Shown: in pieces, positions 1 through 64,000 of the stretch
Layout: every line of letters starts with the position of its first letter
Numbering within the stretch: the first letter of the stretch is position 1
NCBI GenBank assembly: GCA_035998445.1
Contig: DASYHQ010000018.1
Location: 248,001 to 312,000, forward strand
Direction of reading: 5' to 3'
Origin: Tepidisphaeraceae bacterium
GTDB taxonomy: Bacteria; Planctomycetota; Phycisphaerae; Tepidisphaerales; Tepidisphaeraceae
Length of the DNA: 64,000 bases
The notes under the pieces: model-generated
Databases searched by the model: none
What the model saw: the letters and a program-made list of their open reading frames with translations, nothing else
Told to the model about the DNA's origin: nothing
Translations under genes and position numbers: made by a program

Positions 1-114
1 TCAAGCCCAGCGAGTTACTTCGCCGTTGGATCGATGAGCACGATCGCAGCGAGCGCCTCACGCGCTCCGGGACAGCCGGGCCGGAGTCGTTTCGGGGCAG
101 CAACCCTCTCCCGT

Positions 115-408
115 TCACTTGACGGGGTCCCTTGACTTGCACCGCGGGCTACGCGGACGCGGCGGGCGGGCCAGCTCACCGTAGATCTGCGGCGCGTCGA
201 TCGACGGACCGAGTTCGACACGCGCCCGGCGCGATAGACCCTCAGCAAGCGCCCGGACGGCTTCCTGTGCGGCCCGCGCTAACCGAGCGCATCGCGTTTG
301 TCGACCATAACGCGTGGCGGCGGCGGTCTCGACGTCGAGCAGCGCCCTGGCGGCGGTCGTGATTGCGCGGGCGGTCGCGTCGTGAAACTTTCGGCGATCG
401 TCTGTCAT
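115..408 (-). CDS. hypothetical protein, last gene of element A early operon in view
   Basis: A 97-residue Arg/Ala-rich protein starting MTDDRRKFHD. I recognise no family. The first 60 residues look helical; the tail is Pro/Arg-rich and basic. It starts 27 bases after the helicase-loader stop on the same strand, with GGAG about nine bases before the ATG, so it is probably cotranscribed. An alternative minus-strand frame (15-248) overlaps it. High GC makes spurious frames common, so confidence is modest. Confidence 0.45.
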   Translation of the reverse strand: MTDDRRKFHDATARAITTAARALLDVETAAATRYGRQTRCARLARAAQEAVRALAEGLSRRARVELGPSIDAPQIYGELARPPRPRSPRCKSRDPVK

Positions 409-435
409 CCTGAGGTACTCCGAAGGATCTCTCCG

Positions 436-1350
436 TTATCTCGCGGCGTGCTGGGCGGCTTTTCGCGCCGCTAGAAACGGGACGATCATGGGCCACTCGC
501 AAAGCTGATAACCGCCCTCCTCGCCCATGCGGCGCAGCAGCTTACCGCCCATGTCGGCGGCGAGGGCTTCAGAGCTGAGGTTTGTGATCATCAGCGTCGC
601 CAGTTCATTGCCGTAGCGATGGTCCAGCAGATCGCCGAACACGGCATCCTCGCGCGGCGTTGCACTTCGATCTTGGACCTCGTCTATCACCAGCAGGTGA
701 GCGCGCTCGAACTTCCGACGCACCGCCATCTTTCGATCCCAATCGGCGGTGGTGAGCTCGTCGATCATCCGCCGGGCCGTGGTGTAGAAAGCGTGGCGAC
801 CGCGAACCGTGTAAGCGCGGATCAACCCGCTGGCCAGGGCTGTTTTGCCGATACCCCGCGACCCGCCGATCGCGAGGAAGAACGGCGAACCGGCAATGTC
901 CGACAGCTTGCGGGCGGCGGCGAGGTAGTCGGGCGGCAGATCCCGGTCGAGCTGTTCCAGGTCGATCGACAAGTATCGCTCGGGCACGCCCCGCGCCAGC
1001 ATCGACGCGTTGATGGCCCTCCCTCTCTCCGCGGCGATCTTTTCGTCGTTCTCTGTGGGTGGCGCTGAGCCCAGCACGCTCCGAAGAAATGCTTCGTTCA
1101 TCGTCGGGCGCAGCGGGCGGGGTGCGGTCCGCGCAGCCGGTTCATCGGCCGCCGCCGGCGGGGCATTGGCGAGCCAATCGATCTTGCTGCGCAGCGTGTC
1201 GAGCGTCTCACCCGGCTTGAGCTGCAGCAAGGTCCGCAGCGCGTCCGACCTCATCTCCGCCGAGCTTAGTGACGGGGAGGGCTGGGGTTTGGTCTTTGTG
1301 GAAGCCTCGGCGCGCCTCTTCCTCTTTGCGGGTTTCTTTGAACCGTCCAT
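436..1350 (-). CDS. DnaC/IstB-like AAA+ ATPase, probable replicative helicase loader
   Basis: 304 residues. A Lys/Arg-rich N-terminus and a Pro/Ala linker precede an AAA+ core: Walker A GGSRGIGKTA (162-171), Walker B HLLVIDEV (218-225) and a sensor-1-like LMITN (253-257). This is the DnaC/DnaI/phage-loader layout. Such proteins place the host replicative helicase on an initiator-melted origin. It lies directly downstream of the initiator gene, as P follows O in lambda. The ATG at 1350 has GGGAG upstream and gives a 143-bp overlap with the initiator gene; a Met at 1254 would nearly remove the overlap but has poorer Shine-Dalgarno spacing. IstB-type transposition helper is the alternative; no transposase is nearby. 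Confidence 0.82.
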   Translation of the reverse strand: MDGSKKPAKRKRRAEASTKTKPQPSPSLSSAEMRSDALRTLLQLKPGETLDTLRSKIDWLANAPPAAADEPAARTAPRPLRPTMNEAFLRSVLGSAPPTENDEKIAAERGRAINASMLARGVPERYLSIDLEQLDRDLPPDYLAAARKLSDIAGSPFFLAIGGSRGIGKTALASGLIRAYTVRGRHAFYTTARRMIDELTTADWDRKMAVRRKFERAHLLVIDEVQDRSATPREDAVFGDLLDHRYGNELATLMITNLSSEALAADMGGKLLRRMGEEGGYQLCEWPMIVPFLAARKAAQHAAR

Positions 1351-2134
1351 TGTTGCTCCCGTGATTTGTTCGCGGCTCGAAAATGCCTTGCCACGTATTC
1401 GCGATGCTGGTCTCGATGGCGTCGACCGCCCGTTGCGGCCCCCATCCGGCCAGCTTCTTTAGCTGCTTCTCGGCTGACATTGGCCCGAGCGGTTTTTTCA
1501 TCTGCTGGCGGTACTCAATCCACTCGCCCCACGCTTGGCGAAACTCCGACGTGTCGAGCACGGCCGGAATCGGTGCGTTGTCGCATGATGGTTTTGGTCG
1601 CAGCGCGCGGCTGTTGTTGTTCTCTTTGTTGTTCTTTGAGTTGTTCTTAGTTGTTCGGGGGACGGTGCGCGGCCCGGTTGAGGGTCGCTGAGCGGCCCGG
1701 TTGCAGGGTCGCCCACCGTCCCGGTTGAGGGTCGCTGAGCGGCCCGGTTGGCCGCCCCCGTTTTGCTCGGCGTCCGGGACGTTCACCGTCCCGGTTGAAC
1801 CGGGCCGCTCACCGTCCCGGTTGGGAACCGACAACCGGCGCAGTACGACGTTGCGACCGTGGCTATCCACCCGCCGCACGAGGATGCCTTTATCCTCCAG
1901 ACGCTGCACGGCCTTTCGCGTCCGGTTTAGGTTCTTGCAGCCGACGTCGTCGGCGATCGACTCGATGCTTGGATAAGCGTCGCCAGTGAGGTAGTCGGAT
2001 CGCGACACGAACACCAGCAGGACTTTGGATTCCAGCTCGGTCATTGCGTGCAGGTGCGTTCCGTCGATGATCGCCCGCAGACGGTCGAACGTGTTGACTT
2101 CGATAGTCCGAAACAGCGGCGGTACCTCGTTCAC
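1208..2134 (-). CDS. winged-helix phage replication initiator (lambda O-like)
   Basis: 308 residues, GTG start. Residues about 30-100 form a helix_turn_helix_36-type winged helix (TELESKVLLVFVSRSDYLTG through LEDKGILVRR). A low-complexity middle (about 105-175, Asn/Lys/Arg/Pro) follows. The C-terminal part, with EFRQAWGEWIEYR and SIANTWQGIFEP, resembles the tail of phage replisome organizers that contact the helicase or its loader. The middle is encoded by phased CCCGGTTG repeats and then an A/T-richer Asn-Lys tract, matching an origin inside the gene. Start uncertain: GGAGG lies only three bases from the GTG. Confidence 0.8.
   Translation of the reverse strand: MNEVPPLFRTIEVNTFDRLRAIIDGTHLHAMTELESKVLLVFVSRSDYLTGDAYPSIESIADDVGCKNLNRTRKAVQRLEDKGILVRRVDSHGRNVVLRRLSVPNRDGERPGSTGTVNVPDAEQNGGGQPGRSATLNRDGGRPCNRAAQRPSTGPRTVPRTTKNNSKNNKENNNSRALRPKPSCDNAPIPAVLDTSEFRQAWGEWIEYRQQMKKPLGPMSAEKQLKKLAGWGPQRAVDAIETSIANTWQGIFEPRTNHGSNNGRFKETRKEEEARRGFHKDQTPALPVTKLGGDEVGRAADLAAAQAG
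1608..1823. other. candidate replication origin: iterons plus A/T-richer tract inside the initiator gene
   Basis: Six copies of CCCGGTTG on the plus strand start at 1673, 1696, 1720, 1743, 1790 and 1816. Spacings are 23, 24, 23, 47 and 26, so about 23.5 bp with one missing unit. The flanks alternate between GAGCGG and CACCGT. Downstream in gene direction (about 1657-1608) comes an A/T-richer, strand-asymmetric tract coding for Asn/Lys. Iterons followed by an unwinding tract inside the initiator gene, then a helicase-loader gene, is the lambda ori arrangement. Function is inferred. Confidence 0.7.
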
Positions 2135-2189
2135 CTACCTCCGCCCTTCTCCCCCGCCGCAGTTAGATGGCCGTTGAGACAGTGCAGCT

Positions 2190-2507
2190 TCATAGACCCA
2201 CCTTGGCCAGGTACGCAGCGGTGCCGTCGTCGGCGACGCCGTTCGGATTCCCGGCCTCACCGACAGGAATCCCAGCTTCGCTCATGCGTTCGACGAAGCG
2301 CCGCAGCGCGGCCTCGCTCGTCACGAGCGTGTCGCCCATGCGGATTGCTTCAAGACGAACGCCCCGGATGCCGCGCGCGTGAAAACGCCTGATGCTGCTG
2401 AAGCTGAACGGCGAGCCCGTCTTTGGGTTGACGAACCAATCGACCTTGCCGTGCGCGACGGCAGACAGCGGGTAGAGAGGCCTTTCGCTCGCGGGGTCAA
2501 TGGGCAT
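2190..2507 (-). CDS. DUF1580-like small DNA-binding protein
   Basis: 105 residues starting MPIDPAS, with GGAGGT five bases upstream. The core, SSIRRFHARGIRGVRLEAI then MGDTLVTSEAALRRFVERMS, matches the pattern of DUF1580-like planctomycete proteins: a MerR/excisionase-type HTH followed by a strand and a helix. A related protein occurs in element B at 8061-8366. Likely a regulator or recombination-directionality factor; the function is inferred. The start overlaps the stop of the upstream HTH gene, so the two are translationally coupled. Confidence 0.65.
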   Translation of the reverse strand: MPIDPASERPLYPLSAVAHGKVDWFVNPKTGSPFSFSSIRRFHARGIRGVRLEAIRMGDTLVTSEAALRRFVERMSEAGIPVGEAGNPNGVADDGTAAYLAKVGL

Positions 2508-2721
2508 GCGATACCTCCACACGCTCCGCCGGCGCCGTTGCCCCGCACTGCGCTCGCTCTAGAATGGCGGCCTCGACGGCGACGACGTCGAACAGCAACT
2601 GTCGTCCAGCTTTTACGTGAGGCAGTCGGCCAGCTTCGGCTTCGCTACGCAGCCACCCGACCGGCACGCGAAGGCGCCGAGCGAGTTCGGAAACGTTCGC
2701 AAGTCTCGATTGCGATTCCAT
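2497..2721 (-). CDS. excisionase-like helix-turn-helix protein
   Basis: 74 residues from MESQSRLANV. The sequence VSELARRLRVPVGWLRSEAEAGRLPHVKAGRQLLFD is a standard excisionase/MerR-type HTH with a C-terminal wing. Such proteins act in phage as Xis or as transcription regulators. The stop overlaps the downstream DUF1580-like start. A longer TTG-initiated form beginning at 2745 is possible but less likely. The gap at 2722-2847 shows no gene. Confidence 0.65.
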   Translation of the reverse strand: MESQSRLANVSELARRLRVPVGWLRSEAEAGRLPHVKAGRQLLFDVVAVEAAILERAQCGATAPAERVEVSHAH

Positions 2722-2847
2722 TCCCGCATTATGAACTGTGGGCAAAACGCTAGTGGGTAGTTAACGGGTAATCAGAAGGTAATCAGAGGGAAGATCGGGC
2801 GTTTTCTGGCACTTTTCAGATGGAACGGTCAACTGCGGTTGACTGTT

Positions 2848-3840
2848 TCAACCGTTATGGCTGTCCCCGAGCACGCCGCGCCCCTTGTCGGTCAGGTAGA
2901 CGCCACCCCGGTCGGTGAGTCGCCGCAGGTAGCCCAGATCAATTAAGCGGCGCACGCGGACCCCGCACGTTTTCGGCGAGCGCCTCACCCTCGTGGCGAG
3001 GTCTACCACCGTCAATGCTGATGGGGATGAAGCGACCGCCTGCAGGATCAATAGATCTTCCTTGTCGATCGCAGGGGCGACGGGCGGTTGCACGGCGACG
3101 GCAGCTGGCGGGTTCTGCTCTTTCGGTAACGGCTCGGCAGCTGCCACCGGACGCGCGGCTTCTAAGTCGCCGTCGATTCGCTTTTCAAAAGCCTTCAACT
3201 CACGGACGAGCGCATTGCGAATTGCTTGGAAATGCTCTTCGAACGCGTCGCGATCGTCATCCGATAGGGAGAACTTGGCCGCCGCGGCTGCCAAGTAAGC
3301 CGACTTGTCTCGCGAGTGGTTGCGGAGCTCAATCTTCCACCCAAGCCAGATGGCTCCCGATATGATCCATGCCGCGTCGTGCGCGCTTTCATAGGAGTTG
3401 TTCACGTACTGCAACGGCTCGACGTTTACAGATCTGGCCGTGGCCATGAATGCCGCCTCGACGTCGGGATCAGCATCGTCAATGATGCTTCCGCACCTTT
3501 CCCTGAACCAGTCCGATGTAGACCCATCAGCTTCCAGCCAGGACACGAGCGACGATTCGAGCTCATCGTTGAAAGCAAACGTTCGATCTGGGCCGAGTGC
3601 TCTGTCCGTCATCGCGCCGCGAAGCTTGTTGTCAGCGCGGACGACTGCCGAGCTCGCATTAATAATGCTGATCTGGTCGTCGGCTGTCGCTGCCCTCGCC
3701 AGATCGTCGAGTGCCAGCACGAGCTTACGCGCCATTCCAGCCATCGTGGCGAGGCTGCCACTCAGCCACCTACCCCGATGGAAGTACTCATTAGCTTGCG
3801 CGAAGACGTCGGCTGGAACTTCTCTTGATCTGTCTGACAT
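2848..3840 (-). CDS. hypothetical protein with C-terminal winged helix
   Basis: 330 residues from MSDRSREVPA, with GAGG upstream. Residues about 1-235 are helical and unrecognised. An Ala/Pro linker at about 240-265 leads to a winged helix: DLLILQAVASSPSALTVVDLATRV, RRSPKTCGVRVRRLIDLGYLRRL and a wing ending YLTDKGRGVL. The C-terminus therefore probably binds DNA, perhaps as a sensor-coupled regulator. It sits in the early operon of element A; 3841-3964 before it holds no gene. An upstream in-frame extension to 4059 lacks support. Confidence 0.6.
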   Translation of the reverse strand: MSDRSREVPADVFAQANEYFHRGRWLSGSLATMAGMARKLVLALDDLARAATADDQISIINASSAVVRADNKLRGAMTDRALGPDRTFAFNDELESSLVSWLEADGSTSDWFRERCGSIIDDADPDVEAAFMATARSVNVEPLQYVNNSYESAHDAAWIISGAIWLGWKIELRNHSRDKSAYLAAAAAKFSLSDDDRDAFEEHFQAIRNALVRELKAFEKRIDGDLEAARPVAAAEPLPKEQNPPAAVAVQPPVAPAIDKEDLLILQAVASSPSALTVVDLATRVRRSPKTCGVRVRRLIDLGYLRRLTDRGGVYLTDKGRGVLGDSHNG

Positions 3841-3964
3841 TGGCAACCTCGCTGGCAGACGGGCCCACGCTGGGCGGCGCGATCGAGGTCGGATCGTGCC
3901 GCCCAGGTGATTTAATCCCGCACGCTGGCCGGCGACGGGAACCCGAACAAGCATCTTACAAAGT

Positions 3965-4429
3965 TCAGCGTGGCAGGCGAATAGGAAGGCGCGATTTGAT
4001 CTTCTGCACTTCGTCAGGATCCAGCGACGATTTCCAGAATGAAAGCCACTCATCGACAAGGTCTTGGGGAGCTCTGCCGGTTCGAACGCTCGCTTGCGCT
4101 AGGCTGAATAGCGTCTTCCCGTTCGGCCGCACTTGGACAACCTTCGCCGGGCGCCAGTAAGGCATCGGAGACGCCACATAGCCCACCTTGAAGAGCATAT
4201 CTTCGATCCGGCCGGCTTTGGGAGGTGGCTCGGCTACATACTCAGCGAACTCTCTCATAAGTCGCGTGGGCGATCTGTTGGTCATGCTCGCCGCCGCCTC
4301 CAGTGTGACGATATCGTTCCCGTCTGGCTTCAGGCGGTCGTTCCGCCAGCCGACAGGCGTGACGGCGACTCGCAGATCGAAGATGCACATCGGCTCGAAT
4401 TTCGACTTCGATTTAAGGGTGCGCTTCAT
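3965..4429 (-). CDS. hypothetical protein, paralogue of its upstream neighbour
   Basis: 154 residues. No family recognised. The C-terminal third carries RPNGKTLFSLAQASVRTG, which aligns with MPNGKTVLSVEQALRRTG in the protein encoded at 4426-4995; both continue into Leu/Asp/Phe-rich helices. The pair probably arose by duplication, and the shared segment looks like a small folded motif with a possible HTH helix. The ATG overlaps the upstream stop by four bases. No catalytic residues are evident. Confidence 0.6.
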   Translation of the reverse strand: MKRTLKSKSKFEPMCIFDLRVAVTPVGWRNDRLKPDGNDIVTLEAAASMTNRSPTRLMREFAEYVAEPPPKAGRIEDMLFKVGYVASPMPYWRPAKVVQVRPNGKTLFSLAQASVRTGRAPQDLVDEWLSFWKSSLDPDEVQKIKSRLPIRLPR

Positions 4430-4995
4430 CGCCCACCGCCGATCTCGACACGCGCCGCGTCGTTAACGTAGTCGGTTAGCAGTTCGGAAAACGTCGACCG
4501 GAACAGATCGCGTAGGCGATCGCCGCCGTCGGCGTCGCCCGTCCGTCGAAGCGCTTGCTCGACGGAAAGCACAGTCTTCCCGTTCGGCATCACCGGCCAG
4601 TCGTACTCGTCGAGCGGCCACAACGGAACGACTACGTTGCCCTCGCCGATCTCGAAAACGATCGGCAATGTCTTAGCATTGATCGCGATCACCCTGACGC
4701 CAGGCATACCGTGGTCGAGCATAGCGGCCACGTACCCCGGCGGGTCAAACTGCACGCGGATGGCCAGTTCGTAGGCCTCCCGCCGTGTGCGAACGCCAAG
4801 CCCGGCGTCGATTTCGACTTTGCCTGCCACGCGGTAGCCCGTGGCAGTCCGCTCGATCCCATCGAGCTTTTCAAAGACCGACCGGACGTTGGGGAATCGC
4901 AGCTGCAGCGGATACGACCGCTCACTGAGGTCCGGCGAGAACGTAACGGCGTTGCAGGGTTTGCGGCGCGCGGCCGCGGCGAGTACGGTGCTCAT
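4426..4995 (-). CDS. hypothetical protein, first gene of element A leftward operon
   Basis: 189 residues from MSTVLAAAARRK, with GGAGG six bases upstream. It has a beta-rich middle (RYPLQLRF-like strands, TGYRVAGKVEIDAG) and the C-terminal PNGKTVLSVEQALRRTG motif shared with the next gene. Function unknown. It is the first gene behind the promoter at 5095-5122, with about 90 bases of leader, so it is an immediate early gene of the element. In many phages this position holds a recombination, anti-host or replication-accessory protein; nothing in the sequence decides between these. Confidence 0.65.
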   Translation of the reverse strand: MSTVLAAAARRKPCNAVTFSPDLSERSYPLQLRFPNVRSVFEKLDGIERTATGYRVAGKVEIDAGLGVRTRREAYELAIRVQFDPPGYVAAMLDHGMPGVRVIAINAKTLPIVFEIGEGNVVVPLWPLDEYDWPVMPNGKTVLSVEQALRRTGDADGGDRLRDLFRSTFSELLTDYVNDAARVEIGGGR

Positions 4996-5094
4996 GTTGA
5001 GCCTCCACAGAAGGTTCGACCACGCCGTCGGGTGGTTGCACACCGCGACGGCATTTTCGTTTCAAGCCGCACACGTCATGCGACCGACATAGGT

Positions 5095-5122
5095 ACTATA
5101 ACGCGATTGCGTTACATATCAA
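5095..5122 (-). promoter_or_regulatory. sigma70-type promoter of element A early operon
   Basis: On the minus strand, TTGATA (5122-5117) and TATAGT (5100-5095) are separated by exactly 16 bp, giving a start near 5088 and a leader of about 90 bases to 4995. The -35 box lies inside the 22-bp palindrome (5116-5137) and the spacer contains AACGC/GCGTT arms, so a bound repressor would block it. Confidence 0.7.
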
Positions 5123-5137
5123 GCGATCGCTTGATAT
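5100..5137. promoter_or_regulatory. operator palindromes of element A repressor
   Basis: A perfect 22-bp palindrome at 5116-5137 (half-site ATATCAAGCGA) and a second dyad at 5100-5113 (AACGC, four bases, GCGTT) lie between the leftward early operon and the rightward XRE gene. Position and symmetry fit a dimeric HTH repressor controlling both directions. The matching XRE gene begins 28 bp to the right. Confidence 0.7.
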
Positions 5138-5165
5138 TCGCTAAATCGATCTTAGGATGGTCTCT

Positions 5166-5366
5166 ATGGGTGTCGACACGAACAAGATCCGCACGCTCCG
5201 AATAGCCAAAGGTTTGACGATGGCGGCGGTCGCGCAGCTCGCTGGCATGCGTACAGCTCAGCAATGGAACGGCGTGGAGTCCGGCGAGCGCAAGAATCCT
5301 TCGATCGACACCGTGCAGCGAATGGCGAAGGCGCTCGGGGTCAAGGTAGACGCTCTGCTTAAGTGA
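5166..5366 (+). CDS. XRE-family HTH repressor of element A
   Basis: 66 residues from MGVDTNKIRT (a start at 5157 adds three). This is a single Cro/C1-type HTH: IRTLRIAKGLTMAAVAQLAGM, recognition helix RTAQQWNGVESGERKNP, and SIDTVQRMAKALGVKVDALL. There is no cleavage or dimerisation domain, so it is Cro-like in size. AGGA upstream favours 5166. It is divergent from the early operon, with symmetrical operators between them, so it probably represses that operon and itself. Confidence 0.8.
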   Translation: MGVDTNKIRTLRIAKGLTMAAVAQLAGMRTAQQWNGVESGERKNPSIDTVQRMAKALGVKVDALLK

Positions 5367-5414
5367 CGCCCTGGACACCGGTCTTTGACCGTCGCCGGGC
5401 TGAGGGTTAGAACG

Positions 5415-5442
5415 GGGTTATTCTCCAATTGGAGAACAACCC
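5415..5442. promoter_or_regulatory. 28-bp near-perfect palindrome near the right end of element A
   Basis: The centre TTCTCCAATTGGAGAA (5421-5436) is perfectly symmetrical and is flanked by GGGTT (5415-5419) and AACCC (5438-5442) with one unmatched base each side. It lies about 90 bp from the att core, after the repressor gene, and has no T-run, so a protein-binding site (integrase arm, excisionase or regulator) is more likely than a terminator. Confidence 0.55.
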
Positions 5443-5485
5443 GTGGAAGTAGGTGGTTCTGGCCGACACCGAAGCCCGCGAGAAA

Positions 5486-5506
5486 GCCTGAAAAAGCAGG
5501 CGTTTT
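5486..5506 (+). terminator. hairpin with T-run, end of element A
   Basis: GCCTG (5486-5490) pairs with CAGGC (5497-5501), followed by GTTTT. It is a short stem in the 3' region of the XRE gene, just before the att repeat. It could end repressor transcription; weak because the stem is only 5 bp. Confidence 0.35.
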
Positions 5507-5533
5507 CCGCTAGGTCGTGATTCCCCCGTGACG

Positions 5534-5577
5534 CATGACACGCTGGGGGTCACAGGTTCGAGCCCTGTACCGCCCAT
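5534..5577 (+). other. att core: 3' half of tRNA-Val(GAC), left copy
   Basis: It begins at tRNA position 31 and runs through anticodon loop ATGACAC (anticodon GAC, U33 and A37 equivalents present), stem GCTGG, variable loop, T arm ACAGG-TTCGAGC-CCTGT, acceptor strand ACCGCCC and discriminator A. No 5' half (expected to start GGGCGGT) precedes it, so it is not a working tRNA gene. It is identical to 34782-34825. It serves as both the right end of element A and the left end of prophage B. Confidence 0.88.
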
Positions 5578-5595
5578 GACCATAACTCACGCCGA

Positions 5596-5672
5596 ATGCT
5601 GAATTAGCATACCTGCCAATGGTTGGCAGTGCGGCCGAAAACCCCTGACTAAAAACGGAAGATTCCGTTTTT
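5596..5672. promoter_or_regulatory. attP-arm region: cluster of inverted repeats between att core and integrase
   Basis: Four sites pack into 77 bp: ATGCT-GAATT-AGCAT (5596-5610), CTGCCAA-TGG-TTGGCAG (5613-5629), CGAAAACCCCTGA (5636-5648), and a dyad with arms AAAAACGGAA and TTCCGTTTTT around GA (5651-5672). The third recurs inverted at 34743-34755 and the fourth at 34634-34653. A related composite (AAAACGGAA at 5882, ACCCCTGA at 5904) lies inside the integrase gene. These are probable integrase, excisionase or IHF-type sites. Confidence 0.6.
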
Positions 5673-5694
5673 CGGGGCCATCGGAGCACTCGCC

Positions 5695-6999
5695 ATGCCG
5701 AAGCTATCCCCCGGAAAAGTCCCGAAGTACCGACTGCATAAGCAATCGGGCCGCGGCATCGTCACGATCCACGGCAAAGACAAGCTCCTGCCCGGCAAGT
5801 ACGGGTCACCGGAGAGCCGCAGGGAGTGGGCGCGCCTCACCACCGAATGGCTTGCCAGAGAGGGAATGCCGCCCGCCCCGGAAAACGGAAGAACGGAATC
5901 GGAACCCCTGACCGTCGCCCGCCTGGTGGTGCAATTCTGGCGACACGCCAAAACCTACTACCGCGGCACGAACGGCGGGATCAGCCACGAGGCATATCAT
6001 TACCGCGACGCCCTGCGCCCGGTTGTGCGGTTGTACGGGGCTACGCCTGCCAACAATTTCCAAGGGCCAGCGCTGGAGGCTGTGCAACGCGAGATGATCC
6101 GGCTCGGTTGGTGCCGAAACTACGTCAACCGCCAAGTCAGCCGGGTGCGGCACGTCTTCACATGGGCGCTGGCCAAAGGGGTAGTAAACGCCGACGTAGT
6201 GGTCGCACTGCGGGCGGTCACCGGACTGAAGAAGGGCCGCAGCGGAGCGCGTGAGTCGGGTAAGGTGAAACCGGTGGCCGATGCCCATATCGCGGCCGTG
6301 CTGTCTCACCTGTCGCCAACGGTTCGCGCGATGGTGGAGTTGCAGTCCATCACCGGCATGAGGCCCGGCGAGCTGTGCGACTTGCGCGGGGTGGATCTGG
6401 ACATGAGCCGCACGCCTTGGACCTACCGCCCCAGCACCCATAAGACCGCGTATATGGATAAAGACCGGAGCATCGACCTAGGCCCGCGTGCCCGGGCGAT
6501 AATCGAGCCGTTCCTACGGGCTGACGTGAATGCCCACATCTTCAACCCTGCCGACGCTGCTGCGGAAGGCCGGCGACGCCGCGGTGAGACGCGCAAGACG
6601 CCAGCAAGCTGCGGGAACGCCCCCGGCACCAACCGCAAGCGCCGCCCAAAACGACGGCCCGGTCATCGGTTCGACGTCCATGCCTACCGCCGGGCCATCG
6701 CCCGCGCCTGTGAGACTGCTTTCCCCTTACCGTCGACCCTGGGGCCGCGCTCTGGTGAAAGTCGCCTAGCATGGCGAGAACGGCTAACGCCAGCTGAGCA
6801 GGCCGCGGTGAAGGCGTGGCGCAGGGAGCATCATTTCCACCCGCACCGGTTGCGACATTCGGCAGCGACCCGCTGGCGAGCCGATCATGGGCCGGATGCC
6901 GCGCTCGTGCTGCTGGGTGATTCAAGCACGAGGATGATTGACGTTTATGCAGAGAAAGATCGGCGGCTGTCGTCGTCGATCATGGAAAAGATCGGTTAG
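5695..6999 (+). CDS. int: tyrosine recombinase, prophage integrase
   Basis: 434 residues. An N-terminal arm-binding part and SAM-like core-binding domain (about 70-175) precede a catalytic domain with Arg223 (ITGMRPGE), Lys250 (THKTAYMDK), the HxxR box His384/Arg387 (HPHRLRH) and nucleophile Tyr418 (MIDVYAEKD). The usual LGH is LGD (Asp409). A basic insertion of about 90 residues (290-380) separates the two halves of the catalytic domain, larger than usual. It lies 118 bp right of the att core, so it is probably the enzyme that joined prophage B to tRNA-Val. Start ATG at 5695. Confidence 0.93.
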   Translation: MPKLSPGKVPKYRLHKQSGRGIVTIHGKDKLLPGKYGSPESRREWARLTTEWLAREGMPPAPENGRTESEPLTVARLVVQFWRHAKTYYRGTNGGISHEAYHYRDALRPVVRLYGATPANNFQGPALEAVQREMIRLGWCRNYVNRQVSRVRHVFTWALAKGVVNADVVVALRAVTGLKKGRSGARESGKVKPVADAHIAAVLSHLSPTVRAMVELQSITGMRPGELCDLRGVDLDMSRTPWTYRPSTHKTAYMDKDRSIDLGPRARAIIEPFLRADVNAHIFNPADAAAEGRRRRGETRKTPASCGNAPGTNRKRRPKRRPGHRFDVHAYRRAIARACETAFPLPSTLGPRSGESRLAWRERLTPAEQAAVKAWRREHHFHPHRLRHSAATRWRADHGPDAALVLLGDSSTRMIDVYAEKDRRLSSSIMEKIG

Positions 7000-7110
7000 A
7001 ATTTCTTAGGGACGGCCGGTTCGCTACCGGACGATCGGCTTGGCGCGGTGCATGGCTTGCACCTGTAACCACCACCGCCCAAGTCCTTCCCGCTACCTAC
7101 AGGTGACAGT

Positions 7111-7971
7111 ATGGAAACGCAGGACGACCAGGTTGAGTACGCAACGCACTTTCTTTCAAATGCCAGCGGAGCGTTTGACCAGATGCAGTCGTTTTACTCC
7201 AGGTTCACTCACAATGAAGATCGCAGCAACTTAATCGGCAGGGTTGCTGGGCTGTTTCAAAAAAGGGAGGACCCGCGGCACGCAACGTCCTTCGAATTCC
7301 GATATGGGGTCTACGAAGACGTGCGTCACATTATTGGTGACGAAGGCTACGACTACCTCTCCGAGAAACTTCAAGTGATAGCCGAGCGGCTCGAAAAGAA
7401 AGCGTTGACAATCGAAGATGAAGCGAAGCTGCACTTCACGAAGATGAGACATGCTGCGTTAGACCTCACTCGACTGGTTTTAGGGACCGACTACGAGCGA
7501 TCCGAACACGGCGTAAAGATCCTGCGGATCATCGAGTTGATCGAGGCTTACTGGGACGCACAAGGCGAACCAGATTGGCGGAAACGTATGCTCGGCTACT
7601 TGAACGATTTAGTTGAGTTGCAGGATGCAATTCGCGGAATCGATATCCCTCGCCTCGTGCAATCGCGACGCTCGGAGTTCCCGCCCTTCCGCCGCTATGA
7701 GGAAGATACGCCAGTTCGATCGGATAGCCCGCCGGTGCTTCCTGCGGAGGATGAGTCGCCCGGGGATCTAATCTCCATGGATCAAGCGGCGGCGCTAGTG
7801 GGGCGAACTAAGCGCACCGTTCAAGGTTGGAACGAAATCGATCCAATGCCGCTGCCAGAAGTCGAGGGGGGTGGAGGCAAACGGCATGAATACAGCTACG
7901 CGAAGCTAAAGCCATGGCTGGAGCAGCACTCTGGACGCAAGCTCCCGGACCAATTGCCCGACCTGCGATAG
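7111..7971 (+). CDS. hypothetical protein with C-terminal HTH
   Basis: 286 residues. The N-terminal 200 are helical, rich in Tyr, Glu and Arg, and unrecognised. After a Pro/Asp linker, about 222-278 form an excisionase/MerR-type HTH: LISMDQAAALVGRTKRTVQGW with a wing ending YSYAKLKPWLEQ. The gene is visibly A/T-richer than the genes around it, a sign of separate acquisition. In this position (after int) it could be a regulator, an anti-phage cargo gene or an Xis partner; nothing seen decides. AGGTGA lies upstream of the ATG. Confidence 0.7.
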   Translation: METQDDQVEYATHFLSNASGAFDQMQSFYSRFTHNEDRSNLIGRVAGLFQKREDPRHATSFEFRYGVYEDVRHIIGDEGYDYLSEKLQVIAERLEKKALTIEDEAKLHFTKMRHAALDLTRLVLGTDYERSEHGVKILRIIELIEAYWDAQGEPDWRKRMLGYLNDLVELQDAIRGIDIPRLVQSRRSEFPPFRRYEEDTPVRSDSPPVLPAEDESPGDLISMDQAAALVGRTKRTVQGWNEIDPMPLPEVEGGGGKRHEYSYAKLKPWLEQHSGRKLPDQLPDLR

Positions 7972-8060
7972 TTTGCATGAAGTGCAAAGCGGCGAAATCC
8001 AACGAAAAGCAACGAACCGCCTTTTTACAGTGCTCGCGTCTTTAACGAGAGGCGAACACT

Positions 8061-8366
8061 ATGACCGATTCATTCCTGAACGAGCCAGCCATCACTTTGG
8101 CAGAGGCAACGCGACTGCCCCAACTCGCACGCAACGGCCGCCGTCCAAACCCTTCCACGATATTTCGCTGGGCATCCTGCGGGGTCCGGGGCGTCAAGCT
8201 TGAGATTCGCCAGGTGGGCGGCAGTAAGTGCACGAGCCGCGAAGCCGTCACGCGATTCATCGCCCGCCTGAGCGGTGACGAGGGTGCCCCCGTCGCTCGC
8301 ATCAATCCACCCGCAGGCACCGGTGGCGGCGCGGTCGAACTGGAGCTTCAGGCGGCTGGGTTCTAG
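8061..8366 (+). CDS. DUF1580-like protein, possible excisionase or regulator
   Basis: 101 residues. ITLAEATRLPQLARNGRR, STIFRWASCGVRGVKLEIR and GGSKCTSREAVTRFIARLSG match the DUF1580-like pattern of planctomycete proteins: an HTH in which the recognition helix STIFRW is followed by a strand and a wing. It is related to the element A protein at 2190-2507 (shared RGVxLE and TSxEAxxRF). Its location near the integrase fits a recombination directionality factor, but that is inference. The ATG at 8061 is preceded by GAGAGGCGAA. Confidence 0.72.
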   Translation: MTDSFLNEPAITLAEATRLPQLARNGRRPNPSTIFRWASCGVRGVKLEIRQVGGSKCTSREAVTRFIARLSGDEGAPVARINPPAGTGGGAVELELQAAGF

Positions 8367-8410
8367 CCGCTGATTTCCAGTTTGCCCGTCTATATGTGAG
8401 AGGGAAGTAA

Positions 8411-8452
8411 AAAAGGCCGCAGCACCGGGACTCTACTTCGGTGCTACGGCCT
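8411..8452 (-). terminator. terminator-like hairpin facing left, upstream of the ParB/Topo VIA gene
   Basis: AGGCCG-C-AGCACCG (8414-8427) pairs with CGGTGCT-A-CGGCCT (8439-8452), one internal mismatch. Six A residues precede the stem on the plus strand, so on the minus strand the hairpin is followed by a T-run: a canonical leftward rho-independent terminator. No minus-strand gene precedes it. It sits 10 bp before the gene at 8463 and could also fold in that gene's leader RNA. Confidence 0.5.
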
Positions 8453-8462
8453 GGGACTCCAA

Positions 8463-9920
8463 ATGCATTCTAGCAGTCGCACGCCATCACTGCCAACCAC
8501 AAAACGCCGCAGCCGTCCCGCAAGGAACGCTGTAGCTAGCGTGCTCGTGTCGTCGCTCAAGCCGTCCGCAACCAACGACTCCCTATACCGCCCGATCGAC
8601 ACCGACGACGCCAACTTTAAGAAGCTGGTGCGCAGCGTCCTGAAGCGCGGACGTGTCATGCAGCCGCTACTGGCGACGCGCGACGGAATCCTAATCAGCG
8701 GTCACCGAAGGCTAGCCGCGGCAAAGGTCGCACAGCTTGTCGCGGTGCCGTGCCAGTTCACGGAAAGGGACCGCCAAGATTATAGCGATGCCGAATTTCT
8801 TGAGCTGATCCGTGAGCACAACCTGCAAAGGGAAAAGACGCTCGCGGAGCAGCACAACGAGGCGCTGGTAGACGTCGCCCGCGAAGGCACCGCCTACGCC
8901 GACCTGCTGGCCGATCGTCAGGAGAAACTAGACAAGTCTGGTTTCTCTTTAATGACGTTCGACATCGTTGGCGAAAAGGTCCGTTCCGAGATATCAAAGG
9001 CGCTTCACCCGTTCCTAATTGCGTGCATGCGTGTCATCGACCAGAACCGCGATTTCTGGCCCCTAAGCGTCCGCCAGATTCACTATCGCCTGCTGGGTGA
9101 GAACGCCCCGCTAAAGCACGCGAGCAAGCCCGGATCGACGTATGTGAACGATCGCAAGTCTTACCAGGCGCTCAGCGACCTGCTGACGCGCGGCCGCCTC
9201 GTTGGTCGAATCCCTTGGCACACCATCAGTGATGAGACACGCGACTTTGAGGGCTGGCCAGTCCATCAGGCAATCGGACCCTACATCACGTCTCAAATGG
9301 ATCGGTTGTTCACCACCTACTGGCGTGACCGCCTGCAAAGTCAGCCGCATCACGTCGAAGTCATCGGTGAGAAAAATACGGTTAAGACGATCGTGAGTTC
9401 CGTTTGCCGTGAATACACCGTGCCCTACTCGATCGGCCGCGGCTACTGCAGCATCCCGCCACGCTACGAGATGGCCCAACGCTTCCGACGAAGCGGCAAA
9501 GACCGCCTAATCGTGCTGATCCTCAGCGACTTGGACCCGGACGGTTCGGAAATCGCGCAGAGCTTCGCCCGGTCGATGCGCGACGACTTCAACATCGCAA
9601 ACATTGAACCGATAAAGGTGGCGCTGACGCCCGAGCAGATCGACCAGTACGACCTGCCGCCGAAGATGGTGGCCAAACCAACGTCTAGCAACTACGCCAA
9701 GTTCGTCGCGGCTCACGGGCAACACGTATTCGAGCTTGAGGCTCTGGAGGCGTCGCAGTTGCAGGACGTATTGCGCGATGCAATCAACCGGGTGCTCGAT
9801 ATTGATCTTTACAACCGCGAAGTCGAAGCCGAGGCCAGAGACGCGGATTACCTGAAGGCATGCCGGCTAACGCTCATCAAGGCCGCGCAGCAGATGGGAA
9901 TACGCGGCCTGTCAGCATGA
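8463..9920 (+). CDS. fusion of ParB-like domain with Topo VIA/Spo11-like (Mini-A type) DNA-cleaving domain
   Basis: 485 residues. The N-terminal part (about 30-130) is ParB/sulfiredoxin-like: FKKLVRSVLKRGRVMQPLL, then ILISGHRRLAAAK (76-88, the GxRR box). Residues about 175-430 look like a Topo VI A subunit: the winged-helix motif LSVRQIHYRLL puts Tyr208 at the catalytic tyrosine (RDIYY in Spo11/Topo VIA). A TOPRIM fold follows with Glu303 (VEVIGEKNT) and the acidic pair in DLDPDG (356-361). No Topo VIB/GHKL ATPase is nearby, as in the Mini-A proteins described from mobile elements. It probably makes DNA breaks, perhaps at sites chosen by the ParB-like part. Start codon not backed by a clear Shine-Dalgarno site. 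Confidence 0.8.
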   Translation: MHSSSRTPSLPTTKRRSRPARNAVASVLVSSLKPSATNDSLYRPIDTDDANFKKLVRSVLKRGRVMQPLLATRDGILISGHRRLAAAKVAQLVAVPCQFTERDRQDYSDAEFLELIREHNLQREKTLAEQHNEALVDVAREGTAYADLLADRQEKLDKSGFSLMTFDIVGEKVRSEISKALHPFLIACMRVIDQNRDFWPLSVRQIHYRLLGENAPLKHASKPGSTYVNDRKSYQALSDLLTRGRLVGRIPWHTISDETRDFEGWPVHQAIGPYITSQMDRLFTTYWRDRLQSQPHHVEVIGEKNTVKTIVSSVCREYTVPYSIGRGYCSIPPRYEMAQRFRRSGKDRLIVLILSDLDPDGSEIAQSFARSMRDDFNIANIEPIKVALTPEQIDQYDLPPKMVAKPTSSNYAKFVAAHGQHVFELEALEASQLQDVLRDAINRVLDIDLYNREVEAEARDADYLKACRLTLIKAAQQMGIRGLSA

Positions 9921-10840
9921 GCTTCCCGCCCCCGCTGGCGAATAGCTGGCGCGAGGCGGTTTAACAAGCACCTTCGGTCGCCCGCCTGACACGCGGCCGA
10001 GGGGATCACAAAAGTACCTGCGGGTACGAGGTTGATGGCTTAGCCTGTTCGCGAAAAGCCAGATGTGAGGCGTAGCCGGTCGAACCGGGCATGACGTTAC
10101 AGACATCGGGAGCTAACCCCTACCCGGTGCCGGTGGCTGCTATGTGAATCCCCTCAATCGTCGGCTGTGCCCGTGGTGGCGTCGGACGGTCAGGGATTGG
10201 TTCACATGACCACCGCGCTCGACTCGACCGAAGCGGCCCGCCCTCGTCAGCGGCGAAATGGTGAAAGATCGAGGAACACACACGCGTACCGAGTTCCAGG
10301 CTCATACTGCACCGTCCCCTGTGTCAACGCACAGGGGTCACTCCGCAACCCGTTTCCTTCTCACCTGCTGTTTGGTGCTGACGGTGCTTAGTGCTGTCTT
10401 TCCTGTCTGAGCGTAGCGAGGTGGCCTGATGAGGGCACTGTACCCGGTGCCTGAAGATGGCCATGTATTGAGCGCTTTATTGTACGATCAGAGAACTAAC
10501 AGCTAATCGAGCGCGTACTATTAGAGGGTGACCGTGCTGAACTGTGCTGATCTAGATCATGCGTCTGAAGCGATGATGCCAAGGGGGTGCGCACCTGCGC
10601 TACCTGCCAAAGTTATCCACAAAATCGGGCCGCCCGCGGCGCCGGAACCGCCACATTCACGCCCGCTTTCACCAAAAACCCCTGCTTTTCGGCCAAAAAG
10701 AGCCGGCGCCTGCCCTACCGACCGGTTCCGCAACCCATCTGCGGGCTGTCTGGTGCCGAGTGCATCGGGGAAGCAACCGGGAAGCGATGGGAAAGCACCT
10801 GAGAAGCAACCGAGAAGCACCCACCACACAGGAGCGACGA
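9921..10840. other. 0.9-kb non-coding stretch with DnaA box, repeats and hairpins; candidate origin or centromere
   Basis: I find no convincing gene on either strand in 920 bp. It holds one perfect DnaA box (10613-10621), a hairpin CCCCTGTG-TCAACG-CACAGGGG (10316-10337), GTGCTGA-type heptamers at 10375, 10384 and 10391 and again at 10534 and 10544 (9-10 bp spacing), and the palindrome GATCTAGATC (10549-10558). Placed just after the ParB-fusion gene, it may hold a replication origin or ParB-like target sites. Short frames here (such as 10167-10391) lack coding character. Confidence 0.45.
10613..10621 (+). promoter_or_regulatory. perfect DnaA box
   Basis: TTATCCACA is an exact consensus DnaA-binding nonamer inside the non-coding stretch after the ParB/Topo VIA-like gene. 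A single box can occur by chance, but few are expected at this GC content. Confidence 0.5.
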
Positions 10841-12157
10841 ATGGGTAACAACGGTCCTAATGTCAGAGAGACGAATCGAAAGTGGCTCACGCTGCCCGCG
10901 CGCATCGGTGCCCGCGATGCGGAAGAGATCGGGGCGAACCTTGCCACCATGGCCGACCCCGAGTGCCGCACACTCTACTCCGAGAGCGACCTGCTGCGGA
11001 TCGAGGACGAGCTGCCAGAGCTACAGGACCAGGTGCGATACGCCAGGATCATCCATCACGCGCGGGGCGTGAAGCCCGAGGCGCGACATTATCGCCGGGC
11101 CTGCACCTGCACCGATGCGATTCAGGCAGACTACGAGCCGTCGCACGGACCTTACCCGCTGATCATCCCGCCGATGGCGCACGTCGAATGCGACGCGCAC
11201 GGCCAGCCCTACTCGATCAATGGGATGCACGTCACCCAGCGGATCCACACGCCGCCGGCGGCGCTGGCCGATTGGGACCGGCGATACAACGAACTGGCCA
11301 AGGCCCGGAAGTCGACGCCACCGCGAGACGAGTATGAGTTCGTGCCGATCGTGCTGACCGACTACATCGACGAGCTGCCGGTGCACAGCGACCCCGAACC
11401 GCGGCCGGCGCGTGGCGTGGAGTGGCGCACGCCGTACGCTGCCACGCTGCCCCCGTCGCTCCGCAACATCCACCTGCGGTACGAGCCGACGTTCGCCGGA
11501 ATGACGGGCCAGCCGTTGCCGCAACCCGGCCGGCTGCGCATCTTCGACACCTACCGCGCCCAGTGGGAACGCGAGTGCGAACGCTTGGGAGTGGACGTCA
11601 CGCCCTATTGGTTCATCAAGGGACGCTGGCTGTTCAGTCTCGATACGACGCCAAGCGCCGTCTTCAATCGTCGTGGTCTCCGTCGTCAGCGCCGCCCACG
11701 GGGGCAGGCGATCCCGGCGAGCTGGTCGAGTTGGGAACCACCGCGCAGAGATCGCCCCGAATACCCGCACGGGCGAATGGACCTCAACGGCCTCTGGCGA
11801 ATCGACCGTAGGAAGGTCGCCTCCATTTTCCTACGCATCACGCGACCGCAGCACGAGTGCGCGACGCTCTACTTCCACGAGGGCTACACGATCGCCGAGG
11901 TGGCGCGTGCCAGGAACTGCGCGGTCAGCACCGTTCACGAACTGATCGAGCGAGTCCGAGAGGAATTCCGCAGGGAGGAACTGCCGGACCCGAAGCCCAA
12001 CTCGCTGTCCCCCACCGAATCGGGCTGGGAATCCGGTTACGTGCTGGTGAGTGCTCGCACCGCCTACGAGGATGAGGTGCGCCGCGGGTTCAAGCCGCCC
12101 CGCAAAGGTGCTGACGTGAATCCGTTCGCGCCCCGCGACAAAAATAAAATTGCGTAA
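10841..12157 (+). CDS. phage protein with C-terminal sigma-region-4-like HTH
   Basis: 438 residues from MGNNGPNVRE, with AGGAG upstream; longer forms reach back into non-coding DNA. The N-terminal 330 residues are unrecognised, rich in Pro, Arg and Tyr, with CTCTDAIQ (Cys pair) and HVECDAHG. Residues about 335-378 form a sigma-70 region 4/LuxR-like HTH: CATLYFHEGYTIAEVARARNCAVSTVHELIERV. It precedes the packaging and head genes, so a late-gene activator is a reasonable guess. The C-terminal tail is basic and Pro-rich. Confidence 0.7.
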   Translation: MGNNGPNVRETNRKWLTLPARIGARDAEEIGANLATMADPECRTLYSESDLLRIEDELPELQDQVRYARIIHHARGVKPEARHYRRACTCTDAIQADYEPSHGPYPLIIPPMAHVECDAHGQPYSINGMHVTQRIHTPPAALADWDRRYNELAKARKSTPPRDEYEFVPIVLTDYIDELPVHSDPEPRPARGVEWRTPYAATLPPSLRNIHLRYEPTFAGMTGQPLPQPGRLRIFDTYRAQWERECERLGVDVTPYWFIKGRWLFSLDTTPSAVFNRRGLRRQRRPRGQAIPASWSSWEPPRRDRPEYPHGRMDLNGLWRIDRRKVASIFLRITRPQHECATLYFHEGYTIAEVARARNCAVSTVHELIERVREEFRREELPDPKPNSLSPTESGWESGYVLVSARTAYEDEVRRGFKPPRKGADVNPFAPRDKNKIA

Positions 12158-12290
12158 GTTGTCGCCCCCACATCATTTGCACGGGATCCGACCACTCCGA
12201 ATCGGTAAATAACCGAATTTCCCGTCCGTACTTGTAAGGGGAAGCAAGTGAAAATTGAAAGCCGCCGGTTGTGCTGACCGACGGTTCATA

Positions 12291-12299
12291 GGGGGGGGG
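12291..12299. repeat. homopolymer of nine G
   Basis: A run of nine G lies in the 266-bp gap before the AP2/HNH gene at 12424. The gap holds no other recognised element. Such a tract can vary in length by slipped-strand mispairing and is also a common place for sequencing error. Confidence 0.6.
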
Positions 12300-12423
12300 T
12301 ACTTCCGGGGTGCCTTCCCCCCAGAATCCCGAAATCCCGAAATCTGAAACACCCACAACCCATCGCACGACGAAGCCCGACAGGGCTTTCTGTCGTTGCG
12401 CCACACACCCCGAAGGAGAACGA

Positions 12424-13020
12424 ATGCGAAAGCTAAGGCGAAAGAACGTGCCACCGGAGCGGCAACCGTACTTTGATGAGGCGATGAACTGTTACCGCGT
12501 CCCATTGACCAATGGTCGCACAGCGACAATCGACGCTGAAGACGTCGAACGGGTGTCGCAGTTCCTATGGCGATGGAGGCCGCACAAGTCGCTGGCCAAT
12601 GGGCAAGCGGAGCACCGCCTGTACGTGTCGCGCACCGAGTACACAAACGTGCGGCTGAGTCGATTCATCCTCGGTGTCAGTGACGACGTTCGGTTCATCA
12701 ACCACATCAACGACGACTCGCTCGACTACCGAAAAGCGAACCTGCGGACATTCACGCGAGAGGAGTCGTCCCGACACTTCAAGAAGATGAAGAAGAACCG
12801 CTTTGGTGACACGCCAAGCAGCCGCTTCAAGGGCGTTTCGCGGTTCCAAGACACTGGTAAATGGATCGCCCAAATCCGAAAGGACGGGGTGAACTATTAC
12901 CTTGGCCTATTCACAGACGAAGAGGCCGCGGCCCGAGCGTACGATGCCAGCGCGTTGGAGAAGTTCGGCCACGCGGCGCGCATCAACTTTGCCATCCCAC
13001 TGACCCAGGAGGCCGCATGA
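12424..13020 (+). CDS. HNH-type endonuclease with AP2 DNA-binding domain
   Basis: 198 residues from MRKLRRKNVPP, with AAGGAG upstream. The first 115 are an HNH homing-endonuclease-like module (VRLSRFILG, FINHINDDSLDYRKANLRTF; His in NHIN is the expected catalytic position). Residues about 135-190 are an AP2 domain (SSRFKGVSRFQDTGKWIAQI, then YYLGLFTDEEAAARAYDASA and INFA). AP2-HNH proteins are known from phages and plant-like homing endonucleases, where they cut DNA at specific sites. A second, related gene overlaps the stop. Confidence 0.85.
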   Translation: MRKLRRKNVPPERQPYFDEAMNCYRVPLTNGRTATIDAEDVERVSQFLWRWRPHKSLANGQAEHRLYVSRTEYTNVRLSRFILGVSDDVRFINHINDDSLDYRKANLRTFTREESSRHFKKMKKNRFGDTPSSRFKGVSRFQDTGKWIAQIRKDGVNYYLGLFTDEEAAARAYDASALEKFGHAARINFAIPLTQEAA

Positions 13021-13634
13021 ATCTGAGCTTGAACCTTGGCTATTGGACCGCCGAGTTGGACGACGCCGACGCCGGGATCATCTCAGGCTACGCGTGGCGA
13101 CGCACGCGATGCAACAAGAAGGGCCGGCCGCGCGTCGAAGCATTCCGATTAGATGGGACGCGCGTATACCTCGAACGCCTGTTGCTTGGATTGGTTGACG
13201 ACGGCCAATTCTACGTGAAGTTCCTGAACGGAAACCGACTGGATTTCCGCCGGGCAAACCTACAGGTGATGCACGTCGTCGATCACCTCGTGAGCCAGCC
13301 TAAGCTGCGATACCACGACCCCAACCGCCAGCCCACCAGCGAGTACAAGGGCGTGCATTGGGCCTCCACCAAATGCGATGGCCGCTGGTGCGCCAAGATC
13401 CGCTACGAGGGCACGCAACGGCTAATTGGGTGGTTCAAGGACGAGGTTAAAGCCGCTAAAGCGTACGACCGCCGCGCCGCCGAACTTTACGGCGCTGAAG
13501 CCTACTTGAACTTCCCCCAGGAGGTGCCCACCGCCAGGCGTCTAACCCCTACACATCCTCGCAACGTGACCAAAGTTTCACCCAAGGAACCATGGAACGA
13601 TATATCCGTCCGAAACGACGCGCCAAGCGTCTGA
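13017..13634 (+). CDS. second AP2-domain HNH-like protein, degenerate nuclease motif
   Basis: 205 residues; ATG overlaps the upstream stop by four bases. Same layout as the preceding protein: an N-terminal HNH-like part (RVYLERLLLGL, KFLNGNRLDFRRANLQV) and an AP2 domain (SEYKGVHWASTKCDGRWCAKI, then RLIGWFKDEVKAAKAYDRRA and LNFP). The HIN motif is replaced by KFLN, so the first catalytic His is missing and cleavage may be lost, leaving a DNA-binding protein. The extended C-terminus (about 175-205) is basic. Probably a duplication of the first gene. Confidence 0.8.
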   Translation: MNLSLNLGYWTAELDDADAGIISGYAWRRTRCNKKGRPRVEAFRLDGTRVYLERLLLGLVDDGQFYVKFLNGNRLDFRRANLQVMHVVDHLVSQPKLRYHDPNRQPTSEYKGVHWASTKCDGRWCAKIRYEGTQRLIGWFKDEVKAAKAYDRRAAELYGAEAYLNFPQEVPTARRLTPTHPRNVTKVSPKEPWNDISVRNDAPSV

Positions 13635-13930
13635 AGCCGTTGACCGATGCGCAGTCCGCGCGGCAACTCACCTGCTACCGCCCCGCCGGCTGTGAACACG
13701 TTCGCACCGACGTGCTGATCGTCACCGACCGCTACATCGCCCGAGCCGCGAAGGCCGAGAGCCCCACAGCCAACCGAGTGGCGCTGTTGAACGCGCTGGC
13801 CCGATGCTGCGGACCTTGTTCACCCACTGGCTGCAACCCGACGCAGCACCGCTTCGCCCTTGAACGCTTCGACGCCGCAACGGCTTGGAAGCGCACGCAG
13901 AAGACGCCCCGCCGCCGCATCGCCGCCTGA
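13592..13930 (+). CDS. small hypothetical basic protein
   Basis: 112 residues starting MERYIRPKRRAKRL. It has four or more Cys (LTCYRPAGCEH, RCCGPCSPTGC), suggesting possible metal binding, and a basic C-terminus (TPRRRIAA). No family recognised. The start overlaps the end of the AP2 gene and is preceded by AAGGA. The reading frame is open but short and GC-rich, so it is a fair, not firm, gene. Confidence 0.5.
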   Translation: MERYIRPKRRAKRLKPLTDAQSARQLTCYRPAGCEHVRTDVLIVTDRYIARAAKAESPTANRVALLNALARCCGPCSPTGCNPTQHRFALERFDAATAWKRTQKTPRRRIAA

Positions 13931-14042
13931 TCATTTCCATTATCGCGGTATTGATAGAGGGGGGCCATATTCGCGGCCCGCCCGTTCGACCTTTTTCCCA
14001 TTTCGCCCAATAGCCGCTGGCCCAGCCAGCAGGAGCACGCCC

Positions 14043-14576
14043 ATTCCACGCGCATCAACCGTACGCAAGCAACGTCTTTCCAATAACCGCCTCTATGTAG
14101 AGGGACTGACCAAAGCACTGACCGTGAAGGAACGTGCCGCGCTCGCCGAAGTCCTGCAAGGCAACCAGAGCACGGAGGAGATCGGCCAGGCCATCGGACT
14201 GAGCGGACGAATGGTGCGATACCAGACGGCCGCCGCGATGAAGAAGCTGGCTGCGAAAGGGATCGACGCCACGAGCCCGCAGAGAGGAAGACCGAGAGTG
14301 CCATGGATGGTGTCGATCGACCCCACCGACATCTGCAACCTGTCGACGAGAACGAACAGCGAGGGACAGACGGTCGGACGATGGGAAGGTGACGACGAGC
14401 CGAAGGAAGCCGAGCCGTTAGACGACGGTGAACGTGCGACCGAACCAACGAACGCACCGCTGGTGACAGGATGCCAACGGTGCAAGACCGGCAAACGCCG
14501 GATCGGCGATCGCTACTGCAAGAAATGCACGAAGGCCGTGATGAAGGAAATGCGACAGAACGGTTACCTGACTTAG
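14043..14576 (+). CDS. HTH protein with C-terminal zinc ribbon, no canonical start codon
   Basis: About 177 residues. Residues 20-85 are a sigma-region-4/LuxR-like HTH (LTVKERAALAEVLQGNQSTE, IGQAIGLSGRMVRYQTAAAMKKL). The C-terminus has two Cys pairs, CQRCKTGKRR and YCKKCTK, a zinc ribbon. No ATG or GTG lies at a good place. An ATT at 14043 follows AGGAG by seven bases, a rare but possible initiator; an upstream TTG start at 13860 is the alternative. Likely a phage transcription regulator. Confidence 0.6.
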   Translation: MPRASTVRKQRLSNNRLYVEGLTKALTVKERAALAEVLQGNQSTEEIGQAIGLSGRMVRYQTAAAMKKLAAKGIDATSPQRGRPRVPWMVSIDPTDICNLSTRTNSEGQTVGRWEGDDEPKEAEPLDDGERATEPTNAPLVTGCQRCKTGKRRIGDRYCKKCTKAVMKEMRQNGYLT

Positions 14577-14593
14577 AGAGAGTTTCCTTGGGG

Positions 14594-14638
14594 CCGGGCG
14601 CGGTGGCTTTCGACCAACGAACCACCGCCCGGTTTTTT
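14594..14638 (+). terminator. rho-independent terminator
   Basis: CCGGG (14594-14598) and CGGTGG (14601-14606) pair with CCACCG (14622-14627) and CCCGG (14628-14632), a two-base bulge, then six T. It ends transcription of the regulator block before the gene at 14675. Confidence 0.8.
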
Positions 14639-14674
14639 GAACTGCACCACACACACAGACAGAGAGACAGAACC

Positions 14675-15043
14675 ATGACAACCGTAATACCTAAAGACCT
14701 CGCGCACGGGATCATCAACCGACTCATTGACCGGCCGAACGTCGAAGTCATCGGCTGCGAATCCGAGTTGTCGGAATGCGAGCTTACGCCGGACCTCACC
14801 ACCAACACCCGTCGATACGCACCAGGCGACACGATCGCCGTCACCATCACGCTGCGCTACACGGATTGGGTGAAACCGGCAGACGCGATAGACGAGCCGA
14901 CCGACCTGCGTCGTGTCTACCACCAGCTAAAGAAGGTCGCACACCCAGCACGTAAGGCCGCTGAAGCAATCGACAAACTTCTCACCGGTGGTGTGCTGGT
15001 GGAATCCGTGGAGATCACCAAGGACCGCGACAAAGCGTCATAG
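14675..15043 (+). CDS. hypothetical phage protein
   Basis: 122 residues from MTTVIPKDLA. An acidic N-terminal half with beta character (TRRYAPGDTIAVTITLRYTD) is followed by a helical C-terminus rich in Lys and Ala. No family recognised. It lies between a terminator and the PLD-like gene; 15044-15174 holds no gene. The Shine-Dalgarno site is weak (AGAGAG). Confidence 0.55.
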   Translation: MTTVIPKDLAHGIINRLIDRPNVEVIGCESELSECELTPDLTTNTRRYAPGDTIAVTITLRYTDWVKPADAIDEPTDLRRVYHQLKKVAHPARKAAEAIDKLLTGGVLVESVEITKDRDKAS

Positions 15044-15154
15044 CTTTCAGTGGGGGCCGAAACCTGAGCCGGGGGCTTCGCTCACAAAAAAACAGACCCC
15101 CAGACCCGTACCGAATGCCGAAGTCTTGAACATTTTTTAGACCGTCTGACCAAG

Positions 15155-15168
15155 GGGGGCTATCCCCC
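15155..15168 (+). promoter_or_regulatory. G5/C5 hairpin covering the putative ribosome-binding region of the PLD-like gene
   Basis: GGGGG and CCCCC (15155-15159, 15164-15168) surround a four-base loop, ending 6 bases before the ATG at 15175. The purine run AAGGGGGG is the only Shine-Dalgarno-like site and would be paired in this stem, so translation may be regulated by unfolding. Confidence 0.35.
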
Positions 15169-15174
15169 GCACCA

Positions 15175-15897
15175 ATGCCCGACCCCTTCGCCAACATCCC
15201 GACGCTCGACGCCGCCGACCTGACCGACATCTGCGAGATCGACGGCTTGGGCGAGCCGTTCGACGACGCGCCGGACTTCGACCCCGAGTTAAACCCGGAG
15301 GTCGACGCCACGGCCCGGCTGGACGACGCGCACCTGCACATGCAGACGCCGAGGCGCAGGCTGTTCATCGACTACCGCCCCGACCCCGACGCGCTGCTGC
15401 ACCTGAAGACGTTGCCGACCGAGGGGCAGACGTTGCACGGCGTGATCTGCCAGAAGTACGCCGCATGGGATCTGGTGCCGGCGCTGATCGGTCGCACCGG
15501 TCGCAACATCGACGAGCTGTACATCGCCACGCTGAGCTACGGCGCGGGCAACGCCAAGGAACTGCTGGCGCTGCTGGACGAGGGCCGAATCAAGCGGTGC
15601 AGCCTGATCGTCAGCCACTATTTCAAAGCGCAGAACCGCCAACTTTATGACTCGCTCGTGCCGCCCCTGCTGGAACGTGGTCACCGTGTCATCGCGATGC
15701 GCAATCACAGCAAGCTGCTGTTGATGCAGACCGCGGGCGCTGGAAGTTTCGTGGTGGAAGGTTCGGCCAACCTTCGCAGTTGTAAGAACGTCGAGCAGTT
15801 CTGCCTGACCCGTTGCCGCCAGTTGTACCGCTTTCACCGCGGCTGGATCGAGCGGGAACTGTTCGCCCGTCGCGAGGAAGGGAAGACCAATGACTAA
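15175..15897 (+). CDS. PLD-superfamily (single HKD) protein
   Basis: 240 residues. After an acidic N-terminus (1-60), residues 61-235 hold a phospholipase-D-like domain: RNHSKLLLM supplies His178 and Lys180, and FVVEGSANLRS (192-202) the rest of an HxKx-GSxN motif. The canonical Asp of HxK(x4)D is not evident. A dimer would be needed for two HKD sites. Family members act as nucleases or phosphodiesterases; small ones occur in phage near packaging genes. It overlaps the terminase small subunit by eight bases, so it is coexpressed with packaging. Its precise role is not known. Confidence 0.75.
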   Translation: MPDPFANIPTLDAADLTDICEIDGLGEPFDDAPDFDPELNPEVDATARLDDAHLHMQTPRRRLFIDYRPDPDALLHLKTLPTEGQTLHGVICQKYAAWDLVPALIGRTGRNIDELYIATLSYGAGNAKELLALLDEGRIKRCSLIVSHYFKAQNRQLYDSLVPPLLERGHRVIAMRNHSKLLLMQTAGAGSFVVEGSANLRSCKNVEQFCLTRCRQLYRFHRGWIERELFARREEGKTND

Positions 15898-16255
15898 GAC
15901 CAATCGCCCGCCCGCCCCGGAAGAGATCGACGGCGAAGCGCTGCTGGAGTGGGAGCGGGTTTGCAACGAACTGGAATCGTTGAACCAGCTTCAGGCCACC
16001 GACCGCGCCATCCTCGTGCTGTATGTCGAGACATGGCAGACCTGGCGACGGGCGACGGCCGGCGTGAACAAGCACGGTGCCGTTATCCGCTACCCGAACA
16101 AGACCGTGGGGCCGAGCCCCTTCTACAACGTGGCGAAGGACTGTGCCAAGCAACTGCGCGGCCTGCTGGCCGACCTGGGACTTAACCCCGCCGTGCGGCT
16201 GAGCAACGCTGGCACCAATCCCGCCGACGAGCCCGAGCCGGACTTCACCGCCTAA
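15890..16255 (+). CDS. terS: phage terminase small subunit, P27 family
   Basis: 121 residues. A helical N-terminal DNA-recognition part (WERVCNELESLNQLQATDRA) is followed by the P27-family pattern AILVLYVETWQTWRRAT...GAVIRYPNKTVGPSPF and LLADLGLNPAVRLSNA. The small subunit recognises the packaging site and recruits the large subunit. It overlaps the PLD-like gene and is separated from TerL by two HNH genes. Length is in the usual range. Confidence 0.88.
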   Translation: MTKTNRPPAPEEIDGEALLEWERVCNELESLNQLQATDRAILVLYVETWQTWRRATAGVNKHGAVIRYPNKTVGPSPFYNVAKDCAKQLRGLLADLGLNPAVRLSNAGTNPADEPEPDFTA

Positions 16256-16263
16256 CCGAGAGG

Positions 16264-16638
16264 ATGCCCAGCCACCCCTGCAAATGGCCGACGTGTGACG
16301 AGTACGTTTCCCGTGCTGGCGAATACTGCCCCGACCACGCCGAGCAGGGCCGCGAGGTTCGGGCCGAACGGTCATCGTTCTACGACCAGCACCTGCGCGA
16401 CCCCGACGCCAAGCGGTTCTACGCATCGGCCGCGTGGCAACATGCCAGAGCCCGCAAGCTGGCCACGAACCCCACATGCGAGTTTGAAGGGTGCGCGCGT
16501 TTCGCTCAGCACGTTCACCATCGCAAGCCGCTGAAGGATTGCACGACGTCCGAGCGAGTCTGGCAACCGAACCTCGAATCGCTCTGCCCACGCCACCACA
16601 ACGAGCGAGAGGCCCAAGTCAAACGGAGATCCCAATGA
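16264..16638 (+). CDS. HNH endonuclease
   Basis: 124 residues with GAGAGG upstream. An N-terminal Cys/His cluster (CKWPTCDEY, YCPDH) is followed by the HNH fold: CEFEGCARFAQHVHHRKPL, NLESLCPRHHNEREAQ. HNH proteins beside terminase genes are frequent in HK97-like phages, where they are needed for cos cleavage with TerS and TerL. It is the first of two tandem HNH genes; the stop overlaps the next ATG. Confidence 0.85.
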   Translation: MPSHPCKWPTCDEYVSRAGEYCPDHAEQGREVRAERSSFYDQHLRDPDAKRFYASAAWQHARARKLATNPTCEFEGCARFAQHVHHRKPLKDCTTSERVWQPNLESLCPRHHNEREAQVKRRSQ

Positions 16639-17000
16639 ACCCCACCACCACCGCGCGCAAGCCGCGCCTGCTGCGGAAGACCAACACCAATGGCTATCTG
16701 ATGCTGCGCCGACCGTCGCACCCGATGGTCACGCGCAACGGCTACGCCTACGCCCACCGCGTCGTTCTCTTCGACCGGATCGGCCCCGGCCAGCACAAGT
16801 GCAACTGGTGCCCGCGCATCGTCACATGGGCGCACCGCTGGCCGCTGCAACCCGACAGCCTCACGGTCGATCACGTCGATTCCGCCAAGGCCAACAACGA
16901 CGACGCCAACCTCGTGCCCTCGTGCCCGTCCTGCAACTCGCGACGGGCAGCGGCACGCCGGGCGGCGATCAAACGCTTGATGGGGAGGCTGGCGGCTTGA
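16635..17000 (+). CDS. second HNH endonuclease
   Basis: 121 residues. A strand-rich start (NGYLMLRRPSHP, NGYAYAHRVVLFDRIGPGQH) is followed by CNWCPRIVTW, LTVDHVDSAKANNDDANLVPSCPSCNSRR: HNH with two Cys pairs for a structural zinc. It overlaps the first HNH gene (ATGA) and the terminase large subunit TTG start. Two HNH genes in a row before TerL is unusual; one may be the packaging cofactor and the other an independent or homing-type nuclease. Confidence 0.85.
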   Translation: MNPTTTARKPRLLRKTNTNGYLMLRRPSHPMVTRNGYAYAHRVVLFDRIGPGQHKCNWCPRIVTWAHRWPLQPDSLTVDHVDSAKANNDDANLVPSCPSCNSRRAAARRAAIKRLMGRLAA

Positions 17001-18598
17001 AGCGGCTTGAACTGAAGGAAGACGCCGAATTCTACTACGACGAAGCCGCGGCGATGGCCCCGGTTCGGTTCGCGGAGAAGTTCTTGCGCCACTACGAAGG
17101 GCAATGGGCGGGCCAGCCGTTCACGCTCATGGATTGGCAGCGCGACGAGGTGATCAAACCCCTCTTCGGCTGGAAGCGCCGGAAGGATGGCCGCCGCCGG
17201 TTCCGCGAACTGTGGTTGCTGACCGCCAAGGGAGCGGGCAAGACACCGCTGCTGGCGCTCGTGGGCATGTTCATGCTGCTGGCAGATGGGGAGGAAGCGC
17301 CGCACATCATCAGCAGCGCCACGGACGTGCCGCAGGCCCGGCTCACGTTCGACGCCGCCAAGAAGTACATCGCCGCCAACCGGACGCTGGAACGCGCCTG
17401 CCGTAGTCTGCAACACGAGATCAAGGGACCGAAGAACGCGAAGTGGGAGGCGGTGAGCGGATCGGCGGAAGGCCGACACGGTTACCGCCCCACCTGCCTG
17501 CTGATGGACGAGGCGCACGAGTGGCCGAATGGTGCGCTCTACAAGAACCTGACCGCCAATATGTTCAAGCGGCCCAACTCGCTGACGTTGGTGACGACCA
17601 ACGCCGGTCCCAGCCGCACCTGCTTCGCGTGGTCCCTGCACGAGCGTGCCTTGGCGGTCCTGAACGGCACGAGCGACAACACGAAGCTACTGCCGGTGAT
17701 CTACGAGACGCCGGAAGACATGGATTGGACGACCGAGGCCGCGGCGAAGGTCGCCAACCCTTCCATCGGCCACCTCGTTCAGTTTGAAGACCTCGCCACC
17801 GAACTGAGCGACGCGAAGCTGAGCGACGACGCCGAGGCCCGGTATCGTCGGCTGTACCTGTCGCAGTGGCAAAAGACGGGTGAGGGCCGCTGGCTGAGCA
17901 TGGCATTGTGGGACGCGTGCGAGACGGTCGACGCGCTGACCATCCCGACCGACGCCGCGCTATTCGTGGGGCTCGACCTGAGCCTGGGCGACGACCTTTG
18001 CGCCGTCGCGTTCGTCTGGGCGACGCCCGAACGGTTCTACCTCGACTCCCATTTCTGGACGCCCAAGGCCACCGCTGAGGGGTACGAGGCATCGCACGGC
18101 GTGCCGTACCAGAAGTGGGCGAACGACGGGCATATCACGCTGGTGGACGAGCTGACCATCAGCGGCGCGGTGCACGACCGGATCGCCGCCTACATCGTGG
18201 AGCGTGCGAAGGGTCACAAGGTCCGGGCGATCTGCTTCGACCGCGCCCACGCCCTGCACACAGTCAAGGCGCTGGAGGCCGCGGGATTGCGGGCGGTGCC
18301 GATCGGCCAGGGCTACGAGGTGTCGCCCGGCTGCTTCGAGCTGGAACGCCGCATCAAGGAATCGACCGTCACCATCCGCGCCAACGGCGTGCTGCGGTTC
18401 TGCGCGACGAACGCCGAAATCTACGAGGACCAGCGCGGCAACATCTACCCGATCAAGCCGGGGGCCAAGGGCAAGTTCAAGGGCACCAAGCACCTGAAGA
18501 TCGACGGCATATCCGCCGCGGCCAACGCCTTCAAAGAAGCAAAGCGTCACACGTTCCCCAAAGTCCGAACCATCTTCAAAGGACCCAGAGTCATATGA
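16997..18598 (+). CDS. terL: phage terminase large subunit
   Basis: 533 residues from a TTG start that overlaps the HNH stop; GGGGAGG lies 8 bases upstream. The ATPase domain has Walker A TAKGAGKT (76-83) and Walker B LLMDEAHEW (168-176). The RNase-H-like nuclease begins FVGLDLSLGDD (Asp327), with CFDRAH a probable second acidic cluster. This is the packaging motor and headful/cos nuclease. It belongs to the HK97-type head block and is followed by the portal gene with a 4-base overlap. An in-frame extension to 16799 is another frame of the HNH gene. Confidence 0.93.
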   Translation: MKRLELKEDAEFYYDEAAAMAPVRFAEKFLRHYEGQWAGQPFTLMDWQRDEVIKPLFGWKRRKDGRRRFRELWLLTAKGAGKTPLLALVGMFMLLADGEEAPHIISSATDVPQARLTFDAAKKYIAANRTLERACRSLQHEIKGPKNAKWEAVSGSAEGRHGYRPTCLLMDEAHEWPNGALYKNLTANMFKRPNSLTLVTTNAGPSRTCFAWSLHERALAVLNGTSDNTKLLPVIYETPEDMDWTTEAAAKVANPSIGHLVQFEDLATELSDAKLSDDAEARYRRLYLSQWQKTGEGRWLSMALWDACETVDALTIPTDAALFVGLDLSLGDDLCAVAFVWATPERFYLDSHFWTPKATAEGYEASHGVPYQKWANDGHITLVDELTISGAVHDRIAAYIVERAKGHKVRAICFDRAHALHTVKALEAAGLRAVPIGQGYEVSPGCFELERRIKESTVTIRANGVLRFCATNAEIYEDQRGNIYPIKPGAKGKFKGTKHLKIDGISAAANAFKEAKRHTFPKVRTIFKGPRVI

Positions 18599-19797
18599 AC
18601 CTCGCACCCGAAGCATTGGAAGTGATCAACATGGGCGGCAGCTACGAGGGCGGGATCATCCCCCCGGCGCTGATCAACGCTTACTCCGCGATGGCCATCA
18701 CCCCCTACTGGCGGGCGATGAACTTTCTGGCCACGAACCTTGCGGCGTTCCCGCGGTCGGTGCGCCAGAACGGCAACCGGATGGACGACGCCGAGCCGCA
18801 CCCGCTGGCGAAGCTGCTGCGCCGCAAGCCCAACGGCTACCAGACGCCGCAAGTGATGTGGCGGACGTTCTACTACCACGCCGCCAACAAGGGCAACGGC
18901 TATCTGTGGATCGAACGGGACGCCGCGACGTTCAAGCCGATCGGCCTGCACAACCTGTTGCCCGAGGACGTCCACCCAATCCGGTACATCCACGAGGGCG
19001 AGAAGACGCCAACGCAATACTACCTCGTGCGATCGACCAAGACCGTGCTGAGCGGGGCCGACGTCATCCACATTCAGGCGCTGGGGCACGACGGGCATTG
19101 CGGCACGAACCCCGTGGAGCAGCACGAGGCGACGTTTCAGCAGGCCATGGCGCTCGACCGGTTCCAAACCCGTTTCCTGCAAAAGGGCACGATGATCCGG
19201 GCGGCCATCGAGTTGCCCGAGGCGGTCGGGGCCGACGATGACCTCGTGGACGAGATCCAAGAGACGATGCGCCGCTACTTCCGCGGTGCCGATGCCGAGC
19301 GCGATATCGTCGTGCTGCCCAACGGCGCGAAGCTGAACAACGCCACGCTATCGCCGGCCGACAGCCAGCTTGCCGAGCAGGGGGCGGTACTGACGAAGAA
19401 GATCGCCCAGATTACAGGCGTCCCGCCCCACTTCCTCTACGAGTTCAAGGATGCCAAATACAACAACCTGACCGAGCAGATGGGCCAGGACGTAGTGCGC
19501 TACACGTTCCTGCCGTGGATTCAGCAGACCGAGGAAGAGCTGACCGCCAAGCTGCTGACCGACGACGAGCTTGACGAGGGCTACGCGATCCACCTGAACC
19601 CCGACGCCCTGCTGCGCGGATCGTCCAAGGAGCAGATGGAAGTCGTCACCCTTGGCGTCAAGTCGGGCATCTACACCGAGAACGAGGGCCGCGGGCTGAT
19701 CGGGATGCCCGCCGTGGCCGACGCCAGCGCCAACCAACTCAAGCGGCTGGGCGACACCGCGCCCCCGCCGGCCGCTGGCGACGCGGAAGCCGAGTGA
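18595..19797 (+). CDS. HK97-family portal protein
   Basis: 400 residues. The N-terminal part PPALINAYSAMAITPYWRAMNFLATNLAAFP, then HPLAKLLRRKPNGYQTPQVMWRTFYYH is typical of the phage_portal family. The wing and crown regions (KNGYLWIE, VLPNGAKLNNATLS) and KIAQITGVPPHFLYEF are characteristic. Twelve copies form the ring through which DNA enters the procapsid. Length is normal. The ATG overlaps the TerL stop and is preceded by AAAGGA. Confidence 0.93.
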   Translation: MNLAPEALEVINMGGSYEGGIIPPALINAYSAMAITPYWRAMNFLATNLAAFPRSVRQNGNRMDDAEPHPLAKLLRRKPNGYQTPQVMWRTFYYHAANKGNGYLWIERDAATFKPIGLHNLLPEDVHPIRYIHEGEKTPTQYYLVRSTKTVLSGADVIHIQALGHDGHCGTNPVEQHEATFQQAMALDRFQTRFLQKGTMIRAAIELPEAVGADDDLVDEIQETMRRYFRGADAERDIVVLPNGAKLNNATLSPADSQLAEQGAVLTKKIAQITGVPPHFLYEFKDAKYNNLTEQMGQDVVRYTFLPWIQQTEEELTAKLLTDDELDEGYAIHLNPDALLRGSSKEQMEVVTLGVKSGIYTENEGRGLIGMPAVADASANQLKRLGDTAPPPAAGDAEAE

Positions 19798-19833
19798 CCA
19801 TTTCCATTATCCCTGTCTCATTAGGGGACCACT

Positions 19834-20427
19834 ATGAAAAACGAAGCGCTGAAGTTCTACACCATCGACACGCAGTTCGCCGTCGCATCGACCGAGGGCA
19901 AGCCGACGACCCTCACGGGCTATGCGATCGTCTACAACGCGCTATCGGACGACCGCGGCGGCTACCGCGTGCGGATCAAGCCCGGTTCGGTGTCGTTCGC
20001 CAAGGAGGTGCAGGCGCTGTACTACCACGCCCACCCCGAAGTTCTGGGCACGACCGCCAACGGGTCGCTGCGCCTCACGTCCGACACGTTCGGCGTGAAG
20101 GTGGAGATCGACCTGCCCGACACCCAGCGCGCCCGCGACGTGGCCGAGCTGGTGGGCAAGCGGTACGTCACCGGGATGAGCTTCGCCATGGTGAGCACGC
20201 CCAAGGGCACGTTCACCACCGAGGGCGGGCAACGCATCCTCAACGCCGAGGCGTTCACCATCGACGAGGTGACCGTGACCGGCATTCCCGCGTTCGTTCA
20301 ATCCAACATCACGGTGAAGACGGACGACGACGCCCGATTCGCCAGCCGCCGGGCCGACGCCCTGCGCCTCGATCAATTCAAACTCGACCTGTACCGGCTA
20401 CCGGGCGCGTTGCCTGCCGCCGTCTAA
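19834..20427 (+). CDS. HK97-family prohead protease
   Basis: 197 residues. Family motifs LTGYAIVYNALSDDRGGYRVRIKPGSV, YHAHPEVLGTT (catalytic His) and VTGMSFAM (catalytic Ser) are present, with VTVTGIPAFV near the end. It cleaves scaffold or the capsid N-terminus during maturation. It follows the portal after 36 bp and precedes the capsid gene, the standard order. The capsid N-terminus has the coiled delta-domain expected as substrate. Confidence 0.9.
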   Translation: MKNEALKFYTIDTQFAVASTEGKPTTLTGYAIVYNALSDDRGGYRVRIKPGSVSFAKEVQALYYHAHPEVLGTTANGSLRLTSDTFGVKVEIDLPDTQRARDVAELVGKRYVTGMSFAMVSTPKGTFTTEGGQRILNAEAFTIDEVTVTGIPAFVQSNITVKTDDDARFASRRADALRLDQFKLDLYRLPGALPAAV

Positions 20428-20465
20428 CCCTAGCGCCCCATAGTCGGGCCAGAAAGAGATTGTCC

Positions 20466-21689
20466 ATGGACACGAAGTCACTGCGCGAAGAGTTCAGCCG
20501 CCTCACCACCGAGGGGCAGACCCTTCTCGACACCCTCGCCACCGAGAACCGCGACAAGTCGGAGGCCGAAGAGACGGCCAGCGCCGCCCGCTTCTCGCGA
20601 TTGGAGAAGATCAAGAGCCTGCTGGACGAGCAGGCCAAGTTCGCCTCGCTCAAGCTGGCCGACGACGCTGGCGACGGCGACGCCAACGTGGTGCTGCCGA
20701 AGGAAGACCCCGGCCGCGACGCGTTCAACGCGTCCGAGGGCAAGGGCGCGAATGGCACCGCGGCAGAACCGAAGGTCGACCGCCAGCAGTTCAACCGTGC
20801 GTTGAACCACTGGGCATTGACCGGCGATATGGCCCGCCAATTCGCTACTATCACCACCGCCACCCAGTCGGGCGCGTTGCTGCCCAAGATGGTGGCGCAG
20901 CCCGTCGTCGTCACCTACCCGACGGCGTTCCGCCAGGCCATGGCGCTGTATGGCGTTCAGCCGGTCAGCGGGTCGAGCACGGCCGAGATGAACCTGCCCG
21001 TGGTGATCGCCGCCGTTGGCAGCGACCTGTCGGAGACGGCCACCAGCGGCACGCAGAACGAGCCGTCGCTGACCGAGACGATCAACCTCAAGCCGGCACC
21101 CATCCAGTCGGGCCAGGCGTGGGTATCGAATCTGGAACTGGCCGCGCTCGATTACGACCTGCTGGGGTCGCTCGTGCCGTCGCTGATCGACGCGAAGGAA
21201 ATGCGCCTCGAACAGAAGGCCATGGCCGCGATCATCGCCGACACTGGCATTACCCAGAGCGAGGCAACGGCCACGATCTCGGGCCTGACCTACGACAACC
21301 TCGTGGACCTGAACAACAAGCTGGCCACCCGCTGGGACCGCCAGAAGGTCATCATCCTTTCGCCCGCCGCCTACACCGCGGCCTGCAAGCTGACGGGCGA
21401 CGACGGCCACCCGGTGCTGCTGAAAGACCCGCAGAACCAGACGCTGGTGCGCCTGAACGGCACGCCGGTGCTGAAGTCCGATTACCTCGAAGCGTTCGGC
21501 GCCAACAAGGTCGTCGGCATCCTCGTGAGCCTCGTGGGCTTCCGCCTGCGCGACGCAGGCACCCAGAAGATCGTGCGCCACCTCGACGACAAGGACAAGG
21601 TCGACCAGACCGGCCTGAACGTCATCGGCTACCACGCGTGGGGGTACGCCCCGAGCGCGATGGTCAAGCTGAAGTGCCCCGCCTCGTAG
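20466..21689 (+). CDS. HK97-family major capsid protein
   Basis: 407 residues from MDTKSLREEF. Residues 1-70 are a coiled scaffolding (delta) domain (TLLDTLATENRDKSEAEETA). Residues about 125-407 hold the HK97 fold: FATITTATQSGALLPKMVAQ, a long beta region around LPVVIAAVGSDLSETATSGT, and RLEQKAMAAIIADTG. Cleavage after the delta domain is expected near residue 115. A longer in-frame extension from 19794 belongs to another frame of the protease gene. A hairpin follows at 21714. Confidence 0.92.
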   Translation: MDTKSLREEFSRLTTEGQTLLDTLATENRDKSEAEETASAARFSRLEKIKSLLDEQAKFASLKLADDAGDGDANVVLPKEDPGRDAFNASEGKGANGTAAEPKVDRQQFNRALNHWALTGDMARQFATITTATQSGALLPKMVAQPVVVTYPTAFRQAMALYGVQPVSGSSTAEMNLPVVIAAVGSDLSETATSGTQNEPSLTETINLKPAPIQSGQAWVSNLELAALDYDLLGSLVPSLIDAKEMRLEQKAMAAIIADTGITQSEATATISGLTYDNLVDLNNKLATRWDRQKVIILSPAAYTAACKLTGDDGHPVLLKDPQNQTLVRLNGTPVLKSDYLEAFGANKVVGILVSLVGFRLRDAGTQKIVRHLDDKDKVDQTGLNVIGYHAWGYAPSAMVKLKCPAS

Positions 21690-21713
21690 TCTCCTGTTTG
21701 GGGTTGTGTGGGA

Positions 21714-21741
21714 CCGTGGGCGGGTTAACGCCCGTCCACGG
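21714..21741 (+). terminator. stem-loop after the capsid gene
   Basis: CCGTGG-GCGGG-TTAA-CGCCCGTCCACGG forms a stem with one G-T pair. No T-run follows, so it is more likely an mRNA-stabilising or partial terminator structure, which would raise the level of the upstream capsid message relative to the tail genes. Confidence 0.5.
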
Positions 21742-21763
21742 CATTTCAACAGGAGAACCGGAA

Positions 21764-22030
21764 ATGAAGATCACGTTTCAGCAGACATTTTCGACCGAAC
21801 GCCAGCTATTCCGTGGCGGCAAAGAGTACGACGTGACCGACGCCCAGGGCGCGGAGTTCGTCGCCAGCGGCATCGCCAATCGCACGGATGGCAGCACGCC
21901 ACCGCCCGCGGAACCGGAGCCGATCGCCGCGGGCGCTGACCTGACCCGGAACGATGGCGACACGGCCACGGCCGTCACCGAGCCCCCGAAGCCGAAGCGC
22001 AAGGGCCGCGCCCGGAAGGGCGACGCCTAA
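21764..22030 (+). CDS. small hypothetical head protein
   Basis: 88 residues from MKITFQQTFS, AGGAGAA upstream. A folded N-terminal half (ERQLFRGGKEYDVTDAQGAEFVASG) looks like a small phage head protein; the tail is Pro/Lys-rich (PPKPKRKGRARKGDA). It lies between the capsid and head-connector genes, where decoration or connector-associated proteins often lie. No family recognised with confidence. Confidence 0.65.
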   Translation: MKITFQQTFSTERQLFRGGKEYDVTDAQGAEFVASGIANRTDGSTPPPAEPEPIAAGADLTRNDGDTATAVTEPPKPKRKGRARKGDA

Positions 22031-22653
22031 TGGTCACCTACGGCCCCAGCTTCGCGCAAGAGTTCCTGTGTCGTGCGCCCGACGTCACCACGGGGCTCTA
22101 CCTCATCGTTCACCGCAACGACGGGCTGGCGTTCGACGTGACGCAGCACACTTGGATGGATTGCACCCCGGAGAATTGGGGGCAGTTCACCGAAGGTTTT
22201 GTTGCCAAGGGTAGCGGGATCTACCGATGCGTGATTCAGCACGACACGCTGACGGCCGGCGAGCACTACATCTTCTCGGTTTACGAGATGCTGGGTGAGC
22301 AGCCCGCCAGCACCGACCGCCTGCGCGAGACGTTGCACAAGGCCAACTGGGGCGTGATCGCGCCCGACGCCATGGTGGGCGACCCGATCGACCACAACAC
22401 GGGCAGCACCGATGCGCTGCGCGTCGTCGACACCGGCGGCAACGGCATCGACGGCGTGGTGATCCGCGCCTACCTCGCGACCGACTACACCGACAACGCC
22501 AGCGCCGCCAGGGTGCAGGGGCTTTCCGTCACGCTGGCCGATGGCCGGTGGGAACGTCCGATCTACCGCGACCCGTCGCTGGCCTACACGCTCACGATGC
22601 ACGCCGCGGGCAAGCTGGTGGGCCTGCATGACCTACCTGCGGAGGGAACCTAA
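22030..22653 (+). CDS. hypothetical phage head/tail protein
   Basis: 207 residues, translationally coupled to the preceding gene. Beta-rich throughout (TGLYLIVHRNDGLAFDV, SGIYRCVIQHDTLTAGEHYIF, GVVIRAYLATDY, YTLTMHAAGKLVG), resembling a two-domain Ig-like fold. It lies before the head-tail connector, so it may be a capsid decoration or neck protein. No family recognised. Confidence 0.6.
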   Translation: MVTYGPSFAQEFLCRAPDVTTGLYLIVHRNDGLAFDVTQHTWMDCTPENWGQFTEGFVAKGSGIYRCVIQHDTLTAGEHYIFSVYEMLGEQPASTDRLRETLHKANWGVIAPDAMVGDPIDHNTGSTDALRVVDTGGNGIDGVVIRAYLATDYTDNASAARVQGLSVTLADGRWERPIYRDPSLAYTLTMHAAGKLVGLHDLPAEGT

Positions 22654-23252
22654 TGCCGATCGTGCTCGACCCCATCCAGAGCGGCGACGTGCCGGAGGGC
22701 GCGAATGGTCGCCATACGAAGTGGAGCGTGACCACCCCGCCCACGACCACGCCCGTATCCGCGGGTGATGCTGGCTACTACCTGAACCTGAACGAGGGCG
22801 GCGTAGATGAGACGTTCCCGCTTGAGTTGATGGTCGCCGCGGCCGTCGAGCACGCCGAGGACGTCATGGGAACGTCGCTCATGCCGCGCACGATGCTGGC
22901 GACGTTCTACAACGGCGCACCGCTGCTGCTGCCCCGCGGCCCGCTGCTGGAAATGATCGGCGTCGCGGACGGCAACGAGAACGCCGTGACCGATTACAAG
23001 GTCGAGCACGTCGGCCGGCGGCGCACCTACATCGTGCCCGCCGCCGGACTCACCTACCCGGTCAGCATCACGTATCGGGCGGGCTACGCAAACGCCGCAG
23101 CGGTGCCTGCCGACATCAAGCTGGCCATCCTCGCGCACGTCGGCACGCTCTACGAGAACCGCGAGAGCGTCAGCGACAAGCCCAAGACGCCCGTCCCGCA
23201 CAGCCTGGAAGCGTTCTACCGCCGCAAGGGTAGGAATGTGGGGATCGGATGA
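22653..23252 (+). CDS. head-tail connector (gp6/phiE125 gp8-like)
   Basis: 199 residues from MPIVLDPIQS, GGAGGG upstream. Helices (FPLELMVAAAVEHAEDVMGTSL) and beta stretch (MLATFYNGAPLLLPRGPLLEMI, YPVSITYRAGY) end with ADIKLAILAHVGTLYENRESV, the pattern of adaptor proteins that link portal to tail. Coupled to the preceding gene. Fits the standard order after the capsid. Confidence 0.78.
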   Translation: MPIVLDPIQSGDVPEGANGRHTKWSVTTPPTTTPVSAGDAGYYLNLNEGGVDETFPLELMVAAAVEHAEDVMGTSLMPRTMLATFYNGAPLLLPRGPLLEMIGVADGNENAVTDYKVEHVGRRRTYIVPAAGLTYPVSITYRAGYANAAAVPADIKLAILAHVGTLYENRESVSDKPKTPVPHSLEAFYRRKGRNVGIG

Positions 23253-23584
23253 ACGCGGGGTCGCTGCGCCACACGCTCACGCTTCAGCGCCCGGTATCGG
23301 TCACCGACGCTTACGGCGAAACCACGGCGACGTCGTGGGTGGACGTCATGCCCATCCGTGCCGCCCTCAAGCCCACGCGTTCGGCCGAGAACCTGCGCGC
23401 GAGGCTGAAGGGACTCGAAACCAGCTTTGAACTGACGATGCGGTACAGCGCCGAGGTCACGTCGGAGCGCCGATTCCTTTGGGAAGGGAAGGAGCTCTAC
23501 ATCGACGGCATCATCGACGTGGACGGCCGACACCGCGAGATGCGCGTCACCACCTTTAGCCGCGTCGAGGTGCCCGGTGGCTAA
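23249..23584 (+). CDS. phage head closure protein (SPP1 gp16-like)
   Basis: 111 residues. SLRHTLTLQRPVSVTDAYGETTATSWVDVMPIRAALKP and ELTMRYSAEVTSERRFLWEGKELYIDGIID match head-closure or stopper proteins: beta-barrel, short, with the characteristic LRHxxxLQR start. It seals the portal after packaging. It overlaps its neighbours on both sides by 4-8 bases. Confidence 0.82.
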   Translation: MNAGSLRHTLTLQRPVSVTDAYGETTATSWVDVMPIRAALKPTRSAENLRARLKGLETSFELTMRYSAEVTSERRFLWEGKELYIDGIIDVDGRHREMRVTTFSRVEVPGG

Positions 23585-24014
23585 GAGTCCGCAGATCAAA
23601 ATGAAGGGCGACAAGGCGCTGATCAAGAAGCTGAAGCGCCTGGGCGACAAGCGGAAGATGCGCAGGGTGCTGCGGGCCGCGACCAATGCATCGGCGCAGG
23701 AGATCGTGAAGGCCGTGCGCAAGCTATGGCCAACCGATTCGGGCCTGAGCAAGAAGAGCGTCATCAAGAAGATCCTGAAGACCAAGAGCGGCTACACCGC
23801 CATCATCGGCATCGACAAGGACGCGGGCGTGCCCGGGCACATTCCGAGCAACATCGACCACCTGATCGAGCTTGGCTGGCAGACGAAGGACGGCGTGTCG
23901 GTGCCCGCCATCGCGCCGCTACGCCGCGGCTACGACAGCGCCAAGGCCGCGGCTGAAGCGAAGTTTGCGAGCAAGGCCAAAGAGGCAATCGAGCGAGAGG
24001 CACGGAAACCCTGA
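23577..24014 (+). CDS. HK97 gp10-family tail completion protein
   Basis: 145 residues from GTG at 23577. IKMKGDKALIKKLKRLGDK, VLRAATNASAQEIVKAVRKLWPTDSG and GHIPSNIDHLIELGWQTKDG resemble HK97 gp10-like proteins, which are basic and lie between head closure and tail terminator genes. A poly-Ala/Lys C-terminus follows. It connects head closure and the tail terminator. Overlaps both neighbours. Confidence 0.8.
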   Translation: MAKSPQIKMKGDKALIKKLKRLGDKRKMRRVLRAATNASAQEIVKAVRKLWPTDSGLSKKSVIKKILKTKSGYTAIIGIDKDAGVPGHIPSNIDHLIELGWQTKDGVSVPAIAPLRRGYDSAKAAAEAKFASKAKEAIEREARKP

Positions 24015-24415
24015 TGGACGTGGAAACCGCAATCGTCGCCCACCTTCGCGCCGTGCCGCTGATCGAATCGCTTTCGGGCGGTCGCGTGGTCCCCGCGGGC
24101 AGCAGCAGCGTGCTGCGTCCCAACATCGTCTACCAGCGATTGACGACCAAGCGCGAGTACAGCAACGACGGCCCGACGCACGCGCCGTGGGCAACGGTGC
24201 AGATCGGTTGCTGGGCCGACACGCTGAGCGTCGCGCGCCAACTGTCGGACGCAGTAATAGCCGCACTGGACGGATTCACGGGCGAGGTCAACGGCTTTCA
24301 GATCGACGCCGTTTTCATCACTGACGAAAACAGCGCCCCCGAGTCCGCAGCGCCGGGCAAGGAAGAGGGCATCAAGGGAATTCTGGTGGACTGTGTAGTT
24401 CACTATCAGGAATAG
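24014..24415 (+). CDS. tail terminator protein (DUF3168/gp17-like)
   Basis: 133 residues. MDVETAIVAHLRAVPLIESL, RPNIVYQRLTTKREYSNDGPTHAPW and VARQLSDAVIAALDGFTG are the usual features of DUF3168 tail terminators. It caps the finished tail tube. Its ATG overlaps the preceding stop; the tail-tube gene follows after 28 bp. Confidence 0.8.
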   Translation: MDVETAIVAHLRAVPLIESLSGGRVVPAGSSSVLRPNIVYQRLTTKREYSNDGPTHAPWATVQIGCWADTLSVARQLSDAVIAALDGFTGEVNGFQIDAVFITDENSAPESAAPGKEEGIKGILVDCVVHYQE

Positions 24416-24443
24416 CAGGCAGCACTTTTAGGAGCTTCACAGC

Positions 24444-24863
24444 ATGAGCACAGCAACGAAGGCATACGGGTCCAAGATCGCCGTCAGCGCCACTGACGCC
24501 AGTTACGTGGACATCGCGCAGACGGTCGACCTGGCCGGGCCGTCGCCGGAGGTGGGCGAGATCTCGATCACCAACAACGACAGCCCCGACAACTGCAAGG
24601 AATACTTGCCGGGCATGATCGAGCCGGGCGAACTGGAATTTGAGATCGTCTACGAGAAGGAGCAGTGCGCCGACCTCTACGCGATGTTCGGCGACGACAT
24701 CGTTTACTTCTGGCGCGAGACGTACCCCGACGGTTCGACGTGGAAGTTCAAGGGCTTCCTGAAGTCCTTCGGCACCGAGGGCGAGACGGAAGACGGCGCA
24801 CTGACCAACACGATCTCCATCAAGCTGACCAGCAAGCCGGTCTACACCGCGACGCCGGTCTAA
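24444..24863 (+). CDS. major tail tube protein
   Basis: 139 residues, AGGAG upstream. KIAVSATDASYVDIAQTVDLAG, EVGEISITNNDSPDNCKEYL, then GELEFEIVYEKEQCADLYAM and TISIKLTSKPVYT match the phage tail tube (TTP_1-type) family. It polymerises into the siphovirus tail. It precedes the chaperone and tape-measure genes, as expected. Confidence 0.85.
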   Translation: MSTATKAYGSKIAVSATDASYVDIAQTVDLAGPSPEVGEISITNNDSPDNCKEYLPGMIEPGELEFEIVYEKEQCADLYAMFGDDIVYFWRETYPDGSTWKFKGFLKSFGTEGETEDGALTNTISIKLTSKPVYTATPV

Positions 24864-24954
24864 CGAGCACCCAAACCGAGGGGGGAGCGTCGCCCAACGT
24901 GAAATGGCGCTCTCCCCCTCTTTTGTTCCACCACCCCACACAGAGGCACCGACC

Positions 24955-25170
24955 ATGAAGTTTGAACGAAACGCGTTCCTGCAATCGTTGACCGTCAAGC
25001 GCAAGACCTTCAAAGCGCCGAACGGGATGGAGTTCACCATCCGCCAGTTGAAGGCGGGCGAGGTGCAGCAGTTCATCACGTTCCAGAAGGACGCGAGCAA
25101 AGACCCGCTGTACCTGATGGCATGGTGTTCGTCCGCGCCGTGGTCGACCAGGACGGCAACCAGCCGATGA
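24955..25170 (+). CDS. tail assembly chaperone, N-terminal part (reading frame ends early)
   Basis: 71 residues from MKFERNAFLQ, GAGG upstream. FKAPNGMEFTIRQLKAGEVQQF is typical of the gpG-type tail chaperone N-terminus. From LYLMAW the frame should continue VFVRAVVDQDGNQ but instead reads CSSAPWSTRT and stops. The expected continuation lies in the -1 frame (25122-25310). A one-base loss in a G run (GGG to GG near 25126), a sequencing error or true mutation could explain it; a second frameshift is less likely. Confidence 0.7.
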   Translation: MKFERNAFLQSLTVKRKTFKAPNGMEFTIRQLKAGEVQQFITFQKDASKDPLYLMAWCSSAPWSTRTATSR

Positions 25171-25310
25171 ACGACGACGACATTCCCGCCATCGTCGAGG
25201 CCGCGTTCGACAATTGCGAGACGGTGTTGCAGCCGGTGACCGACGAGGCCGCGCGCTTCACGGGCATCGTGAAGACGGAGGCCCAAAAAAAGCGCGGCTC
25301 CGCGAACTGA
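25122..25310 (+). CDS. tail assembly chaperone, C-terminal part of gpG
   Basis: 62 residues in the -1 frame relative to 24955-25170: MVFVRAVVDQDGNQPMNDDD then IPAIVEAAFDNCETVLQPVT, the expected second half of a gpG-like chaperone. It has its own ATG inside the first part. It ends at TGA 25308-25310, shortly after the slippery heptamer at 25286-25292, through which a fraction of ribosomes should make the longer gpG-T product. Confidence 0.7.
   Translation: MVFVRAVVDQDGNQPMNDDDIPAIVEAAFDNCETVLQPVTDEAARFTGIVKTEAQKKRGSAN
25286..25292 (+). promoter_or_regulatory. programmed -1 frameshift slippery site A-AAA-AAG
   Basis: Zero-frame codons CAA-AAA-AAG place the heptamer A AAA AAG, the same as the E. 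coli dnaX slippery site, in the X-XXY-YYZ register. Slipping back one base yields AAA-AAA-GCG and enters the frame of 25286-25642. The sequence just after is GC-rich with a possible GCTC/GAGC hairpin (25297-25312). The site precedes the zero-frame stop by 16 bases, as in lambda gpG/gpGT. Confidence 0.85.
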
Positions 25311-25642
25311 GCGCCCCGCGGCAGAAGTTCGCGTTCATGCTGTGTCGCACGCTCGGATTCGCGCACCCCGACCACCTGCTTGCGACCCTCACGCACGAGC
25401 AGTTCGAGGATTGGATAGCCATCTACCCGCACGACCCGTGGGGCGAGGATCGCGACGACCTGCGGATGGCCCGCATGGTGTGGGCCACGTTCGCCGCGAT
25501 GGGCGGGAAGAAGACGAAGAAGCTGAAGGAGTCCGATTTCCTGTTCAGCTTCAAGACCGCGATGGACAAGCCGCAGACCCCTGAGCAGTACGCCGCCAAG
25601 GCGCGACGCCTGTACCTCGCGCAAGGCGGAAGGATCAAGTAA
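25286..25642 (+). CDS. tail assembly chaperone gpT-like part, made by -1 frameshift
   Basis: 118 residues in the -1 frame after the slippery site. LSAPRQKFAFMLCRTLGFAHPDHLLATLTH, QFEDWIAIYPHDPWGEDRDDLRMARMVWA and KLKESDFLF match gpT-like extensions: LCxxLGxxHPxxLLxxLxxxQxxxW, then PWGExRxDLR. No good start codon or Shine-Dalgarno site exists, so it is expressed as a gpG-T fusion that recruits tail tube protein to the tape measure. The tape-measure ATG follows its stop directly. Confidence 0.82.
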   Translation, partial: KKARLRELSAPRQKFAFMLCRTLGFAHPDHLLATLTHEQFEDWIAIYPHDPWGEDRDDLRMARMVWATFAAMGGKKTKKLKESDFLFSFKTAMDKPQTPEQYAAKARRLYLAQGGRIK

Positions 25643-27898
25643 ATGGCCAAGAACATCAGCAGCTTATGGGTGGGGTTGACCGGCAACGTGTCGGGCCTGT
25701 CCAAGTCGTTCGGCGGTGCCATCGGCACCATCAAGGGGCTCGCGGGCAGCGTCGCGGGCGCTGGCGGCAAGCTGCTGGCGCTGACCGGGATCGGCGCGGG
25801 CGTGGCCGGCGCGTTCGCGGCCGTCAAGGGCGCTGCGTCGGGCATCTCGCTGGCTGCGGATCTAGAGCAGACCGGGGTCGCGTTTGAGACGATGCTTGGC
25901 AGCGCCGACGCCGCGGGCGCGATGATGGAGCAGCTAAAGAGCTTCGCTGCCTCAACGCCATTCGAGTTCCCCGAGATCGCCAACGCCACCAAGTCACTGC
26001 TGAACGCCGGCGTGGGCGCGGGGGAGATGACCGATAAGCTGCGCATGCTGGGCGACATCTCCGCAGGCTCGGGCAAGCCGCTTAATGAGTTGGTCGCGAT
26101 ATTCGCAAAGATCAAGAATACGGGCCGATTGCAAGGCGACACGCTCGCGCAGCTGGCCGAGGGTGGCGTGCCGGTCTACAAGGCGCTCTCTAAGCAGATG
26201 GGCGTTTCAACCGAGTCGATCGGTCAGATGGTCAGCGAAGGCAAGGTGAGCTTCGCCGAACTGGAAACCGCGTTAGGCAGCCTCACGGCGGCCGGCGGCA
26301 TTTACGAGGGGATGACGCTAAAGCAGAGCCGGACGCTGGGCGGGCTCTGGTCGACGCTCACCGACACCATCGGCATGAGCATGGCCGATCTGGTGATGAT
26401 CGTCGTGGACGCGTTCTCGCTTCGGGCAGGTATGACGGCGCTCACGGATGGGCTCGCGTGGGCAGGGGCCGCCGTGGGCGGATGGGTGAAGGGCATCGCG
26501 CCGATCGTCAAGGCGTTCGCCGTCAGCGCCTACCAATCGTTCGTGGGGTTCTACCAAGCCGCGGTGCCGATCCTGGGCCGCGTTTACTCGTTCGTTTCCA
26601 GCATCTTCGGCCAGCTCGTGCCCGTGGTGACGGGCGTGGCGACGACGCTGTGGACCGTGGCAAGCACGACGTTCACGGCCATCTACAACACCGTTGCCCC
26701 GATCGTCCAGACCCTTTACACCACGGTGGCATCGCGGTGGCAGGGTCTGCTTACGTCGACCATCACCTACGGGCTCGCCATCTGGGGCGCGGTGCAGTCG
26801 GCGTTCGGCCTCGTGCTCGACGTCGCCAACGTGATGTGGAACGGCGTGGTGAGCGTGTGGAACTGGGGCGCGTCGTGGATCACCGGTTCCAGCACGAGCG
26901 CCGCGTCAACGGTCAGCGGTGTGTTCGCAGGCGTGGCCGACGTCTTCGGCTGGGTGCAGGAGAAGGTGACCGCCGCGTTGAATATCGCGTCGTTCGCGGT
27001 CGACAACTGGCGCGACGTGTTCGCGCTGGCGGGCACCAACGTGCTGTGGACCGTCGTCAGCCTGGGCAACCAGATCGCCCACGTCTTCACCGAGGTCATC
27101 CCGTCGATCCTGACGTGGTTCGGCGACAACTGGAAGACGATCCTGCTGGACAACTTCAACTACGCCAAGGCGTTCTTCACGAACATCGCCAGCAATGCGG
27201 TGGCCATCCTGACGAACATCCCCGGCCTCATCAGCGGGCAAATGTCGTTCGCGGACCTGTGGACGCCGCTGGGGGAGGGGTTCAAGTCCCAGCTTTCCGA
27301 GATGCCGAAGATCGCCGAACGCGAGATCGGCGGGCTTGAGGCCACGCTTGCCGCTTCCAGCGCGTCGTTGGCCAACTCCCTCGTGACGGGCTACGACGCG
27401 AAGATCGCCGAGCAGAAGGCCGCTGCGGACGCCGCGAGCAAGGCGATTACCGATGGGGTCACCAACGCGTTCAAGCCGCCGGAGAAGATCGACCCGCCCG
27501 CCGTTGGCGAGGTGAAACCGCCGGAGCTGCCCACGATCGGGCTCGACGCGAAGGTGAACCAAGACAACCTCACCGTGGGCATCACGCCGGAACTGAAGCT
27601 ATCCAAGATGGTGATGGCGGGCAGCGCCGAGTCGCAGGCCATGCGGTTCCTGTCCCCGGACATCGCCGCGGCACTGAAGGGACCGGCCACGCCAGTCGCG
27701 GGCGCGGCCGGCAGCACCACCGCCCCCATTGCGATGGACGGTCCGAAGCAGCCGACCGTCGAGCAGTCGGCGGGCATGAAGCAGACCACCGACGATTTCG
27801 CGCGGCTGCAACTGGCCGAGCTGACCAAGCAGTCGTCGCTGCTGAAGTCGATCGACGACAGCCTGGCGAGCACTGACAACCTCACAATTGATTTCTAA
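25643..27898 (+). CDS. phage tail tape measure protein
   Basis: 751 residues. After an Ala/Gly-rich hydrophobic start (about 30-75), the TMP_2-type region is clear: ADLEQTGVAFETMLGSADAA, EFPEIANATKSLLNAGV, GDISAGSGKPLNELVAIF and LAEGGVPVYKALSKQMGV. Residues about 260-530 hold several hydrophobic stretches, expected for membrane entry. The C-terminus has coiled and Pro-rich parts. It sets tail length; 751 residues implies a tail of about 110 nm if the usual 0.15 nm per residue holds. Confidence 0.93.
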   Translation: MAKNISSLWVGLTGNVSGLSKSFGGAIGTIKGLAGSVAGAGGKLLALTGIGAGVAGAFAAVKGAASGISLAADLEQTGVAFETMLGSADAAGAMMEQLKSFAASTPFEFPEIANATKSLLNAGVGAGEMTDKLRMLGDISAGSGKPLNELVAIFAKIKNTGRLQGDTLAQLAEGGVPVYKALSKQMGVSTESIGQMVSEGKVSFAELETALGSLTAAGGIYEGMTLKQSRTLGGLWSTLTDTIGMSMADLVMIVVDAFSLRAGMTALTDGLAWAGAAVGGWVKGIAPIVKAFAVSAYQSFVGFYQAAVPILGRVYSFVSSIFGQLVPVVTGVATTLWTVASTTFTAIYNTVAPIVQTLYTTVASRWQGLLTSTITYGLAIWGAVQSAFGLVLDVANVMWNGVVSVWNWGASWITGSSTSAASTVSGVFAGVADVFGWVQEKVTAALNIASFAVDNWRDVFALAGTNVLWTVVSLGNQIAHVFTEVIPSILTWFGDNWKTILLDNFNYAKAFFTNIASNAVAILTNIPGLISGQMSFADLWTPLGEGFKSQLSEMPKIAEREIGGLEATLAASSASLANSLVTGYDAKIAEQKAAADAASKAITDGVTNAFKPPEKIDPPAVGEVKPPELPTIGLDAKVNQDNLTVGITPELKLSKMVMAGSAESQAMRFLSPDIAAALKGPATPVAGAAGSTTAPIAMDGPKQPTVEQSAGMKQTTDDFARLQLAELTKQSSLLKSIDDSLASTDNLTIDF

Positions 27899-27910
27899 GG
27901 AGCGCCGCCG

Positions 27911-28810
27911 ATGGCATGGATCAAGGTGAAAGAGCAGGGCCAATTGGCCGAGAGCCAACAGACCACCGACGAGAAGACCGCCAAGCGCGTGTTTGTCGCG
28001 GTGTCGGACGTAAACACGACCAGCGTCGCCGCGGAAACGGCCAGCTTCGGGGGCGTGACGGTTCCGGTCTTGGGGGCGGGCCATCCCGACGACGGCAACC
28101 GCAAGGTGAAGTCCGTCAGCGCGTCCCCCGACGCCGAGAGCCGCAAGGTGTTTACCGTCGAGGTCGAGTATAGCGACAAGCTGTCACTCGTCGCGCTTGA
28201 CCCGAACCCGTTGGACCGGCCCGCCGAAGTGTCGTGGGACTTCGACGACGCGACCGTGCCCTACTTCACTGACCGCAGCGAGACGCCCAAGCCCGTGGTG
28301 AACAGCGCCAAGGAACGGTTTGAATCCTACCTTGAACGCGAGACGGGCAGCATCACGGCGACGGTCACGAAGAATATCCCCGCCGCCGGCGCAGGCTCGT
28401 ACAGCGCCGCCACGGCGCTGAGCCTCAAGGACACACTCAACGGCGGCACGATCACGGTCGACGGCGTGAGCATCAGCGCGGGGCAGGCCAAACTGAAGTG
28501 CTGGACCGTGGGGCCGGTGCAGAGCGAGACGGTCAATGGCGTGGTGGTGAACTACCGCCAATCGAAGATCCTCTACCAGTTTCGCGAGACGTGGGACCAC
28601 GTTGTGGAGGACCGCGGCTACAACGAGAAGGATGGCACGACGGGCAAGGTAAAGCCGATCCTGAAAGGCGACAAGCCGCCGACGCCGGTTGACACGCCGT
28701 GGCCACTGGACGGCGCAGGGGCGAAGAAGGCCAACATCAGCGACGAGCCGGAGCCGCTGACGTTCAAGCCCTACGCGTCGGCCGCACACGGCACCCTGCC
28801 ACTAGCCTAG
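27911..28810 (+). CDS. hypothetical tail-tip associated protein
   Basis: 299 residues, AAGGAG upstream. Beta-rich (TVPVLGAGHPDDGNRKVKSV, KVFTVEVEYSDKLSLVALDP, AEVSWDFDDATVPYFTDRS) with a C-terminal part ending DEPEPLTFKPYASAAHGTLP. The position directly after tape measure fits a distal tail or baseplate protein. No named family recognised. Confidence 0.65.
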   Translation: MAWIKVKEQGQLAESQQTTDEKTAKRVFVAVSDVNTTSVAAETASFGGVTVPVLGAGHPDDGNRKVKSVSASPDAESRKVFTVEVEYSDKLSLVALDPNPLDRPAEVSWDFDDATVPYFTDRSETPKPVVNSAKERFESYLERETGSITATVTKNIPAAGAGSYSAATALSLKDTLNGGTITVDGVSISAGQAKLKCWTVGPVQSETVNGVVVNYRQSKILYQFRETWDHVVEDRGYNEKDGTTGKVKPILKGDKPPTPVDTPWPLDGAGAKKANISDEPEPLTFKPYASAAHGTLPLA

Positions 28811-28828
28811 AAGCAAGCGAGGACCGAC

Positions 28829-29425
28829 ATGGCCGAGAGACTTTCATTTTCACGGGATGGCGCGTCGCGCGTCGTCAGCGCCACCCAGCACTACGAGCGC
28901 CACCCGGACTATCAGGCGACCCGGCAACAGCCGCCCCGTCGCAACACCAGCAACGACGAGTTCTGGATTCAGTTGACCGCCGAGGGCACGAGTGCGCTGG
29001 TCGGGTGGTACAGCTGGAAGCTCGTTTACTTCAACCCGGTCACCAACGCATGGGCCGACGTGTCGCCAGCCGTCACTGGCACGACGAACGCGCGCGAGCA
29101 GAACTTGACGACGGGGCTATACAGCGCCAGCGCCCCGAAGCGATACCGCGCGCGGATGAACGGGTACAACGGCAGCGGTGCGCCGGTCTATGTGTTCTTC
29201 GGGGGAGGTGCTAGTACCCCCTTGGCCGCCCACAATCAGGGCGTCGTCGTCGCGGCGGCACCGACGTTCATCAACGCGATCAATGGCATCACATTCGCCG
29301 TAAATGGTACGGGCGTCGATCTGGACAACGGCATTCCTGCGGGCACTGGTCTGGGGAAGGTGCTTACGCTGATAACCGAAGACGGTAGCGTGAAGGATTG
29401 GGAGTATCCGCGGAGCATCCCATGA
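28829..29425 (+). CDS. hypothetical tail protein
   Basis: 198 residues starting MAERLSFSRDGASRVVS. Beta-rich and Thr/Ala/Gly-rich: EFWIQLTAEGTSALVGWYSWKLVYF, a second domain with GVVVAAAPTFINAINGITFA. It resembles tail-fibre-proximal proteins. Coupled by 4-base overlap to the fibre gene that follows. No family recognised. Confidence 0.6.
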   Translation: MAERLSFSRDGASRVVSATQHYERHPDYQATRQQPPRRNTSNDEFWIQLTAEGTSALVGWYSWKLVYFNPVTNAWADVSPAVTGTTNAREQNLTTGLYSASAPKRYRARMNGYNGSGAPVYVFFGGGASTPLAAHNQGVVVAAAPTFINAINGITFAVNGTGVDLDNGIPAGTGLGKVLTLITEDGSVKDWEYPRSIP

Positions 29426-30960
29426 GCAATCTCTATTCGATCGCAGTCATGGGGCCGATTTGGGAGCGGGTGCGGCAAAGGGAGCGAGAGGGGTTCGGCT
29501 CCTTCAATCAGGGCACGATCACCGTTCCGGAACTTGGTGCGTGTTTGGCTTACGGGAGATCCCATGAGCCGAGGTTTTCGACTGACTGCTTTTCGATTCG
29601 GGCATTGCAAGATTGGCTAGAGGGCGCTTGCATAGCCTTTGCGCCCGCAGACATTGACCCTCCGACGAACGACTTTGAAAATTACACACTCGCGTCATGG
29701 CGGGCCGCAGCAGGGATTCATCCTGGCGGGTTCCGGAGGAAAGCACCGCGTAGCTTCGGGGTCATCGCAGGCGATTTCACCACGACCACAGACGCCTATG
29801 GTAACTCTGTTAGCGAGGGAGCAATTGGTTATGGGCTACGCGAAATCACGTCCTTCTCTAGCCCCGGAACCGCTGGCGACCATGCATTTTTCGGAACGCC
29901 TGGCAACGTGCTTCGATGCGTAACGAGCGGATCGTGGACGACGGCCACTACCGGCTACTCCGAAGTGCAGACCATCCGCATTCTGGGTGGCGTTCCTAGC
30001 AGCGGCACGTTCACCCTAACCTTCGCCGGCTCGACCACCACCGCGTTGAATTACAACGCAACTGCGTCCCAAGTGGGATCTGCCTTGGCGACAGTACTTA
30101 CCCCGCTGGGCCTATCGGCTTCCGTCACGGGGTCGGCGTTGCCTTCGGGCACCATCACGGTAACCTTTTCCGCATCGCGACCCCTACCCAAGATGACGGT
30201 CGCCAGTTCGAGCATTAACGCCGGCACGGTCACGGTTGCCCGTACCGTCCATGGACACGGCCGCATGGCCGACTGCGGCGGCAAGTACCGATACGAAAGC
30301 GGCGTCTGGGTTCCGCATCGGGCGACCTCCACAACGCCCGCCGGAATTGACGTGCTCGACTCAGCCGAAGGCACGCTGCCGTACGGTGTTCATCAACCGA
30401 TGGACTATCTCTTTGATGGGCTTCGGGACGAGATTGAAGCGGGCTTGGCGAAGTTGACTCGGACGATTAGAAGAAACTCAGGCTTTGCGACCGTTGTCGG
30501 GCCGAGATGGAACACAAAGAACAATCTCGGCCTTGAAGGATCCCTGTCGTCCCAAGAAGCAGCCGATGCAAGCTGGTCATTCAGCCGGAATCAGACACTT
30601 CTCCAAGCTATTTCTAATAACGTCTCCAGAGGGTCGAGTGCCGACAATTTGCTCTTTAGCGCCAGCCGCTGGCAACCTTTGGCCTACAGAATCCCCGCAT
30701 CTGTGGCCACGACCCGAACCGTGAACTTCTATTTCAACGTAGAAGCTGATGTATTTGAGCCGATGGGGGATAATGTTGTATTGGGGCTGAACGTCTTGAC
30801 GGGCGGCGGAACCACGGCGGCTTTAGATTTGGCAACAACCTACGGCGACATCAGTTCAACGCCGACCTGGCCACCGACCCCCACCACGAATCACACAAAT
30901 CGCATCGCAGGCTACAGTCTCTTTGATATAAACGTCGTCACCGATTGGGATTTCACATGA
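29422..30960 (+). CDS. probable tail fibre / receptor-binding protein
   Basis: 512 residues. Residues about 180-280 hold a fibre-like unit (SGTFTLTFAGSTTTALNYNA, SGTITVTFSAS), a pattern seen in adhesins and phage fibres. The C-terminal part is beta-rich and Ser/Thr/Asn-rich. The gene is visibly A/T-richer than the tail genes before it, as is common for exchangeable fibre modules. It is the last rightward structural gene; its stop abuts the stop of the leftward pseudopilin gene. Receptor unknown. Confidence 0.65.
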   Translation: MSNLYSIAVMGPIWERVRQREREGFGSFNQGTITVPELGACLAYGRSHEPRFSTDCFSIRALQDWLEGACIAFAPADIDPPTNDFENYTLASWRAAAGIHPGGFRRKAPRSFGVIAGDFTTTTDAYGNSVSEGAIGYGLREITSFSSPGTAGDHAFFGTPGNVLRCVTSGSWTTATTGYSEVQTIRILGGVPSSGTFTLTFAGSTTTALNYNATASQVGSALATVLTPLGLSASVTGSALPSGTITVTFSASRPLPKMTVASSSINAGTVTVARTVHGHGRMADCGGKYRYESGVWVPHRATSTTPAGIDVLDSAEGTLPYGVHQPMDYLFDGLRDEIEAGLAKLTRTIRRNSGFATVVGPRWNTKNNLGLEGSLSSQEAADASWSFSRNQTLLQAISNNVSRGSSADNLLFSASRWQPLAYRIPASVATTRTVNFYFNVEADVFEPMGDNVVLGLNVLTGGGTTAALDLATTYGDISSTPTWPPTPTTNHTNRIAGYSLFDINVVTDWDFT

Positions 30961-31854
30961 TTAAGGCGCGACCGCCCCGAAGTTCGTGATATCGTCATCG
31001 GTGCCGTACTTCCGATCCTTGCCGGCGGCGATCAGGATGTAGGTATCTTTGCTGCGCGGGGTGCCGATGGCATTGCTCCCGCCGCTCAGGGTCGCATTCT
31101 TGAAGTACGGCAGGATATCCACGTCGCCTTTCATCGGCTTATCGCCAATCAGCCCCCAATCCTGCAAGCCGCCCGTCGTCGCTGCGTTGAAGTAGGGCGC
31201 GAGGTAGGCGACCTCGTACTGATAGTTTCGCGCCGCGCCGTTCTCATCCTGACCAGCACGGGTAACGATTCCCGATGCGCCGCTACGAGCACGCAGGTAG
31301 AGCACGGGCAACGGCTCGCCACCGAAGCCATCTAAAAATTCGGGAATGATGGTGTCAGCCGCGCCGAACGCGACGTAGGGCTTGGCACCCAGCCGGGCGT
31401 CGCTCGCTTCGATGTACGCCGGGAACTGCTTCGGCGCGGTACCAGGATTAAGCGATGCCGGACCGCGGCCCACGTAAGCCGGTTCGTAGGTGAAGGTGTC
31501 GGGGGTCGTGTCGCGGTTCAGGTTCAGTCCGCCCGTCAACGAAAGAACAAGGCTTTCAGACATCGTGATAAGCTGGCCCTGCGTCGGGAGGCCCGCCAGC
31601 GGAACGTTCGTTGCCGGCGGGGTAAGGTAGTGCTGGGTGCCAATACTGTCGTTGGGGAACACACCCGGGTAGGCGCGGAAGTCGGCGTGGTAACGCTCGA
31701 TCCCGCTCACCAGCGTCGAAATGTTCTGCTGGCTGTTGGCGACGTTGGCCGACGTGCGGATCTTAGACACCGTCGGCACGAGTATGCCGATCAGGACGGC
31801 AATGATGCCGATGACCACGAGCAACTCGACCAAGCTAAAGGCGCTACGCTTCAT
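30961..31854 (-). CDS. type II/IV pseudopilin-like protein carried by the prophage
   Basis: 297 residues. The prepilin leader MKRSA-FSLVELLVVIGIIAVL has the cleavage site before Phe6 and Glu at +5, and a hydrophobic N-terminal helix follows. The rest has a planctomycete-type pseudopilin body with KVDILPYF and TYILIAAGKDRKYGTDDDIT near the end. GAGG upstream. Its gene lies last in an operon behind the repressor and a small membrane protein, so it is probably expressed in the lysogen. A pilin-like gene in a prophage may alter host pili and block infection by related phages; this is inference. Confidence 0.85.
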   Translation of the reverse strand: MKRSAFSLVELLVVIGIIAVLIGILVPTVSKIRTSANVANSQQNISTLVSGIERYHADFRAYPGVFPNDSIGTQHYLTPPATNVPLAGLPTQGQLITMSESLVLSLTGGLNLNRDTTPDTFTYEPAYVGRGPASLNPGTAPKQFPAYIEASDARLGAKPYVAFGAADTIIPEFLDGFGGEPLPVLYLRARSGASGIVTRAGQDENGAARNYQYEVAYLAPYFNAATTGGLQDWGLIGDKPMKGDVDILPYFKNATLSGGSNAIGTPRSKDTYILIAAGKDRKYGTDDDITNFGAVAP

Positions 31855-32068
31855 TTCGACCTCGAAAGTAAATGGCCACCAATCCGCCGATCAGCAAGCA
31901 CAGCGACACCCCACCAATAGCATACAACCGGTAGCCTGTTTGTAGCCACCTCAACAACGGATCGACGGCCGAAAGCGAACGGGGCCACGCGCTCAGGATG
32001 ACAGCGATCGTGAGTCCGGCCAGTACGCAGGCCATTACCCTTGTTGACACTTTGGCTGCTTCCATTCT
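31844..32068 (-). CDS. small two-helix membrane protein
   Basis: 74 residues from MEAAKVSTRV. Two transmembrane helices are evident (VMACVLAGLTIAVILSAW, LYAIGGVSLCLLIGGLVAIY) with a short loop containing RSLSAVDPLLRW. It overlaps the pseudopilin start by 11 bases, so the two are translationally linked. Possible superinfection-exclusion or pilin-assembly factor; no family recognised. Confidence 0.65.
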   Translation of the reverse strand, partial: RMEAAKVSTRVMACVLAGLTIAVILSAWPRSLSAVDPLLRWLQTGYRLYAIGGVSLCLLIGGLVAIYFRGRNEA

Positions 32069-32134
32069 TCGCGATGTCCACAGCCCGCCGCTAGGGCCAC
32101 AGGACGCAAAACGGCGAACGATTCGCCCCACCGC

Positions 32135-32542
32135 CTACACCGAGGCCGGTTTGCCCTTCACACCCAATGCGGCCCGCTGCACGTCGTCCGGCTGGGCCAG
32201 CAACCACGCCGCGACCGCCTCAACGGCTTCAGCACGCTCTACGCCCCACCGCTGGCAGAGTTGGTAGACGCTCGTAACCCTTGGCTTTCGGAAGACGGGC
32301 ACCGCTACGGGCGTGCTCGACCACGCTGCGTCCAATTCATCGGGCGTCATATCGAGCGCCTTGGCGAGCCTCGAATAAGAACCGGTCTGAACCGTGTCGG
32401 CAGTGGGCAACCGTTCAATGCGGATGATGAACCGATCGGAAACGCGGGCACGTTCCGCCAGTTCCTTCCGCGACCAGCCCCGCGTTCGCCGGGCCGCGAA
32501 GATGTAGTGGCCGAAGTGGATTTGCTTTTTCGCTGCTATCAC
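32135..32542 (-). CDS. XRE-family repressor of prophage B
   Basis: 135 residues, GTG start. Residues about 8-70 are an XRE HTH: FGHYIFAARRTRGWSRKELAE, RARVSDRFIIRIERLPT, SYSRLAKALDMTPDELD. The C-terminal part (KPRVTSVYQLCQRWGVERAE) may form a dimer interface. It lies at the start of the leftward operon, beside four GTGACATT-type sites and divergent from small right-end genes, the expected immunity layout. No Shine-Dalgarno site is clear; it may be leaderless when repressed. Confidence 0.8.
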   Translation of the reverse strand: MIAAKKQIHFGHYIFAARRTRGWSRKELAERARVSDRFIIRIERLPTADTVQTGSYSRLAKALDMTPDELDAAWSSTPVAVPVFRKPRVTSVYQLCQRWGVERAEAVEAVAAWLLAQPDDVQRAALGVKGKPASV

Positions 32543-32577
32543 AGGGGAGAATCTACCTCACCCGCCCCGCCAATGCG

Positions 32578-32644
32578 GTGACATTCACCTACATTCTTCC
32601 AATGTCACTTGCATTCGGTAAATGTCACTGTAGTATTGTGACAT
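32578..32644. promoter_or_regulatory. operator array and rightward promoter of prophage B
   Basis: Four copies of GTGACATT or its complement AATGTCAC lie at 32578-32585, 32601-32608, 32621-32628 and 32638-32644 (the last lacks one T). The middle two are direct repeats 20 bp apart. A candidate promoter has TTGCAT (32609-32614), 16 bp, TAGTAT (32631-32636), with sites on both sides and in the spacer, so repressor binding would block it. Confidence 0.75.
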
Positions 32645-32668
32645 CAACTACCGATAGGAGCATCAGAC

Positions 32669-32869
32669 ATGCGAAAGAAGAAGCCCTTCAGCATCTACCC
32701 ACGCCAGACTGACCACGCCGCGGCCACGCAGCTTGCGGACGAGATGGACCTGCACATCAGCCAGATCTATCTGCTGGGCTTTCGGGCGTTCGTGAAGCGT
32801 CGCAACCGCAAGCTGAGCGCGGCCATGAGCGTGGCGGGCAAGCGTGGCGAACGGTCGTTGCGCGCGTAG
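32669..32869 (+). CDS. small RHH/HTH-like regulator, first gene of right-end operon
   Basis: 66 residues, ATAGGAG upstream. FSIYPRQTDHAAATQLADEM and LHISQIYLLGFRAFVKRRNR look like a ribbon-helix-helix protein: a short strand then two helices. Very basic. It is the first gene behind the operator array, where a Cro-like regulator is expected. Family assignment tentative. Confidence 0.55.
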   Translation: MRKKKPFSIYPRQTDHAAATQLADEMDLHISQIYLLGFRAFVKRRNRKLSAAMSVAGKRGERSLRA

Positions 32870-32996
32870 CCTGAGAAACCAGACTAGTCCCGTTTTCGGG
32901 CCGCCGGTTGCCCCTGAAAAACCAAGGGATTTTCGATTTTCTCACGAAGTTCAGGCCCGCCGTAACCGTTTTCCACCACCAACCCCCGAGGACCAC

Positions 32997-33305
32997 ATGA
33001 ACACCAAGCGAAAGAACCGCAAAGCTGTGTCGATGCCCATGACGGTAAACGCCGCCGTCGCGCGAGCGTTTGAACGGGCGCTCGTGACCAAGACCCACAA
33101 GCTGCGCCGAAGCCTCGTGCTGCAACGCCTGATGGTTTGCTTCGTCCTGTCGACGCCCCAGGAGCGCGAGCGGGCCGTTGCGGCCGGGCACTACGACAGC
33201 CGGTTCAGCAAGGCCGATCGGATCGAATACTACGGCTGGCTGAACGACAGCCTAGATGGAGGGAAGGACTACCGCGGACTGACGAAGCGCCGCCGGACGG
33301 TCTGA
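32997..33305 (+). CDS. small basic protein, possible ribbon-helix-helix
   Basis: 102 residues from MNTKRKNRKA. It resembles the previous protein in having a strand (VSMPMTVNAAVARAFERAL) followed by helices and a basic tail. No firm family. Rightward, same direction as the previous gene. The 128-bp gap before it holds no feature I can name. Confidence 0.55.
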   Translation: MNTKRKNRKAVSMPMTVNAAVARAFERALVTKTHKLRRSLVLQRLMVCFVLSTPQERERAVAAGHYDSRFSKADRIEYYGWLNDSLDGGKDYRGLTKRRRTV

Positions 33306-33440
33306 CTTGCCCGCCCCGCGAGCCGAAGGGTTTGCCGGGCGATTCGCGGGCGGCAGGTTGCCGCTGCGGTTCACATCAACGGGCAGGGACCGGCGCTCAC
33401 TTCTCAAGGGCTCGCGCCGGCCCCGCCCAAAGGAGTGCTG

Positions 33441-33536
33441 ATGTTACCCGAACGATGGAATGTAGCGGTAGCGCCCGACGACGAGCCGGGCGATCGGTGG
33501 GACGGATTGAGCCGATCGGGGGTGGCCAATGGCTAA
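33441..33536 (+). CDS. very short ORF, translationally coupled to next gene
   Basis: 31 residues, MLPERWNVAVAPDDEPGDRW then DGLSRSGVANG. An excellent AAAGGAG lies six bases upstream of the ATG, and the ORF ends in ATGGCTAA, which overlaps the next start (33529). Acts at least as a leader peptide for the next gene; whether the peptide has a function is unknown. Confidence 0.5.
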   Translation: MLPERWNVAVAPDDEPGDRWDGLSRSGVANG

Positions 33537-34383
33537 ACGCGCCACCAACCGTAGGCCCGCAGGCCCACCGCCTGCACCGCAGATGATCTTCGAACTGATA
33601 GACGGCGAGTTGATACCGCGCAGGCCGTGGGATTCTACCGGTTACGTCCGCGAGGCGGACGGCACGAAGTTTCTATCTATCGAGCAAGCCGCCGCCTCGG
33701 TCAAAAGGGATGGTCGATTCTGGAACCTTGCCCGCTTTTGGATGGACGCTTGGCAGGATCGCTTATCGCGAGAGGAACGCCGCATGATCATCGACGCGCT
33801 CCCCGAGCAGCACCGCATTGGCATTGACGAGGTTGCGATGCACCCCGGCGAGTACGAATGCCACGTCATTGCAAAGGACGGGAAGTCGGCCAGCGGGTCG
33901 CCGGTGTCGCTCTATCACAAGTTCGGTTCGATCCAAGACGCTGCACAGGAAGCGGCAATCGACATTTGCGGGGGCGACGGGGAATGCGAATTTGAGATGC
34001 GGGACCACGCCGCGCACGCCGAGCGATTCAAGATGGCCGTTCGGCTGACTATGACCGCAACGCCCATCGAGACGGTGCTGCCAGAGCCGGGACCATCCGC
34101 CGCGATCGCCGCAGACGTTGACGCCGCCGACTTGTCGTTCCTTCCACCTGATGCGCGCGAGCCGTTCCGCCTGCTATGCAAGTTCCGGGCGTTCTGCCGC
34201 GAGATTGAACTACTCGCGGAGTCGACGACCAACGAACGCGTGAAGGACGATCTTAAGTCCGCGTGGGATCATATCGCTCAGGGTGATGGCGCGTGCGACC
34301 TTAGCAACGCGTTCAGCACCGCGATAGATGCGTGGGGCGCAGCATCGAAGCCAGCGGAAGAGAAGGTGCAGGATGCCGCGTAG
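33529..34383 (+). CDS. hypothetical protein of prophage right end
   Basis: 284 residues. The N-terminal third has YVREADGTKFLSIEQAAASV, which fits a small HTH-like fold. The middle is acidic with Cys and His (DICGGDGECEFEMRDH), and the C-terminus is helical. No family recognised. Coupled to the short ORF before it, and overlapped by the next gene by 11 bases. Confidence 0.6.
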   Translation: MAKRATNRRPAGPPPAPQMIFELIDGELIPRRPWDSTGYVREADGTKFLSIEQAAASVKRDGRFWNLARFWMDAWQDRLSREERRMIIDALPEQHRIGIDEVAMHPGEYECHVIAKDGKSASGSPVSLYHKFGSIQDAAQEAAIDICGGDGECEFEMRDHAAHAERFKMAVRLTMTATPIETVLPEPGPSAAIAADVDAADLSFLPPDAREPFRLLCKFRAFCREIELLAESTTNERVKDDLKSAWDHIAQGDGACDLSNAFSTAIDAWGAASKPAEEKVQDAA

Positions 34384-34576
34384 GACAAGCCGCCAAAGCG
34401 TAGCTCTGCGCCGCGTTGTAGCCGAGGTGGCCAAACTGCGGATGACCGAGAATGAGTTTCAGCGATTCCTAATCGACACGCGCCGGCACCTCTGGGGGAA
34501 CGCCGCCGTGAGGGCCGCAGTCGATCAGGCGGTGCCGCGCGATTGGAAGCAGGAAGTATCCACCAACACAACTTGA
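34373..34576 (+). CDS. small hypothetical protein, last gene of prophage B
   Basis: 67 residues from MPRRTSRQSV. Helical: ALRRVVAEVAKLRMTENEFQ, RFLIDTRRHLWGNAAVRAA. Overlaps the preceding gene. A terminator hairpin follows at 34599. Function unknown. Confidence 0.55.
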   Translation: MPRRTSRQSVALRRVVAEVAKLRMTENEFQRFLIDTRRHLWGNAAVRAAVDQAVPRDWKQEVSTNTT

Positions 34577-34598
34577 CCCCGCGAGGGGCGACGCAGCC

Positions 34599-34632
34599 CG
34601 CCAGCCGAGGCGAAAGTTTCGGCTGGCGTTTT
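34599..34632 (+). terminator. rho-independent terminator of right-end operon
   Basis: CGCCAGCCGA (34599-34608) pairs perfectly with TCGGCTGGCG (34619-34628), followed by TTTT. It ends transcription before the attachment region. The 34577-34990 gap holds this hairpin, arm-type repeats and the att core; no gene. Confidence 0.8.
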
Positions 34633-34633
34633 C

Positions 34634-34755
34634 AAAACGGAAGATTCCGTTTTCAGCCTAAGGATTCCGCTTTTAATTGCACAGAACCGCGATAGACTGC
34701 GAATAACCAAACAACGCCCCGCCGCCGCAAATGAGCGGATTATCAGGGGTTTTCG
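34634..34755. promoter_or_regulatory. arm-type sites at the right end of prophage B
   Basis: AAAACGGAA-GA-TTCCGTTTT at 34634-34653 repeats the dyad found at 5651-5672, and TCAGGGGTTTTCG at 34743-34755 is the inverted copy of 5636-5648. A half-site, GGATTCCGCTTTT, lies between. Probable integrase/excisionase arm sites; together with the left cluster they would lie either side of attP in the circular phage. Confidence 0.6.
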
Positions 34756-34781
34756 ACTGAATCCAGCGCCGGCCCATTGGT

Positions 34782-34825
34782 CATGACACGCTGGGGGTCA
34801 CAGGTTCGAGCCCTGTACCGCCCAT
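34782..34825 (+). other. att core: 3' half of tRNA-Val(GAC), right copy
   Basis: Identical to 5534-5577 over 44 bp. It is followed by TTTTTT, which fits the native transcription end of the host tRNA gene, so chromosomal sequence resumes at 34826. No 5' half precedes this copy. Confidence 0.88.
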
Positions 34826-34990
34826 TTTTTGGTTATCCCCTCGCAGTTCGCGTCTTGAGCATCTGCCGCCAGCAGATTGACGGCATTTTCCGAAACTGGA
34901 AATCTTCCAGGCTCCGGTGAAGCTTCTATCGTGGCGACATCCGGAAACGCGGCGTGGCGGTGCTGGATTACATTTCTTCACAGGGGTTCC

Positions 34991-36154
34991 GTGAAACGCG
35001 CACAACTATTCATCTGCGGAGCGGTCTGCTGCGCCTGTACCTACGTTCTTGCGGCGCCGCCGGCGCTGCCTGCCGTGTCATCGCCGACGCCTCGAACGGT
35101 GCATGAACTGCTACTTGCCGCTCCACCACCCTCGGAGTTGGAAAAGCAACTGGCTGAGATGGTGAAGCTGAAATCGAAGGATCCCGCGACGCTGGAGTCC
35201 ATCGGGTTCGCGTACCTGATGCTCGGCAAGTTCGACAAGGCCCGCCCGGTTTTGGAGGCGGCGGTGGCTGCGTCGGCGGGAACGCCGTCGCGGGACCTGG
35301 TCTACAACCTCGGGGTGGTCGACCTGAAGCAACGGACGAACGCGATGCGTTCGGTCATCAACATCGCCAACCTTCTCGGCCGACCGGGGCTGCCACCCGA
35401 CGAGCCGCTGCAAGACCTGTTCGGTTCGCTCATCATCGCGGCGGGTAAAAACAAACCTGCTCGCAAGGCGCCGCTGTTCGTCAACGCGGTCAGCACGTAC
35501 GTCGGGCACGACGCCAAGCTCGAAGGGGCTCGGCGCGACGGGTTCACCCGTTGGGGAGGCGGCTGGTTGAGCCCCGCACAGAAGCAGGCTGACGATAAGC
35601 TGCGGCGGGATTTACAGCCCCAAATCGACTACTTGGCCAACGATTTCGAAGAGAATCGCGCAGCGTTTGAGGCAGCCAAGAAGCGTGCCGAGAAGCTGAG
35701 AAGCCAAGTCGCGTTCACGAAGTCGGCAAGCGACAAGTACGAGCTGCGCGTCGCCACCGAACGGGCGGCGCATTACGATCGGGAAGCGATCGAGTCGAAG
35801 GGGAAACTGGATCAGGTTCGGCGGCGACTCCCCGCCCGGCAGTGGGCCGAGTCGCACGAGCCGATCCTTCCGCGGACGTTGGCGCGGTTGCAGGCGGATG
35901 ACGCAGCTGCCAAAGTTGCAACGGTGGAGCCGGCGATGCCCGAACCGGTAACAGACGCCGCTCCGGTCGACGGTGCACCTACGCGCCAGTTGCAGCCCGA
36001 GCCCGAATTGGCCACCGCCGAACCCGAAGCCCCGAGGGTCGAAGCTGAAGTGGTTGCCGAGCCGGTAAAGGCCAATCCCCGGCCAATTAAGCGATCACCT
36101 GATGAACGGGCACAGCCGACCGCCACGTCGATCTTCGATTTTGGCGATGATTGA
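34991..36154 (+). CDS. exported TPR-like protein with coiled-coil and Pro/Glu-rich tail
   Basis: 387 residues from GTG at 34991, AGGGG upstream. VKRAQLFICGAVCCACTYVLAA is a signal peptide. Residues about 65-115 hold a TPR-like pair (LESIGFAYLMLGKFDKARPV, LVYNLGVVDLKQ). A coiled segment (about 210-270) and a Pro/Glu-rich C-terminus follow. Likely a periplasmic or cell-surface scaffold protein. It is the first host gene right of the prophage. Confidence 0.7.
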   Translation: MKRAQLFICGAVCCACTYVLAAPPALPAVSSPTPRTVHELLLAAPPPSELEKQLAEMVKLKSKDPATLESIGFAYLMLGKFDKARPVLEAAVAASAGTPSRDLVYNLGVVDLKQRTNAMRSVINIANLLGRPGLPPDEPLQDLFGSLIIAAGKNKPARKAPLFVNAVSTYVGHDAKLEGARRDGFTRWGGGWLSPAQKQADDKLRRDLQPQIDYLANDFEENRAAFEAAKKRAEKLRSQVAFTKSASDKYELRVATERAAHYDREAIESKGKLDQVRRRLPARQWAESHEPILPRTLARLQADDAAAKVATVEPAMPEPVTDAAPVDGAPTRQLQPEPELATAEPEAPRVEAEVVAEPVKANPRPIKRSPDERAQPTATSIFDFGDD

Positions 36155-36220
36155 ACGGCGCGAGTACGCTGCGGGCCCTTTGCAGGACGCGATCGCGATT
36201 CTCAGGTGTACAATGGTGGG

Positions 36221-36913
36221 ATGTGTGGCCGCTACACGTTGCGTCGGGTCGATCTGGTACGGGCCGCGTTCGACGCGATGCCGACGTTGCCGTTCGAGGA
36301 GTTTACCGAACGGCCGCAGTACAACATCGCGCCGTCGCAGGACGTCGCGGTCGTGCGCGTAAACGGCAAAGGGGAACGGGTGCTGGGGTTGGTGCGGTGG
36401 GGACTCATTCCTTCGTGGACCAAGGACAAGCCCAAGCAACAGCCGATCAACGCGCGGGCGGAGACGATCGCGACCAGTGGCATGTTCCGGCAGGCGTTCG
36501 AGCGCCGGCGGTGCCTGGTGCCGGTCGACGGGTTCTACGAATGGCGGAAGCTAGGCGACCGCAGGCAGCCGATGTTCGTGCATCGCACGGATGACGCGCC
36601 GTTTGCCTTCGCCGGCCTGTGGGAACGCTGGCGCCCGGACCCGGACGTCGAGCCCGTCGATACGATGACGATCGTCACGACGTCACCCAACGCCCTCATG
36701 TCGCCAATTCACGACCGCATGCCGGTGATCCTGGATCGACACGATTACGCGCGATGGCTGGATCGCGACGCCCCCGGCACCGCTGTGTCAGATCTGCTGA
36801 AGCCCTACAGCGGCAACGACTTGGTGGCGACGCCCGTTTCGACGCGCGTGAACTCGCCGCGGAACAACGACTGCGACTGCATCGCGCCACTGACGGATCA
36901 GGAGGCAACCTAA
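36221..36913 (+). CDS. yedK: SOS-response-associated peptidase (SRAP/YedK, HMCES family)
   Basis: 230 residues starting MCGRYTLRR, so Cys2 becomes the N-terminal catalytic residue after Met removal. Also seen are NARAET (Asn77), DGFYEW (Glu107) and SPIHDRMPVIL (His164). These proteins form a stable thiazolidine crosslink with abasic sites in single-stranded DNA. Length fits. It ends 26 bp before the convergent HD-GYP gene. Confidence 0.93.
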   Translation: MCGRYTLRRVDLVRAAFDAMPTLPFEEFTERPQYNIAPSQDVAVVRVNGKGERVLGLVRWGLIPSWTKDKPKQQPINARAETIATSGMFRQAFERRRCLVPVDGFYEWRKLGDRRQPMFVHRTDDAPFAFAGLWERWRPDPDVEPVDTMTIVTTSPNALMSPIHDRMPVILDRHDYARWLDRDAPGTAVSDLLKPYSGNDLVATPVSTRVNSPRNNDCDCIAPLTDQEAT

Positions 36914-36939
36914 ATTGCTGGCCCGGGGTTGGCGGTCGA

Positions 36940-38310
36940 TCAAGGATAACATGCTTCCAGTGGCGTGGTGATCGTGTCCCAGTCGGTCTCGGCCAGTGGC
37001 TCGGCGGGCGTTGCTGTGTCCAGATAAGACAGGTCCTCGCCCGCGAAACTCGCAAGCTTCAGGCTGCTTTCTGGGCCTTCACCGGGGTAGAACGGCGCCG
37101 TCAGCGACTCGGTGGGCACGCGTTCTCCCTTGGCGTCGAACGCGATCACCATCTGCGGTCGGAACGAATCGCGGCGGTTGTAGCGCACCACCACGCCGTA
37201 GCGGCCATCGCTTAAGCGGATCTTGCCACCGATCGGGAACGGCTGGATGAGCGAGTGGAAGACCTTCATCAGCACCGGATCGTAGTGCCGCGCCGTCGGG
37301 CCGCGCAACATCTCCCACATCGCCCGCGCCGGCGTCTTCGACCGACGATGCACGCGGTCGCTGGTGACGGCGACGAACGCGTCGCAGATGCGCACGATGC
37401 GCACGAACACGTGCAGGTTCAGGCCGGGCATGGCATCGGGGTAGCCCGTGCCATCGTAGTTTTCGTGATGACAGCGCGCGATCATCTTCACGCCGGCCGG
37501 CAGGGAATCGGGCAGCATCTCGGCGCCGGCGACCGGGTGTTCGCGGATCAGCTGGCGGTCGTCGTCGGTCAGCACGTAGTTGGGCTTGAAGACCTGCGGC
37601 AGCGAGAACATCGCGATGTCCATCAGCATCGCGCCCAAGCCCAACGGCGTCAGGTCCATCGCAAGGCTGTTGGACAGGTTGCCAGCGCTGGTCTGCCGTC
37701 GGCGCTCGGCAGTCACGTACTCGCGAATCGCCGAGCCAAGCACGATGGACAGGTAGAAGACGCTGCCAGAGTGATCGCTGAGGTAGTTGTCGGGCGTGTT
37801 CTGGCGTCGCAGCAGCGCCGCCGACACGGGGTTGGCCTTTAGGTAGTCGATGACCGATGCCGCTGCGTCGCGGATCGCGTTGTAGTTGACCGACGCGATC
37901 GACGTGCGGCTGGCGAAGCGATCCTGCACGTCGGCGAGCGTGCTGGCCACCTGGGCCTGGGCGGTGGCGGCGACCTCGCGGTCGCGCGAGTCGTCCTCGA
38001 AGTTCACCATGGCGTCGAGCACCGGGTCGCCGATCTTCAGCGTGACGTCCGGGTAGCGCCGGCGCAGCGTGTCGATGTCGTCGGGCGTCAGCATCTTGCC
38101 CCCGGGCAACATCGTGCGACCCTGCCAGCGAAACGCCTCGGCCAACCGCATCTGCGGCTGCACATCGGAACAATGCATCAGGAGTGGCATGGGACAACGA
38201 TCCACGTTCAGCAGGACCCGCCAGCGATCATCCGGGCAAACAGAATGCCCGATAACATCCACGCGGCGGCGATCCCGTCCGGTCTTCATCGACACGTGAA
38301 CCCTCACCAT
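36940..38310 (-). CDS. HD-GYP-type protein with altered HD motif
   Basis: Up to 456 residues. The N-terminal part (DVQPQMRLAEAFRWQGRTML, then LTPDDIDTLRRR) is a DUF3391-like module. The HD-GYP domain has DHSGSVFYLSIVLG, IREHPVAGAEMLP, CHHENYDGTGYP and ICDAFVAVTSDRVHR. The metal-binding HDIGK is replaced by MDIAM, so phosphodiesterase activity on cyclic di-GMP is doubtful and a receptor role possible. The start is uncertain: ATG at 38310, 38289 or 38190 (MPLLMH, best match to family starts). Confidence 0.82.
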   Translation of the reverse strand: MVRVHVSMKTGRDRRRVDVIGHSVCPDDRWRVLLNVDRCPMPLLMHCSDVQPQMRLAEAFRWQGRTMLPGGKMLTPDDIDTLRRRYPDVTLKIGDPVLDAMVNFEDDSRDREVAATAQAQVASTLADVQDRFASRTSIASVNYNAIRDAAASVIDYLKANPVSAALLRRQNTPDNYLSDHSGSVFYLSIVLGSAIREYVTAERRRQTSAGNLSNSLAMDLTPLGLGAMLMDIAMFSLPQVFKPNYVLTDDDRQLIREHPVAGAEMLPDSLPAGVKMIARCHHENYDGTGYPDAMPGLNLHVFVRIVRICDAFVAVTSDRVHRRSKTPARAMWEMLRGPTARHYDPVLMKVFHSLIQPFPIGGKIRLSDGRYGVVVRYNRRDSFRPQMVIAFDAKGERVPTESLTAPFYPGEGPESSLKLASFAGEDLSYLDTATPAEPLAETDWDTITTPLEACYP

Positions 38311-38671
38311 CCTGAGATATCGCGCTGATGTCGACCTTCCGCGGCAGTTACGAGCGAAACTGGGGTAATCGCGACGTCAATCGGGCCGACCGAAGCACAC
38401 CGAGCATCTCTACGCAATTAGTTGAGCCCGCTGAACGCGCCGTTCTCGTCCCCCCACTACGCCCAGCGGCAGCTGTCCCTGAGGTCCCGCGCGGTGCCAA
38501 GCAGCGCGAGATATTGACAGCGACAATCTCCCACGCGACGATTTGGCCTGCACGAGGGCGAAGCGACGATGCCACTTCCGATCTGAAACTCGGGTTTATT
38601 ATCGGTCATCGCGCCGCCTGCTTTGCGCTACGTTGTCTGTGATTCCACCTTCTATTTGAGGATTATTGTTT
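38311..38671. other. 361-bp intergenic stretch, no recognised feature
   Basis: Between the HD-GYP gene and the subtilase gene. A rightward TTGACA at 38515 has no good -10 at 17 bp. A short open frame (38328-38642) has no coding character. I see no hairpin with T-run. Confidence 0.5.
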
Positions 38672-41600
38672 ATGCCGAGCCCGAGGTCTGCCTTGCTGCG
38701 CCGCGTCACCGATCGCGCCGTGGTCGAGTTGCTTGAGAAACGCCAACTGTTCAGCGCCGCGTTCGACGTGGTGCAGCTGTCAACCATGCGCAACGACCCG
38801 GTTTACGCCGGCGTCGATGGCAGTGGCATCGGCGTGGCGGTGATCGACACCGGCACGTACGCCGCCCACCCCGACTTGCGCAACAACTTCAAGGCCTACT
38901 ACGACGCGGTCAGCAACGGCCCGGTCCTGACGAACGTGGACGACGCCGGTGTTCGCGACCCCGGTGGCCACGGCACGCACGTCGCCGGCACCGCGGTCTC
39001 GAGCAACCCTGAGATCGGCGTCGCGCCGGCGGCCGGCCTGATCGGCATTCGCGGGCTGACGGCCGAGGGTGAGGCCTACCCGCGCTTCGACCCCGTGCTG
39101 CAGGGCCTGCGGTGGGTGCTGGCCAACCACGAGCAGTTCAACATCAAGGTCGTCAACATGTCGCTGGGCGTGTACAGCGAGAACATCAACTCCGAACTGC
39201 CCGCCAGCGACGAATCGCGCGTGATCGATCAGCTGGAAGCCGTCGGCATCACCGTCGTGTCGGCGATGGGCAACGGTTACGGTGGGTTCGTGGCGCCAGG
39301 CTCCAGCACGCCGGGCGTCTACTCGACCATTCAGGTCGCCAACACCTGGGAAGATTCCGGCACGGCCAACGACCGCAACGTCATCGGACTCGACTCGTCC
39401 GGCAAATGGGGCGTGATCGACAATCAACCCGTCGCCGACCAGCTGTCGGCCAGCAGCCAGCGCAGCACGCTGCCCAACAGCGTCGCCGCCCCGGGCACCA
39501 CGATCTACAGCACGTGGAACGGCGACGGTGGGCTGATGTACAATACGATCCGCGGCACCAGCATGGCGTCACCGCTCGTCGCCGGCGCCGTCGCGCTGAT
39601 GCAGGACGCGGCCATGTCGTTCGGCGGGCGCTATCTGGCCCCCGCCGACGTGCTGCAGATCATCCGCCAGACCGCCGATGCCGTCGTCGACCAGCAGACG
39701 CCCGGCACGTCGCGCATCCCGCTCACGCGCGACGCCAACGGCCAGCCCGTGCAGGCTGGCCCGGCCGAGGACATCCCGGAGACCGGCAACACGTATCTGC
39801 GCATCAACGTCTATAAGGCGATGCAGCGCGTGCGCGACCTGGTGACCAACGGCGGCACCAACCCGCCGCAGGAACCACCGCCGACCGACCCCGGCACCCG
39901 CGTGGACGACACGAACCACACGACCGCCTCGGCGATCGCCCTGCCGTCGCTGGACGCCACCTCGACCTACACCGCCACCGGCAACGTCGGCACCGACGGT
40001 CAGGTGAACGTGGGCCCCAACGACATCGACCTGTACAAGATCACCCTCGAATCGCCCGGCGTCGCCAGCTTCGCGTTCAGCGGCCTGGAAGCAGGCTTAG
40101 ACCTTTACCCACGCCTGTTCGACGCGGCCGGTATGGAACTGGCCTTTGCGGGTAATACCGCCACCAGCGTGACCACCCAACAGCTAGCCGCCGGCACCTA
40201 CTATTTCGGTGTCAGCAGCGAGACGAACACCGCCTACGACATCAACGCCGGCACCGGCGCCACCAACGGTGCCTCGACCGGCGCGTTCACCTTCACCGTC
40301 GGCTTGATCAACGACGACCCGAACGGTGTCTTCCAAGGCGCCGTCGAGGTCGACCTGACCAATCCGGACACGATCTACCCCGTGAACGACCTGCCGGCCA
40401 GCTTCTTCACCGGCAACATCGACAGCGATCCGAACCCGGTCGACCCGGCCGGCGATCGCATCGATATCGGCGCGACCGACGTCGACATGTTCCGCGTGAT
40501 CGCGCCCGACAGCGGCACGCTCACGATCGACATCGACGCTATCGGCTCCACTGCCCACTCGACCGATGGCGTCGACAGCTACGTAAAGGTCTTCCGCCTG
40601 CTAGACGATGGGACCGTGGAGCTGGTCACCGATAACGACGACGAGGGCGCCGGCAACACCGATAGCTACCTGCAATTGTCGCTCGAGGAAGGCCAGACGT
40701 ACTTCGTCGCCGTCACCACGTACGGCAACCGCAACTTCGATCCCGCCGATCCGTTCAACCGCACCAGCGAGGACAACGAGACCGGCCTGTACGACATGTA
40801 TCTGAGCTTCGAGAACGGCGACGTCAACGGCACGCTGTTCGGCGCCGTCGACCTCCTTGAGGCGCAGCAGAACGGGGTCGTGCTCGGTCAGATCGGCGCC
40901 GACTTCGGCGCGCCGCTGGCGGGCGCGGCGACGAACGGCGGGTATAAGGACGTCGACTTCTTCACCTACACCGCCCCCACGGATGGCCTGCTCGACGTGA
41001 CGGCCACCAGTGACAACATGAACCCCACCGTGGCGCTGTGGCAGCTTAGCGACGACGGCACCGACGTGGTGCGCGTGGGTGGCGATGCCTCGACCGGCGC
41101 GCGCGTCGTGATGATGGTGACGGCCGGGCAGGAGATCGGCATCTCCGCCACGGGTGAGGGCAACGGCGCGTTCAACTGGTTCGCGCCCGCCAGTGGCACC
41201 GGCGGCGACACCGGCACCTACGAGTTGACGGCCGTGTTGCGCGACCCGTCGGACGTGAAGACCAACGACTCGGTGAACGGCGGCACGCCCGAGGCGCTGC
41301 CGCTCAACACGCCGATGACGCGCAACCTCGGCTTCGATGGTCCGCTGGCCAACGGTGAGGCCGACGTCGATCTGTACCAGATCGTCGCCGGCGCTGCGGG
41401 CAATTACACGTTCATCGCCGACACCAGTGCCGAGCACAGCGCCGACACGGTACTGCGCGTCTTCAATTCGGCCGGCCAGGAGATTGCGTTCAACGACAAC
41501 GCCAGTGCCACCACCAACGGTAGTGAGCTGACGGTTACCCTGGCCGCCGGGCAAACCTACTACGTGGGCGTCAGCGGTGCTGGGGCGTCGGCGCGCAGCT

Positions 41601-42400
41601 ATGACCCGATCACCGGCAACGGCGCCGGCCCGGGCAGCCGTGGCAACTACGTGTTGTTCGCGTCGACGGATGCCGTCGTCACCGAACCCGCACCCGACCT
41701 GACCGCCGTCGTGGCGGCCCCGCGGCTGTTCACGACGCTGGTGCCGCTGGACCGTGGCGTGGTCGACGTGCGCGTCTCCAACGCCGGCGACCTGACGTTC
41801 CGCGCCGCGGTCGGCGTCGACGTTTACATGTCGACCGATCAAACGCTGGACGGCAACGACGTTCTCGTGGGCACAATGAAACCCCGTCGACTGGCGATGC
41901 GGCCCGACGCCACCAAACTGCTGCGCATCCGCATGACGGTGCCGGCCAACACCGGTGAGGGCACGTACTACCTGCTGGCCAACGTGGATCCGGCCAACAC
42001 CGTGGTCGAGAAGAGCGAGGCGAACAACGTCGCTGTGGATGCCACGCCGCGCGAATTGAAGTGGCAGTTCGGCAACGTCGGCGCCCGCCGCAATGTACGG
42101 CTGACGCTCTCGGACGGCGCCGACGTGCCGGTGACGTTCTACCTGCGTGGTCCCGGCACCGGACAGGTCACGCGCGACGTGAACGACGGCATCTTCGACC
42201 TCTCCTTCACCGGCACCACCACCCGCTCCAGCGGCAGCCTGCGGTCGCGCGGCGTCTCGGCGATCGACGACATCTCGATCGCCGGTGACTTCCGCACCTT
42301 CACCGCACGCACGGTCGACCTGCTCGGCGAGGTGATCACCACCGGCGTTCGCGGCAACTTCCGCTTCCGCAATGGCTTGGTGATCGACGTGGTCGAATAA
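38672..42400 (+). CDS. large secreted subtilisin-like serine protease (S8) with PPC and CARDB domains
   Basis: 1242 residues, GAGGA upstream. The N-terminus has VVELLEKRQLFSA, the planctomycete LEPR-type export motif. The S8 domain (about 40-390) shows Asp59 (VAVIDTG), His100 (GGHGTHVAG), Asn201 (AMGNG) and Ser297 (GTSMASP). About four pre-peptidase C-terminal-like repeats follow (about 415-1000), then a CARDB domain (about 1010-1115; VDVRVSNAGDLTFRAAVGVD) and a final beta domain with FDFSFTG-like strands. A secreted protease or cell-surface enzyme. A strong terminator follows. Confidence 0.93.
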   Translation: MPSPRSALLRRVTDRAVVELLEKRQLFSAAFDVVQLSTMRNDPVYAGVDGSGIGVAVIDTGTYAAHPDLRNNFKAYYDAVSNGPVLTNVDDAGVRDPGGHGTHVAGTAVSSNPEIGVAPAAGLIGIRGLTAEGEAYPRFDPVLQGLRWVLANHEQFNIKVVNMSLGVYSENINSELPASDESRVIDQLEAVGITVVSAMGNGYGGFVAPGSSTPGVYSTIQVANTWEDSGTANDRNVIGLDSSGKWGVIDNQPVADQLSASSQRSTLPNSVAAPGTTIYSTWNGDGGLMYNTIRGTSMASPLVAGAVALMQDAAMSFGGRYLAPADVLQIIRQTADAVVDQQTPGTSRIPLTRDANGQPVQAGPAEDIPETGNTYLRINVYKAMQRVRDLVTNGGTNPPQEPPPTDPGTRVDDTNHTTASAIALPSLDATSTYTATGNVGTDGQVNVGPNDIDLYKITLESPGVASFAFSGLEAGLDLYPRLFDAAGMELAFAGNTATSVTTQQLAAGTYYFGVSSETNTAYDINAGTGATNGASTGAFTFTVGLINDDPNGVFQGAVEVDLTNPDTIYPVNDLPASFFTGNIDSDPNPVDPAGDRIDIGATDVDMFRVIAPDSGTLTIDIDAIGSTAHSTDGVDSYVKVFRLLDDGTVELVTDNDDEGAGNTDSYLQLSLEEGQTYFVAVTTYGNRNFDPADPFNRTSEDNETGLYDMYLSFENGDVNGTLFGAVDLLEAQQNGVVLGQIGADFGAPLAGAATNGGYKDVDFFTYTAPTDGLLDVTATSDNMNPTVALWQLSDDGTDVVRVGGDASTGARVVMMVTAGQEIGISATGEGNGAFNWFAPASGTGGDTGTYELTAVLRDPSDVKTNDSVNGGTPEALPLNTPMTRNLGFDGPLANGEADVDLYQIVAGAAGNYTFIADTSAEHSADTVLRVFNSAGQEIAFNDNASATTNGSELTVTLAAGQTYYVGVSGAGASARSYDPITGNGAGPGSRGNYVLFASTDAVVTEPAPDLTAVVAAPRLFTTLVPLDRGVVDVRVSNAGDLTFRAAVGVDVYMSTDQTLDGNDVLVGTMKPRRLAMRPDATKLLRIRMTVPANTGEGTYYLLANVDPANTVVEKSEANNVAVDATPRELKWQFGNVGARRNVRLTLSDGADVPVTFYLRGPGTGQVTRDVNDGIFDLSFTGTTTRSSGSLRSRGVSAIDDISIAGDFRTFTARTVDLLGEVITTGVRGNFRFRNGLVIDVVE

Positions 42401-42431
42401 GCCGCTAGGCGCCGTTCAGTGTGAAAACAGG

Positions 42432-42471
42432 CAGGGCCGGACGAGCAATAGCTCGTCCGGCCCTGTTCGTT
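42432..42471 (+). terminator. strong rho-independent terminator
   Basis: CAGGGCCGGACGAGC (42432-42446) pairs perfectly with GCTCGTCCGGCCCTG (42451-42465) around AATA, then TTCGTT. It lies 31 bp after the subtilase stop. Confidence 0.85.
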
Positions 42472-42476
42472 CTGCC

Positions 42477-42611
42477 CGTAGCATGGGCGTCCCGCCCATG
42501 ACTATGGATTGAAATGGAAAGAAGATTTGTGGCAACCCGCTTCGACCGAGCCGCGGCCCAAAATTAAACTGCTGACCCTATTTCGGCCATGGGCGAGACG
42601 CCCATGCTACG
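42477..42611. repeat. inverted pair of palindromic interspersed repeats
   Basis: CGTAGCATGGGCG-TCCC-GCCCATG (42477-42500) and, inverted, CATGGGCG-AGA-CGCCCATGCTACG (42588-42611) are near-identical units, each with a GCATGGGCG/CGCCCATGC stem. They flank 87 bp of A/T-richer DNA. This looks like a short palindromic repeat family. Confidence 0.6.
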
Positions 42612-42632
42612 TGCAGCGGGGCCAGCATCTAC

Positions 42633-43070
42633 CTAGCGATCAGCGGGTTCAAAGCGGATGACATCCAGAACGTTCGGCCCATCATTCCGCAGTTCGATTG
42701 CCGCGGTGCTACGGACCGTGCGCATCGTTCCCCTATCGTCCTTGAATTGCATTTCGATGTTGCCCGCCCGATAGACGCGACCGGCCATGCCCGCTCCAAG
42801 CGGCACGACAGCTGTCCGCGAAGCGTCGGTTGACGATGTCGGGAGCGTCATCACCAGCGTTATGCTTAGCAAGCGACGATCCACCGGCTCAGTCGGCGAG
42901 GCCGGCGCGATGGCGCGCAGCGTCGTCGACTTCGTGCCTGCGGACAGGCCGCGGACCTGAACTTGGCCGTCGCCGACGTTCTCCTGCAATTCGGGCATCG
43001 CCGCATTGCCAGCATTTGATTGGCAACCGATCAACAGCACCGCCAGCATCATCGCGATCAACAAGCTCAT
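42633..43070 (-). CDS. lipoprotein of unknown function
   Basis: 145 residues. MSLLIAMMLAVLLIGCQSNA carries a lipoprotein signal with lipobox LLIGC (Cys16). The mature part is beta-rich (VQVRGLSAGTKSTTLRA, LLSITLVMTLPTSS, IEMQFKDDRGTMRTVRST). It probably anchors to the outer membrane. The ATG lies 3 bp from the ROK stop with AGGTGA in the ROK end, so they form an operon. Confidence 0.8.
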   Translation of the reverse strand: MSLLIAMMLAVLLIGCQSNAGNAAMPELQENVGDGQVQVRGLSAGTKSTTLRAIAPASPTEPVDRRLLSITLVMTLPTSSTDASRTAVVPLGAGMAGRVYRAGNIEMQFKDDRGTMRTVRSTAAIELRNDGPNVLDVIRFEPADR

Positions 43071-43073
43071 CGT

Positions 43074-44234
43074 TCACCTCGCTGCGTCCGCACGATCGTC
43101 GACCGGCGGCGCGATCAACCGATCGATCGCCACCATCGCGAGCCCCGCGAGCCGATGGCGGGGAACGGCCCGCACGTCGATCTCACCGAACCGCTCCCAC
43201 ATTGCGCCTGCCCGCACCGCCGATGCGATGCGTTCGACGGTGCCGGGCAGTTCGGTGACGCTGCCCGTCAACACGACGCGGTTCAAGCCCATCATGTTGA
43301 TCGCCCCCGCGATCACCAGGCCGGCGGCATCAAGGGACTCGCCCAGTGCGCTGCCGACGCCGTGTCGAGTTACGCGATCGACCGTGGCCTGCCACCCGCC
43401 GCTACCGTAGCCACGGCCACCGGTGACCACCATCGCCAGCGCATCACGCGACACCATCGTCTCCAGGCACCCGGTGCCACCGCAACCGCATTTCCGCACA
43501 TTTCCCGCGACCGGCGTGTGCCCCAGTTCGCTGGCCAGCGGTAGCGGTCCACGGTAGACGGTACCGCCGATCATCGCCGCGCCACCGACGCCAGTACCAA
43601 AGTCGACGTGCAGGAAGTTCGGCGACGCCGGATCGATGATGTGCTGCCCCATCGCCAGGCACGCGCACTCCTGCACCACGTGTACCGGCGCGTTCAGCGC
43701 ACGTCCCACTTCAGCCAGCAGGTCGACGCCTTCGATCCAGCGCAGGTTCGACGATAGCAGCGATCGACCCGCCGACTCGTCGACCACACCCGGAACGCTG
43801 ATTAAGACCGCCTCGGGCCGGCGCGGCAAGGCTGCGGCAGCCATGCGGCGCACGTTTCCCAGCCAGTCTTTGAAGTTGCCAGCGGTCGGTGTGATCTGTG
43901 ACCACACGTCGCTCAGCCGTGGCGCAACCGCAAGCGCCGCGACGCGCGTGTGCACGACGCCGAGATGAATCGCCAGGAAGCGTAGCCGCCCGCCGTCCAG
44001 GCGCAACATGTGGCTGGGCCGGCCGAGGCGCGGGGGTGGCGCGGGGTCGGCGATCGGTTCACCATGATCGGTGAGCACCCGGTCGGCGATCAGCTCGTCG
44101 ACGATCTTGCCGGCGGTGGGCTGGCTCAGGCCAGTCTGCTGCGCCAACTGGGAGCGCGACGCGGCTCCGGCGCGCAGCGTTGCCAGGACGATTCGCCGCC
44201 GATTCATTTGACGCAGGTCGTTCGGGGTCGCCAT
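43074..44234 (-). CDS. ROK-family transcriptional regulator / sugar kinase
   Basis: 386 residues from MATPNDLRQMNRR. Residues about 10-60 are a winged HTH (RRIVLATLRAGAASRSQLAQ, TGLSQPTAGKIVDELIADRV). The ROK part has the HTPVAGNVRKCGCGGTGCLE zinc-binding signature and FLHVDFGTGVGGAAMIGG. Such regulators sense sugars. It is divergent from the GalU gene, so it may control sugar-nucleotide supply. A start at 44315 would add 27 residues; the shorter form matches the family. Confidence 0.9.
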   Translation of the reverse strand: MATPNDLRQMNRRRIVLATLRAGAASRSQLAQQTGLSQPTAGKIVDELIADRVLTDHGEPIADPAPPPRLGRPSHMLRLDGGRLRFLAIHLGVVHTRVAALAVAPRLSDVWSQITPTAGNFKDWLGNVRRMAAAALPRRPEAVLISVPGVVDESAGRSLLSSNLRWIEGVDLLAEVGRALNAPVHVVQECACLAMGQHIIDPASPNFLHVDFGTGVGGAAMIGGTVYRGPLPLASELGHTPVAGNVRKCGCGGTGCLETMVSRDALAMVVTGGRGYGSGGWQATVDRVTRHGVGSALGESLDAAGLVIAGAINMMGLNRVVLTGSVTELPGTVERIASAVRAGAMWERFGEIDVRAVPRHRLAGLAMVAIDRLIAPPVDDRADAAR

Positions 44235-44296
44235 GATGTTCCGCAGGATGCGCGACGGGCCCGCGTCGCTGTCCGCTCGTACGCTAGCAGGGTAGG

Positions 44297-44326
44297 TTGA
44301 CAACCCAGCACGCACTTAATTAACAT
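44297..44326 (+). promoter_or_regulatory. candidate promoter of the galU-like gene
   Basis: TTGACA (44297-44302) is followed by 18 bp and TAACAT (44321-44326). It lies in the divergent gap with the ROK regulator, and the nearby TTAATTAA is an 8-bp palindrome that a regulator could use. Confidence 0.5.
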
Positions 44327-44353
44327 TGCTAAGTATCTATCTCAGGAGGCTCG

Positions 44354-45310
44354 GTGTCAAAGGTTCGCAAAGCCGTCATTACCGCCGCCGGTCGCGGCAC
44401 GCGCCAGTATCCCGCCAGCAGCGCGGTGCAGAAGGAAATGTTCCCGCTCGTCGATCGCGACGGTCTGACCAAGCCGGTCATCCAGATCATCGGTGAAGAG
44501 GCGATCGAAAGCGGCATCGAGGAGATCTGCATCATCACGGCGCCCGGTGAGGAACAGCAGTACCGCGATTACTTCCGCCGAATGAGCGACCAGGACGTGA
44601 GGTCGTTCCGCGGGAAGGACTGGGCCATCCTGGCCAGCGAGAAGCTCGGCGCGTTCGGCGAGCGCCTAAAATTCGCCGAGCAGCACACGCCCGACGGTTT
44701 CGGGCACGCCGTCTATCAAGCCAAGGAATTTGTCGGTGACGACCCGTTCCTGCTGCTGCTGGGCGACCACGTCTACATCAGCGAGGAACGCGTGCGTTGC
44801 GCGCAGCAGCTCATCCGCGTGTACGAACAATACATGCTGGACGCCGTGACCGGTGTGCAGCCGACGGTCGAGAAATTGCTGCACCTGTTTGGCGTCATCC
44901 AGGGCAACCCGATCGACCCGAGCAAAGGCCTGTACAAGGCCGGCCTGATCTACGAGAAGCCACCGATCGAAATGGCGCGCGAGCAAATGGTGACGCCTGG
45001 CCTGCCGGCGGGCAATTACCTCGCCCACTTCGGCATGTGGGTCTTCAACCCCGGCATTTTCGACTCGATCGAATATCTCATCAAAAACAACCTGCGCGAG
45101 AAGGGCGAGATCCAACTGACGGCCGCTCAGGAACATTTCCGCCAGCAGACCGACAAGTATTGGGTGGCCGTTACCAAGGGCCAACGCTACGACACCGGCA
45201 TTCCCTACGGCCTGATGGAAACCCAACTGGCGCTGGCCCTCAACGGCGTCCACCGCACGGACATCTGCGAAGCCATCGCGCGCATCCTGGCAATGCAGGT
45301 GAAGGATTAG
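44354..45310 (+). CDS. galU: UTP-glucose-1-phosphate uridylyltransferase
   Basis: 318 residues from GTG at 44354, GGAGG upstream. ITAAGRGTRQYPASSAVQKEMFP is the nucleotidyltransferase signature. LLLGDHVYI, GNYLAHFGMWVFN and KGQRYDTGIPYGLMETQLAL fit GalU. Makes UDP-glucose for polysaccharides. Divergent from the ROK regulator; the inositol-phosphatase-like gene follows 187 bp downstream with repeats between. Confidence 0.9.
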   Translation: MSKVRKAVITAAGRGTRQYPASSAVQKEMFPLVDRDGLTKPVIQIIGEEAIESGIEEICIITAPGEEQQYRDYFRRMSDQDVRSFRGKDWAILASEKLGAFGERLKFAEQHTPDGFGHAVYQAKEFVGDDPFLLLLGDHVYISEERVRCAQQLIRVYEQYMLDAVTGVQPTVEKLLHLFGVIQGNPIDPSKGLYKAGLIYEKPPIEMAREQMVTPGLPAGNYLAHFGMWVFNPGIFDSIEYLIKNNLREKGEIQLTAAQEHFRQQTDKYWVAVTKGQRYDTGIPYGLMETQLALALNGVHRTDICEAIARILAMQVKD

Positions 45311-45331
45311 CTCTACTTGCGCCGTCCGGTC

Positions 45332-45442
45332 CCCTCTCCCGGTACTCCGGGAGAGGGTGAGGGTGAGGGTGACTCGTGCTTACGAGAGCTGTCAGCAGTT
45401 CGCAATCACCTCAGCCAACCTCTCCCGGAGTACCGGGAGAGG
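45332..45442. repeat. two palindromic repeat units in inverted order
   Basis: CCCTCTCCCGG-TACT-CCGGGAGAGGG (45332-45357) and, at 45419-45442, CCTCTCCCGG-AGTA-CCGGGAGAGG, which is the reverse complement of the first. Three GGGTGA copies follow the first (45355-45372). Each forms a long hairpin and could stop transcription in both directions after galU; they look like members of an interspersed family. Confidence 0.65.
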
Positions 45443-45496
45443 AGCCGGAGCGAGCCCGTCGATTAACCGCCTGCCCTTCAGTACACTCCACGCCCC

Positions 45497-46531
45497 ATGA
45501 ACGTTCCCAATCCTGATGACGTTGTCGATCGACTGAGGGCCTTTCAGGCAGCCGTGCGCGACACGGTCCGTCGCTCGCATGCGCCGGCCGCCGGGGGTGG
45601 CGCGGGACCGCTGCACGCAGTTAGCCGGTCGTCGTCGGCCGACACCATTTACGCGATCGATACCGCGGTCGACCCGATCCTCGAGTCGTTCTGCGAAGAC
45701 TGGGGAAAAACGACACCACTTGTGCTGGTGGCTGAGGGTTTGGAAGGACCGGACGGGCACGAGGTGGACCAGCGCATCTTCCCCGCCGGCGCGACCGAGG
45801 CCGACGCGAAGATCCGCGTGATCGTCGACCCGATCGACGGCACGCGCGGCATTATGTACGACAAACGCCCCGCCTGGGCATTGGCAGGCGTGGCGCCGAA
45901 CAAGGGCCCGCAGACGCGGCTGCGCGACATCGAAGTGGCCGTGATGAGCGAACTGCCGACCAGCAAGATGGGCCACGCCGACGTGCTGTGGGCGATCAAG
46001 GGTCGTGGCGCGCACGGCCAGCGCGTCGACCTGCGCACTGGCGAAGCGTCGGCGCTAATGATCGCGCCATCGCGGGCCGACAAGATCGATCACGGCTTTG
46101 CGTCCGTCGCCAGCTTCTTCCCCGGCACCAAGGTATTGGCAGCCGAGCTGATGGAACACCTCGTGCGCAATCTCATCGGCGCCGCCGACGTGACCAAGGC
46201 AACCGTTTTCGATGATCAGTACATCAGCACAGGCGGGCAACTGTACGAGCTGATCATCGGTCACGACCGCTTCATCGCCGACCTGCGGCCGCTCTTCTAC
46301 AGACTTCAAGGCCAACCCGAAGGGCTCTGCTGTCATCCCTACGACTGCGCTACGTTGCTTGTGGCCGAAGAGGCCGGCGTTATCGTTACCGACGGGCTCG
46401 GCCGGCCCTTGGATGGCCCGCTCGACGTGACGACCGGCCTGTCGTTCGCGGCCTACGCAAACAAGGGGCTACAGAGCCGCATTGAACCTCTGGTGAACGC
46501 GTTCTTCAAAGTACGTGGGCTGTCGGTCTAA
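45497..46531 (+). CDS. inositol monophosphatase/FBPase-superfamily phosphatase
   Basis: 344 residues. RVIVDPIDGTRGIMYDKR is the family metal-binding DPIDGTxxxx motif. An acidic helix with DEVDQRIFP-like residues before and CHPYDCATLLVAEEAGVIVTDG after complete the fold; the late motif WDxAAG is here YDCATL. Longer than typical IMPase (about 260), with an N-terminal extension. Acts on a phosphorylated sugar or inositol; substrate not fixed by sequence. Confidence 0.85.
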   Translation: MNVPNPDDVVDRLRAFQAAVRDTVRRSHAPAAGGGAGPLHAVSRSSSADTIYAIDTAVDPILESFCEDWGKTTPLVLVAEGLEGPDGHEVDQRIFPAGATEADAKIRVIVDPIDGTRGIMYDKRPAWALAGVAPNKGPQTRLRDIEVAVMSELPTSKMGHADVLWAIKGRGAHGQRVDLRTGEASALMIAPSRADKIDHGFASVASFFPGTKVLAAELMEHLVRNLIGAADVTKATVFDDQYISTGGQLYELIIGHDRFIADLRPLFYRLQGQPEGLCCHPYDCATLLVAEEAGVIVTDGLGRPLDGPLDVTTGLSFAAYANKGLQSRIEPLVNAFFKVRGLSV

Positions 46532-46676
46532 TCCTGACCCCGCATGAGTCGCGCGGATGCCCTTACATAGCCGCCGGCTTGCCGGTGGTCTTTCTTCACC
46601 CGATGAGAAGAACACCGGAACGTAGGTGGTTATGTGGCACCTATGACCACAACGCACAACGCGCTAAGATTGTCCC

Positions 46677-47942
46677 GTGACCGACAACGCCACACCACCC
46701 CAGCAAGACATCGCGATTATCGGTGGTGGCGCCGCAGGCCTTACCGCGGCGATCTTCGCGGGTGAGACGGCTGCGCCGGGCAGCAGGATCGTCGTCTTCG
46801 ACGGCGCACGCGTCTTGGGGGCCAAGATCCTCGTTTCTGGCGGTGGCCGCTGCAACGTGACGCACGACGCGGTGAAGCCGGCCGATTTCAACGGCTCGCA
46901 GAACATCGTCCGCAACGTGCTGGCGGCGTTCGATGCCGATGCCACAGTGCGATGGTTCCGATCGCTCGGCGTCGAGCTCGTGCGGGAGCCGACCGGCAAG
47001 CTCTTCCCGGTCGCCAACTCTGCCAAGGCGGTCGTAAGTGCGCTGTTGCGCCGCTGCGCCGAACTGGACGCAACGCTGCAAACCAACAGCCGTGTGCGGC
47101 AGATCATCCCACCGGCCGCGGATGATCAACCCTTCACGATCGTTTACGACGATGGCGTAGCCCGCTTTGGGCGCGTGATCGTCTGCACCGGCGGCCGGTC
47201 ACTGCCACGCAGCGGCAGCGATGGCGCGGGATGGGAGATTCTGCGACAACTTGGCCACACCGTCACCCCCACCTACGCCGCCCTCGTGCCGCTCGTGCTG
47301 GCGCCGCAGATGTTTCACGCGGCGCTGTCGGGCATCGCGCAGGAAGTGGAGCTGTCGACGTTCGTCGGCGGCAAGCGCATCGACCATCGCAGCGGCAGCT
47401 TGCTCTGGACGCACTTCGGCATCAGCGGCCCCGTGGTGATGGACGCCAGCCGCCATTGGACGATCGCGCAAGAGAGCGGACAGGAGGCGGTCCTGCGATG
47501 CAACCTCCTGCCCGGCGAAACGTTCGATAGCACGGAGAAGTGGCTGGTCGAATCCACCGGCGATCGGCCTAAGGCGTTGGTGTTGAACCACCTGACCCAG
47601 CGCGTGCCCGAGCGCGTGGCCGCCAGCATTTTGCAGCACGTTTCGATCGACCCCGCGACCCCAGCTGGCCACGTTTCGCGCGATGCCCGGCGGGCGCTGG
47701 TTCACGCGCTCACGGGTCTCGTTCTACCCGTCGTTCAACAGCGCGGCTGGAACTACGCAGAAGTCACCGCCGGTGGCGTGCCGCTGAGTGAGATTGATTT
47801 TCGCACGATGCAGTCGCGCAAGGTGCCTCGCTTGTACCTCGCTGGCGAGGTGCTCGACTGCGATGGGCGCATCGGTGGGTTCAACTTCCAGTGGGCTTGG
47901 GCAACTGGCTATCTAGCAGGACGCGCCGCGGCGAAGCGCTGA
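46677..47942 (+). CDS. HI0933-family FAD-dependent oxidoreductase
   Basis: 421 residues from GTG. IAIIGGGAAGLTAAIFAGE is the FAD-binding N-terminus, GAKILVSGGGRCNVTH and GKLFPVANSAKAVV are family motifs, and the end GRIGGFNFQWAWATGYLAGR is typical. Family members are flavoproteins of unclear substrate. It lies 24 bp from the convergent gene at 47966. Confidence 0.9.
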   Translation: MTDNATPPQQDIAIIGGGAAGLTAAIFAGETAAPGSRIVVFDGARVLGAKILVSGGGRCNVTHDAVKPADFNGSQNIVRNVLAAFDADATVRWFRSLGVELVREPTGKLFPVANSAKAVVSALLRRCAELDATLQTNSRVRQIIPPAADDQPFTIVYDDGVARFGRVIVCTGGRSLPRSGSDGAGWEILRQLGHTVTPTYAALVPLVLAPQMFHAALSGIAQEVELSTFVGGKRIDHRSGSLLWTHFGISGPVVMDASRHWTIAQESGQEAVLRCNLLPGETFDSTEKWLVESTGDRPKALVLNHLTQRVPERVAASILQHVSIDPATPAGHVSRDARRALVHALTGLVLPVVQQRGWNYAEVTAGGVPLSEIDFRTMQSRKVPRLYLAGEVLDCDGRIGGFNFQWAWATGYLAGRAAAKR

Positions 47943-47965
47943 CCGCTTGGGGCGCGGTCCGCCTG

Positions 47966-48382
47966 CTACAACACCGCGTTGGACAAATGGAATCGCACCC
48001 CGGCTTGCTCCGCGGCCGCCAGATAAGTCTCGGCGGCCTTCAGGTCGCGCAAAATGGTGTTGGGTTGCTTGAAGTCGTTCAGGTTGGCCGTCACGTATTC
48101 GATGAGCGTGCGCACTGCCTTCAACCCCTCGGCAGCGTCGTACCATCGTTCGGCGGGCAGGCGCATCTTCGACACGTCGAACCCGTCGGCGGTCATCTGG
48201 GCGGCGAGCTTCTCGGTGCTTTCCGACAACAGTGAGGTGATCGGCGCCACGCTGCGCCGCCGGGCGGCGCTGTCGATGCGGTCCGACTCGCGCGCCAGCG
48301 CCTTGCCGGTCTTCGTCTTCGCGTAGGCCGCGGTTGCCTCGGGCAGGTCCTTCTCGAGCGTTACGATGATCGCCAGTGCCAT
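47966..48382 (-). CDS. hypothetical helical protein
   Basis: 138 residues. All helical in appearance: LAIIVTLEKDLPEATAAYAK, ALARESDRIDSAARRRSVAP, LKAVRTLIEYVTANLNDFKQ. No family recognised. It starts 28 bp after the SpoIIE-type gene on the same strand, so it may be cotranscribed. Confidence 0.65.
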   Translation of the reverse strand: MALAIIVTLEKDLPEATAAYAKTKTGKALARESDRIDSAARRRSVAPITSLLSESTEKLAAQMTADGFDVSKMRLPAERWYDAAEGLKAVRTLIEYVTANLNDFKQPNTILRDLKAAETYLAAAEQAGVRFHLSNAVL

Positions 48383-48409
48383 AGTTCGCCGGGTATACCA
48401 CGACCGCGA

Positions 48410-50179
48410 TCAGGCTTCCACGGCCCGCGCAACCCGCGTTCGCGCACGGCTCAGCTGAATCGCGACCAACGTGAGGTCGTCGTGCAGCGCCATCGGCCCG
48501 CGGAACTCGTTGACGAGTCGGATCGTCGCGTCCAGCAGGCCCTGCGACGATCCATAATGGCCGAACAGCGCCTTGCGCAAACCGTCGGCCCCCAGCCGAT
48601 CGCCGCTGGGCGCTTGGGCGTCGGGCAGCCCATCGGTGTAGAGCAATAGACCGGCCTCGGGCGGCAATGCGAATCGCTCGGTGGGATAGGCGATGTCCGC
48701 CTCAATCCCCATCACCAGTTCCGGTGTGATCGGCAGTTCGTCGTATGCGCCACCTTCGCAAATCAATGGTGGTGGATGGCCAGCGGTGGCGATGTCGATC
48801 ACGCCCTGCTCCAGGTCCAGCACGAGCAGCGTCATGGTGACGAACTGGCCGTTGAAGACCTGCACGCAGAGCTGCCGGTTGACCTCCTGCAGGCACTTGC
48901 CGGGCTCACCGACGCGCGGCATCGTGGTGCGCACGAGCAACTGCGTGGTCGCCATCAAAAACGCCGCCGCCATGCCGTGACCGGTGACGTCGCCGATCGC
49001 GATCACCGTTCGCCCGTCGGGCAGTTCGAACCAATTGTAGAAATCACCGCTGATGTGACTGGCGGGAATATTGAGCCCCGCCACATCAATCGATTTTGGC
49101 TTTTCGGTGGTATCGCGGTCCGGCAGCCATGCGAGTTGGATCTCGCGGGCCTGATCCAGTTCGCGCCGCAACATCGCGTGCTGCATTCGTTCGGTGCGCA
49201 CACGTTCGCGAATCATGACGATGGCAGTGCTCAGCAGCACGGCCGTCAGCCCGACGATCGCGATGCCCGCCCAGATGATCGCCCGGCGGAAGACGCTGAC
49301 GAGGTCGGTATCTACCGCGTCCATCGACGTCGCGATGTAGACCCACCACGTCTTGCCCGGCAACTTCACCGGTTCCGCACTAACGATCGCGGGCTGCAGG
49401 CGCACGCCCTGGAAGTCGATCCTGCGCTCAAACAGCAGCGTCGCCGACTCGCCGCGCGAGATGACCTGCTTTACCGATGCCTGCAGGGTTTCGTCCGGGA
49501 TGTTCAGCAGGTTCATGCCAACCATGGCGGTGTTGCTGGTGGCCATGGTGGCAAGCGCATCGTCGACGAGCGTCAGGCCCATCGTCGACTGTTTGTTCAC
49601 CTCCTGCATGAACTGCTGGTCGATGTGTGCCACCGGCACGGCGGCAACGAACACGCGGGCGTCGTCGGCACTGGGCACGCAAACGAGGTTCATGCCTTGG
49701 CCGTCAACCTGTTGATACTTGCTGACGGCGGTGGTGGTGATGCCGGTCAGCCAGGCCATCGTCTGCGCGACGATGGCCGCGGTCGGGGTGGCGTCATCGG
49801 TGGCGCCGATGTCGGTTGCCTGGCCAGCCGTCTTGTCGAACACGAAGACACGCGACGCGCGACCCTTCAACTGCTGCCACATCAGGTCCGCAAGTGGCGT
49901 TGGCGACGGCGCCTGGACTGACATTTCGGGCAGACTCGTGGCCTCGGCTTGGCGCAGCAGGTTGAGGTCGGTCGCGATGCCGTCGTAGAAGCTTTCGATG
50001 CCGCGCGCGGTCTGGTTTAGCAGCACCGTCTGCCGGGCCGCGGTGCGGTCGATCAGTTCCTTCCGCGTGCGGTCGTACACCTCGCGGGCCGCGAAGACGA
50101 CGAACGCGATAAGGACGGCAAACGCCAACAGATGGGCGAGCAAGATCCGGCGGGCATATCGCTTGGCGGCTTCATCCAT
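48410..50179 (-). CDS. membrane-bound SpoIIE-type PP2C serine phosphatase with sensor domain
   Basis: 589 residues. Transmembrane helices at about 12-32 and 290-315 bracket a Cache-like extracytoplasmic sensor. The C-terminal PP2C domain (about 350-575) has DFYNWFELPDGRTVIAIGDV, TGHGMAAAFLMATTQLLVR, LLYTDGLPDAQAP and HDDLTLVAI, including the metal-binding Asp residues. Such proteins dephosphorylate an anti-sigma factor antagonist. Linked by 59 bp to treY, which it follows; a stress-signalling role is consistent with trehalose. Confidence 0.9.
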   Translation of the reverse strand: MDEAAKRYARRILLAHLLAFAVLIAFVVFAAREVYDRTRKELIDRTAARQTVLLNQTARGIESFYDGIATDLNLLRQAEATSLPEMSVQAPSPTPLADLMWQQLKGRASRVFVFDKTAGQATDIGATDDATPTAAIVAQTMAWLTGITTTAVSKYQQVDGQGMNLVCVPSADDARVFVAAVPVAHIDQQFMQEVNKQSTMGLTLVDDALATMATSNTAMVGMNLLNIPDETLQASVKQVISRGESATLLFERRIDFQGVRLQPAIVSAEPVKLPGKTWWVYIATSMDAVDTDLVSVFRRAIIWAGIAIVGLTAVLLSTAIVMIRERVRTERMQHAMLRRELDQAREIQLAWLPDRDTTEKPKSIDVAGLNIPASHISGDFYNWFELPDGRTVIAIGDVTGHGMAAAFLMATTQLLVRTTMPRVGEPGKCLQEVNRQLCVQVFNGQFVTMTLLVLDLEQGVIDIATAGHPPPLICEGGAYDELPITPELVMGIEADIAYPTERFALPPEAGLLLYTDGLPDAQAPSGDRLGADGLRKALFGHYGSSQGLLDATIRLVNEFRGPMALHDDLTLVAIQLSRARTRVARAVEA

Positions 50180-50238
50180 GGGTTATCCGGCTGGTCGGAT
50201 GCCCATGCTAACGCCGCGATTGCTAAAGGTGAAATTAA

Positions 50239-53200
50239 TCACTGCGACGGCTGGCTGATCAGCAACACCACCGGGAACGCGGAGAACAGCTCGGCACACG
50301 TAATCGAAGGATCGCCGTCGTCGTCGATGCGATGCACCGTATTGGTGAAGACGTCCAGCAGTCGCTTCCCGCGCGCCGCGGCTGGCAGCAGCAAGCGGGT
50401 GTTGCGCCAACTGCGTTCCCCCATTGGCGGCGCGCCATCATCTGACAGTCCCACGACCAATCGCGGCACCGCGACGATCGCCGTCATGTCGCCGCTCGTG
50501 CGGGCATACGCGAACAGATGTTGTGATCGATCGCCGTTCGCCTGCAGCGGCTGATAACTACCGGACGTAAATACCCCCGGATAATCCCGACGGGCACCCA
50601 GGGCGGCGAAGTGGATGAGTTGCTTGGCCCGACCATCCTCTAAGTTGCTCAGCATCTGCCCCACAGCCGCCGCGTGCTTCTCCGGGGTCGCCTCAAGAGC
50701 CGCCCGCGTATCGTTCAAGTGTTGCATTCGCCGGGTGTAATCAACGGGCCGGCGGTTGTCCGGGTCGACCAGGCTCAGGTCCCACTCTTCGGTGCCCTGG
50801 TACGTATCCGGGACACCCGGACAGGTCAGCTTAATCAGCGATTGCGACAGGCCGTTGATCATGCCGTAACGGTTGACCTTGCGCTGGAAGGCGAGAAAGT
50901 CATCGCGGAACGCCGTCGCGATGGATGGGTCGAAGATCTTGGAGATGAACGCCGCGACGGCGGCTTCATAGGCGGTGTTGCTGTCGGTCCAACTGGTGTG
51001 CACCTTCGCCTCGCGCATGGCCTTCACCATGAACGCCCGTACGCGATTCTCGAAATCGGCAGCGGCGGCATCGGAACCGGCATCAATTGGCCACGCGCCG
51101 ACCAACGTCTGATAGATTGCGTATTCCTCGTTCCGATCCGGCACCGTCTGTCCCGCCACCTGCTGGCGATGCGGCGCGTTCAGCTCGCCCCACCGTTGCA
51201 AGTGCCGCTGCCACTCATCGGGAATCTCCGATAGTACGTTTAAGCGAGCGCGCACGTCTTCGCTGCGCTTCGTGTCGTGCGTCGACAGCGTCGACATCGC
51301 GTACGGCCAATCGCGCTGCCGCTCGGCGAAGTAACGATGCAGGTCGTCCGGCGAGATGCCGAAGTGCGACGGCTCGCCACCCACCTCGTTCAGCGAAAGC
51401 AGGCGGTTGTAGATGTAGAACGACGTATCCTCGATGCCCTTGGCGGTCGTGGGCGAGGTTAGCTGTTGGAACTTGCCGATGAACCGCCGCTGCGCCGCGC
51501 GATCGTCTTCCGAGAATCGCTTGCCACCCCGCATCAACAGCGTGTCGCGAATGAAGTGGAAGACCGCGGGCCCCGTCTTCGGATTCCGCTCGATGGCGGC
51601 GTCGGTCGCGGCTTCGATTCGTTTAACGTCGACGTCGGAGGTGCCGTCATCCGTGATGTACGACCGATAGACCGGGAAGCAGGCAATCATTTCCCGCAGT
51701 GCATTCGTGAGACCGGTCAACGTGAAGTCGCTGTAGCGGCGATCGCGTTGGGCGACGTTGTCGAGCAGGATCGCGAGCATGCGCAGCTCGCTGGCGAGCG
51801 AGATCGTGAGGATCAGCTTCTTCTTCTCGTACACGAGCTGCTCGAACGACGTGTGCCCGCCGGTCCATTCGTCGTAGAGCTTCGTGAAGGCTTCGGCATT
51901 GGTGGCGTCGACGAAGAGGCCGTTGGCCATGTTCAGGAAGTCGTACCCGCTGGTGCCGTGCAGCGCCCACTGCGTCGGCAGCGGCTCATCCATCGCCAGG
52001 ATCTTCTCGCCCAGCACGTACAGCGGCCAGCGATTCGGGCCGTCACCAGCAGACGGAAGATCGCGTTCCAGCCGTTCGAGCAGTGGTGGCCGAACCGCAG
52101 TCCAATCGACGTCCTTCAACTCCGCATCGTCCTGCACGACCTGTTGCGCCACCGCGAGCAGATAGTGCGCCTGCAGCCTACGGAAGTAAGCCGCTGGATC
52201 GTATAGGCCGTCGGGGTGATCAACGCGAAGCCCGGCAACTTTGCCCTGCGCCAGCAAATCGAGCGTAAATCCATGCGCCGCCTCGAACACCTCCGGCCGC
52301 TCCATCGCCAGGGCGGCCAAGTCGTTCACGTCGAAGAACCGGCGGTAGTTGATCTCGTCGGGTGCGGACTTCCAGTACGCCAGCCGGAAGCACTGGTGTT
52401 GCAGTAGAGCGTCTAAACGATCGAAGCTGGCCGCGTCACCGGGCGTGCCGTTAAACGCTGCCACGGCCCGGTCGATGAACTGTCGAGCGGCGTCGTTGGC
52501 CGTGGTCAGCTTCGCGAGCCTCTGCTTGATCTGTTCCTTCGCTGCGTGGCGCTCGTCAGTCACCGCCGGGCCATCGCAGCGATCTGGCAGCGCTTCGCAG
52601 GCGGTGATGATCTCGCGCAACTGCGCACTTACGGACGCGTCCAGTCCAGCGGCGTCCAATCCGTGCGATAGCACCTTCGGGTACGCGCGCGGCGAGATCG
52701 GGAACGTTCGCTCGTAATACTTCACCGCAAACGCCCCGCCGTCGTACGCGAGCTTCAGTTCACCCTTCTCCAGCACGTCGCCGTAATGCGACCCGAGCGT
52801 GGGGATCAGCACCCGGCCATGCAAGCTGGCCCGCGGTGAACCTTCCCACGTGATGTCGAAGAATCGGCCGTAGCGCGACGCGGGACCATTCTCCAGCACG
52901 TCCTGCCAGAGTTGATTCGCGTTCGTCGCCACGCCCATGTGGTTCGGCACGGTGTCGAGGATGTGCGACATGCCATGCTGCTTCAACGCCGCCAGCAGCG
53001 CCTCGTAATCGGCGGGCGTGCCCAACTCGGGGTTAAGCGTGTTGTGGTCGATCACGTCGTACCCGTGCGTGCTGCCGGGCACCGCTTCCAGGTACGGCGA
53101 GGCGTACAGATGCGTGATGCCTAGATTAGCCAGATACGGCACGATCGCGGTGGCGTCGTTGAAGGTGAATCCCTTGTGGAACTGCACGCGATACGTGGAT

Positions 53201-53277
53201 TCCGGCAGTCGGCGCAGCGCGGCGCGATCCAGCGTTTTGCGGAGGATGCGGGACAGATCGTCGGTTGAGATGGCCAT
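50239..53277 (-). CDS. treY: malto-oligosyltrehalose synthase
   Basis: 1012 residues from MAISTDDLSR. The GH13 motifs are STYRVQFHKGFTF, HILDTVPNHMGV, GLRVDHPDGLYDP (Asp nucleophile), YVLGEKILAMDE (Glu) and LSTHDTKRSEDVRARL. It converts the terminal maltodextrin unit to an alpha-1,1 linkage. The ATG overlaps the treZ stop by one base. Longer than typical TreY (about 700-800), with extra sequence in the middle (about 250-330). An upstream extension to 53490 is an alternative frame of treZ. Confidence 0.93.
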   Translation of the reverse strand: MAISTDDLSRILRKTLDRAALRRLPESTYRVQFHKGFTFNDATAIVPYLANLGITHLYASPYLEAVPGSTHGYDVIDHNTLNPELGTPADYEALLAALKQHGMSHILDTVPNHMGVATNANQLWQDVLENGPASRYGRFFDITWEGSPRASLHGRVLIPTLGSHYGDVLEKGELKLAYDGGAFAVKYYERTFPISPRAYPKVLSHGLDAAGLDASVSAQLREIITACEALPDRCDGPAVTDERHAAKEQIKQRLAKLTTANDAARQFIDRAVAAFNGTPGDAASFDRLDALLQHQCFRLAYWKSAPDEINYRRFFDVNDLAALAMERPEVFEAAHGFTLDLLAQGKVAGLRVDHPDGLYDPAAYFRRLQAHYLLAVAQQVVQDDAELKDVDWTAVRPPLLERLERDLPSAGDGPNRWPLYVLGEKILAMDEPLPTQWALHGTSGYDFLNMANGLFVDATNAEAFTKLYDEWTGGHTSFEQLVYEKKKLILTISLASELRMLAILLDNVAQRDRRYSDFTLTGLTNALREMIACFPVYRSYITDDGTSDVDVKRIEAATDAAIERNPKTGPAVFHFIRDTLLMRGGKRFSEDDRAAQRRFIGKFQQLTSPTTAKGIEDTSFYIYNRLLSLNEVGGEPSHFGISPDDLHRYFAERQRDWPYAMSTLSTHDTKRSEDVRARLNVLSEIPDEWQRHLQRWGELNAPHRQQVAGQTVPDRNEEYAIYQTLVGAWPIDAGSDAAAADFENRVRAFMVKAMREAKVHTSWTDSNTAYEAAVAAFISKIFDPSIATAFRDDFLAFQRKVNRYGMINGLSQSLIKLTCPGVPDTYQGTEEWDLSLVDPDNRRPVDYTRRMQHLNDTRAALEATPEKHAAAVGQMLSNLEDGRAKQLIHFAALGARRDYPGVFTSGSYQPLQANGDRSQHLFAYARTSGDMTAIVAVPRLVVGLSDDGAPPMGERSWRNTRLLLPAAARGKRLLDVFTNTVHRIDDDGDPSITCAELFSAFPVVLLISQPSQ

Positions 53278-55277
53278 TACTTGCCCTCGCCGCTCTCGGA
53301 CTTCCGCTTGGGCGCCTGCGCCGAACCCGCATGCTTGATGCGCGTCGATACCGTGGCCTGATCTTCCGGCAGCGGTCGCAGCACGACCGTACAGCGGCCC
53401 AGGATAAACCATCCCTCCTGCTCCGTGTCGGGCGCGGGCGTGCCCGATCCGCCGTACTGCGGATGTTCGCTCGACCACACCAGCGACCATCGCTGGCCAG
53501 CGGGTGGCGCCAGCAGCGGCTCGGGTGCAATGTCGAGGGTTAGATCGTTTCCAAGGTTGACGATCAGCAGGCGGTCGTCGTGCCCTTCGCCGAAGAACCG
53601 CAGCACGAACGCATCGTGGCCCAGCACGGCACCGTCGATGTCCCCGCGTCGCTGCACACGGCGAAAAGCGGCTTCGGATCGCCGCAACGCCAGCAGGTCT
53701 TTATGGAACTGGAACATCTGCTGGTGGAACGGCTTCGGCCGGTCGGCCGGGTCCAGTTTCGACTTCAGGAACGTCTGCTCGTCGGCCGGGTCGAGCAGGT
53801 AGGGTTGCATCGCGTCGGTAGCGACGCTGGGGAACTGCGCCAGTTCCTTGGCCCTTCCCGCGGCCACCAGCTTGGCAAGGTCGGGGTTGTGGTCGGCGAA
53901 GTAGTGGAACGTGCTGGAGGCGGCAAACTCCTGGCCCTGGAACAACATCGGCGTCTGCGGCATCAGCAGCATCAATGCAGTCATCGCCTTCCATTGCCCG
54001 GGCGACGCGATCTGGTGAGCGCGATAACCGCGCCCGCTGTTGGCCACTTGGTCGTGGTTCTGAAGGAAGTGGACGAATGCCGTCGGAGGCAGATCGAGCG
54101 CGGGCGATCCGCGGCGCTTCTTCTGGTTCTTGTAGCGCTGCCCTTGGTACAGATAGCCCCATTTGGCCGACGAGATGAATTCCTGCGCCGTGCCGGGGTG
54201 GTCGGTGTAATACGATTCGCTGCGCCCCGAGAGCGCGACCATCGCGCTGTGGTGAAAGTCGTCGTTCCAGAGCGCGTCCATCCCGTAGCCACCGCCAGCG
54301 ATCGGTCGAACGAGTTGCGTGTTCTGCGGTTCGTTTTCGTTGATCAGGTAGATGCTGCGCTTGCCCGTAGCGGCGCGCACCTTCTCGGTAATCTCGGCCA
54401 GCAAGTGCTTCGGCGACGTGTCGACGATCGCCTGGGTCGCGTCGTACCGAAAGCCATCCATGTGGAACTCGGTGACCCAGTAGAGCGCGTTGGAGACGAA
54501 GAACTCGCGCACGGGCGCACTGTTGTGGCCGTCGAAGTTCAGGGCCTCGCCCCAATCGGTGGCGTGCTCGGCGTTGAAGTAATCGTCTGAATACTCCTTC
54601 ACGTAGTTGCCATCGGGGCCGAGGTGGTTGTAGACCAAATCGAGGATGACGCCGATGCCCAGGTTGTGCGCCCTGTTGACGAACGCGCGGAACGCATCGG
54701 GTGATCCGTAGTGGTGGAACGGCGCGAACTGATCGACGCCGTCGTATCCCCAGCCAAACCGACCCGCGAATTCGGCCACGGGCATCACTTCCAGGCACGT
54801 CACGCCGAGGTCCTTCAGGCCCGCCAGCTCGCGCGTGGCGGCCTCCCAAGTGCCTTCGGGCGTGAAGGTGCCGATGTGCATCTCGTACAGCACCTGCCCG
54901 TGCGCGGTTACGCCGCGCCAGTCACCGTCGGTCCATTTAAAGGCATTTGGGTCGACCACCTGCGACGGGCCGTGCGGGCCCTGCGGCTGAAAGCGCGAGA
55001 CGGGATCGGGGTAAAGGTAGTTGACGTCGTCCAAGCGGTAGCGGTAGAGCGAGCCGGCCTTGGCATTGGGCGCGAGGCCCGCGAAGTAGCCTTGATCGTC
55101 GCGCGTCAGCTTGACGGGTTGCGGGTCGCCCTCGATCACGACCGCCACCTCGCGGCGCTTCGGCGCCCAGACGCGGAAGTGGACGCCTTGGTCGGAAATG
55201 ACCTCCGCGCCCACCGGCAACCGTCGCGCCGAACTTACGGTCGCACTCGTTTTCTCGACGCTCGAATCAACGGGCAT
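53277..55277 (-). CDS. treZ: malto-oligosyltrehalose trehalohydrolase
   Basis: 666 residues from MPVDSSVEKT (GTGGAG upstream). An N-terminal CBM48-type domain (about 30-115, HFRVWAPKRREVAVVIEGD) precedes GH13: LDLVYNHLGPDG, GFRYDATQAI (Asp nucleophile), LINENEPQ (Glu) and LQNHDQVANSGRG. It cleaves maltooligosyl trehalose to give trehalose. Coupled to treY. Confidence 0.93.
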   Translation of the reverse strand: MPVDSSVEKTSATVSSARRLPVGAEVISDQGVHFRVWAPKRREVAVVIEGDPQPVKLTRDDQGYFAGLAPNAKAGSLYRYRLDDVNYLYPDPVSRFQPQGPHGPSQVVDPNAFKWTDGDWRGVTAHGQVLYEMHIGTFTPEGTWEAATRELAGLKDLGVTCLEVMPVAEFAGRFGWGYDGVDQFAPFHHYGSPDAFRAFVNRAHNLGIGVILDLVYNHLGPDGNYVKEYSDDYFNAEHATDWGEALNFDGHNSAPVREFFVSNALYWVTEFHMDGFRYDATQAIVDTSPKHLLAEITEKVRAATGKRSIYLINENEPQNTQLVRPIAGGGYGMDALWNDDFHHSAMVALSGRSESYYTDHPGTAQEFISSAKWGYLYQGQRYKNQKKRRGSPALDLPPTAFVHFLQNHDQVANSGRGYRAHQIASPGQWKAMTALMLLMPQTPMLFQGQEFAASSTFHYFADHNPDLAKLVAAGRAKELAQFPSVATDAMQPYLLDPADEQTFLKSKLDPADRPKPFHQQMFQFHKDLLALRRSEAAFRRVQRRGDIDGAVLGHDAFVLRFFGEGHDDRLLIVNLGNDLTLDIAPEPLLAPPAGQRWSLVWSSEHPQYGGSGTPAPDTEQEGWFILGRCTVVLRPLPEDQATVSTRIKHAGSAQAPKRKSESGEGK

Positions 55278-55423
55278 GTTGGATCGCTCCACAGGAAGAT
55301 CGTCGGCAGCGGTCGCGCTGTCGCTCGCGGGACGTATAGCATGGGCCGCAGCGGGCTCCTACGTGCAAAAAACCTGACGCCGCCGTGGGCACGCACGTTC
55401 AATCGTTAGTGACGAGGTTCCGT

Positions 55424-57631
55424 TCACCTCGCGATTGGCGCGGTTGCTGTGTTGGCGGCCCGGCGCAGGACGTCCACCTCGGTCGACGTCACGTTCTGTC
55501 CTGCCTCGTCCGCCTTCACAGTACGCAGCAGCACGACCGATCGGCCGTACAGCGGGTACTGCTCGCGCTGTGGGCGCACGCGCACCGGTAGCGGCCGATC
55601 GGGCTCGGCGGTGTCGATCAACGTTTGCCAGACGTCACCATCGGTGGTGGATGGGAGCGTGAACGGAATTTCCTCCCAGTGCGCGTTCAGCATCAACAGG
55701 AGCGTGTCGCCCTTGATCGGCACGCCCCGCTCGTCGACGTCGTTGATCATGTCACCGGCCAAGCGCACGCCCAGACACTGTACAAAGCCGGCGTTCCACG
55801 ATTCGTCGCTCATTTCGGCGCCGCTGGGGTCGAAGAACGAGATGTCCTTAATGCCCTGTCCACGAATCGGTCGGCCGACGAAGAACTTACGGCGTTGCAG
55901 CACGGGCTGGTCGGCCCAGATGCGGTTGCAGGTTTTGCAGAAATCCAGGAACGCATTCTTCCGGTCGTCCAAGTCCCAGTCGAACCAGGTCAACGGATTG
56001 TCCTGGCAGTAGGTGTTGTTGTTGCCGAACTTGGTTTTGCTCAGCTCGTCGCCACCGAAGATCATCGGCACGCCTTCAGAGAACAACAGCGTTGCGTAGA
56101 GGTTGCGCTTCTGGCGCTCGCGAAGCGCAATGATGCCCGGATCGTCCGTCGGCCCCTCGACGCCGCAGTTCCAGCTCTCGTTGTCGTTGGCGCCGTCCTG
56201 ATTGTTCTCGCCGTTGGCCTCGTTGTGCTTCTGCTCGTAGCTGACGAGGTCCTGCAGCGTGAAACCGTCGTGCGCGGTGATGAAGTTGATGCTGGCGTAC
56301 GGCTTGCGGCCGTTCTCCTGATACAGATCGCTGCTGCCCGACAACCGCGTCGCCAGTTCGCTCACCAGTCCGGGTTCACCCTTCCAGAACTTGCGCACGT
56401 CGTCGCGATACTTGCCGTTCCACTCGGTCCACAGCACCGGGAAGTTACCAACTTGGTACCCGCCCGGCCCCACGTCCCACGGCTCGGCGATCAGCTTCAC
56501 CTGCGACAGGATCGGGTCCTGATGGATGATGTCGAAGAACGCGCCCAGCCGGTTCACGTCGTGCAGCTCGCGGGCGAGGGTGCTTGCCAAGTCGAACCGG
56601 AAACCGTCGACGTGCATTTCGGTTACCCAATAGCGCAGGCTGTCCATCACCAGTTGCAGCACGCGCGGGTGCATCATGTTCAGCGTGTTGCCGGTGCCGG
56701 TGAAGTCGACGTAATAACGCATGTCCTCGGCGCTCAGCCGGTAATAGCTGACGTTGTCGATCCCGCGCCACGACAGCGTGGGGCCCATCTGGTTGCCCTC
56801 GCAGGTGTGGTTGTAGACGACGTCCAAGATCACCTCGATGCCGGCGGCGTGCATCGACCGCACCATCGATTTGAACTCCTGCACGCTCTTGCGCGGCGAC
56901 TGGCTCGACGCGTACTCCAGGTGCGGCGCGAAGTAGTTCAGCGTGTTGTAGCCCCAATAGTTCGTCAGCCCCTTCGTCAGCAGGTCGCGGTCGTCCAGAT
57001 GCGCGTGGACGGGCAGCAGTTCGATCGCCGTCACGCCAAGCGAAAGCAAATGGGCGATGACCGGTTCCGATGCCAGTCCCGAGTACGTGCCGCGGCGGTC
57101 CTCCGGAACATCGGGGTGCTGCATCGTCATGCCGCGCACGTGCGCCTCGTAGATCAGCGTCTTGTGCCACGGCGTGTTCGGGCGACGGTCGTCGCCCCAG
57201 GTGAAGGCGGTGTCGATCACCGAGGCCAGCGGCGCGTAGGCGGCGTTGTCGCGATCGTCGAACGTCAGGTCATCTTCGCCGACCCTGTACGCGAACAGCG
57301 AATCGTCCCAGTTCACGTTTCGCCCGAGCGCTTTGGCGTACGGGTCGAGCACGATCTTGTTCGGGTTGAACCGCATGCCGGCCTGAGGGTCGTGCGGCCC
57401 GTGAACGCGGTAGCCGTAAAACTGGCCGGGCTCGACGTCGGGTAAGTACCCGTGCCAGACCATATCGGTGTGTTCGGACAACGTGACGCGGTGCGACTCG
57501 GTGGTCGACTCCGGACCGTCAAAGAGGCACAACTCGACCTTCGTCGCGTGCTCGGAAAATAAAGCAAAATTCACGCCCGCACCGTCAAACGAGGCCCCAA
57601 GCGGATAGGGACGACCCGGCCAAACACGCAT
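55424..57631 (-). CDS. glgX: glycogen debranching enzyme GlgX/TreX
   Basis: 735 residues from [10 protein letters not shown] (AAGGA upstream; 57649 is possible). CBM48-like start, then [29 protein letters not shown] (Asp nucleophile), [13 protein letters not shown] (Glu) and [15 protein letters not shown]. It hydrolyses alpha-1,6 branches, supplying linear chains for TreY. It precedes treZ by 146 bp on the same strand and is divergent from malQ. Confidence 0.93.
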
Positions 57632-57659
57632 AGCGATTCCTTCTGACATCTCAATTTAC

Positions 57660-57677
57660 CGCCCGATTTTTCGGGCG
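57660..57677. promoter_or_regulatory. hairpin in the glgX/malQ divergent gap
   Basis: CGCCCGA and TCGGGCG pair around TTTT. It lies 28 bp before the glgX start and 130 bp before malQ, so it may be a terminator for readthrough or a leader structure. No clear promoter boxes are seen. Confidence 0.4.
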
Positions 57678-57806
57678 TTCCCACTCGAAATCCCATTGTT
57701 CCCCCACCAGGTTGGCGGGCGTAGGCAACGGAAAATGCAAAGGGTGTACCGCGGCGGACCTGCACGCTTCGGCGCAACAGGCAGAGCGTTTGCAACGGGC
57801 GCCAGC

Positions 57807-59360
57807 ATGGGCAAGAGCAAGGGCGCGGTTGCGCCGTCGATTTCAACCAAACTACCGCGATCGTCGGGCGTGCTGCTGCACGTTACCTCTTTACCCGGTT
57901 CGCACGGCATTGGCGACCTTGGGCCCGATGCATTTCGTTGGTTGGAGATGCTGGCGGCCGCAAAACAGTCGTGGTGGCAAATGCTGCCACTGGGGCCACC
58001 AGGCGCGGGTAACTCACCCTATCAATGCTTCTCGGCATTCGCGGGGAACCCGCTTCTGATCAGCCCCGACGCGCTGGTGGCGGATGGGTTGCTGGATCGA
58101 TCCGACCTGCCGACCGATCGCGCCCCGACCGGTCCGGTGAACTATGACAAAGTCGAACGGCAGAAGACCGCGCTGCTGATCCGCGCCTTCGACCGGTTCC
58201 GCACACCAACCAAACAACGTAAATGGGCCCCGCTCGCTCAGCGGTTCCGCAAAGGCAACGCTTCGTGGCTAGATGATCTCGCGCTGTTCATGGCACTACG
58301 CGAAGCGCACGACGGGCAAAGCTGGACGCAGTGGTCCGCCGAGCTGATGCGCCGCCGCCCCGCCGCCCTTGCCGAGGCAAAGCGAACGCTCGCGGCGCGC
58401 ATCGAGTACCACGCGTTCCTGCAGTTCCTGTTCTATCGCCAGCTCGACGCGCTGCGCGACCGCGCCCGGCGGCTCGGCGTGAAGCTGATCGGCGATCTGC
58501 CGATCTTCGTCTCGGCCGACTCCGCCGACGTCTGGGCGAACCCGCACTTGTTCCAGCTCGACCGCGAATTGCGCCCCAAGGCCGTCGCCGGCTGCCCGCC
58601 CGATGCGTTCTGCGGCACGGGGCAGCTTTGGGGCAACCCACTGTACGACTGGCGCGCCGCCGAGCGCGACGGCTACGCCTGGTGGGTCGCGCGGTTGCGT
58701 GCGTCGCTGCGACAGGCGGACCTAGTACGGCTCGATCACTTCCGCGGCTTCGAGGCCTACTGGCGCGTGCCCGTCGGTGACGCGACGGCCGAACACGGCA
58801 CGTGGACGAAGGGACCGGGACCGGCGCTGTTCGAGGCGTTTCGCGACGAGATCGGTTCACTACCGTTGATCGCCGAGGACCTAGGCGTCATCACGCCGGC
58901 GGTCGAGCGGTTGCGCGACCGGTTCGAGCTGCCGGGCATGCGCATCGTTCAGTTCGGCTTCGGAGACGACGCCGCCAACCCTCACCTGCCACACAACTAC
59001 GTTCCAAATGCCGTCACCTACCCCGGCACGCACGACAACGACACCTCGGTCGGCTGGTATCGCTCGCTCGATGCCAACCAGAAGTCGGGCTATGAACGAT
59101 ACACCGGCCAGCAGACCGGCCGCGATGTGGCATGGCAATTGATTCGCCTCGCGTGGTCGTCCGTCGCGTCACTCGCCGTGGCGCCACTGCAGGACGTGAT
59201 GTCGCTGCCAAGCAGCGCCCGCATGAACCAGCCCGGTACCGGAACCGGCAACTGGCGGTGGCGGCTGAGCGATTTCGACGCCGCGGAAGCTGGGATGGAA
59301 CGTCTTGGCGAACTCACTGAAACGTTTGGCAGGTCAGCATCTTCGCCACAGCATGAATGA
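57807..59360 (+). CDS. malQ: 4-alpha-glucanotransferase
   Basis: 517 residues from MGKSKGAVAP. RSSGVLLHVTSLPGSHGIGD, LPLGPPGAGNSPYQCFSAFAGNPLL, VRLDHFRGFEAYW (Asp nucleophile), LIAEDLGVIT (Glu) and GTHDNDTSVGWY are the GH77 motifs. It transfers maltodextrin units and recycles short chains from the trehalose pathway. Divergent from glgX. Starts at 57696 and 57735 are possible but unlikely, since family homology begins near residue 15. Confidence 0.92.
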   Translation: MGKSKGAVAPSISTKLPRSSGVLLHVTSLPGSHGIGDLGPDAFRWLEMLAAAKQSWWQMLPLGPPGAGNSPYQCFSAFAGNPLLISPDALVADGLLDRSDLPTDRAPTGPVNYDKVERQKTALLIRAFDRFRTPTKQRKWAPLAQRFRKGNASWLDDLALFMALREAHDGQSWTQWSAELMRRRPAALAEAKRTLAARIEYHAFLQFLFYRQLDALRDRARRLGVKLIGDLPIFVSADSADVWANPHLFQLDRELRPKAVAGCPPDAFCGTGQLWGNPLYDWRAAERDGYAWWVARLRASLRQADLVRLDHFRGFEAYWRVPVGDATAEHGTWTKGPGPALFEAFRDEIGSLPLIAEDLGVITPAVERLRDRFELPGMRIVQFGFGDDAANPHLPHNYVPNAVTYPGTHDNDTSVGWYRSLDANQKSGYERYTGQQTGRDVAWQLIRLAWSSVASLAVAPLQDVMSLPSSARMNQPGTGTGNWRWRLSDFDAAEAGMERLGELTETFGRSASSPQHE

Positions 59361-59421
59361 TCGATCGGTTGGTACCGACGCGTTGTCGCGTTCCGAAGGG
59401 CCAGGTAGAGGAGCGAACCCC

Positions 59422-59817
59422 ATGTCACGTCATCAACGCCTCGTGGACACGAGAGCCGCCCATGCGCTGGGCTGGGCCAGCATCGGCATCGGCTTGGCCG
59501 AGATCGCCGCCCCACGGCAAGTGCAACACATGATGGGCCTGGACGACACCGCGACCCATCGTGGCGTGCTGCGCGTGCTGGGCTTACGAGAGGTCCTGCA
59601 CGGCGTAAGCATTCTCGCGGAGGATCGTCCCAGTGCGGCATTAAGCGATGCGCTCCGCATGCGCGTCGTGGGCGACGTGCTCGACACCGCCGTTCTCGGT
59701 GTGGCCGCTGCCAAAACCAAGAGCCCCGCCAGCTTTGCAGCGGTGGTGCTCTCTGTGTTTGGGATTGGCATTATGGACACCGTGGTCGCCGCACGCCTGG
59801 AGCGATATCAGCAATAG
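59422..59817 (+). CDS. small membrane protein (DUF4267-like)
   Basis: 131 residues from MSRHQRLVDT, GAGGAG upstream. AHALGWASIGIGLAEIAAPR then a GLDDTATHRGVLRVLGLRE segment and two or three hydrophobic helices (LDTAVLGVAAAK, AAVVLSVFGIGIMDTVVA). The pattern resembles small DUF4267-like membrane proteins. Function unknown. Confidence 0.7.
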   Translation: MSRHQRLVDTRAAHALGWASIGIGLAEIAAPRQVQHMMGLDDTATHRGVLRVLGLREVLHGVSILAEDRPSAALSDALRMRVVGDVLDTAVLGVAAAKTKSPASFAAVVLSVFGIGIMDTVVAARLERYQQ

Positions 59818-59841
59818 GCCACGACCCGTTGATCAGTCTTG

Positions 59842-60258
59842 CTACCGCCGGCGCTTCTCCGGGCGAATCAGCACGTCCAGCCCGGCGGCGATCACGACGC
59901 CGGCGGCGTTGGCGATCAGGTCCAGCCAGCGGAACCGGTCACCGAGAATGGCGTAGCCAATGCCGCGATCGCGAAATTGCTCCAGTGGAGCCCAGCGCAG
60001 GAGGTGGCTCGCCTCAATCGCCACGCTTAGCGCGAGCGTGAGCAGCGCCAGCGTGCGCGTCGACCAGTAGGGTCGCAGCATGGCCAACAGGCAAAACGTG
60101 CCACCGGCCCACAGCAGGTTGCCGATGATCTCCTTCACGCGGACCGGCAGCCACCAGTACCGGCCCTGCCCCCAGTCGGCGATGACCGCTAGCGCCACTA
60201 TCGCCAGGAACATGCAGGTGGCGCGGATGCGGCCGCGCGTGGGTTTGGAAAGTCGCAC
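59842..60258 (-). CDS. DUF2809-like membrane protein
   Basis: About 138 residues from VRLSKPTRGR (GTG), or 164 if it begins at 60336 at the tRNA end. Four hydrophobic helices: CMFLAIVALAVIADWG, LLWAGGTFCLLAMLRP, LALLTLALSVAIEASHL and LIANAAGVVIAAGLDVL. The DRGIGYAILGDRFRWLDL segment is typical of DUF2809 proteins. Function unknown. Leftward, on the same strand as the tRNA. Confidence 0.7.
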   Translation of the reverse strand: MRLSKPTRGRIRATCMFLAIVALAVIADWGQGRYWWLPVRVKEIIGNLLWAGGTFCLLAMLRPYWSTRTLALLTLALSVAIEASHLLRWAPLEQFRDRGIGYAILGDRFRWLDLIANAAGVVIAAGLDVLIRPEKRRR

Positions 60259-60331
60259 AGTCGGTTTATCGGTTCGGATGAGCCACGGTATGAAGATCAA
60301 CCCCACCGGCACGTCGGCAGCGGCCACGAAA

Positions 60332-60405
60332 CGCACCCGAGTGGATTCGAACCACTGACCGTCCGCTTAGAAGGCGGATGCTCTATCCAGCTGAGCTACG
60401 GGTGC
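60332..60405 (-). tRNA. tRNA-Arg (anticodon TCT)
   Basis: On the minus strand the 74-nt gene starts GCACCCG (60405) and ends CGGGTGC plus discriminator G (60332). The D arm contains AGCTCAGCTGGATAGAGC, the anticodon stem TCCGC/GCGGA surrounds CTTCTAA, so the anticodon is TCT, and the T arm is present with GGTTCGAATCC. No CCA is encoded. All stems pair. Confidence 0.95.
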
Positions 60406-60458
60406 AGGCGACTCGCTGGCATGTTACCCGAGACGTTCGCAGCTTTTCCACCCGGCAC

Positions 60459-60896
60459 CTATCCGGCGCTCGGTCGCGACACCAGGATCGCGCCCACGAC
60501 CATGCAGGTCACGCCCACCCAGTTCAATGCCGACGGGCGATCCTTCAGGAACACGACGCCCATCATCACCGCGATCGGCAGGCTCAGGCGGTCGACCGTG
60601 GTCGCACGGGAAATCTCGGTCATCTGCAGCGCCTTATACCCGCAGAACCACGCCAGACCGGCGGCCACGCCTGATAAGCCGACCAGTCCAAGCGCCCACT
60701 TCGGCGACCCGCCCAGCGCCGACCATCGCTGCGTGATGGTGGTGACCGACAGCAACGTCACCAGCATGACGACGCTTTGCACCGTTACCGCCACCGCAAC
60801 GTCCAGCTTGTCCAGCGCTCGCTTGGTCATCACCTGCACGGTCGCTGCAAGCACCGCACCCAGTAGGGCGAACATCAACCACGTGTACTGTCCCAT
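60459..60896 (-). CDS. small EamA/DMT-type transporter
   Basis: 145 residues from MGQYTWLMF. Four or five transmembrane helices: FALLGAVLAATVQVMT, VAVTVQSVVMLVTLLSV, ALGLVGLSGVAAGLAWFCGY and IAVMMGVVFLKDRPSALNWV. It is one EamA repeat (the fold usually has two), so it may work as a dimer as SMR-like transporters do. Substrate unknown. Confidence 0.8.
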   Translation of the reverse strand: MGQYTWLMFALLGAVLAATVQVMTKRALDKLDVAVAVTVQSVVMLVTLLSVTTITQRWSALGGSPKWALGLVGLSGVAAGLAWFCGYKALQMTEISRATTVDRLSLPIAVMMGVVFLKDRPSALNWVGVTCMVVGAILVSRPSAG

Positions 60897-61072
60897 GGCG
60901 GCAGTATTGCGTCGCCGCGCGCAGCCGCATATGGACAATCCCGCACGCACGCGCGATCAATTGAAAAAGGTTACGCGAATCGGCGCTGTGCTCGGCGGGC
61001 CGGGCAGTTAGATTGCACGTCGAGGTCGCTGCGAGCGGCCAGCACATCCGTTTCCTTAGTTGGAGTTCCAAT

Positions 61073-61282
61073 ATGCGTACGCTGATCGCAACCTTCACCG
61101 TGATGACCGCCTGCTTAATCGGTGGCTGCCAGAGCGACGATGGCAAGACCACGACCCACACCAAGACCGAGATGAAGAGCAGCGACACGAAGAACATGTC
61201 CGCCGACGCCTGCTCGCATTGCGCCGGCGTGCAAAAGGCCAACGCCAACGGCACCTGCCCGAAGTGCGGGATGAAGCTGTAG
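61073..61282 (+). CDS. small lipoprotein with heavy-metal-binding motif
   Basis: 69 residues. MRTLIATFTVMTACLIGGCQ has a lipoprotein signal with lipobox LIGGC (Cys19). The C-terminus, CSHCAGVQKANANGTCPKCG then MKL, resembles the heavy-metal-binding motif (CPMHP..CPKCGM) of copper-related proteins. It may be an envelope metal-binding protein. GGAG upstream. Confidence 0.65.
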   Translation: MRTLIATFTVMTACLIGGCQSDDGKTTTHTKTEMKSSDTKNMSADACSHCAGVQKANANGTCPKCGMKL

Positions 61283-61331
61283 TTCGTTCGGCAGCAGGGT
61301 TGCCGTTCGATCGGGTGACCGGCTCGAACGG

Positions 61332-61479
61332 CTAGAGCAGGGGGCACCTTACCGTAGCGTCTGGGTGCCACGGTTTGGTACTCCAAGCCGTGCTGGGTAG
61401 ACGCAACCGACACGGCTTGGCGTACCAAACCGTGGCACCCAGAGGACAAGCCGCTACAGGAATAAGTCCGCTGCTCTAG
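61332..61479. repeat. nested long inverted repeat, candidate MITE-like element
   Basis: A 22-bp arm at 61360-61381 (TCTGGGTGCC, then ACGGTTTGGTAC) is the perfect complement of 61422-61443. Inside it CCAAGCCGTG (61383-61392) pairs with CACGGCTTGG (61411-61420). Outside it GTAGCG pairs with CGCTAC, and CTAGAGCAG (61332) with CTGCTCTAG (61471-61479). The remaining gap 61283-61553 has no gene. Confidence 0.65.
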
Positions 61480-61553
61480 TCAACAGCTTAGAACCGGCCG
61501 CGACTCACGCCCTTTAGGTGTCCGTCGCGGCCGTGTTTCGTTCGGCGATGTGA

Positions 61554-61949
61554 TTATCGTCGCCTTGAGCCGAAGTGGCGAAGCCATCTGAGGCTGGCCA
61601 TCGCGTGGAACAAACGCCGCGCCGCCGCGATGGTGGGAAAGCCCACGGACCACCCACCCGAACCCCGCCGATACTCGCGGTTGGCGATGGCGGCCACCGT
61701 ATCGCGCGTCACCACACCGCGCTCGTCGCGCGTCAGCTTTCGCACTTCCTCGACCAGGCCGCTGGCCTCGTCCTCATCCCACCCTTGGGCGACAAGGTCC
61801 CCGACGATCTCCTCGGCAACCCGCCCCGCCAGCAACTGCTCGCGCGACCACTCGGCCGCGGCGTCGATGGCACCGTCATCGTTGATGATCTGGTCGAACG
61901 GTGAACCGGCTTGGTCGGGTGGAGAATTGGCGTGGTCGTGCTGCGTCAT
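61554..61949 (-). CDS. hypothetical protein
   Basis: 131 residues from MTQHDHANSP. The first third is acidic and disordered; residues 50-90 (IVGDLVAQGWDEDEASGLVE, EVRKLTRDERGVV) are helical; the C-terminus is basic (LRWLRHFGSRRR). No family recognised. On the same strand as the BamE-like gene, 62 bp downstream. Confidence 0.55.
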   Translation of the reverse strand: MTQHDHANSPPDQAGSPFDQIINDDGAIDAAAEWSREQLLAGRVAEEIVGDLVAQGWDEDEASGLVEEVRKLTRDERGVVTRDTVAAIANREYRRGSGGWSVGFPTIAAARRLFHAMASLRWLRHFGSRRR

Positions 61950-62011
61950 GCCGTCAAGATTCTGGGCAAAGGGTTCAGTTCGGGCCCGACGTCGTTCGGC
62001 GTCACCCGATT

Positions 62012-62377
62012 CTACCCCTGCCACTTGCGCAGGACGACCCCGTCCTTCATCTCGAAGTAGGCGGCGCTGTCGGTGCTTTTGACGTCGCTGCCGCCGAAGA
62101 TCAGGAACACGTATGCGCTGCTGCGCTTGGTCTCGGTGTAGGCGTACTTCCAGATCTCGTTGCTCCCCTCGACCGAGAGCCGCTGGGTCGGCTCGCCCAG
62201 CACCGCCATCACCCACGCCGACGAGGTGGTGCCCGGTTCGATCTGCTGCAGCGTGGCCGACGACACGTATTTTCCTTCGCGCTGGATGTTCGACGACCCA
62301 CCCACGAGGCACCCGCCGCTTACCAGCACCCCCACCCCAAGGGTCAGCGTGACGAATGTGCTTCGGAGGTTGCTCAT
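62012..62377 (-). CDS. BamE/SmpA-like outer-membrane lipoprotein
   Basis: 121 residues. MSNLRSTFVTLTLGVGVLVSG then GCLVGGSS has a lipobox (VSGGC, Cys23). The mature part has LQQIEPGTTSSAWVMAVLGE then PTQRLSVEGSNEIWKYAY, typical of the SmpA/OmlA fold. BamE-like proteins support outer-membrane protein insertion, but this family also includes other small lipoproteins, so the name is by fold only. Confidence 0.75.
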   Translation of the reverse strand: MSNLRSTFVTLTLGVGVLVSGGCLVGGSSNIQREGKYVSSATLQQIEPGTTSSAWVMAVLGEPTQRLSVEGSNEIWKYAYTETKRSSAYVFLIFGGSDVKSTDSAAYFEMKDGVVLRKWQG

Positions 62378-62477
62378 CTCGATATGCCCCTGTTGAAGTG
62401 ACGGTCAATCACAGATGTAGCTTACCCGTCCAATGGGCGTCTGCAAAAAGCGGATCAGATTCGGTTGGGAAATTACT

Positions 62478-62506
62478 CGACAGGGGGTTTTCCGTCAGGT
62501 ATAGTC
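62478..62506 (+). promoter_or_regulatory. promoter of the RRM gene with long leader
   Basis: TCGACA (62478-62483), 17 bp, TATAGT (62501-62506). Predicted start near 62513, so the 5' leader is about 160 nt, unusually long, as in cold-shock-type RNA-binding protein genes. The gap 62378-62672 holds no other feature. Confidence 0.6.
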
Positions 62507-62672
62507 TCCGCGGTTGGTCAGCTGACAAGAATCGGTCCGGCGACAGTTCATTTTCTGGCCGCAGTCCCCTTCTCGACTCCTTTCCTACTTTTAGGCCAAA
62601 AGGTTGGCCTCTTTCCACACTGGCTCGGAAAGTAAAACATCGGGTCTACGCCCTATTCTATCGGAGAACACA

Positions 62673-63080
62673 ATGGGCAAGAAGTTGTATTGCGGTAACT
62701 TGAGCTACGACGTCGACAGCAGCACCCTTCAGGAGCTGTTCAGCGCGTACGGAACTGTCATCAGCGCCGAGATCATCAGCGACCGGGACACCGGCCGCAG
62801 CAAGGGTTTCGGCTTCGTCGAGATGGGTAGCGATTCGGAGGCCCAGGCGGCCATCGCGGCCCTCGACGGCCAGCAGAACGGCGGTCGCGCGTTGACCGTC
62901 AACGAAGCCAAGCCGAAGGAAAACCGCAGCGGTGGCGGTGGTGGTGGCTACGGTGGTGGTGGTAACCGTGGCGGTGGCGGCGGTTACGGTGGTGGTGGCA
63001 ACCGTGGCGGCGGCGGCGGCGGCGGTTACGCCGGTGGCTCGCGCGGTGGCAGTGGTGGTGGCGGTCGCGACCGCTACTAA
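62673..63080 (+). CDS. RRM RNA-binding protein with Gly-rich tail
   Basis: 135 residues, CGGAGAA upstream. Residues 1-80 form one RRM with RNP2 LYCGNL (5-10) and RNP1 KGFGFVEM (44-51). The C-terminus is Gly/Arg-rich (GGYGGGGNRGG repeats). Similar proteins in planctomycetes and cyanobacteria bind RNA and respond to cold. A long leader precedes it and a strong terminator follows. Probably monocistronic. Confidence 0.93.
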   Translation: MGKKLYCGNLSYDVDSSTLQELFSAYGTVISAEIISDRDTGRSKGFGFVEMGSDSEAQAAIAALDGQQNGGRALTVNEAKPKENRSGGGGGGYGGGGNRGGGGGYGGGGNRGGGGGGGYAGGSRGGSGGGGRDRY

Positions 63081-63117
63081 ACCACGTTCGCCTGCCAAGG
63101 CAAACTGATTTAGCAAC

Positions 63118-63156
63118 AAGAGGCCGTCCCCCACAAAGGGACGGCCTCTTCCATTT
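63118..63156 (+). terminator. rho-independent terminator of the RRM gene
   Basis: AAGAGGCCGTCCC (63118-63130) pairs with GGGACGGCCTCTT (63138-63150), seven-base loop, then a CCATTT end. Perfect 13-bp stem. Confidence 0.85.
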
Positions 63157-63217
63157 AACCGACACTCTCGTTTCACCGGGCTTGCCGCTTCAGCGGCAGG
63201 CTTCTTCGCTGCACGCG

Positions 63218-63739
63218 TTACCGCGCGTCCATCCGGCTCTGCGTGATCAGCATCACGTCGGGCAACGGGTCGACGCCCAATTGCCTCAGCATGTTCTTCA
63301 ATTGTGCCGCGGTGTACTGCGAGTGGGTGAACAGGTGCATCAGGACGTCGCCCGCGGGCGTCGCGAACGTCCGCCCCGCGCCGCTCGACGTGCTGCGCTT
63401 GGTGATGGGTCGATCCAGTTCCGCCTCGATCAACCGGTCGTAGTAGTCGGCCCACCGCGCATTCAGCTCTCCCCAGGCTTCCGCCAGCTCGTCCATCGAT
63501 GCGAACCGCCTGCTGAAGGGTGAGACCGGCTCAACGACGCCGCTGATCGCCTCCATCCATGCCGCCTCGGCGGCGTACAGGTGCACGATCGTCGCCCGCG
63601 CCGATCCCTGCCCCATCGCCATCGGCCGATCCAACTGCTCCGCCGACAACGGCCGGCACGCCTCCAGCAACCGTGCGTTCGCCCAAAGCTGGTGCCGCCG
63701 TAAACGATGGATCACATCCGTTGCGTTCATGCCTATCAT
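63218..63739 (-). CDS. DinB-family protein
   Basis: 173 residues. VIHRLRRHQLWANARLLEA, IVHLYAAEAAWMEAI and VLMHLFTHSQYTAAQL give the three His of the DinB metal site. DinB/YfiT proteins are four-helix bundle metalloproteins, some of them thiol transferases. The start may be 63739 or 63730. The DUF664-like length fits. Confidence 0.8.
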   Translation of the reverse strand: MIGMNATDVIHRLRRHQLWANARLLEACRPLSAEQLDRPMAMGQGSARATIVHLYAAEAAWMEAISGVVEPVSPFSRRFASMDELAEAWGELNARWADYYDRLIEAELDRPITKRSTSSGAGRTFATPAGDVLMHLFTHSQYTAAQLKNMLRQLGVDPLPDVMLITQSRMDAR

Positions 63740-63820
63740 GCTACTGCCGGTACCGCCCGTGACCAATCGAACGGCTCGTGAGTCGTTGGCGAGCGGGCAG
63801 CGGCTTAAGAGGATCGATCT

Positions 63821-64000
63821 ATGTCCAAATTCGTCGTGCTCGTCGGTCATTGCAACTTCGATGGTCCGCGCCTTCAGCGGGAGATCGAGACGAAGGTCGC
63901 CCCCTGCAAGGTGCTGCGCGTCAACGATGTCCCCAGCCTCACCGAGGCCTGCGAGAACGGCGTCGACCTGCTCCTGATCAACCGCGAGCCCGTCGGCTTC
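63821..64000 (+). CDS. partial CDS, cut by the window edge
   Basis: 60 codons are visible: MSKFVVLVGHCNFDGPRLQR, KVAPCKVLRVNDVPSLTEAC, NGVDLLLINREPVG. It has an alternating strand-helix pattern, like a response-regulator or Rossmann-type fold. AGAGGA lies upstream. Truncated at 64000; no family assigned. Confidence 0.6.
   Translation, partial: MSKFVVLVGHCNFDGPRLQREIETKVAPCKVLRVNDVPSLTEACENGVDLLLINREPVGF

Follow-up and report, generated by a model that had tools for sequence, protein, structure and literature searches.

The window analysed here is a 64,000-nucleotide stretch of a Tepidisphaeraceae contig, and it carries a 29.2-kb prophage at positions 5534–34825, bounded by att repeats at tRNA-Val. 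Downstream of the integrase, this prophage encodes a protein in which a ParB-type domain is fused to a Mini-A core. The genes and sites of the prophage are as follows:

5534..5577, + strand: attL, a 44-bp direct repeat copying the 3′ end of tRNA-Val(GAC)
5695..6999, + strand: tyrosine integrase (PF00589, phrog_1)
7111..7971, + strand: DNA-binding/excisionase-like regulator, weakly matched (phrog_66, E 1.5e-4), between the integrase and HTH genes
8061..8366, + strand: small HTH protein (DUF1580), upstream neighbour of the fusion
8414..8452, + strand: 14-nt inverted repeat (13/14) with an 11-nt loop, lying past the HTH gene and before the start of the fusion
8463..9920, + strand: ParB–Mini-A fusion gene, 485 aa, ATG start, with homologues
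10760..12157, + strand: gene with a C-terminal sigma-70-region-4-like HTH (phrog_1740, E 4e-5), downstream of the fusion
16799..18598, + strand: terminase large subunit (phrog_9, E 1e-120)
18646..21689, + strand: portal, head maturation protease and major head protein genes
25643..27898, + strand: tail tape measure protein (phrog_9959, E 2e-52)
34782..34825, + strand: attR, the second copy of the 44-bp repeat, at the right end of the prophage

Positions 8400–8470, just upstream of the fusion, form a strong hairpin (−29.8 kcal/mol, z −4.3). The inverted repeat at 8414–8452 is possibly an operator or an mRNA hairpin. No clear second site of this repeat is present elsewhere in the window, and an inverted repeat at the corresponding place upstream of the fusion occurs at some of the other loci only. 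Searching positions 5000–35500 against Rfam gave nothing. At 12310–13634, between the fusion and the terminase, are two genes that resemble homing-endonuclease-type genes: both have HNH-like matches, and the first an AP2-like domain as well.

The fusion protein consists of a ParB-type N-terminal domain (residues 22–124) joined to a Mini-A, or topoisomerase VI-A, core (residues 178–444). Its parts map to the gene as follows:

8526..8834, + strand: ParB/Srx-type N-terminal nucleotide-binding domain, residues 22–124 (profile and structure matches)
8697–8711, + strand: S79-GHRR of the ParB part (GHRR, residues 80–83)
8820–8831, + strand: N-L-Q-R of the ParB part (residues 120–123)
8835..8993, + strand: helical connector and low-confidence linker, residues 125–177 (pLDDT, secondary structure)
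8994..9317, + strand: Topo VIA/Mini-A winged-helix-like part, residues 178–285 (1d3y alignment over residues 178–444)
9084–9086, + strand: codon of Tyr208 in R204-x-x-x-Y208 of the winged-helix-like part, invariant and in register with Topo VI-A
9321..9797, + strand: Toprim domain, residues 287–445 (Z 11.0 to 1d3y; invariant acidic residues)
9369–9371, 9528–9530 and 9534–9536, + strand: Toprim residues E303, D356 and D358

The initial annotation had described a ParB-type segment and a Topo VIA/Spo11-like part within one prophage protein lacking the usual B subunit, and this description was borne out. The segment ILISGHRRLAAAK corresponds to residues 76–88. The motif RQIHYRL with Tyr208, the residue Glu303 and the motif DLDPDG (residues 356–361) are all present as claimed, with the key residues invariant in 26 fusions. 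Pfam detects only ParB_N in the protein, and weakly (E 0.005). Among the PHROGs families, several ParB-like ones match residues 14–163, and phrog_6247, ‘DNA topoisomerase’, covers residues 228–459 (E 1e-39). The protein contains no GHKL domain, and the Topo VIB transducer PF09239 is absent from the 95.5% complete host genome.

Structural comparison with Topo VIA, which had been suggested as a check, supports the assignment of the core. The full-length model has a mean pLDDT of 84.7 and a pTM of 0.64, and given this pTM its domain arrangement is uncertain. In VIA-align, residues 178–444 match 1d3y, the A subunit of Topo VI, over 220 aa (Z 10.8, rmsd 5.0), and M. mazei Topo VI is matched as well. 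When the core was modelled alone (pLDDT 91.5), its top matches were the Toprims of Topo VI-A (1d3y, Z 11.0, 140 aa, rmsd 2.9); by itself this match stands at most moderately above background, given that designed Rossmann folds, the highest-ranking unrelated structures, reach Z 9. Foldseek alone ranked Topo VI-A weakly, and the structural claim thus rests on VIA-align. Aligning Mini-A against true planctomycete Topo VI-A by hhalign paired RQIHY with RExYY and, in the same register, E303 with the Toprim Glu and D356xD358 with DxD; the segment ‘LTPEQIDQYDLP’ is paired with ‘VTPQDVVDYKLP’. The score of this alignment, 34.4, exceeds the maximum of 29.7 among 60 column-shuffled controls and the 10.8 of a reversed control, at a low HH-suite probability of 24%. 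The Pfam models of Topo VI-A/Spo11 (PF21180 and PF04406) match neither the fusion protein at E ≤ 1 nor the host genome at E ≤ 0.001, and only one or two relatives of the fusion match them, at E 0.15–0.19. True Topo VI-A occurs in 89 of the 199 Planctomycetota genomes sampled, the host of the window being among those without it. By homology the core is Mini-A, and its invariant catalytic residues make double-strand breakage by the fusion plausible. In Topo VI and Spo11, the active site combines the Tyr of one protomer with the Toprim of the other. The proximity of Tyr208 to the acidic residues within a single chain, by which the initial annotation had meant to judge the core, is therefore a test unsuited to this family. 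No Mini-A biochemistry was found in the literature searched, and we know of neither a job nor a nucleotide gate for stand-alone Mini-A.

The N-terminal part was assigned to ParB by both profile and structure. Its profile comparison with Spo0J gave an E value of 4e-11, and VIA-align superimposed residues 22–124 on the ParB structures 7bnr, 7bnk and 7bm8 at Z 14 over 90 aa, with an rmsd of 1.6–1.8. In Caulobacter ParB, CTP binding involves R60, GxRR, N136 and R139, and hydrolysis involves Q58, E102 and E135 (PMC8367383). Among the fusions, the second Arg of GxRR is always kept and the first in 17/19, and N136 and R139 are retained as N120 and R123. The position of the phosphate-contacting R60 is not conserved, being mostly I/V, so that the domain possibly binds CTP weakly or has a different ligand. 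The hydrolysis residues are replaced, Q58 mostly by R/G/K, E102 by H in all, and E135 by H/C/Y/F/A. Taken together, these residues suggest that the ParB part probably keeps the binding of a CTP-like nucleotide but not its hydrolysis. PadC is a ParB relative without noticeable CTPase activity (PMC8367383), and by analogy binding without hydrolysis would be the natural prediction for the fusion. The subtype SGHRR … N-R-Q-R of the ParB domain is shared by a phage protein that is otherwise dissimilar (L040).

The central HTH and the C-terminal dimer domain of ParB are absent from the fusion. In the predicted model, residues 125–177 form two to three helices and a linker, after which the Topo VI-A part begins directly. 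The term ‘ParB-guided’, used initially for the enzyme, is therefore unsupported, given that there is no room for the parS-reading HTH or the dimer domain and that the residues for CTP hydrolysis are replaced. The same two missing domains argue against a partition factor, which would segregate phage or prophage DNA in the manner of ParB. The ParB N-domain fold (Z 14) would suit such a factor, but an integrated prophage needs none, and the invariant Toprim/Tyr site would be left unexplained; we consider this explanation very improbable.

The fusion belongs to a family with at least 26 full or partial members, found in Planctomycetota MAGs, one Deltaproteobacteria/Myxococcota MAG and IMG/VR contigs. 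On the viral contigs a single-protein scan found nothing, and the fusions there came from alignment-based scans. We aligned 26 non-redundant fusions, three of which are truncated (L050 and L092 at the start, L096 at the end); their identity to the window's protein is 33%–48%. Residues R204, Y208, E303, K304, D356, D358, G361, N120, Q122, R123 and K125 are invariant in this alignment, and G80, H81 and R83 nearly so. Given this invariance among proteins so diverged, the motifs are not due to chance. Adding 12 stand-alone relatives left R204, Y208, E303, K304, D356, D358 and G361 still invariant. If the protein were catalytically dead and used both folds only to bind DNA or to act as a repressor, its operator might be the inverted repeat at 8414–8452, but the persistence of R204, Y208, E303, D356 and D358 across diverged fusions and stand-alone relatives makes this extremely improbable.

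No ParB–Mini-A fusion was found among 50,697 phage and 72,556 plasmid records. In tblastn, 69 phage and 37 plasmid records match over about residues 148–480 only, corresponding to stand-alone Mini-A; their matches begin at residue 148 or later, and none of these relatives has an N-terminal ParB part. The N-terminal 162 aa of the fusion alone matched no phage record. Archaeal plasmids annotated with ‘Topo mini-A’ are among these stand-alone matches. One of them, LC711082, matches at E 2e-14, and the protein of phage NP1, a named Mini-A example (PMC7614492), at E 1e-17 with 28% identity over residues 191–455. In a tree of the cleaving core, built from 20 fusion and 16 stand-alone Mini-A rows, one branch with a support of 100/100 separates the fusions from the stand-alone rows. 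Thus, a single fusion event is the simplest reading of the clade. Its nearest sister, L053, is a stand-alone planctomycete Mini-A protein whose 3-kb locus contains no ParB gene. Related genomes also encode longer Mini-A-like proteins of about 370–440 aa without a ParB domain (L009, L010, L011 and L066), a divergent group with an RRLHY-type motif, EKS and DFDP(A/S)G. Broken or partial fusion-type genes, with a short frame or a single end, were seen in planctomycete genomes (L052, L054, L063 and L067), as expected of decaying prophages.

A third copy of the att repeat, searched for by its 32-bp core, lies at contig position 227241, where it coincides with the 3′ end of a tRNA-Val(GAC) that is intact. 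From the three copies, one of them the tRNA 3′ end, we infer that two prophages stand in tandem at tRNA-Val. The left, sister prophage covers positions 1–5577 of the window and 227241–253545 of the contig. The two prophages are syntenic over at least 15 genes, with the late genes of the left one oppositely oriented, and their proteins are 58% (terminase), 53% (head protein), 61% (protease) and 41% (integrase) identical. The left prophage has no ParB- or Mini-A-like gene; it carries instead the following genes in the slot and at its left side:

436-1350, − strand: DnaC-like helicase loader of the sister prophage (phrog_50, E 5e-22)
1208-2134, − strand: RepO-like initiator of the sister prophage (phrog_678, E 3.5e-24)
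2190..2522, − strand: sister homologue of the DUF1580 HTH gene, at the left side of the slot

The RepO and DnaC genes (436–2134) had also been considered as part of the prophage that carries the fusion; this was dropped, as synteny and the att repeats assign them to the left one. Between the HTH and sigma-like genes, then, the left prophage has RepO and the DnaC loader, whereas the right one has the ParB–Mini-A fusion. The flanking homologies that frame this comparison are weak (34% over 70 aa, E 9e-8, for the DUF1580-type HTH gene; 30% over 91 aa for the gene at 10760..12157), with the gene order in agreement. Among the genes scanned elsewhere in the right prophage, none is recognisable as that of an initiator, primase or helicase. 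The tandem sisters form a natural pair for comparison, with the fusion standing where a replication-start cassette is otherwise found.

At about ten other loci, the fusion has replication genes as direct or close neighbours. They include a gene of the primase-helicase type (L025 and L038, more weakly L018), Prim-Pol (L028, L033 and L092), an AAA_25 gene (L016 and L032), a RepO-like gene (L039 and L047) and a DnaD-like gene (L049). At many loci the replication genes stand beside the fusion and are not replaced by it; at L088, a terminase follows directly 3′ of it. The stand-alone Mini-A of phage PaMx25 sits among primase/helicase, ligase and RecA genes. The RepO and DnaC genes in the same slot of the sister prophage, together with the replication genes near the fusion elsewhere, point to a place in the phage replication module. 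Of the recombination or partition role first proposed, the partition part is disfavoured by this neighbourhood. The recombination part survives as a Spo11-like nuclease whose programmed breaks would feed phage recombination, excision or integration, not replication. It is in keeping with the Topo VI-A/Spo11 fold, the integrase and excisionase-like genes close by, and the RecA-like gene adjoining the PaMx25 Mini-A. However, the sister prophage does without the fusion despite a shared integrase and att site, and replication genes recur by the fusion in the company of unrelated integrases or serine recombinases, so we regard such a nuclease as unlikely. A role in defence or counter-defence, in which a nuclease like DndB, GmrSD or JetD/MksG would attack competing DNA, appears improbable. 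ParB-domain nucleases are found in defence systems (PMC10853773, PMC12839542), and the C. glutamicum nuclease 8b7f matches at Z 9.9, but only over the Toprim part (134 aa), against 220 aa for Topo VI-A. Furthermore, the fusion is located among replication genes of the early region rather than in a cargo region, and no partner defence genes were seen near it.

A small excisionase-like HTH_17/AlpA/DUF1580 gene lies upstream of the fusion, mostly adjacent to it, at 14 loci, some of these Pfam matches being below Pfam's own cut-off. At L091 the stop of the HTH gene and the start of the fusion overlap (7884/7887), and at L094 an HTH is fused in cis to the N-terminus. The upstream genes and the cis-fused HTH make it likely that a partner, in trans or in cis, contributes DNA binding to the fusion, although the adjacency may mean little, as integrases often have excisionase-like HTH genes next to them. 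At two loci the fusion is followed by a gene with a ParB domain of its own (L095:9569-10894 and L032 at about 11374–12759), the former a ParB-N6/N4 DNA methylase by Pfam.

We lean slightly towards the explanation that, as a whole, the fusion is a phage replication-module enzyme that combines a Mini-A cutting core with a ParB-type switch. In this putative model, the core most likely forms a homodimer and breaks DNA via Tyr208, with Glu303, Asp356 and Asp358 holding the metal for cleavage. Breakage would leave protein-linked 5′ ends and free 3′-OH ends. The ParB part may act as a nucleotide-dependent dimerisation switch, which would load or close the enzyme on phage DNA, and the small HTH protein encoded upstream would aid the loading and may provide the site. 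The breakage would serve phage replication, either in initiation or priming or in untangling the replicated DNA. The position of the fusion suggests that the replication of the phage DNA is started or resolved in an unusual manner. A more specific version, tentative and on the whole rather doubtful, is a nucleotide-gated enzyme of a type IIB-like kind. Here a ParB clamp would stand in for the GHKL ATPase gate of the B subunit, and dimerisation of the ParB domains, driven by nucleotide, would capture DNA and control breakage by Tyr208 at or near the phage origin; the 3′-OH could even prime replication and so replace the RepO–DnaC cassette.

No published ParB fusion to Mini-A was found in the literature searched, which does not prove its absence. 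The fusion resembles Mini-A (PHROG 6247; phages, archaeoviruses and plasmids) in its RxxxY, E and DxD residues, the lack of a B subunit and its occurrence on mobile elements, and it differs by an extra N-terminal ParB-type domain of about 150 residues and by forming a separate clade. With Topo VI-A/Spo11 it has in common the fold over 220 residues and the catalytic Tyr and Toprim in register, whereas it lies below Pfam detection, resides in a host without the B subunit and bears a ParB domain instead. The CTP-binding clamps ParB, Noc, KorB and PadC share with it the N-domain fold and the GxRR, N and R residues; the fusion lacks their HTH and C-terminal dimer domain, and has GHRR in place of the GERR of ParB and H/C-N-x-Q-R in place of E-N-x-Q-R. 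In Topo VIII, a nucleotide-binding dimerisation domain precedes the A-type core in one chain. The plan of the fusion is analogous, with a ParB-type domain where Topo VIII has a GHKL ATPase/transducer B-part. Topo VIII also occurs on mobile elements (PMC7614492). A ParB clamp on a Spo11-type core is a testable idea of how such cores might be loaded and controlled without a B subunit. If the fusion does cut DNA under nucleotide control, it would add a third gate for the type IIB core to those of Topo VI/VIII and the meiotic Spo11 complexes.

Follow-up and report, generated by a model that had tools for sequence, protein, structure and literature searches.

Tandem Prophages and the Gene-Free Stretch

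The window, i.e., the whole 64,000-nt stretch of DNA that was analysed, is part of contig 18 of a 5.8-Mb genome. A 44-nt direct repeat was found at three sites, namely in a tRNA-Val gene 20.8 kb to the left of the window, at 5534–5577 and at 34782–34825. The three sites delimit two tandem prophages of ~26 and ~29 kb, and each of them has its own integrase. The pair, located at one tRNA-Val gene, spans window coordinates −20770 to 34825 (G000:C18:227230-282825). The right prophage, whose left neighbour is called the sister below, holds the gene-free stretch that is the subject of this work:

5577–34825, no strand: prophage holding the gene-free stretch, 29.2 kb, with the integrase at 5695–6999 and att repeats at 5534–5577 and 34782–34825
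8061–8366, + strand: DUF1580 gene, with a homologue in the sister prophage (34% identical, E 9e-8)
8463–9920, + strand: fusion gene encoding a ParB N-terminal domain (about residues 22–125) and a Topo VI A/Spo11-like part of the Mini-A type
9921–10840, no strand: gene-free stretch of 920 nt, from the fusion gene to the sigma-like gene
10841–12157, + strand: sigma-factor-like gene (weak family match), with the C-terminal part common with the sister (30%, E 8e-5)

The late genes of the tandem prophages are homologous while their early modules are unlike. Between the sister and the right prophage, identities of 41% for the integrase, 48% for the portal, 58% for the terminase, 59% for the protease, 49–62% for the connectors and 41% for parts of the tape measure were obtained; two unnamed late genes are 55 and 72% identical, and the region of the major head gene 53%. 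Family searches identified the terminase, portal, protease, connectors and tape measure. At 12310–13634, two overlapping candidate genes both match one and the same gene of the sister; the first is of the HNH-endonuclease type with a weak AP2 match, and the pair is possibly a duplicated homing-type endonuclease. The gene at 15175–15897, which has a near-equal place in both prophages and is 50% identical between them, matches PHROG families of unknown function and endonuclease, and by eye it is phospholipase-D-type nuclease-like.

Position 9920 is the last of the fusion gene; a good start codon follows only at 10841, preceded by AGGAG at a distance of 6 nt. The gap contains 11 ORFs of at least 40 aa, not counting an upstream extension of the next gene. 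A codon test which took in nine of the 11 (46–106 aa) together with the extension (10760–10840) gave a third-position GC of 0.55–0.68, compared with 0.73 and 0.80 in the flanking genes. The 920-nt stretch is non-coding, and by a simple ORF picker it is the longest gap of the prophage; the gene-free region claimed in the original prediction is thus real.

Searches of the region for tRNAs gave none, and an Rfam covariance search matched no family, weak matches to snoRNA, miRNA and BjrC68 being far under their cut-offs. The stretch had no match among phage and plasmid records. A DNA search with the region returned two of 298 class genomes, its own and one (G032) with a 35-nt match, which looks like chance and by eye lies inside a polymerase-like coding sequence. 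This search is insensitive, since genome G151, described below, went unreported by it.

The ParB/Mini-A Fusion Protein

The fusion protein was modelled with pLDDT 75 and pTM 0.55, and fold comparison was employed for both of its parts. Modelled residues 23–125 gave Z 12.9 to 7bnr over 93 residues. Pfam ParB_N was recognised, with E values of 0.01 or lower, in nine of the ten proteins aligned; the match of the window's own protein (17.4 bits) was under the curated cut-off. On this model the fusion protein carries a ParB N-terminal domain. A Pfam search of the fusion protein recognised no ParB-type DNA-reading domain.

The Toprim half was assigned by fold to about residues 261–446. Modelled residues 261–446 gave Z 10.4 to 9o0g (161 residues, rmsd 3.5) and 10.1 to 1d3y, against a background in which unrelated rows reach Z 8.8; Foldseek gave E 1e-3 for Topo VI. 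The topoisomerase part matched the PHROG topoisomerase family at E 1.2e-39, and annotated Mini-A plasmid records match the fusion protein at 27%. A ten-sequence profile compared with solved structures gave 11 hits, all ParB, Noc or sulfiredoxin, and did not find Topo VI.

In the ten-sequence alignment, Y208, a candidate tyrosine ahead of the Toprim half, as well as E299, E303, D356 and D358, are invariant (10/10). The four acidic positions correspond to the acidic Toprim residues, and Y208, judged from its motif, is the candidate for the catalytic tyrosine of a winged-helix domain. The Topo VI A fold alignments begin at residue 261, leaving Y208 outside. By fold, a Toprim domain of the Topo VI A type is present in the fusion protein, acidic residues included, and the invariance of these residues and of Y208 suggests that the cleavage site may be intact.

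Relatives of the Fusion Gene and Their Downstream Regions

Near-full-length relatives of the fusion gene were found at 10 places in nine other genomes of the Phycisphaerae class sampled and also on viral contigs, and several of them adjoin primases. Downstream sequence was compared at 17 other loci, 11 in genomes and six viral, for some of which it comprises only a few hundred bases. One of these loci (L043) contains a stop and is related only in part, another (L039) has only 459 nt downstream, and in a third (L102) the gene end is uncertain.

Among the 14 other loci whose downstream neighbour was scanned, six have one of replication type: a helicase (L033), a weakly matching primase-like protein (L035), primase-polymerases (L036, L039 and L097) and an O-like protein (L098). 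For L097 and L101 the second downstream ORF was scanned and for L037 and L099 none. Apart from L038, no replication protein was found downstream at 10 of 16 loci, of which eight were scanned and two were not. A ParB-like gene lies downstream in L037, where it was read by eye, and in L100 and L101, where the family search identified a ParB-methyltransferase. The downstream gap of L041 is ~460 nt or less.

L038 alone among the 17 loci has a gene-free stretch, of 541 nt, in which two weak ORFs were picked. It belongs to Phycisphaerales bacterium RYN_430 (genome G151, contig C364), which falls in the family grouping of the window genome, and L053, on that contig, is identical to it. The fusion proteins of the window and L038 are only 43% identical and do not group as sisters in a tree that has weak support. 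Unrelated sequence in related phages, a finding which the original prediction had set against itself, is what 16 of the 17 downstream regions have; L038 departs from this.

A second contig of G151 (C901) has terminase and portal genes 48 and 42% identical to those of the right prophage, and two neighbouring genes, the overall range being 42–55%. It breaks off before the early genes, at the contig end, and represents a third prophage of the same kind, in RYN_430. Because these genes are of the same kind of phage, L038 may lie within a similar prophage. In prophages of G055 and G139 with a related terminase, no fusion gene was found in the fetched stretches.

A Hairpin Conserved in the Left Half

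The left half of the stretch contains the following features:

10069–10132, + strand: conserved core (CCGGxCGAA ... CAGAC, hairpin A, GCCG), common to L038 at a matching offset from the stop codon
10104–10129, + strand: hairpin A, with a 7-bp stem (CATCGGG/CCCGGTG) and the 12-nt loop AGCTAACCCCTA at 10111–10122
10131–10216, + strand: hairpin B, a long imperfect inverted repeat directly 3′ of hairpin A
10316–10337, + strand: GC-rich hairpin of 9 bp (CCCCTGTGT/GCACAGGGG) with one G-T pair and no T-run
10380–10398, + strand: terminator-like hairpin followed by TTTCCTGTCT, a consensus match only

Among 11 downstream stretches, L038 was the sole match to the region at E<0.1 (33 nt, 82%, E 0.001). 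The match lies at offsets of 180 and 181 nt from the stop codons of the two fusion genes. Alignment of the core with L038 was reached by 0 of 300 shuffles, the segment having been chosen after the match was seen; the wider 420-nt stretch scored 138.5, also reached by 0 of 300 (shuffles 106.8, sd 9.2), compared with 45–114 at the 16 other loci. Of the flanks of the core, the 5′ part was equalled by 25 of 300 shuffles and the 3′ part by 172 of 300.

Hairpin A, which had been missed in the original prediction, has the stem CGCGGGG/CCCCGCG in L038. Two of the base pairs differ in both bases and a third in one base only, with pairing kept throughout, and in the loop, A(G/C)CTAACCCCTA, 11 of 12 positions are identical. 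Folding predictions show the hairpin in both sequences, its pair probabilities being 0.70 or higher. Slid stems pair in 43–57% of cells, compared with 100% in register, and column shuffles equalled the covariation in 124 of 500, for two sequences and one helix with two double changes. At the place of hairpin B, L038 has a perfect 12-bp hairpin of unrelated sequence. A helix that would enclose both hairpins (10078–10229), noted by eye, is out of register between the two sequences and was dropped. A complement of the loop elsewhere was dropped as well, as there was one 6-nt match in the window (10333) and none in L038. Two terminator-like sites were found in the region, versus 1.1 expected.

Further copies of hairpin A were sought with motif scans and with a covariance model, R1, built from the window and L038 only. 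The motif scan of genome contigs gave four hits, one real (L053) and three without a full stem; scans of viral contigs gave four, zero and two hits, none with a full stem. The L038 stretch had no match in phages. With a limit of E 1, R1 had matches in 57 of the 397 genomes sampled from the class, and only the window and G151, which it finds because it was made from both, were above 31 bits. Nine of 28 fetched weak class loci were inspected and all nine overlap ORFs in a mechanical list; one of the nine (L063) by eye is a terminator after a thioredoxin-like gene. In samples that overlap one another, R1 matched two of 26 genomes of the order, none of the 51 and 35 genomes taken from two further families, and three of 392 in the phylum, namely the window and two weak matches judged from the alignment alone, G151 being absent among the matches listed. 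The exact-motif pattern was found in two of 26 genomes of the family. No R1 match above 18.5 bits was obtained in the sister or in further contigs with prophages. Altogether, hairpin A was seen with two of 18 fusion genes or partial relatives, i.e., the window and the 17 loci.

Sequence Elements of the Right Half

The right half holds three elements:

10464–10523, no strand: AT-rich pocket, 60% AT compared with surroundings of ~60% GC
10613–10621, + strand: a single perfect DnaA box, TTATCCACA
10768–10819, + strand: tandem array of 4.7 copies of the 11-bp repeat GGGAAGCAACC

The perfect DnaA box of the original prediction was confirmed; it is the only perfect TTATCCACA in the 64 kb, where 0.10 are expected. 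The looser pattern TTWTNCACA occurs once in the window, as the box itself, versus 1.24 expected. With up to one mismatch there are three boxes including the perfect one, versus 4.3 expected, the others being kilobases away; no second box within two mismatches was found in the gap, which therefore holds no DnaA box cluster. The AT-rich pocket, ~90 nt from the box, ranks in the top five when separate 60-mers of the prophage are ordered by AT content.

The score of the 11-bp array, overlooked in the original prediction, was reached by five of 1000 shuffles. Its period corresponds to about one helical turn and the repeats end 21 nt ahead of the start codon at 10841. The GTGCTGA heptamers had been described as phased; three copies on the + strand (10375, 10534 and 10544) do exist, but only two of them are 10 bp apart. 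Three copies were reached by 0 of 1000 shuffles of the region and by 1.3% of all 920-nt segments across the 64 kb, those overlapping the region counted; the heptamer is over-represented across the whole window (22 versus 8.8). The GC skew has its maximum near 7926 on a broad plateau and does not single out the region. In the 541-nt stretch of L038, no tandem array was found at an equal threshold, nor a DnaA box within two mismatches, nor a comparable AT pocket, the AT-richest 60-mer being 48% AT.

The Replication Slot

The interval between the DUF1580 gene and the sigma-like gene was compared in the two prophages. In the sister it contains the following module:

436–2134, − strand: replication module of the sister, with an O-like initiator (1208–2134), a DnaC-like loader (436–1350) and iterons at ~1673–1823

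The O-like initiator and the DnaC-like loader were recognised in the PHROGs family search at E 3.5e-24 and 5.1e-22, respectively, and small ORFs follow the loader. Within the O gene, six similar CAACCGGG-headed iterons (1673–1823, − strand) are followed by an A-rich run, an order also found in lambda; the iterons and the A-rich run make a good candidate origin of the left prophage. The iterons have the form CAACCGGGxCG... A 9-mer common to them and the 11-bp array was not significant, being matched by 39 of 411 control segments.

In the right prophage, the same interval holds the ParB/Mini-A fusion gene and the gene-free stretch. As the flanks are homologous and the contents unlike, the stretch occupies the slot of the replication module, and this slot is filled in two unlike ways. 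A PHROGs scan of 24 genes of the right prophage recognised no initiator of known kind and no O-like gene. A search with the sigma-like gene gave five of 397 genomes, all weak except its own, and nothing useful. The sister prophages constitute a natural swap experiment, in which a Mini-A-type fusion and the stretch replace a lambda-type module. The swap points to a replication role and yields a defined 0.9-kb DNA for testing.

Interpretation

The position in the slot, together with a hairpin common to one distant relative, suggests that the stretch is probably a replication-control region. With a probability of roughly 45%, we consider it to be a cis-acting replication or early-control region of a temperate phage, plausibly its origin. 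Counted in favour of this reading were the slot swap, the replication-type neighbours at six of 14 loci, the offset and pairing of hairpin A kept at 43% protein identity, the array, the AT pocket and the box. Counted against it were the lone box, the GC skew, the 10 of 16 loci with no replication protein found downstream, the non-sister position of the two fusion proteins that have the hairpin, and the 9-mer which the array and the sister's iterons share no more than by chance. The fusion protein and the stretch would jointly do the work of the sister's O, iterons and loader; host DnaA would act at the single box, the AT-rich pocket would be a possible opening site, and the 11-bp repeats would bind protein. 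The part that a protein or a second nucleic acid recognises would be hairpin A, whose loop is fixed, either as RNA or as extruded DNA. Because no initiator of known type was recognised, such an origin would need the host or the fusion protein, in a way not described before. The origin proposed in the original prediction thus gains from the slot position, the AT pocket, the DnaA box and the 11-bp repeats, and loses by the lack of the right-half features in L038.

Hairpin A fits more than one reading of the stretch. The left half could be a structured non-coding RNA of ~400 nt, or a structured 3′ UTR of the fusion gene, whose end would be near 10338 or 10398, with hairpin A as its functional loop. 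In its favour, pairing survives the changes in the stem, one of which (U-G/C-G) suits + strand RNA, both predicted folds have hairpin A with a second hairpin next to it, and a terminator-like hairpin lies at 10380. Nevertheless, only two sequences are at hand, the L038 stretch is without a terminator-like site, the alignment outside the core is not clearly above shuffles and the predicted helices differ between the two. The several hairpins first described are present, but folding energy is not under that of shuffles (z −0.30 for the whole region with 20 shuffles and +0.37 for the first 410 nt). What is left of the structured RNA first suggested is a small hairpin core kept in one relative, with neither an Rfam match nor excess folding; the large-RNA idea is weak, and we regard the RNA reading as somewhat unlikely. 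An ordinary long regulatory spacer, with promoters, operators, a leader of the sigma-like gene and a conserved hairpin that matters only modestly, or else DNA in partial decay, would agree with the position of the 11-bp repeats, which end 21 nt upstream of the start codon at 10841, as expected of an operator, and with the lack of conservation over most of the sequence. On the other side, the core was kept while the neighbouring proteins diverged to 43%, and no sigma-70-like promoters were found, though planctomycete promoters may differ; we regard a plain spacer as unlikely.

The fusion protein itself offers two further possibilities. The stretch, directly 3′ of the gene and with its repeats and inverted repeats, might be the specific loading or cleavage target of a protein that combines a clamp-type ParB domain with a part resembling Topo VI A. 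The centromere-like ParB target of the original prediction received no direct support: the classical chromosomal parS palindrome had no match with up to three mismatches in the 64 kb, other kinds of site being possible, and no such region is common to the other loci with a fusion gene. With hairpin A at only two of 18 such genes and no ParB-type DNA-reading domain recognised by Pfam, a specific target is distinctly unlikely. It is more improbable still, indeed a long shot, that the fusion is a new kind of initiator, whose ParB domain would load on the stretch and whose Spo11-like part would cleave or nick at or near hairpin A with 5′ linkage, the 3′-OH priming replication and the 12-nt loop being the cutting site. 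A replication or early-control region remains our preferred reading.

Comparison with Known Systems

In titles and abstract openings, a literature search did not find the arrangement of fusion gene and stretch named. The fusion protein resembles Mini-A, a type IIB-like group of proteins from mobile elements, in the fold of its Toprim half and in the invariant tyrosine and acidic residues. It differs by its junction to a ParB N-terminal domain and by loci which adjoin primases or a gene-free stretch. According to one review, Mini-A is mainly encoded by mobile elements, no archaeal member has been characterised, and three bacterial enzymes showed only faint activities (PMC8185306). MksG, related to Topo VI via its Toprim domain, is a nuclease (PMC10123090).

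The long gene-free phage stretch with hairpins is reminiscent of large phage RNAs such as GOLLD and ROOL (PMC12286853); unlike these, it has no Rfam match, no excess folding and a conserved part of only ~64 nt. The nicking-initiator reading was likened to rolling-circle origins, with the fixed loop as the cutting site. Rolling-circle origins have a fixed loop on a variable stem, and in hairpin A the stem likewise varies with pairing kept while the loop is fixed. In contrast to rolling-circle systems, no rolling-circle Rep gene was recognised, and only two examples of the hairpin are at hand.

Iterons within an O-like gene, as in the lambda type, were found in the sister and not in the right prophage, where neither an O nor a loader gene was recognised and where the repeats are 11 bp long, lie in non-coding DNA and are only about 70% alike. 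Nevertheless, the slot between homologous genes is the same as that of the lambda-type module, which the sister has, and short repeats share a non-coding stretch with an AT-rich pocket.
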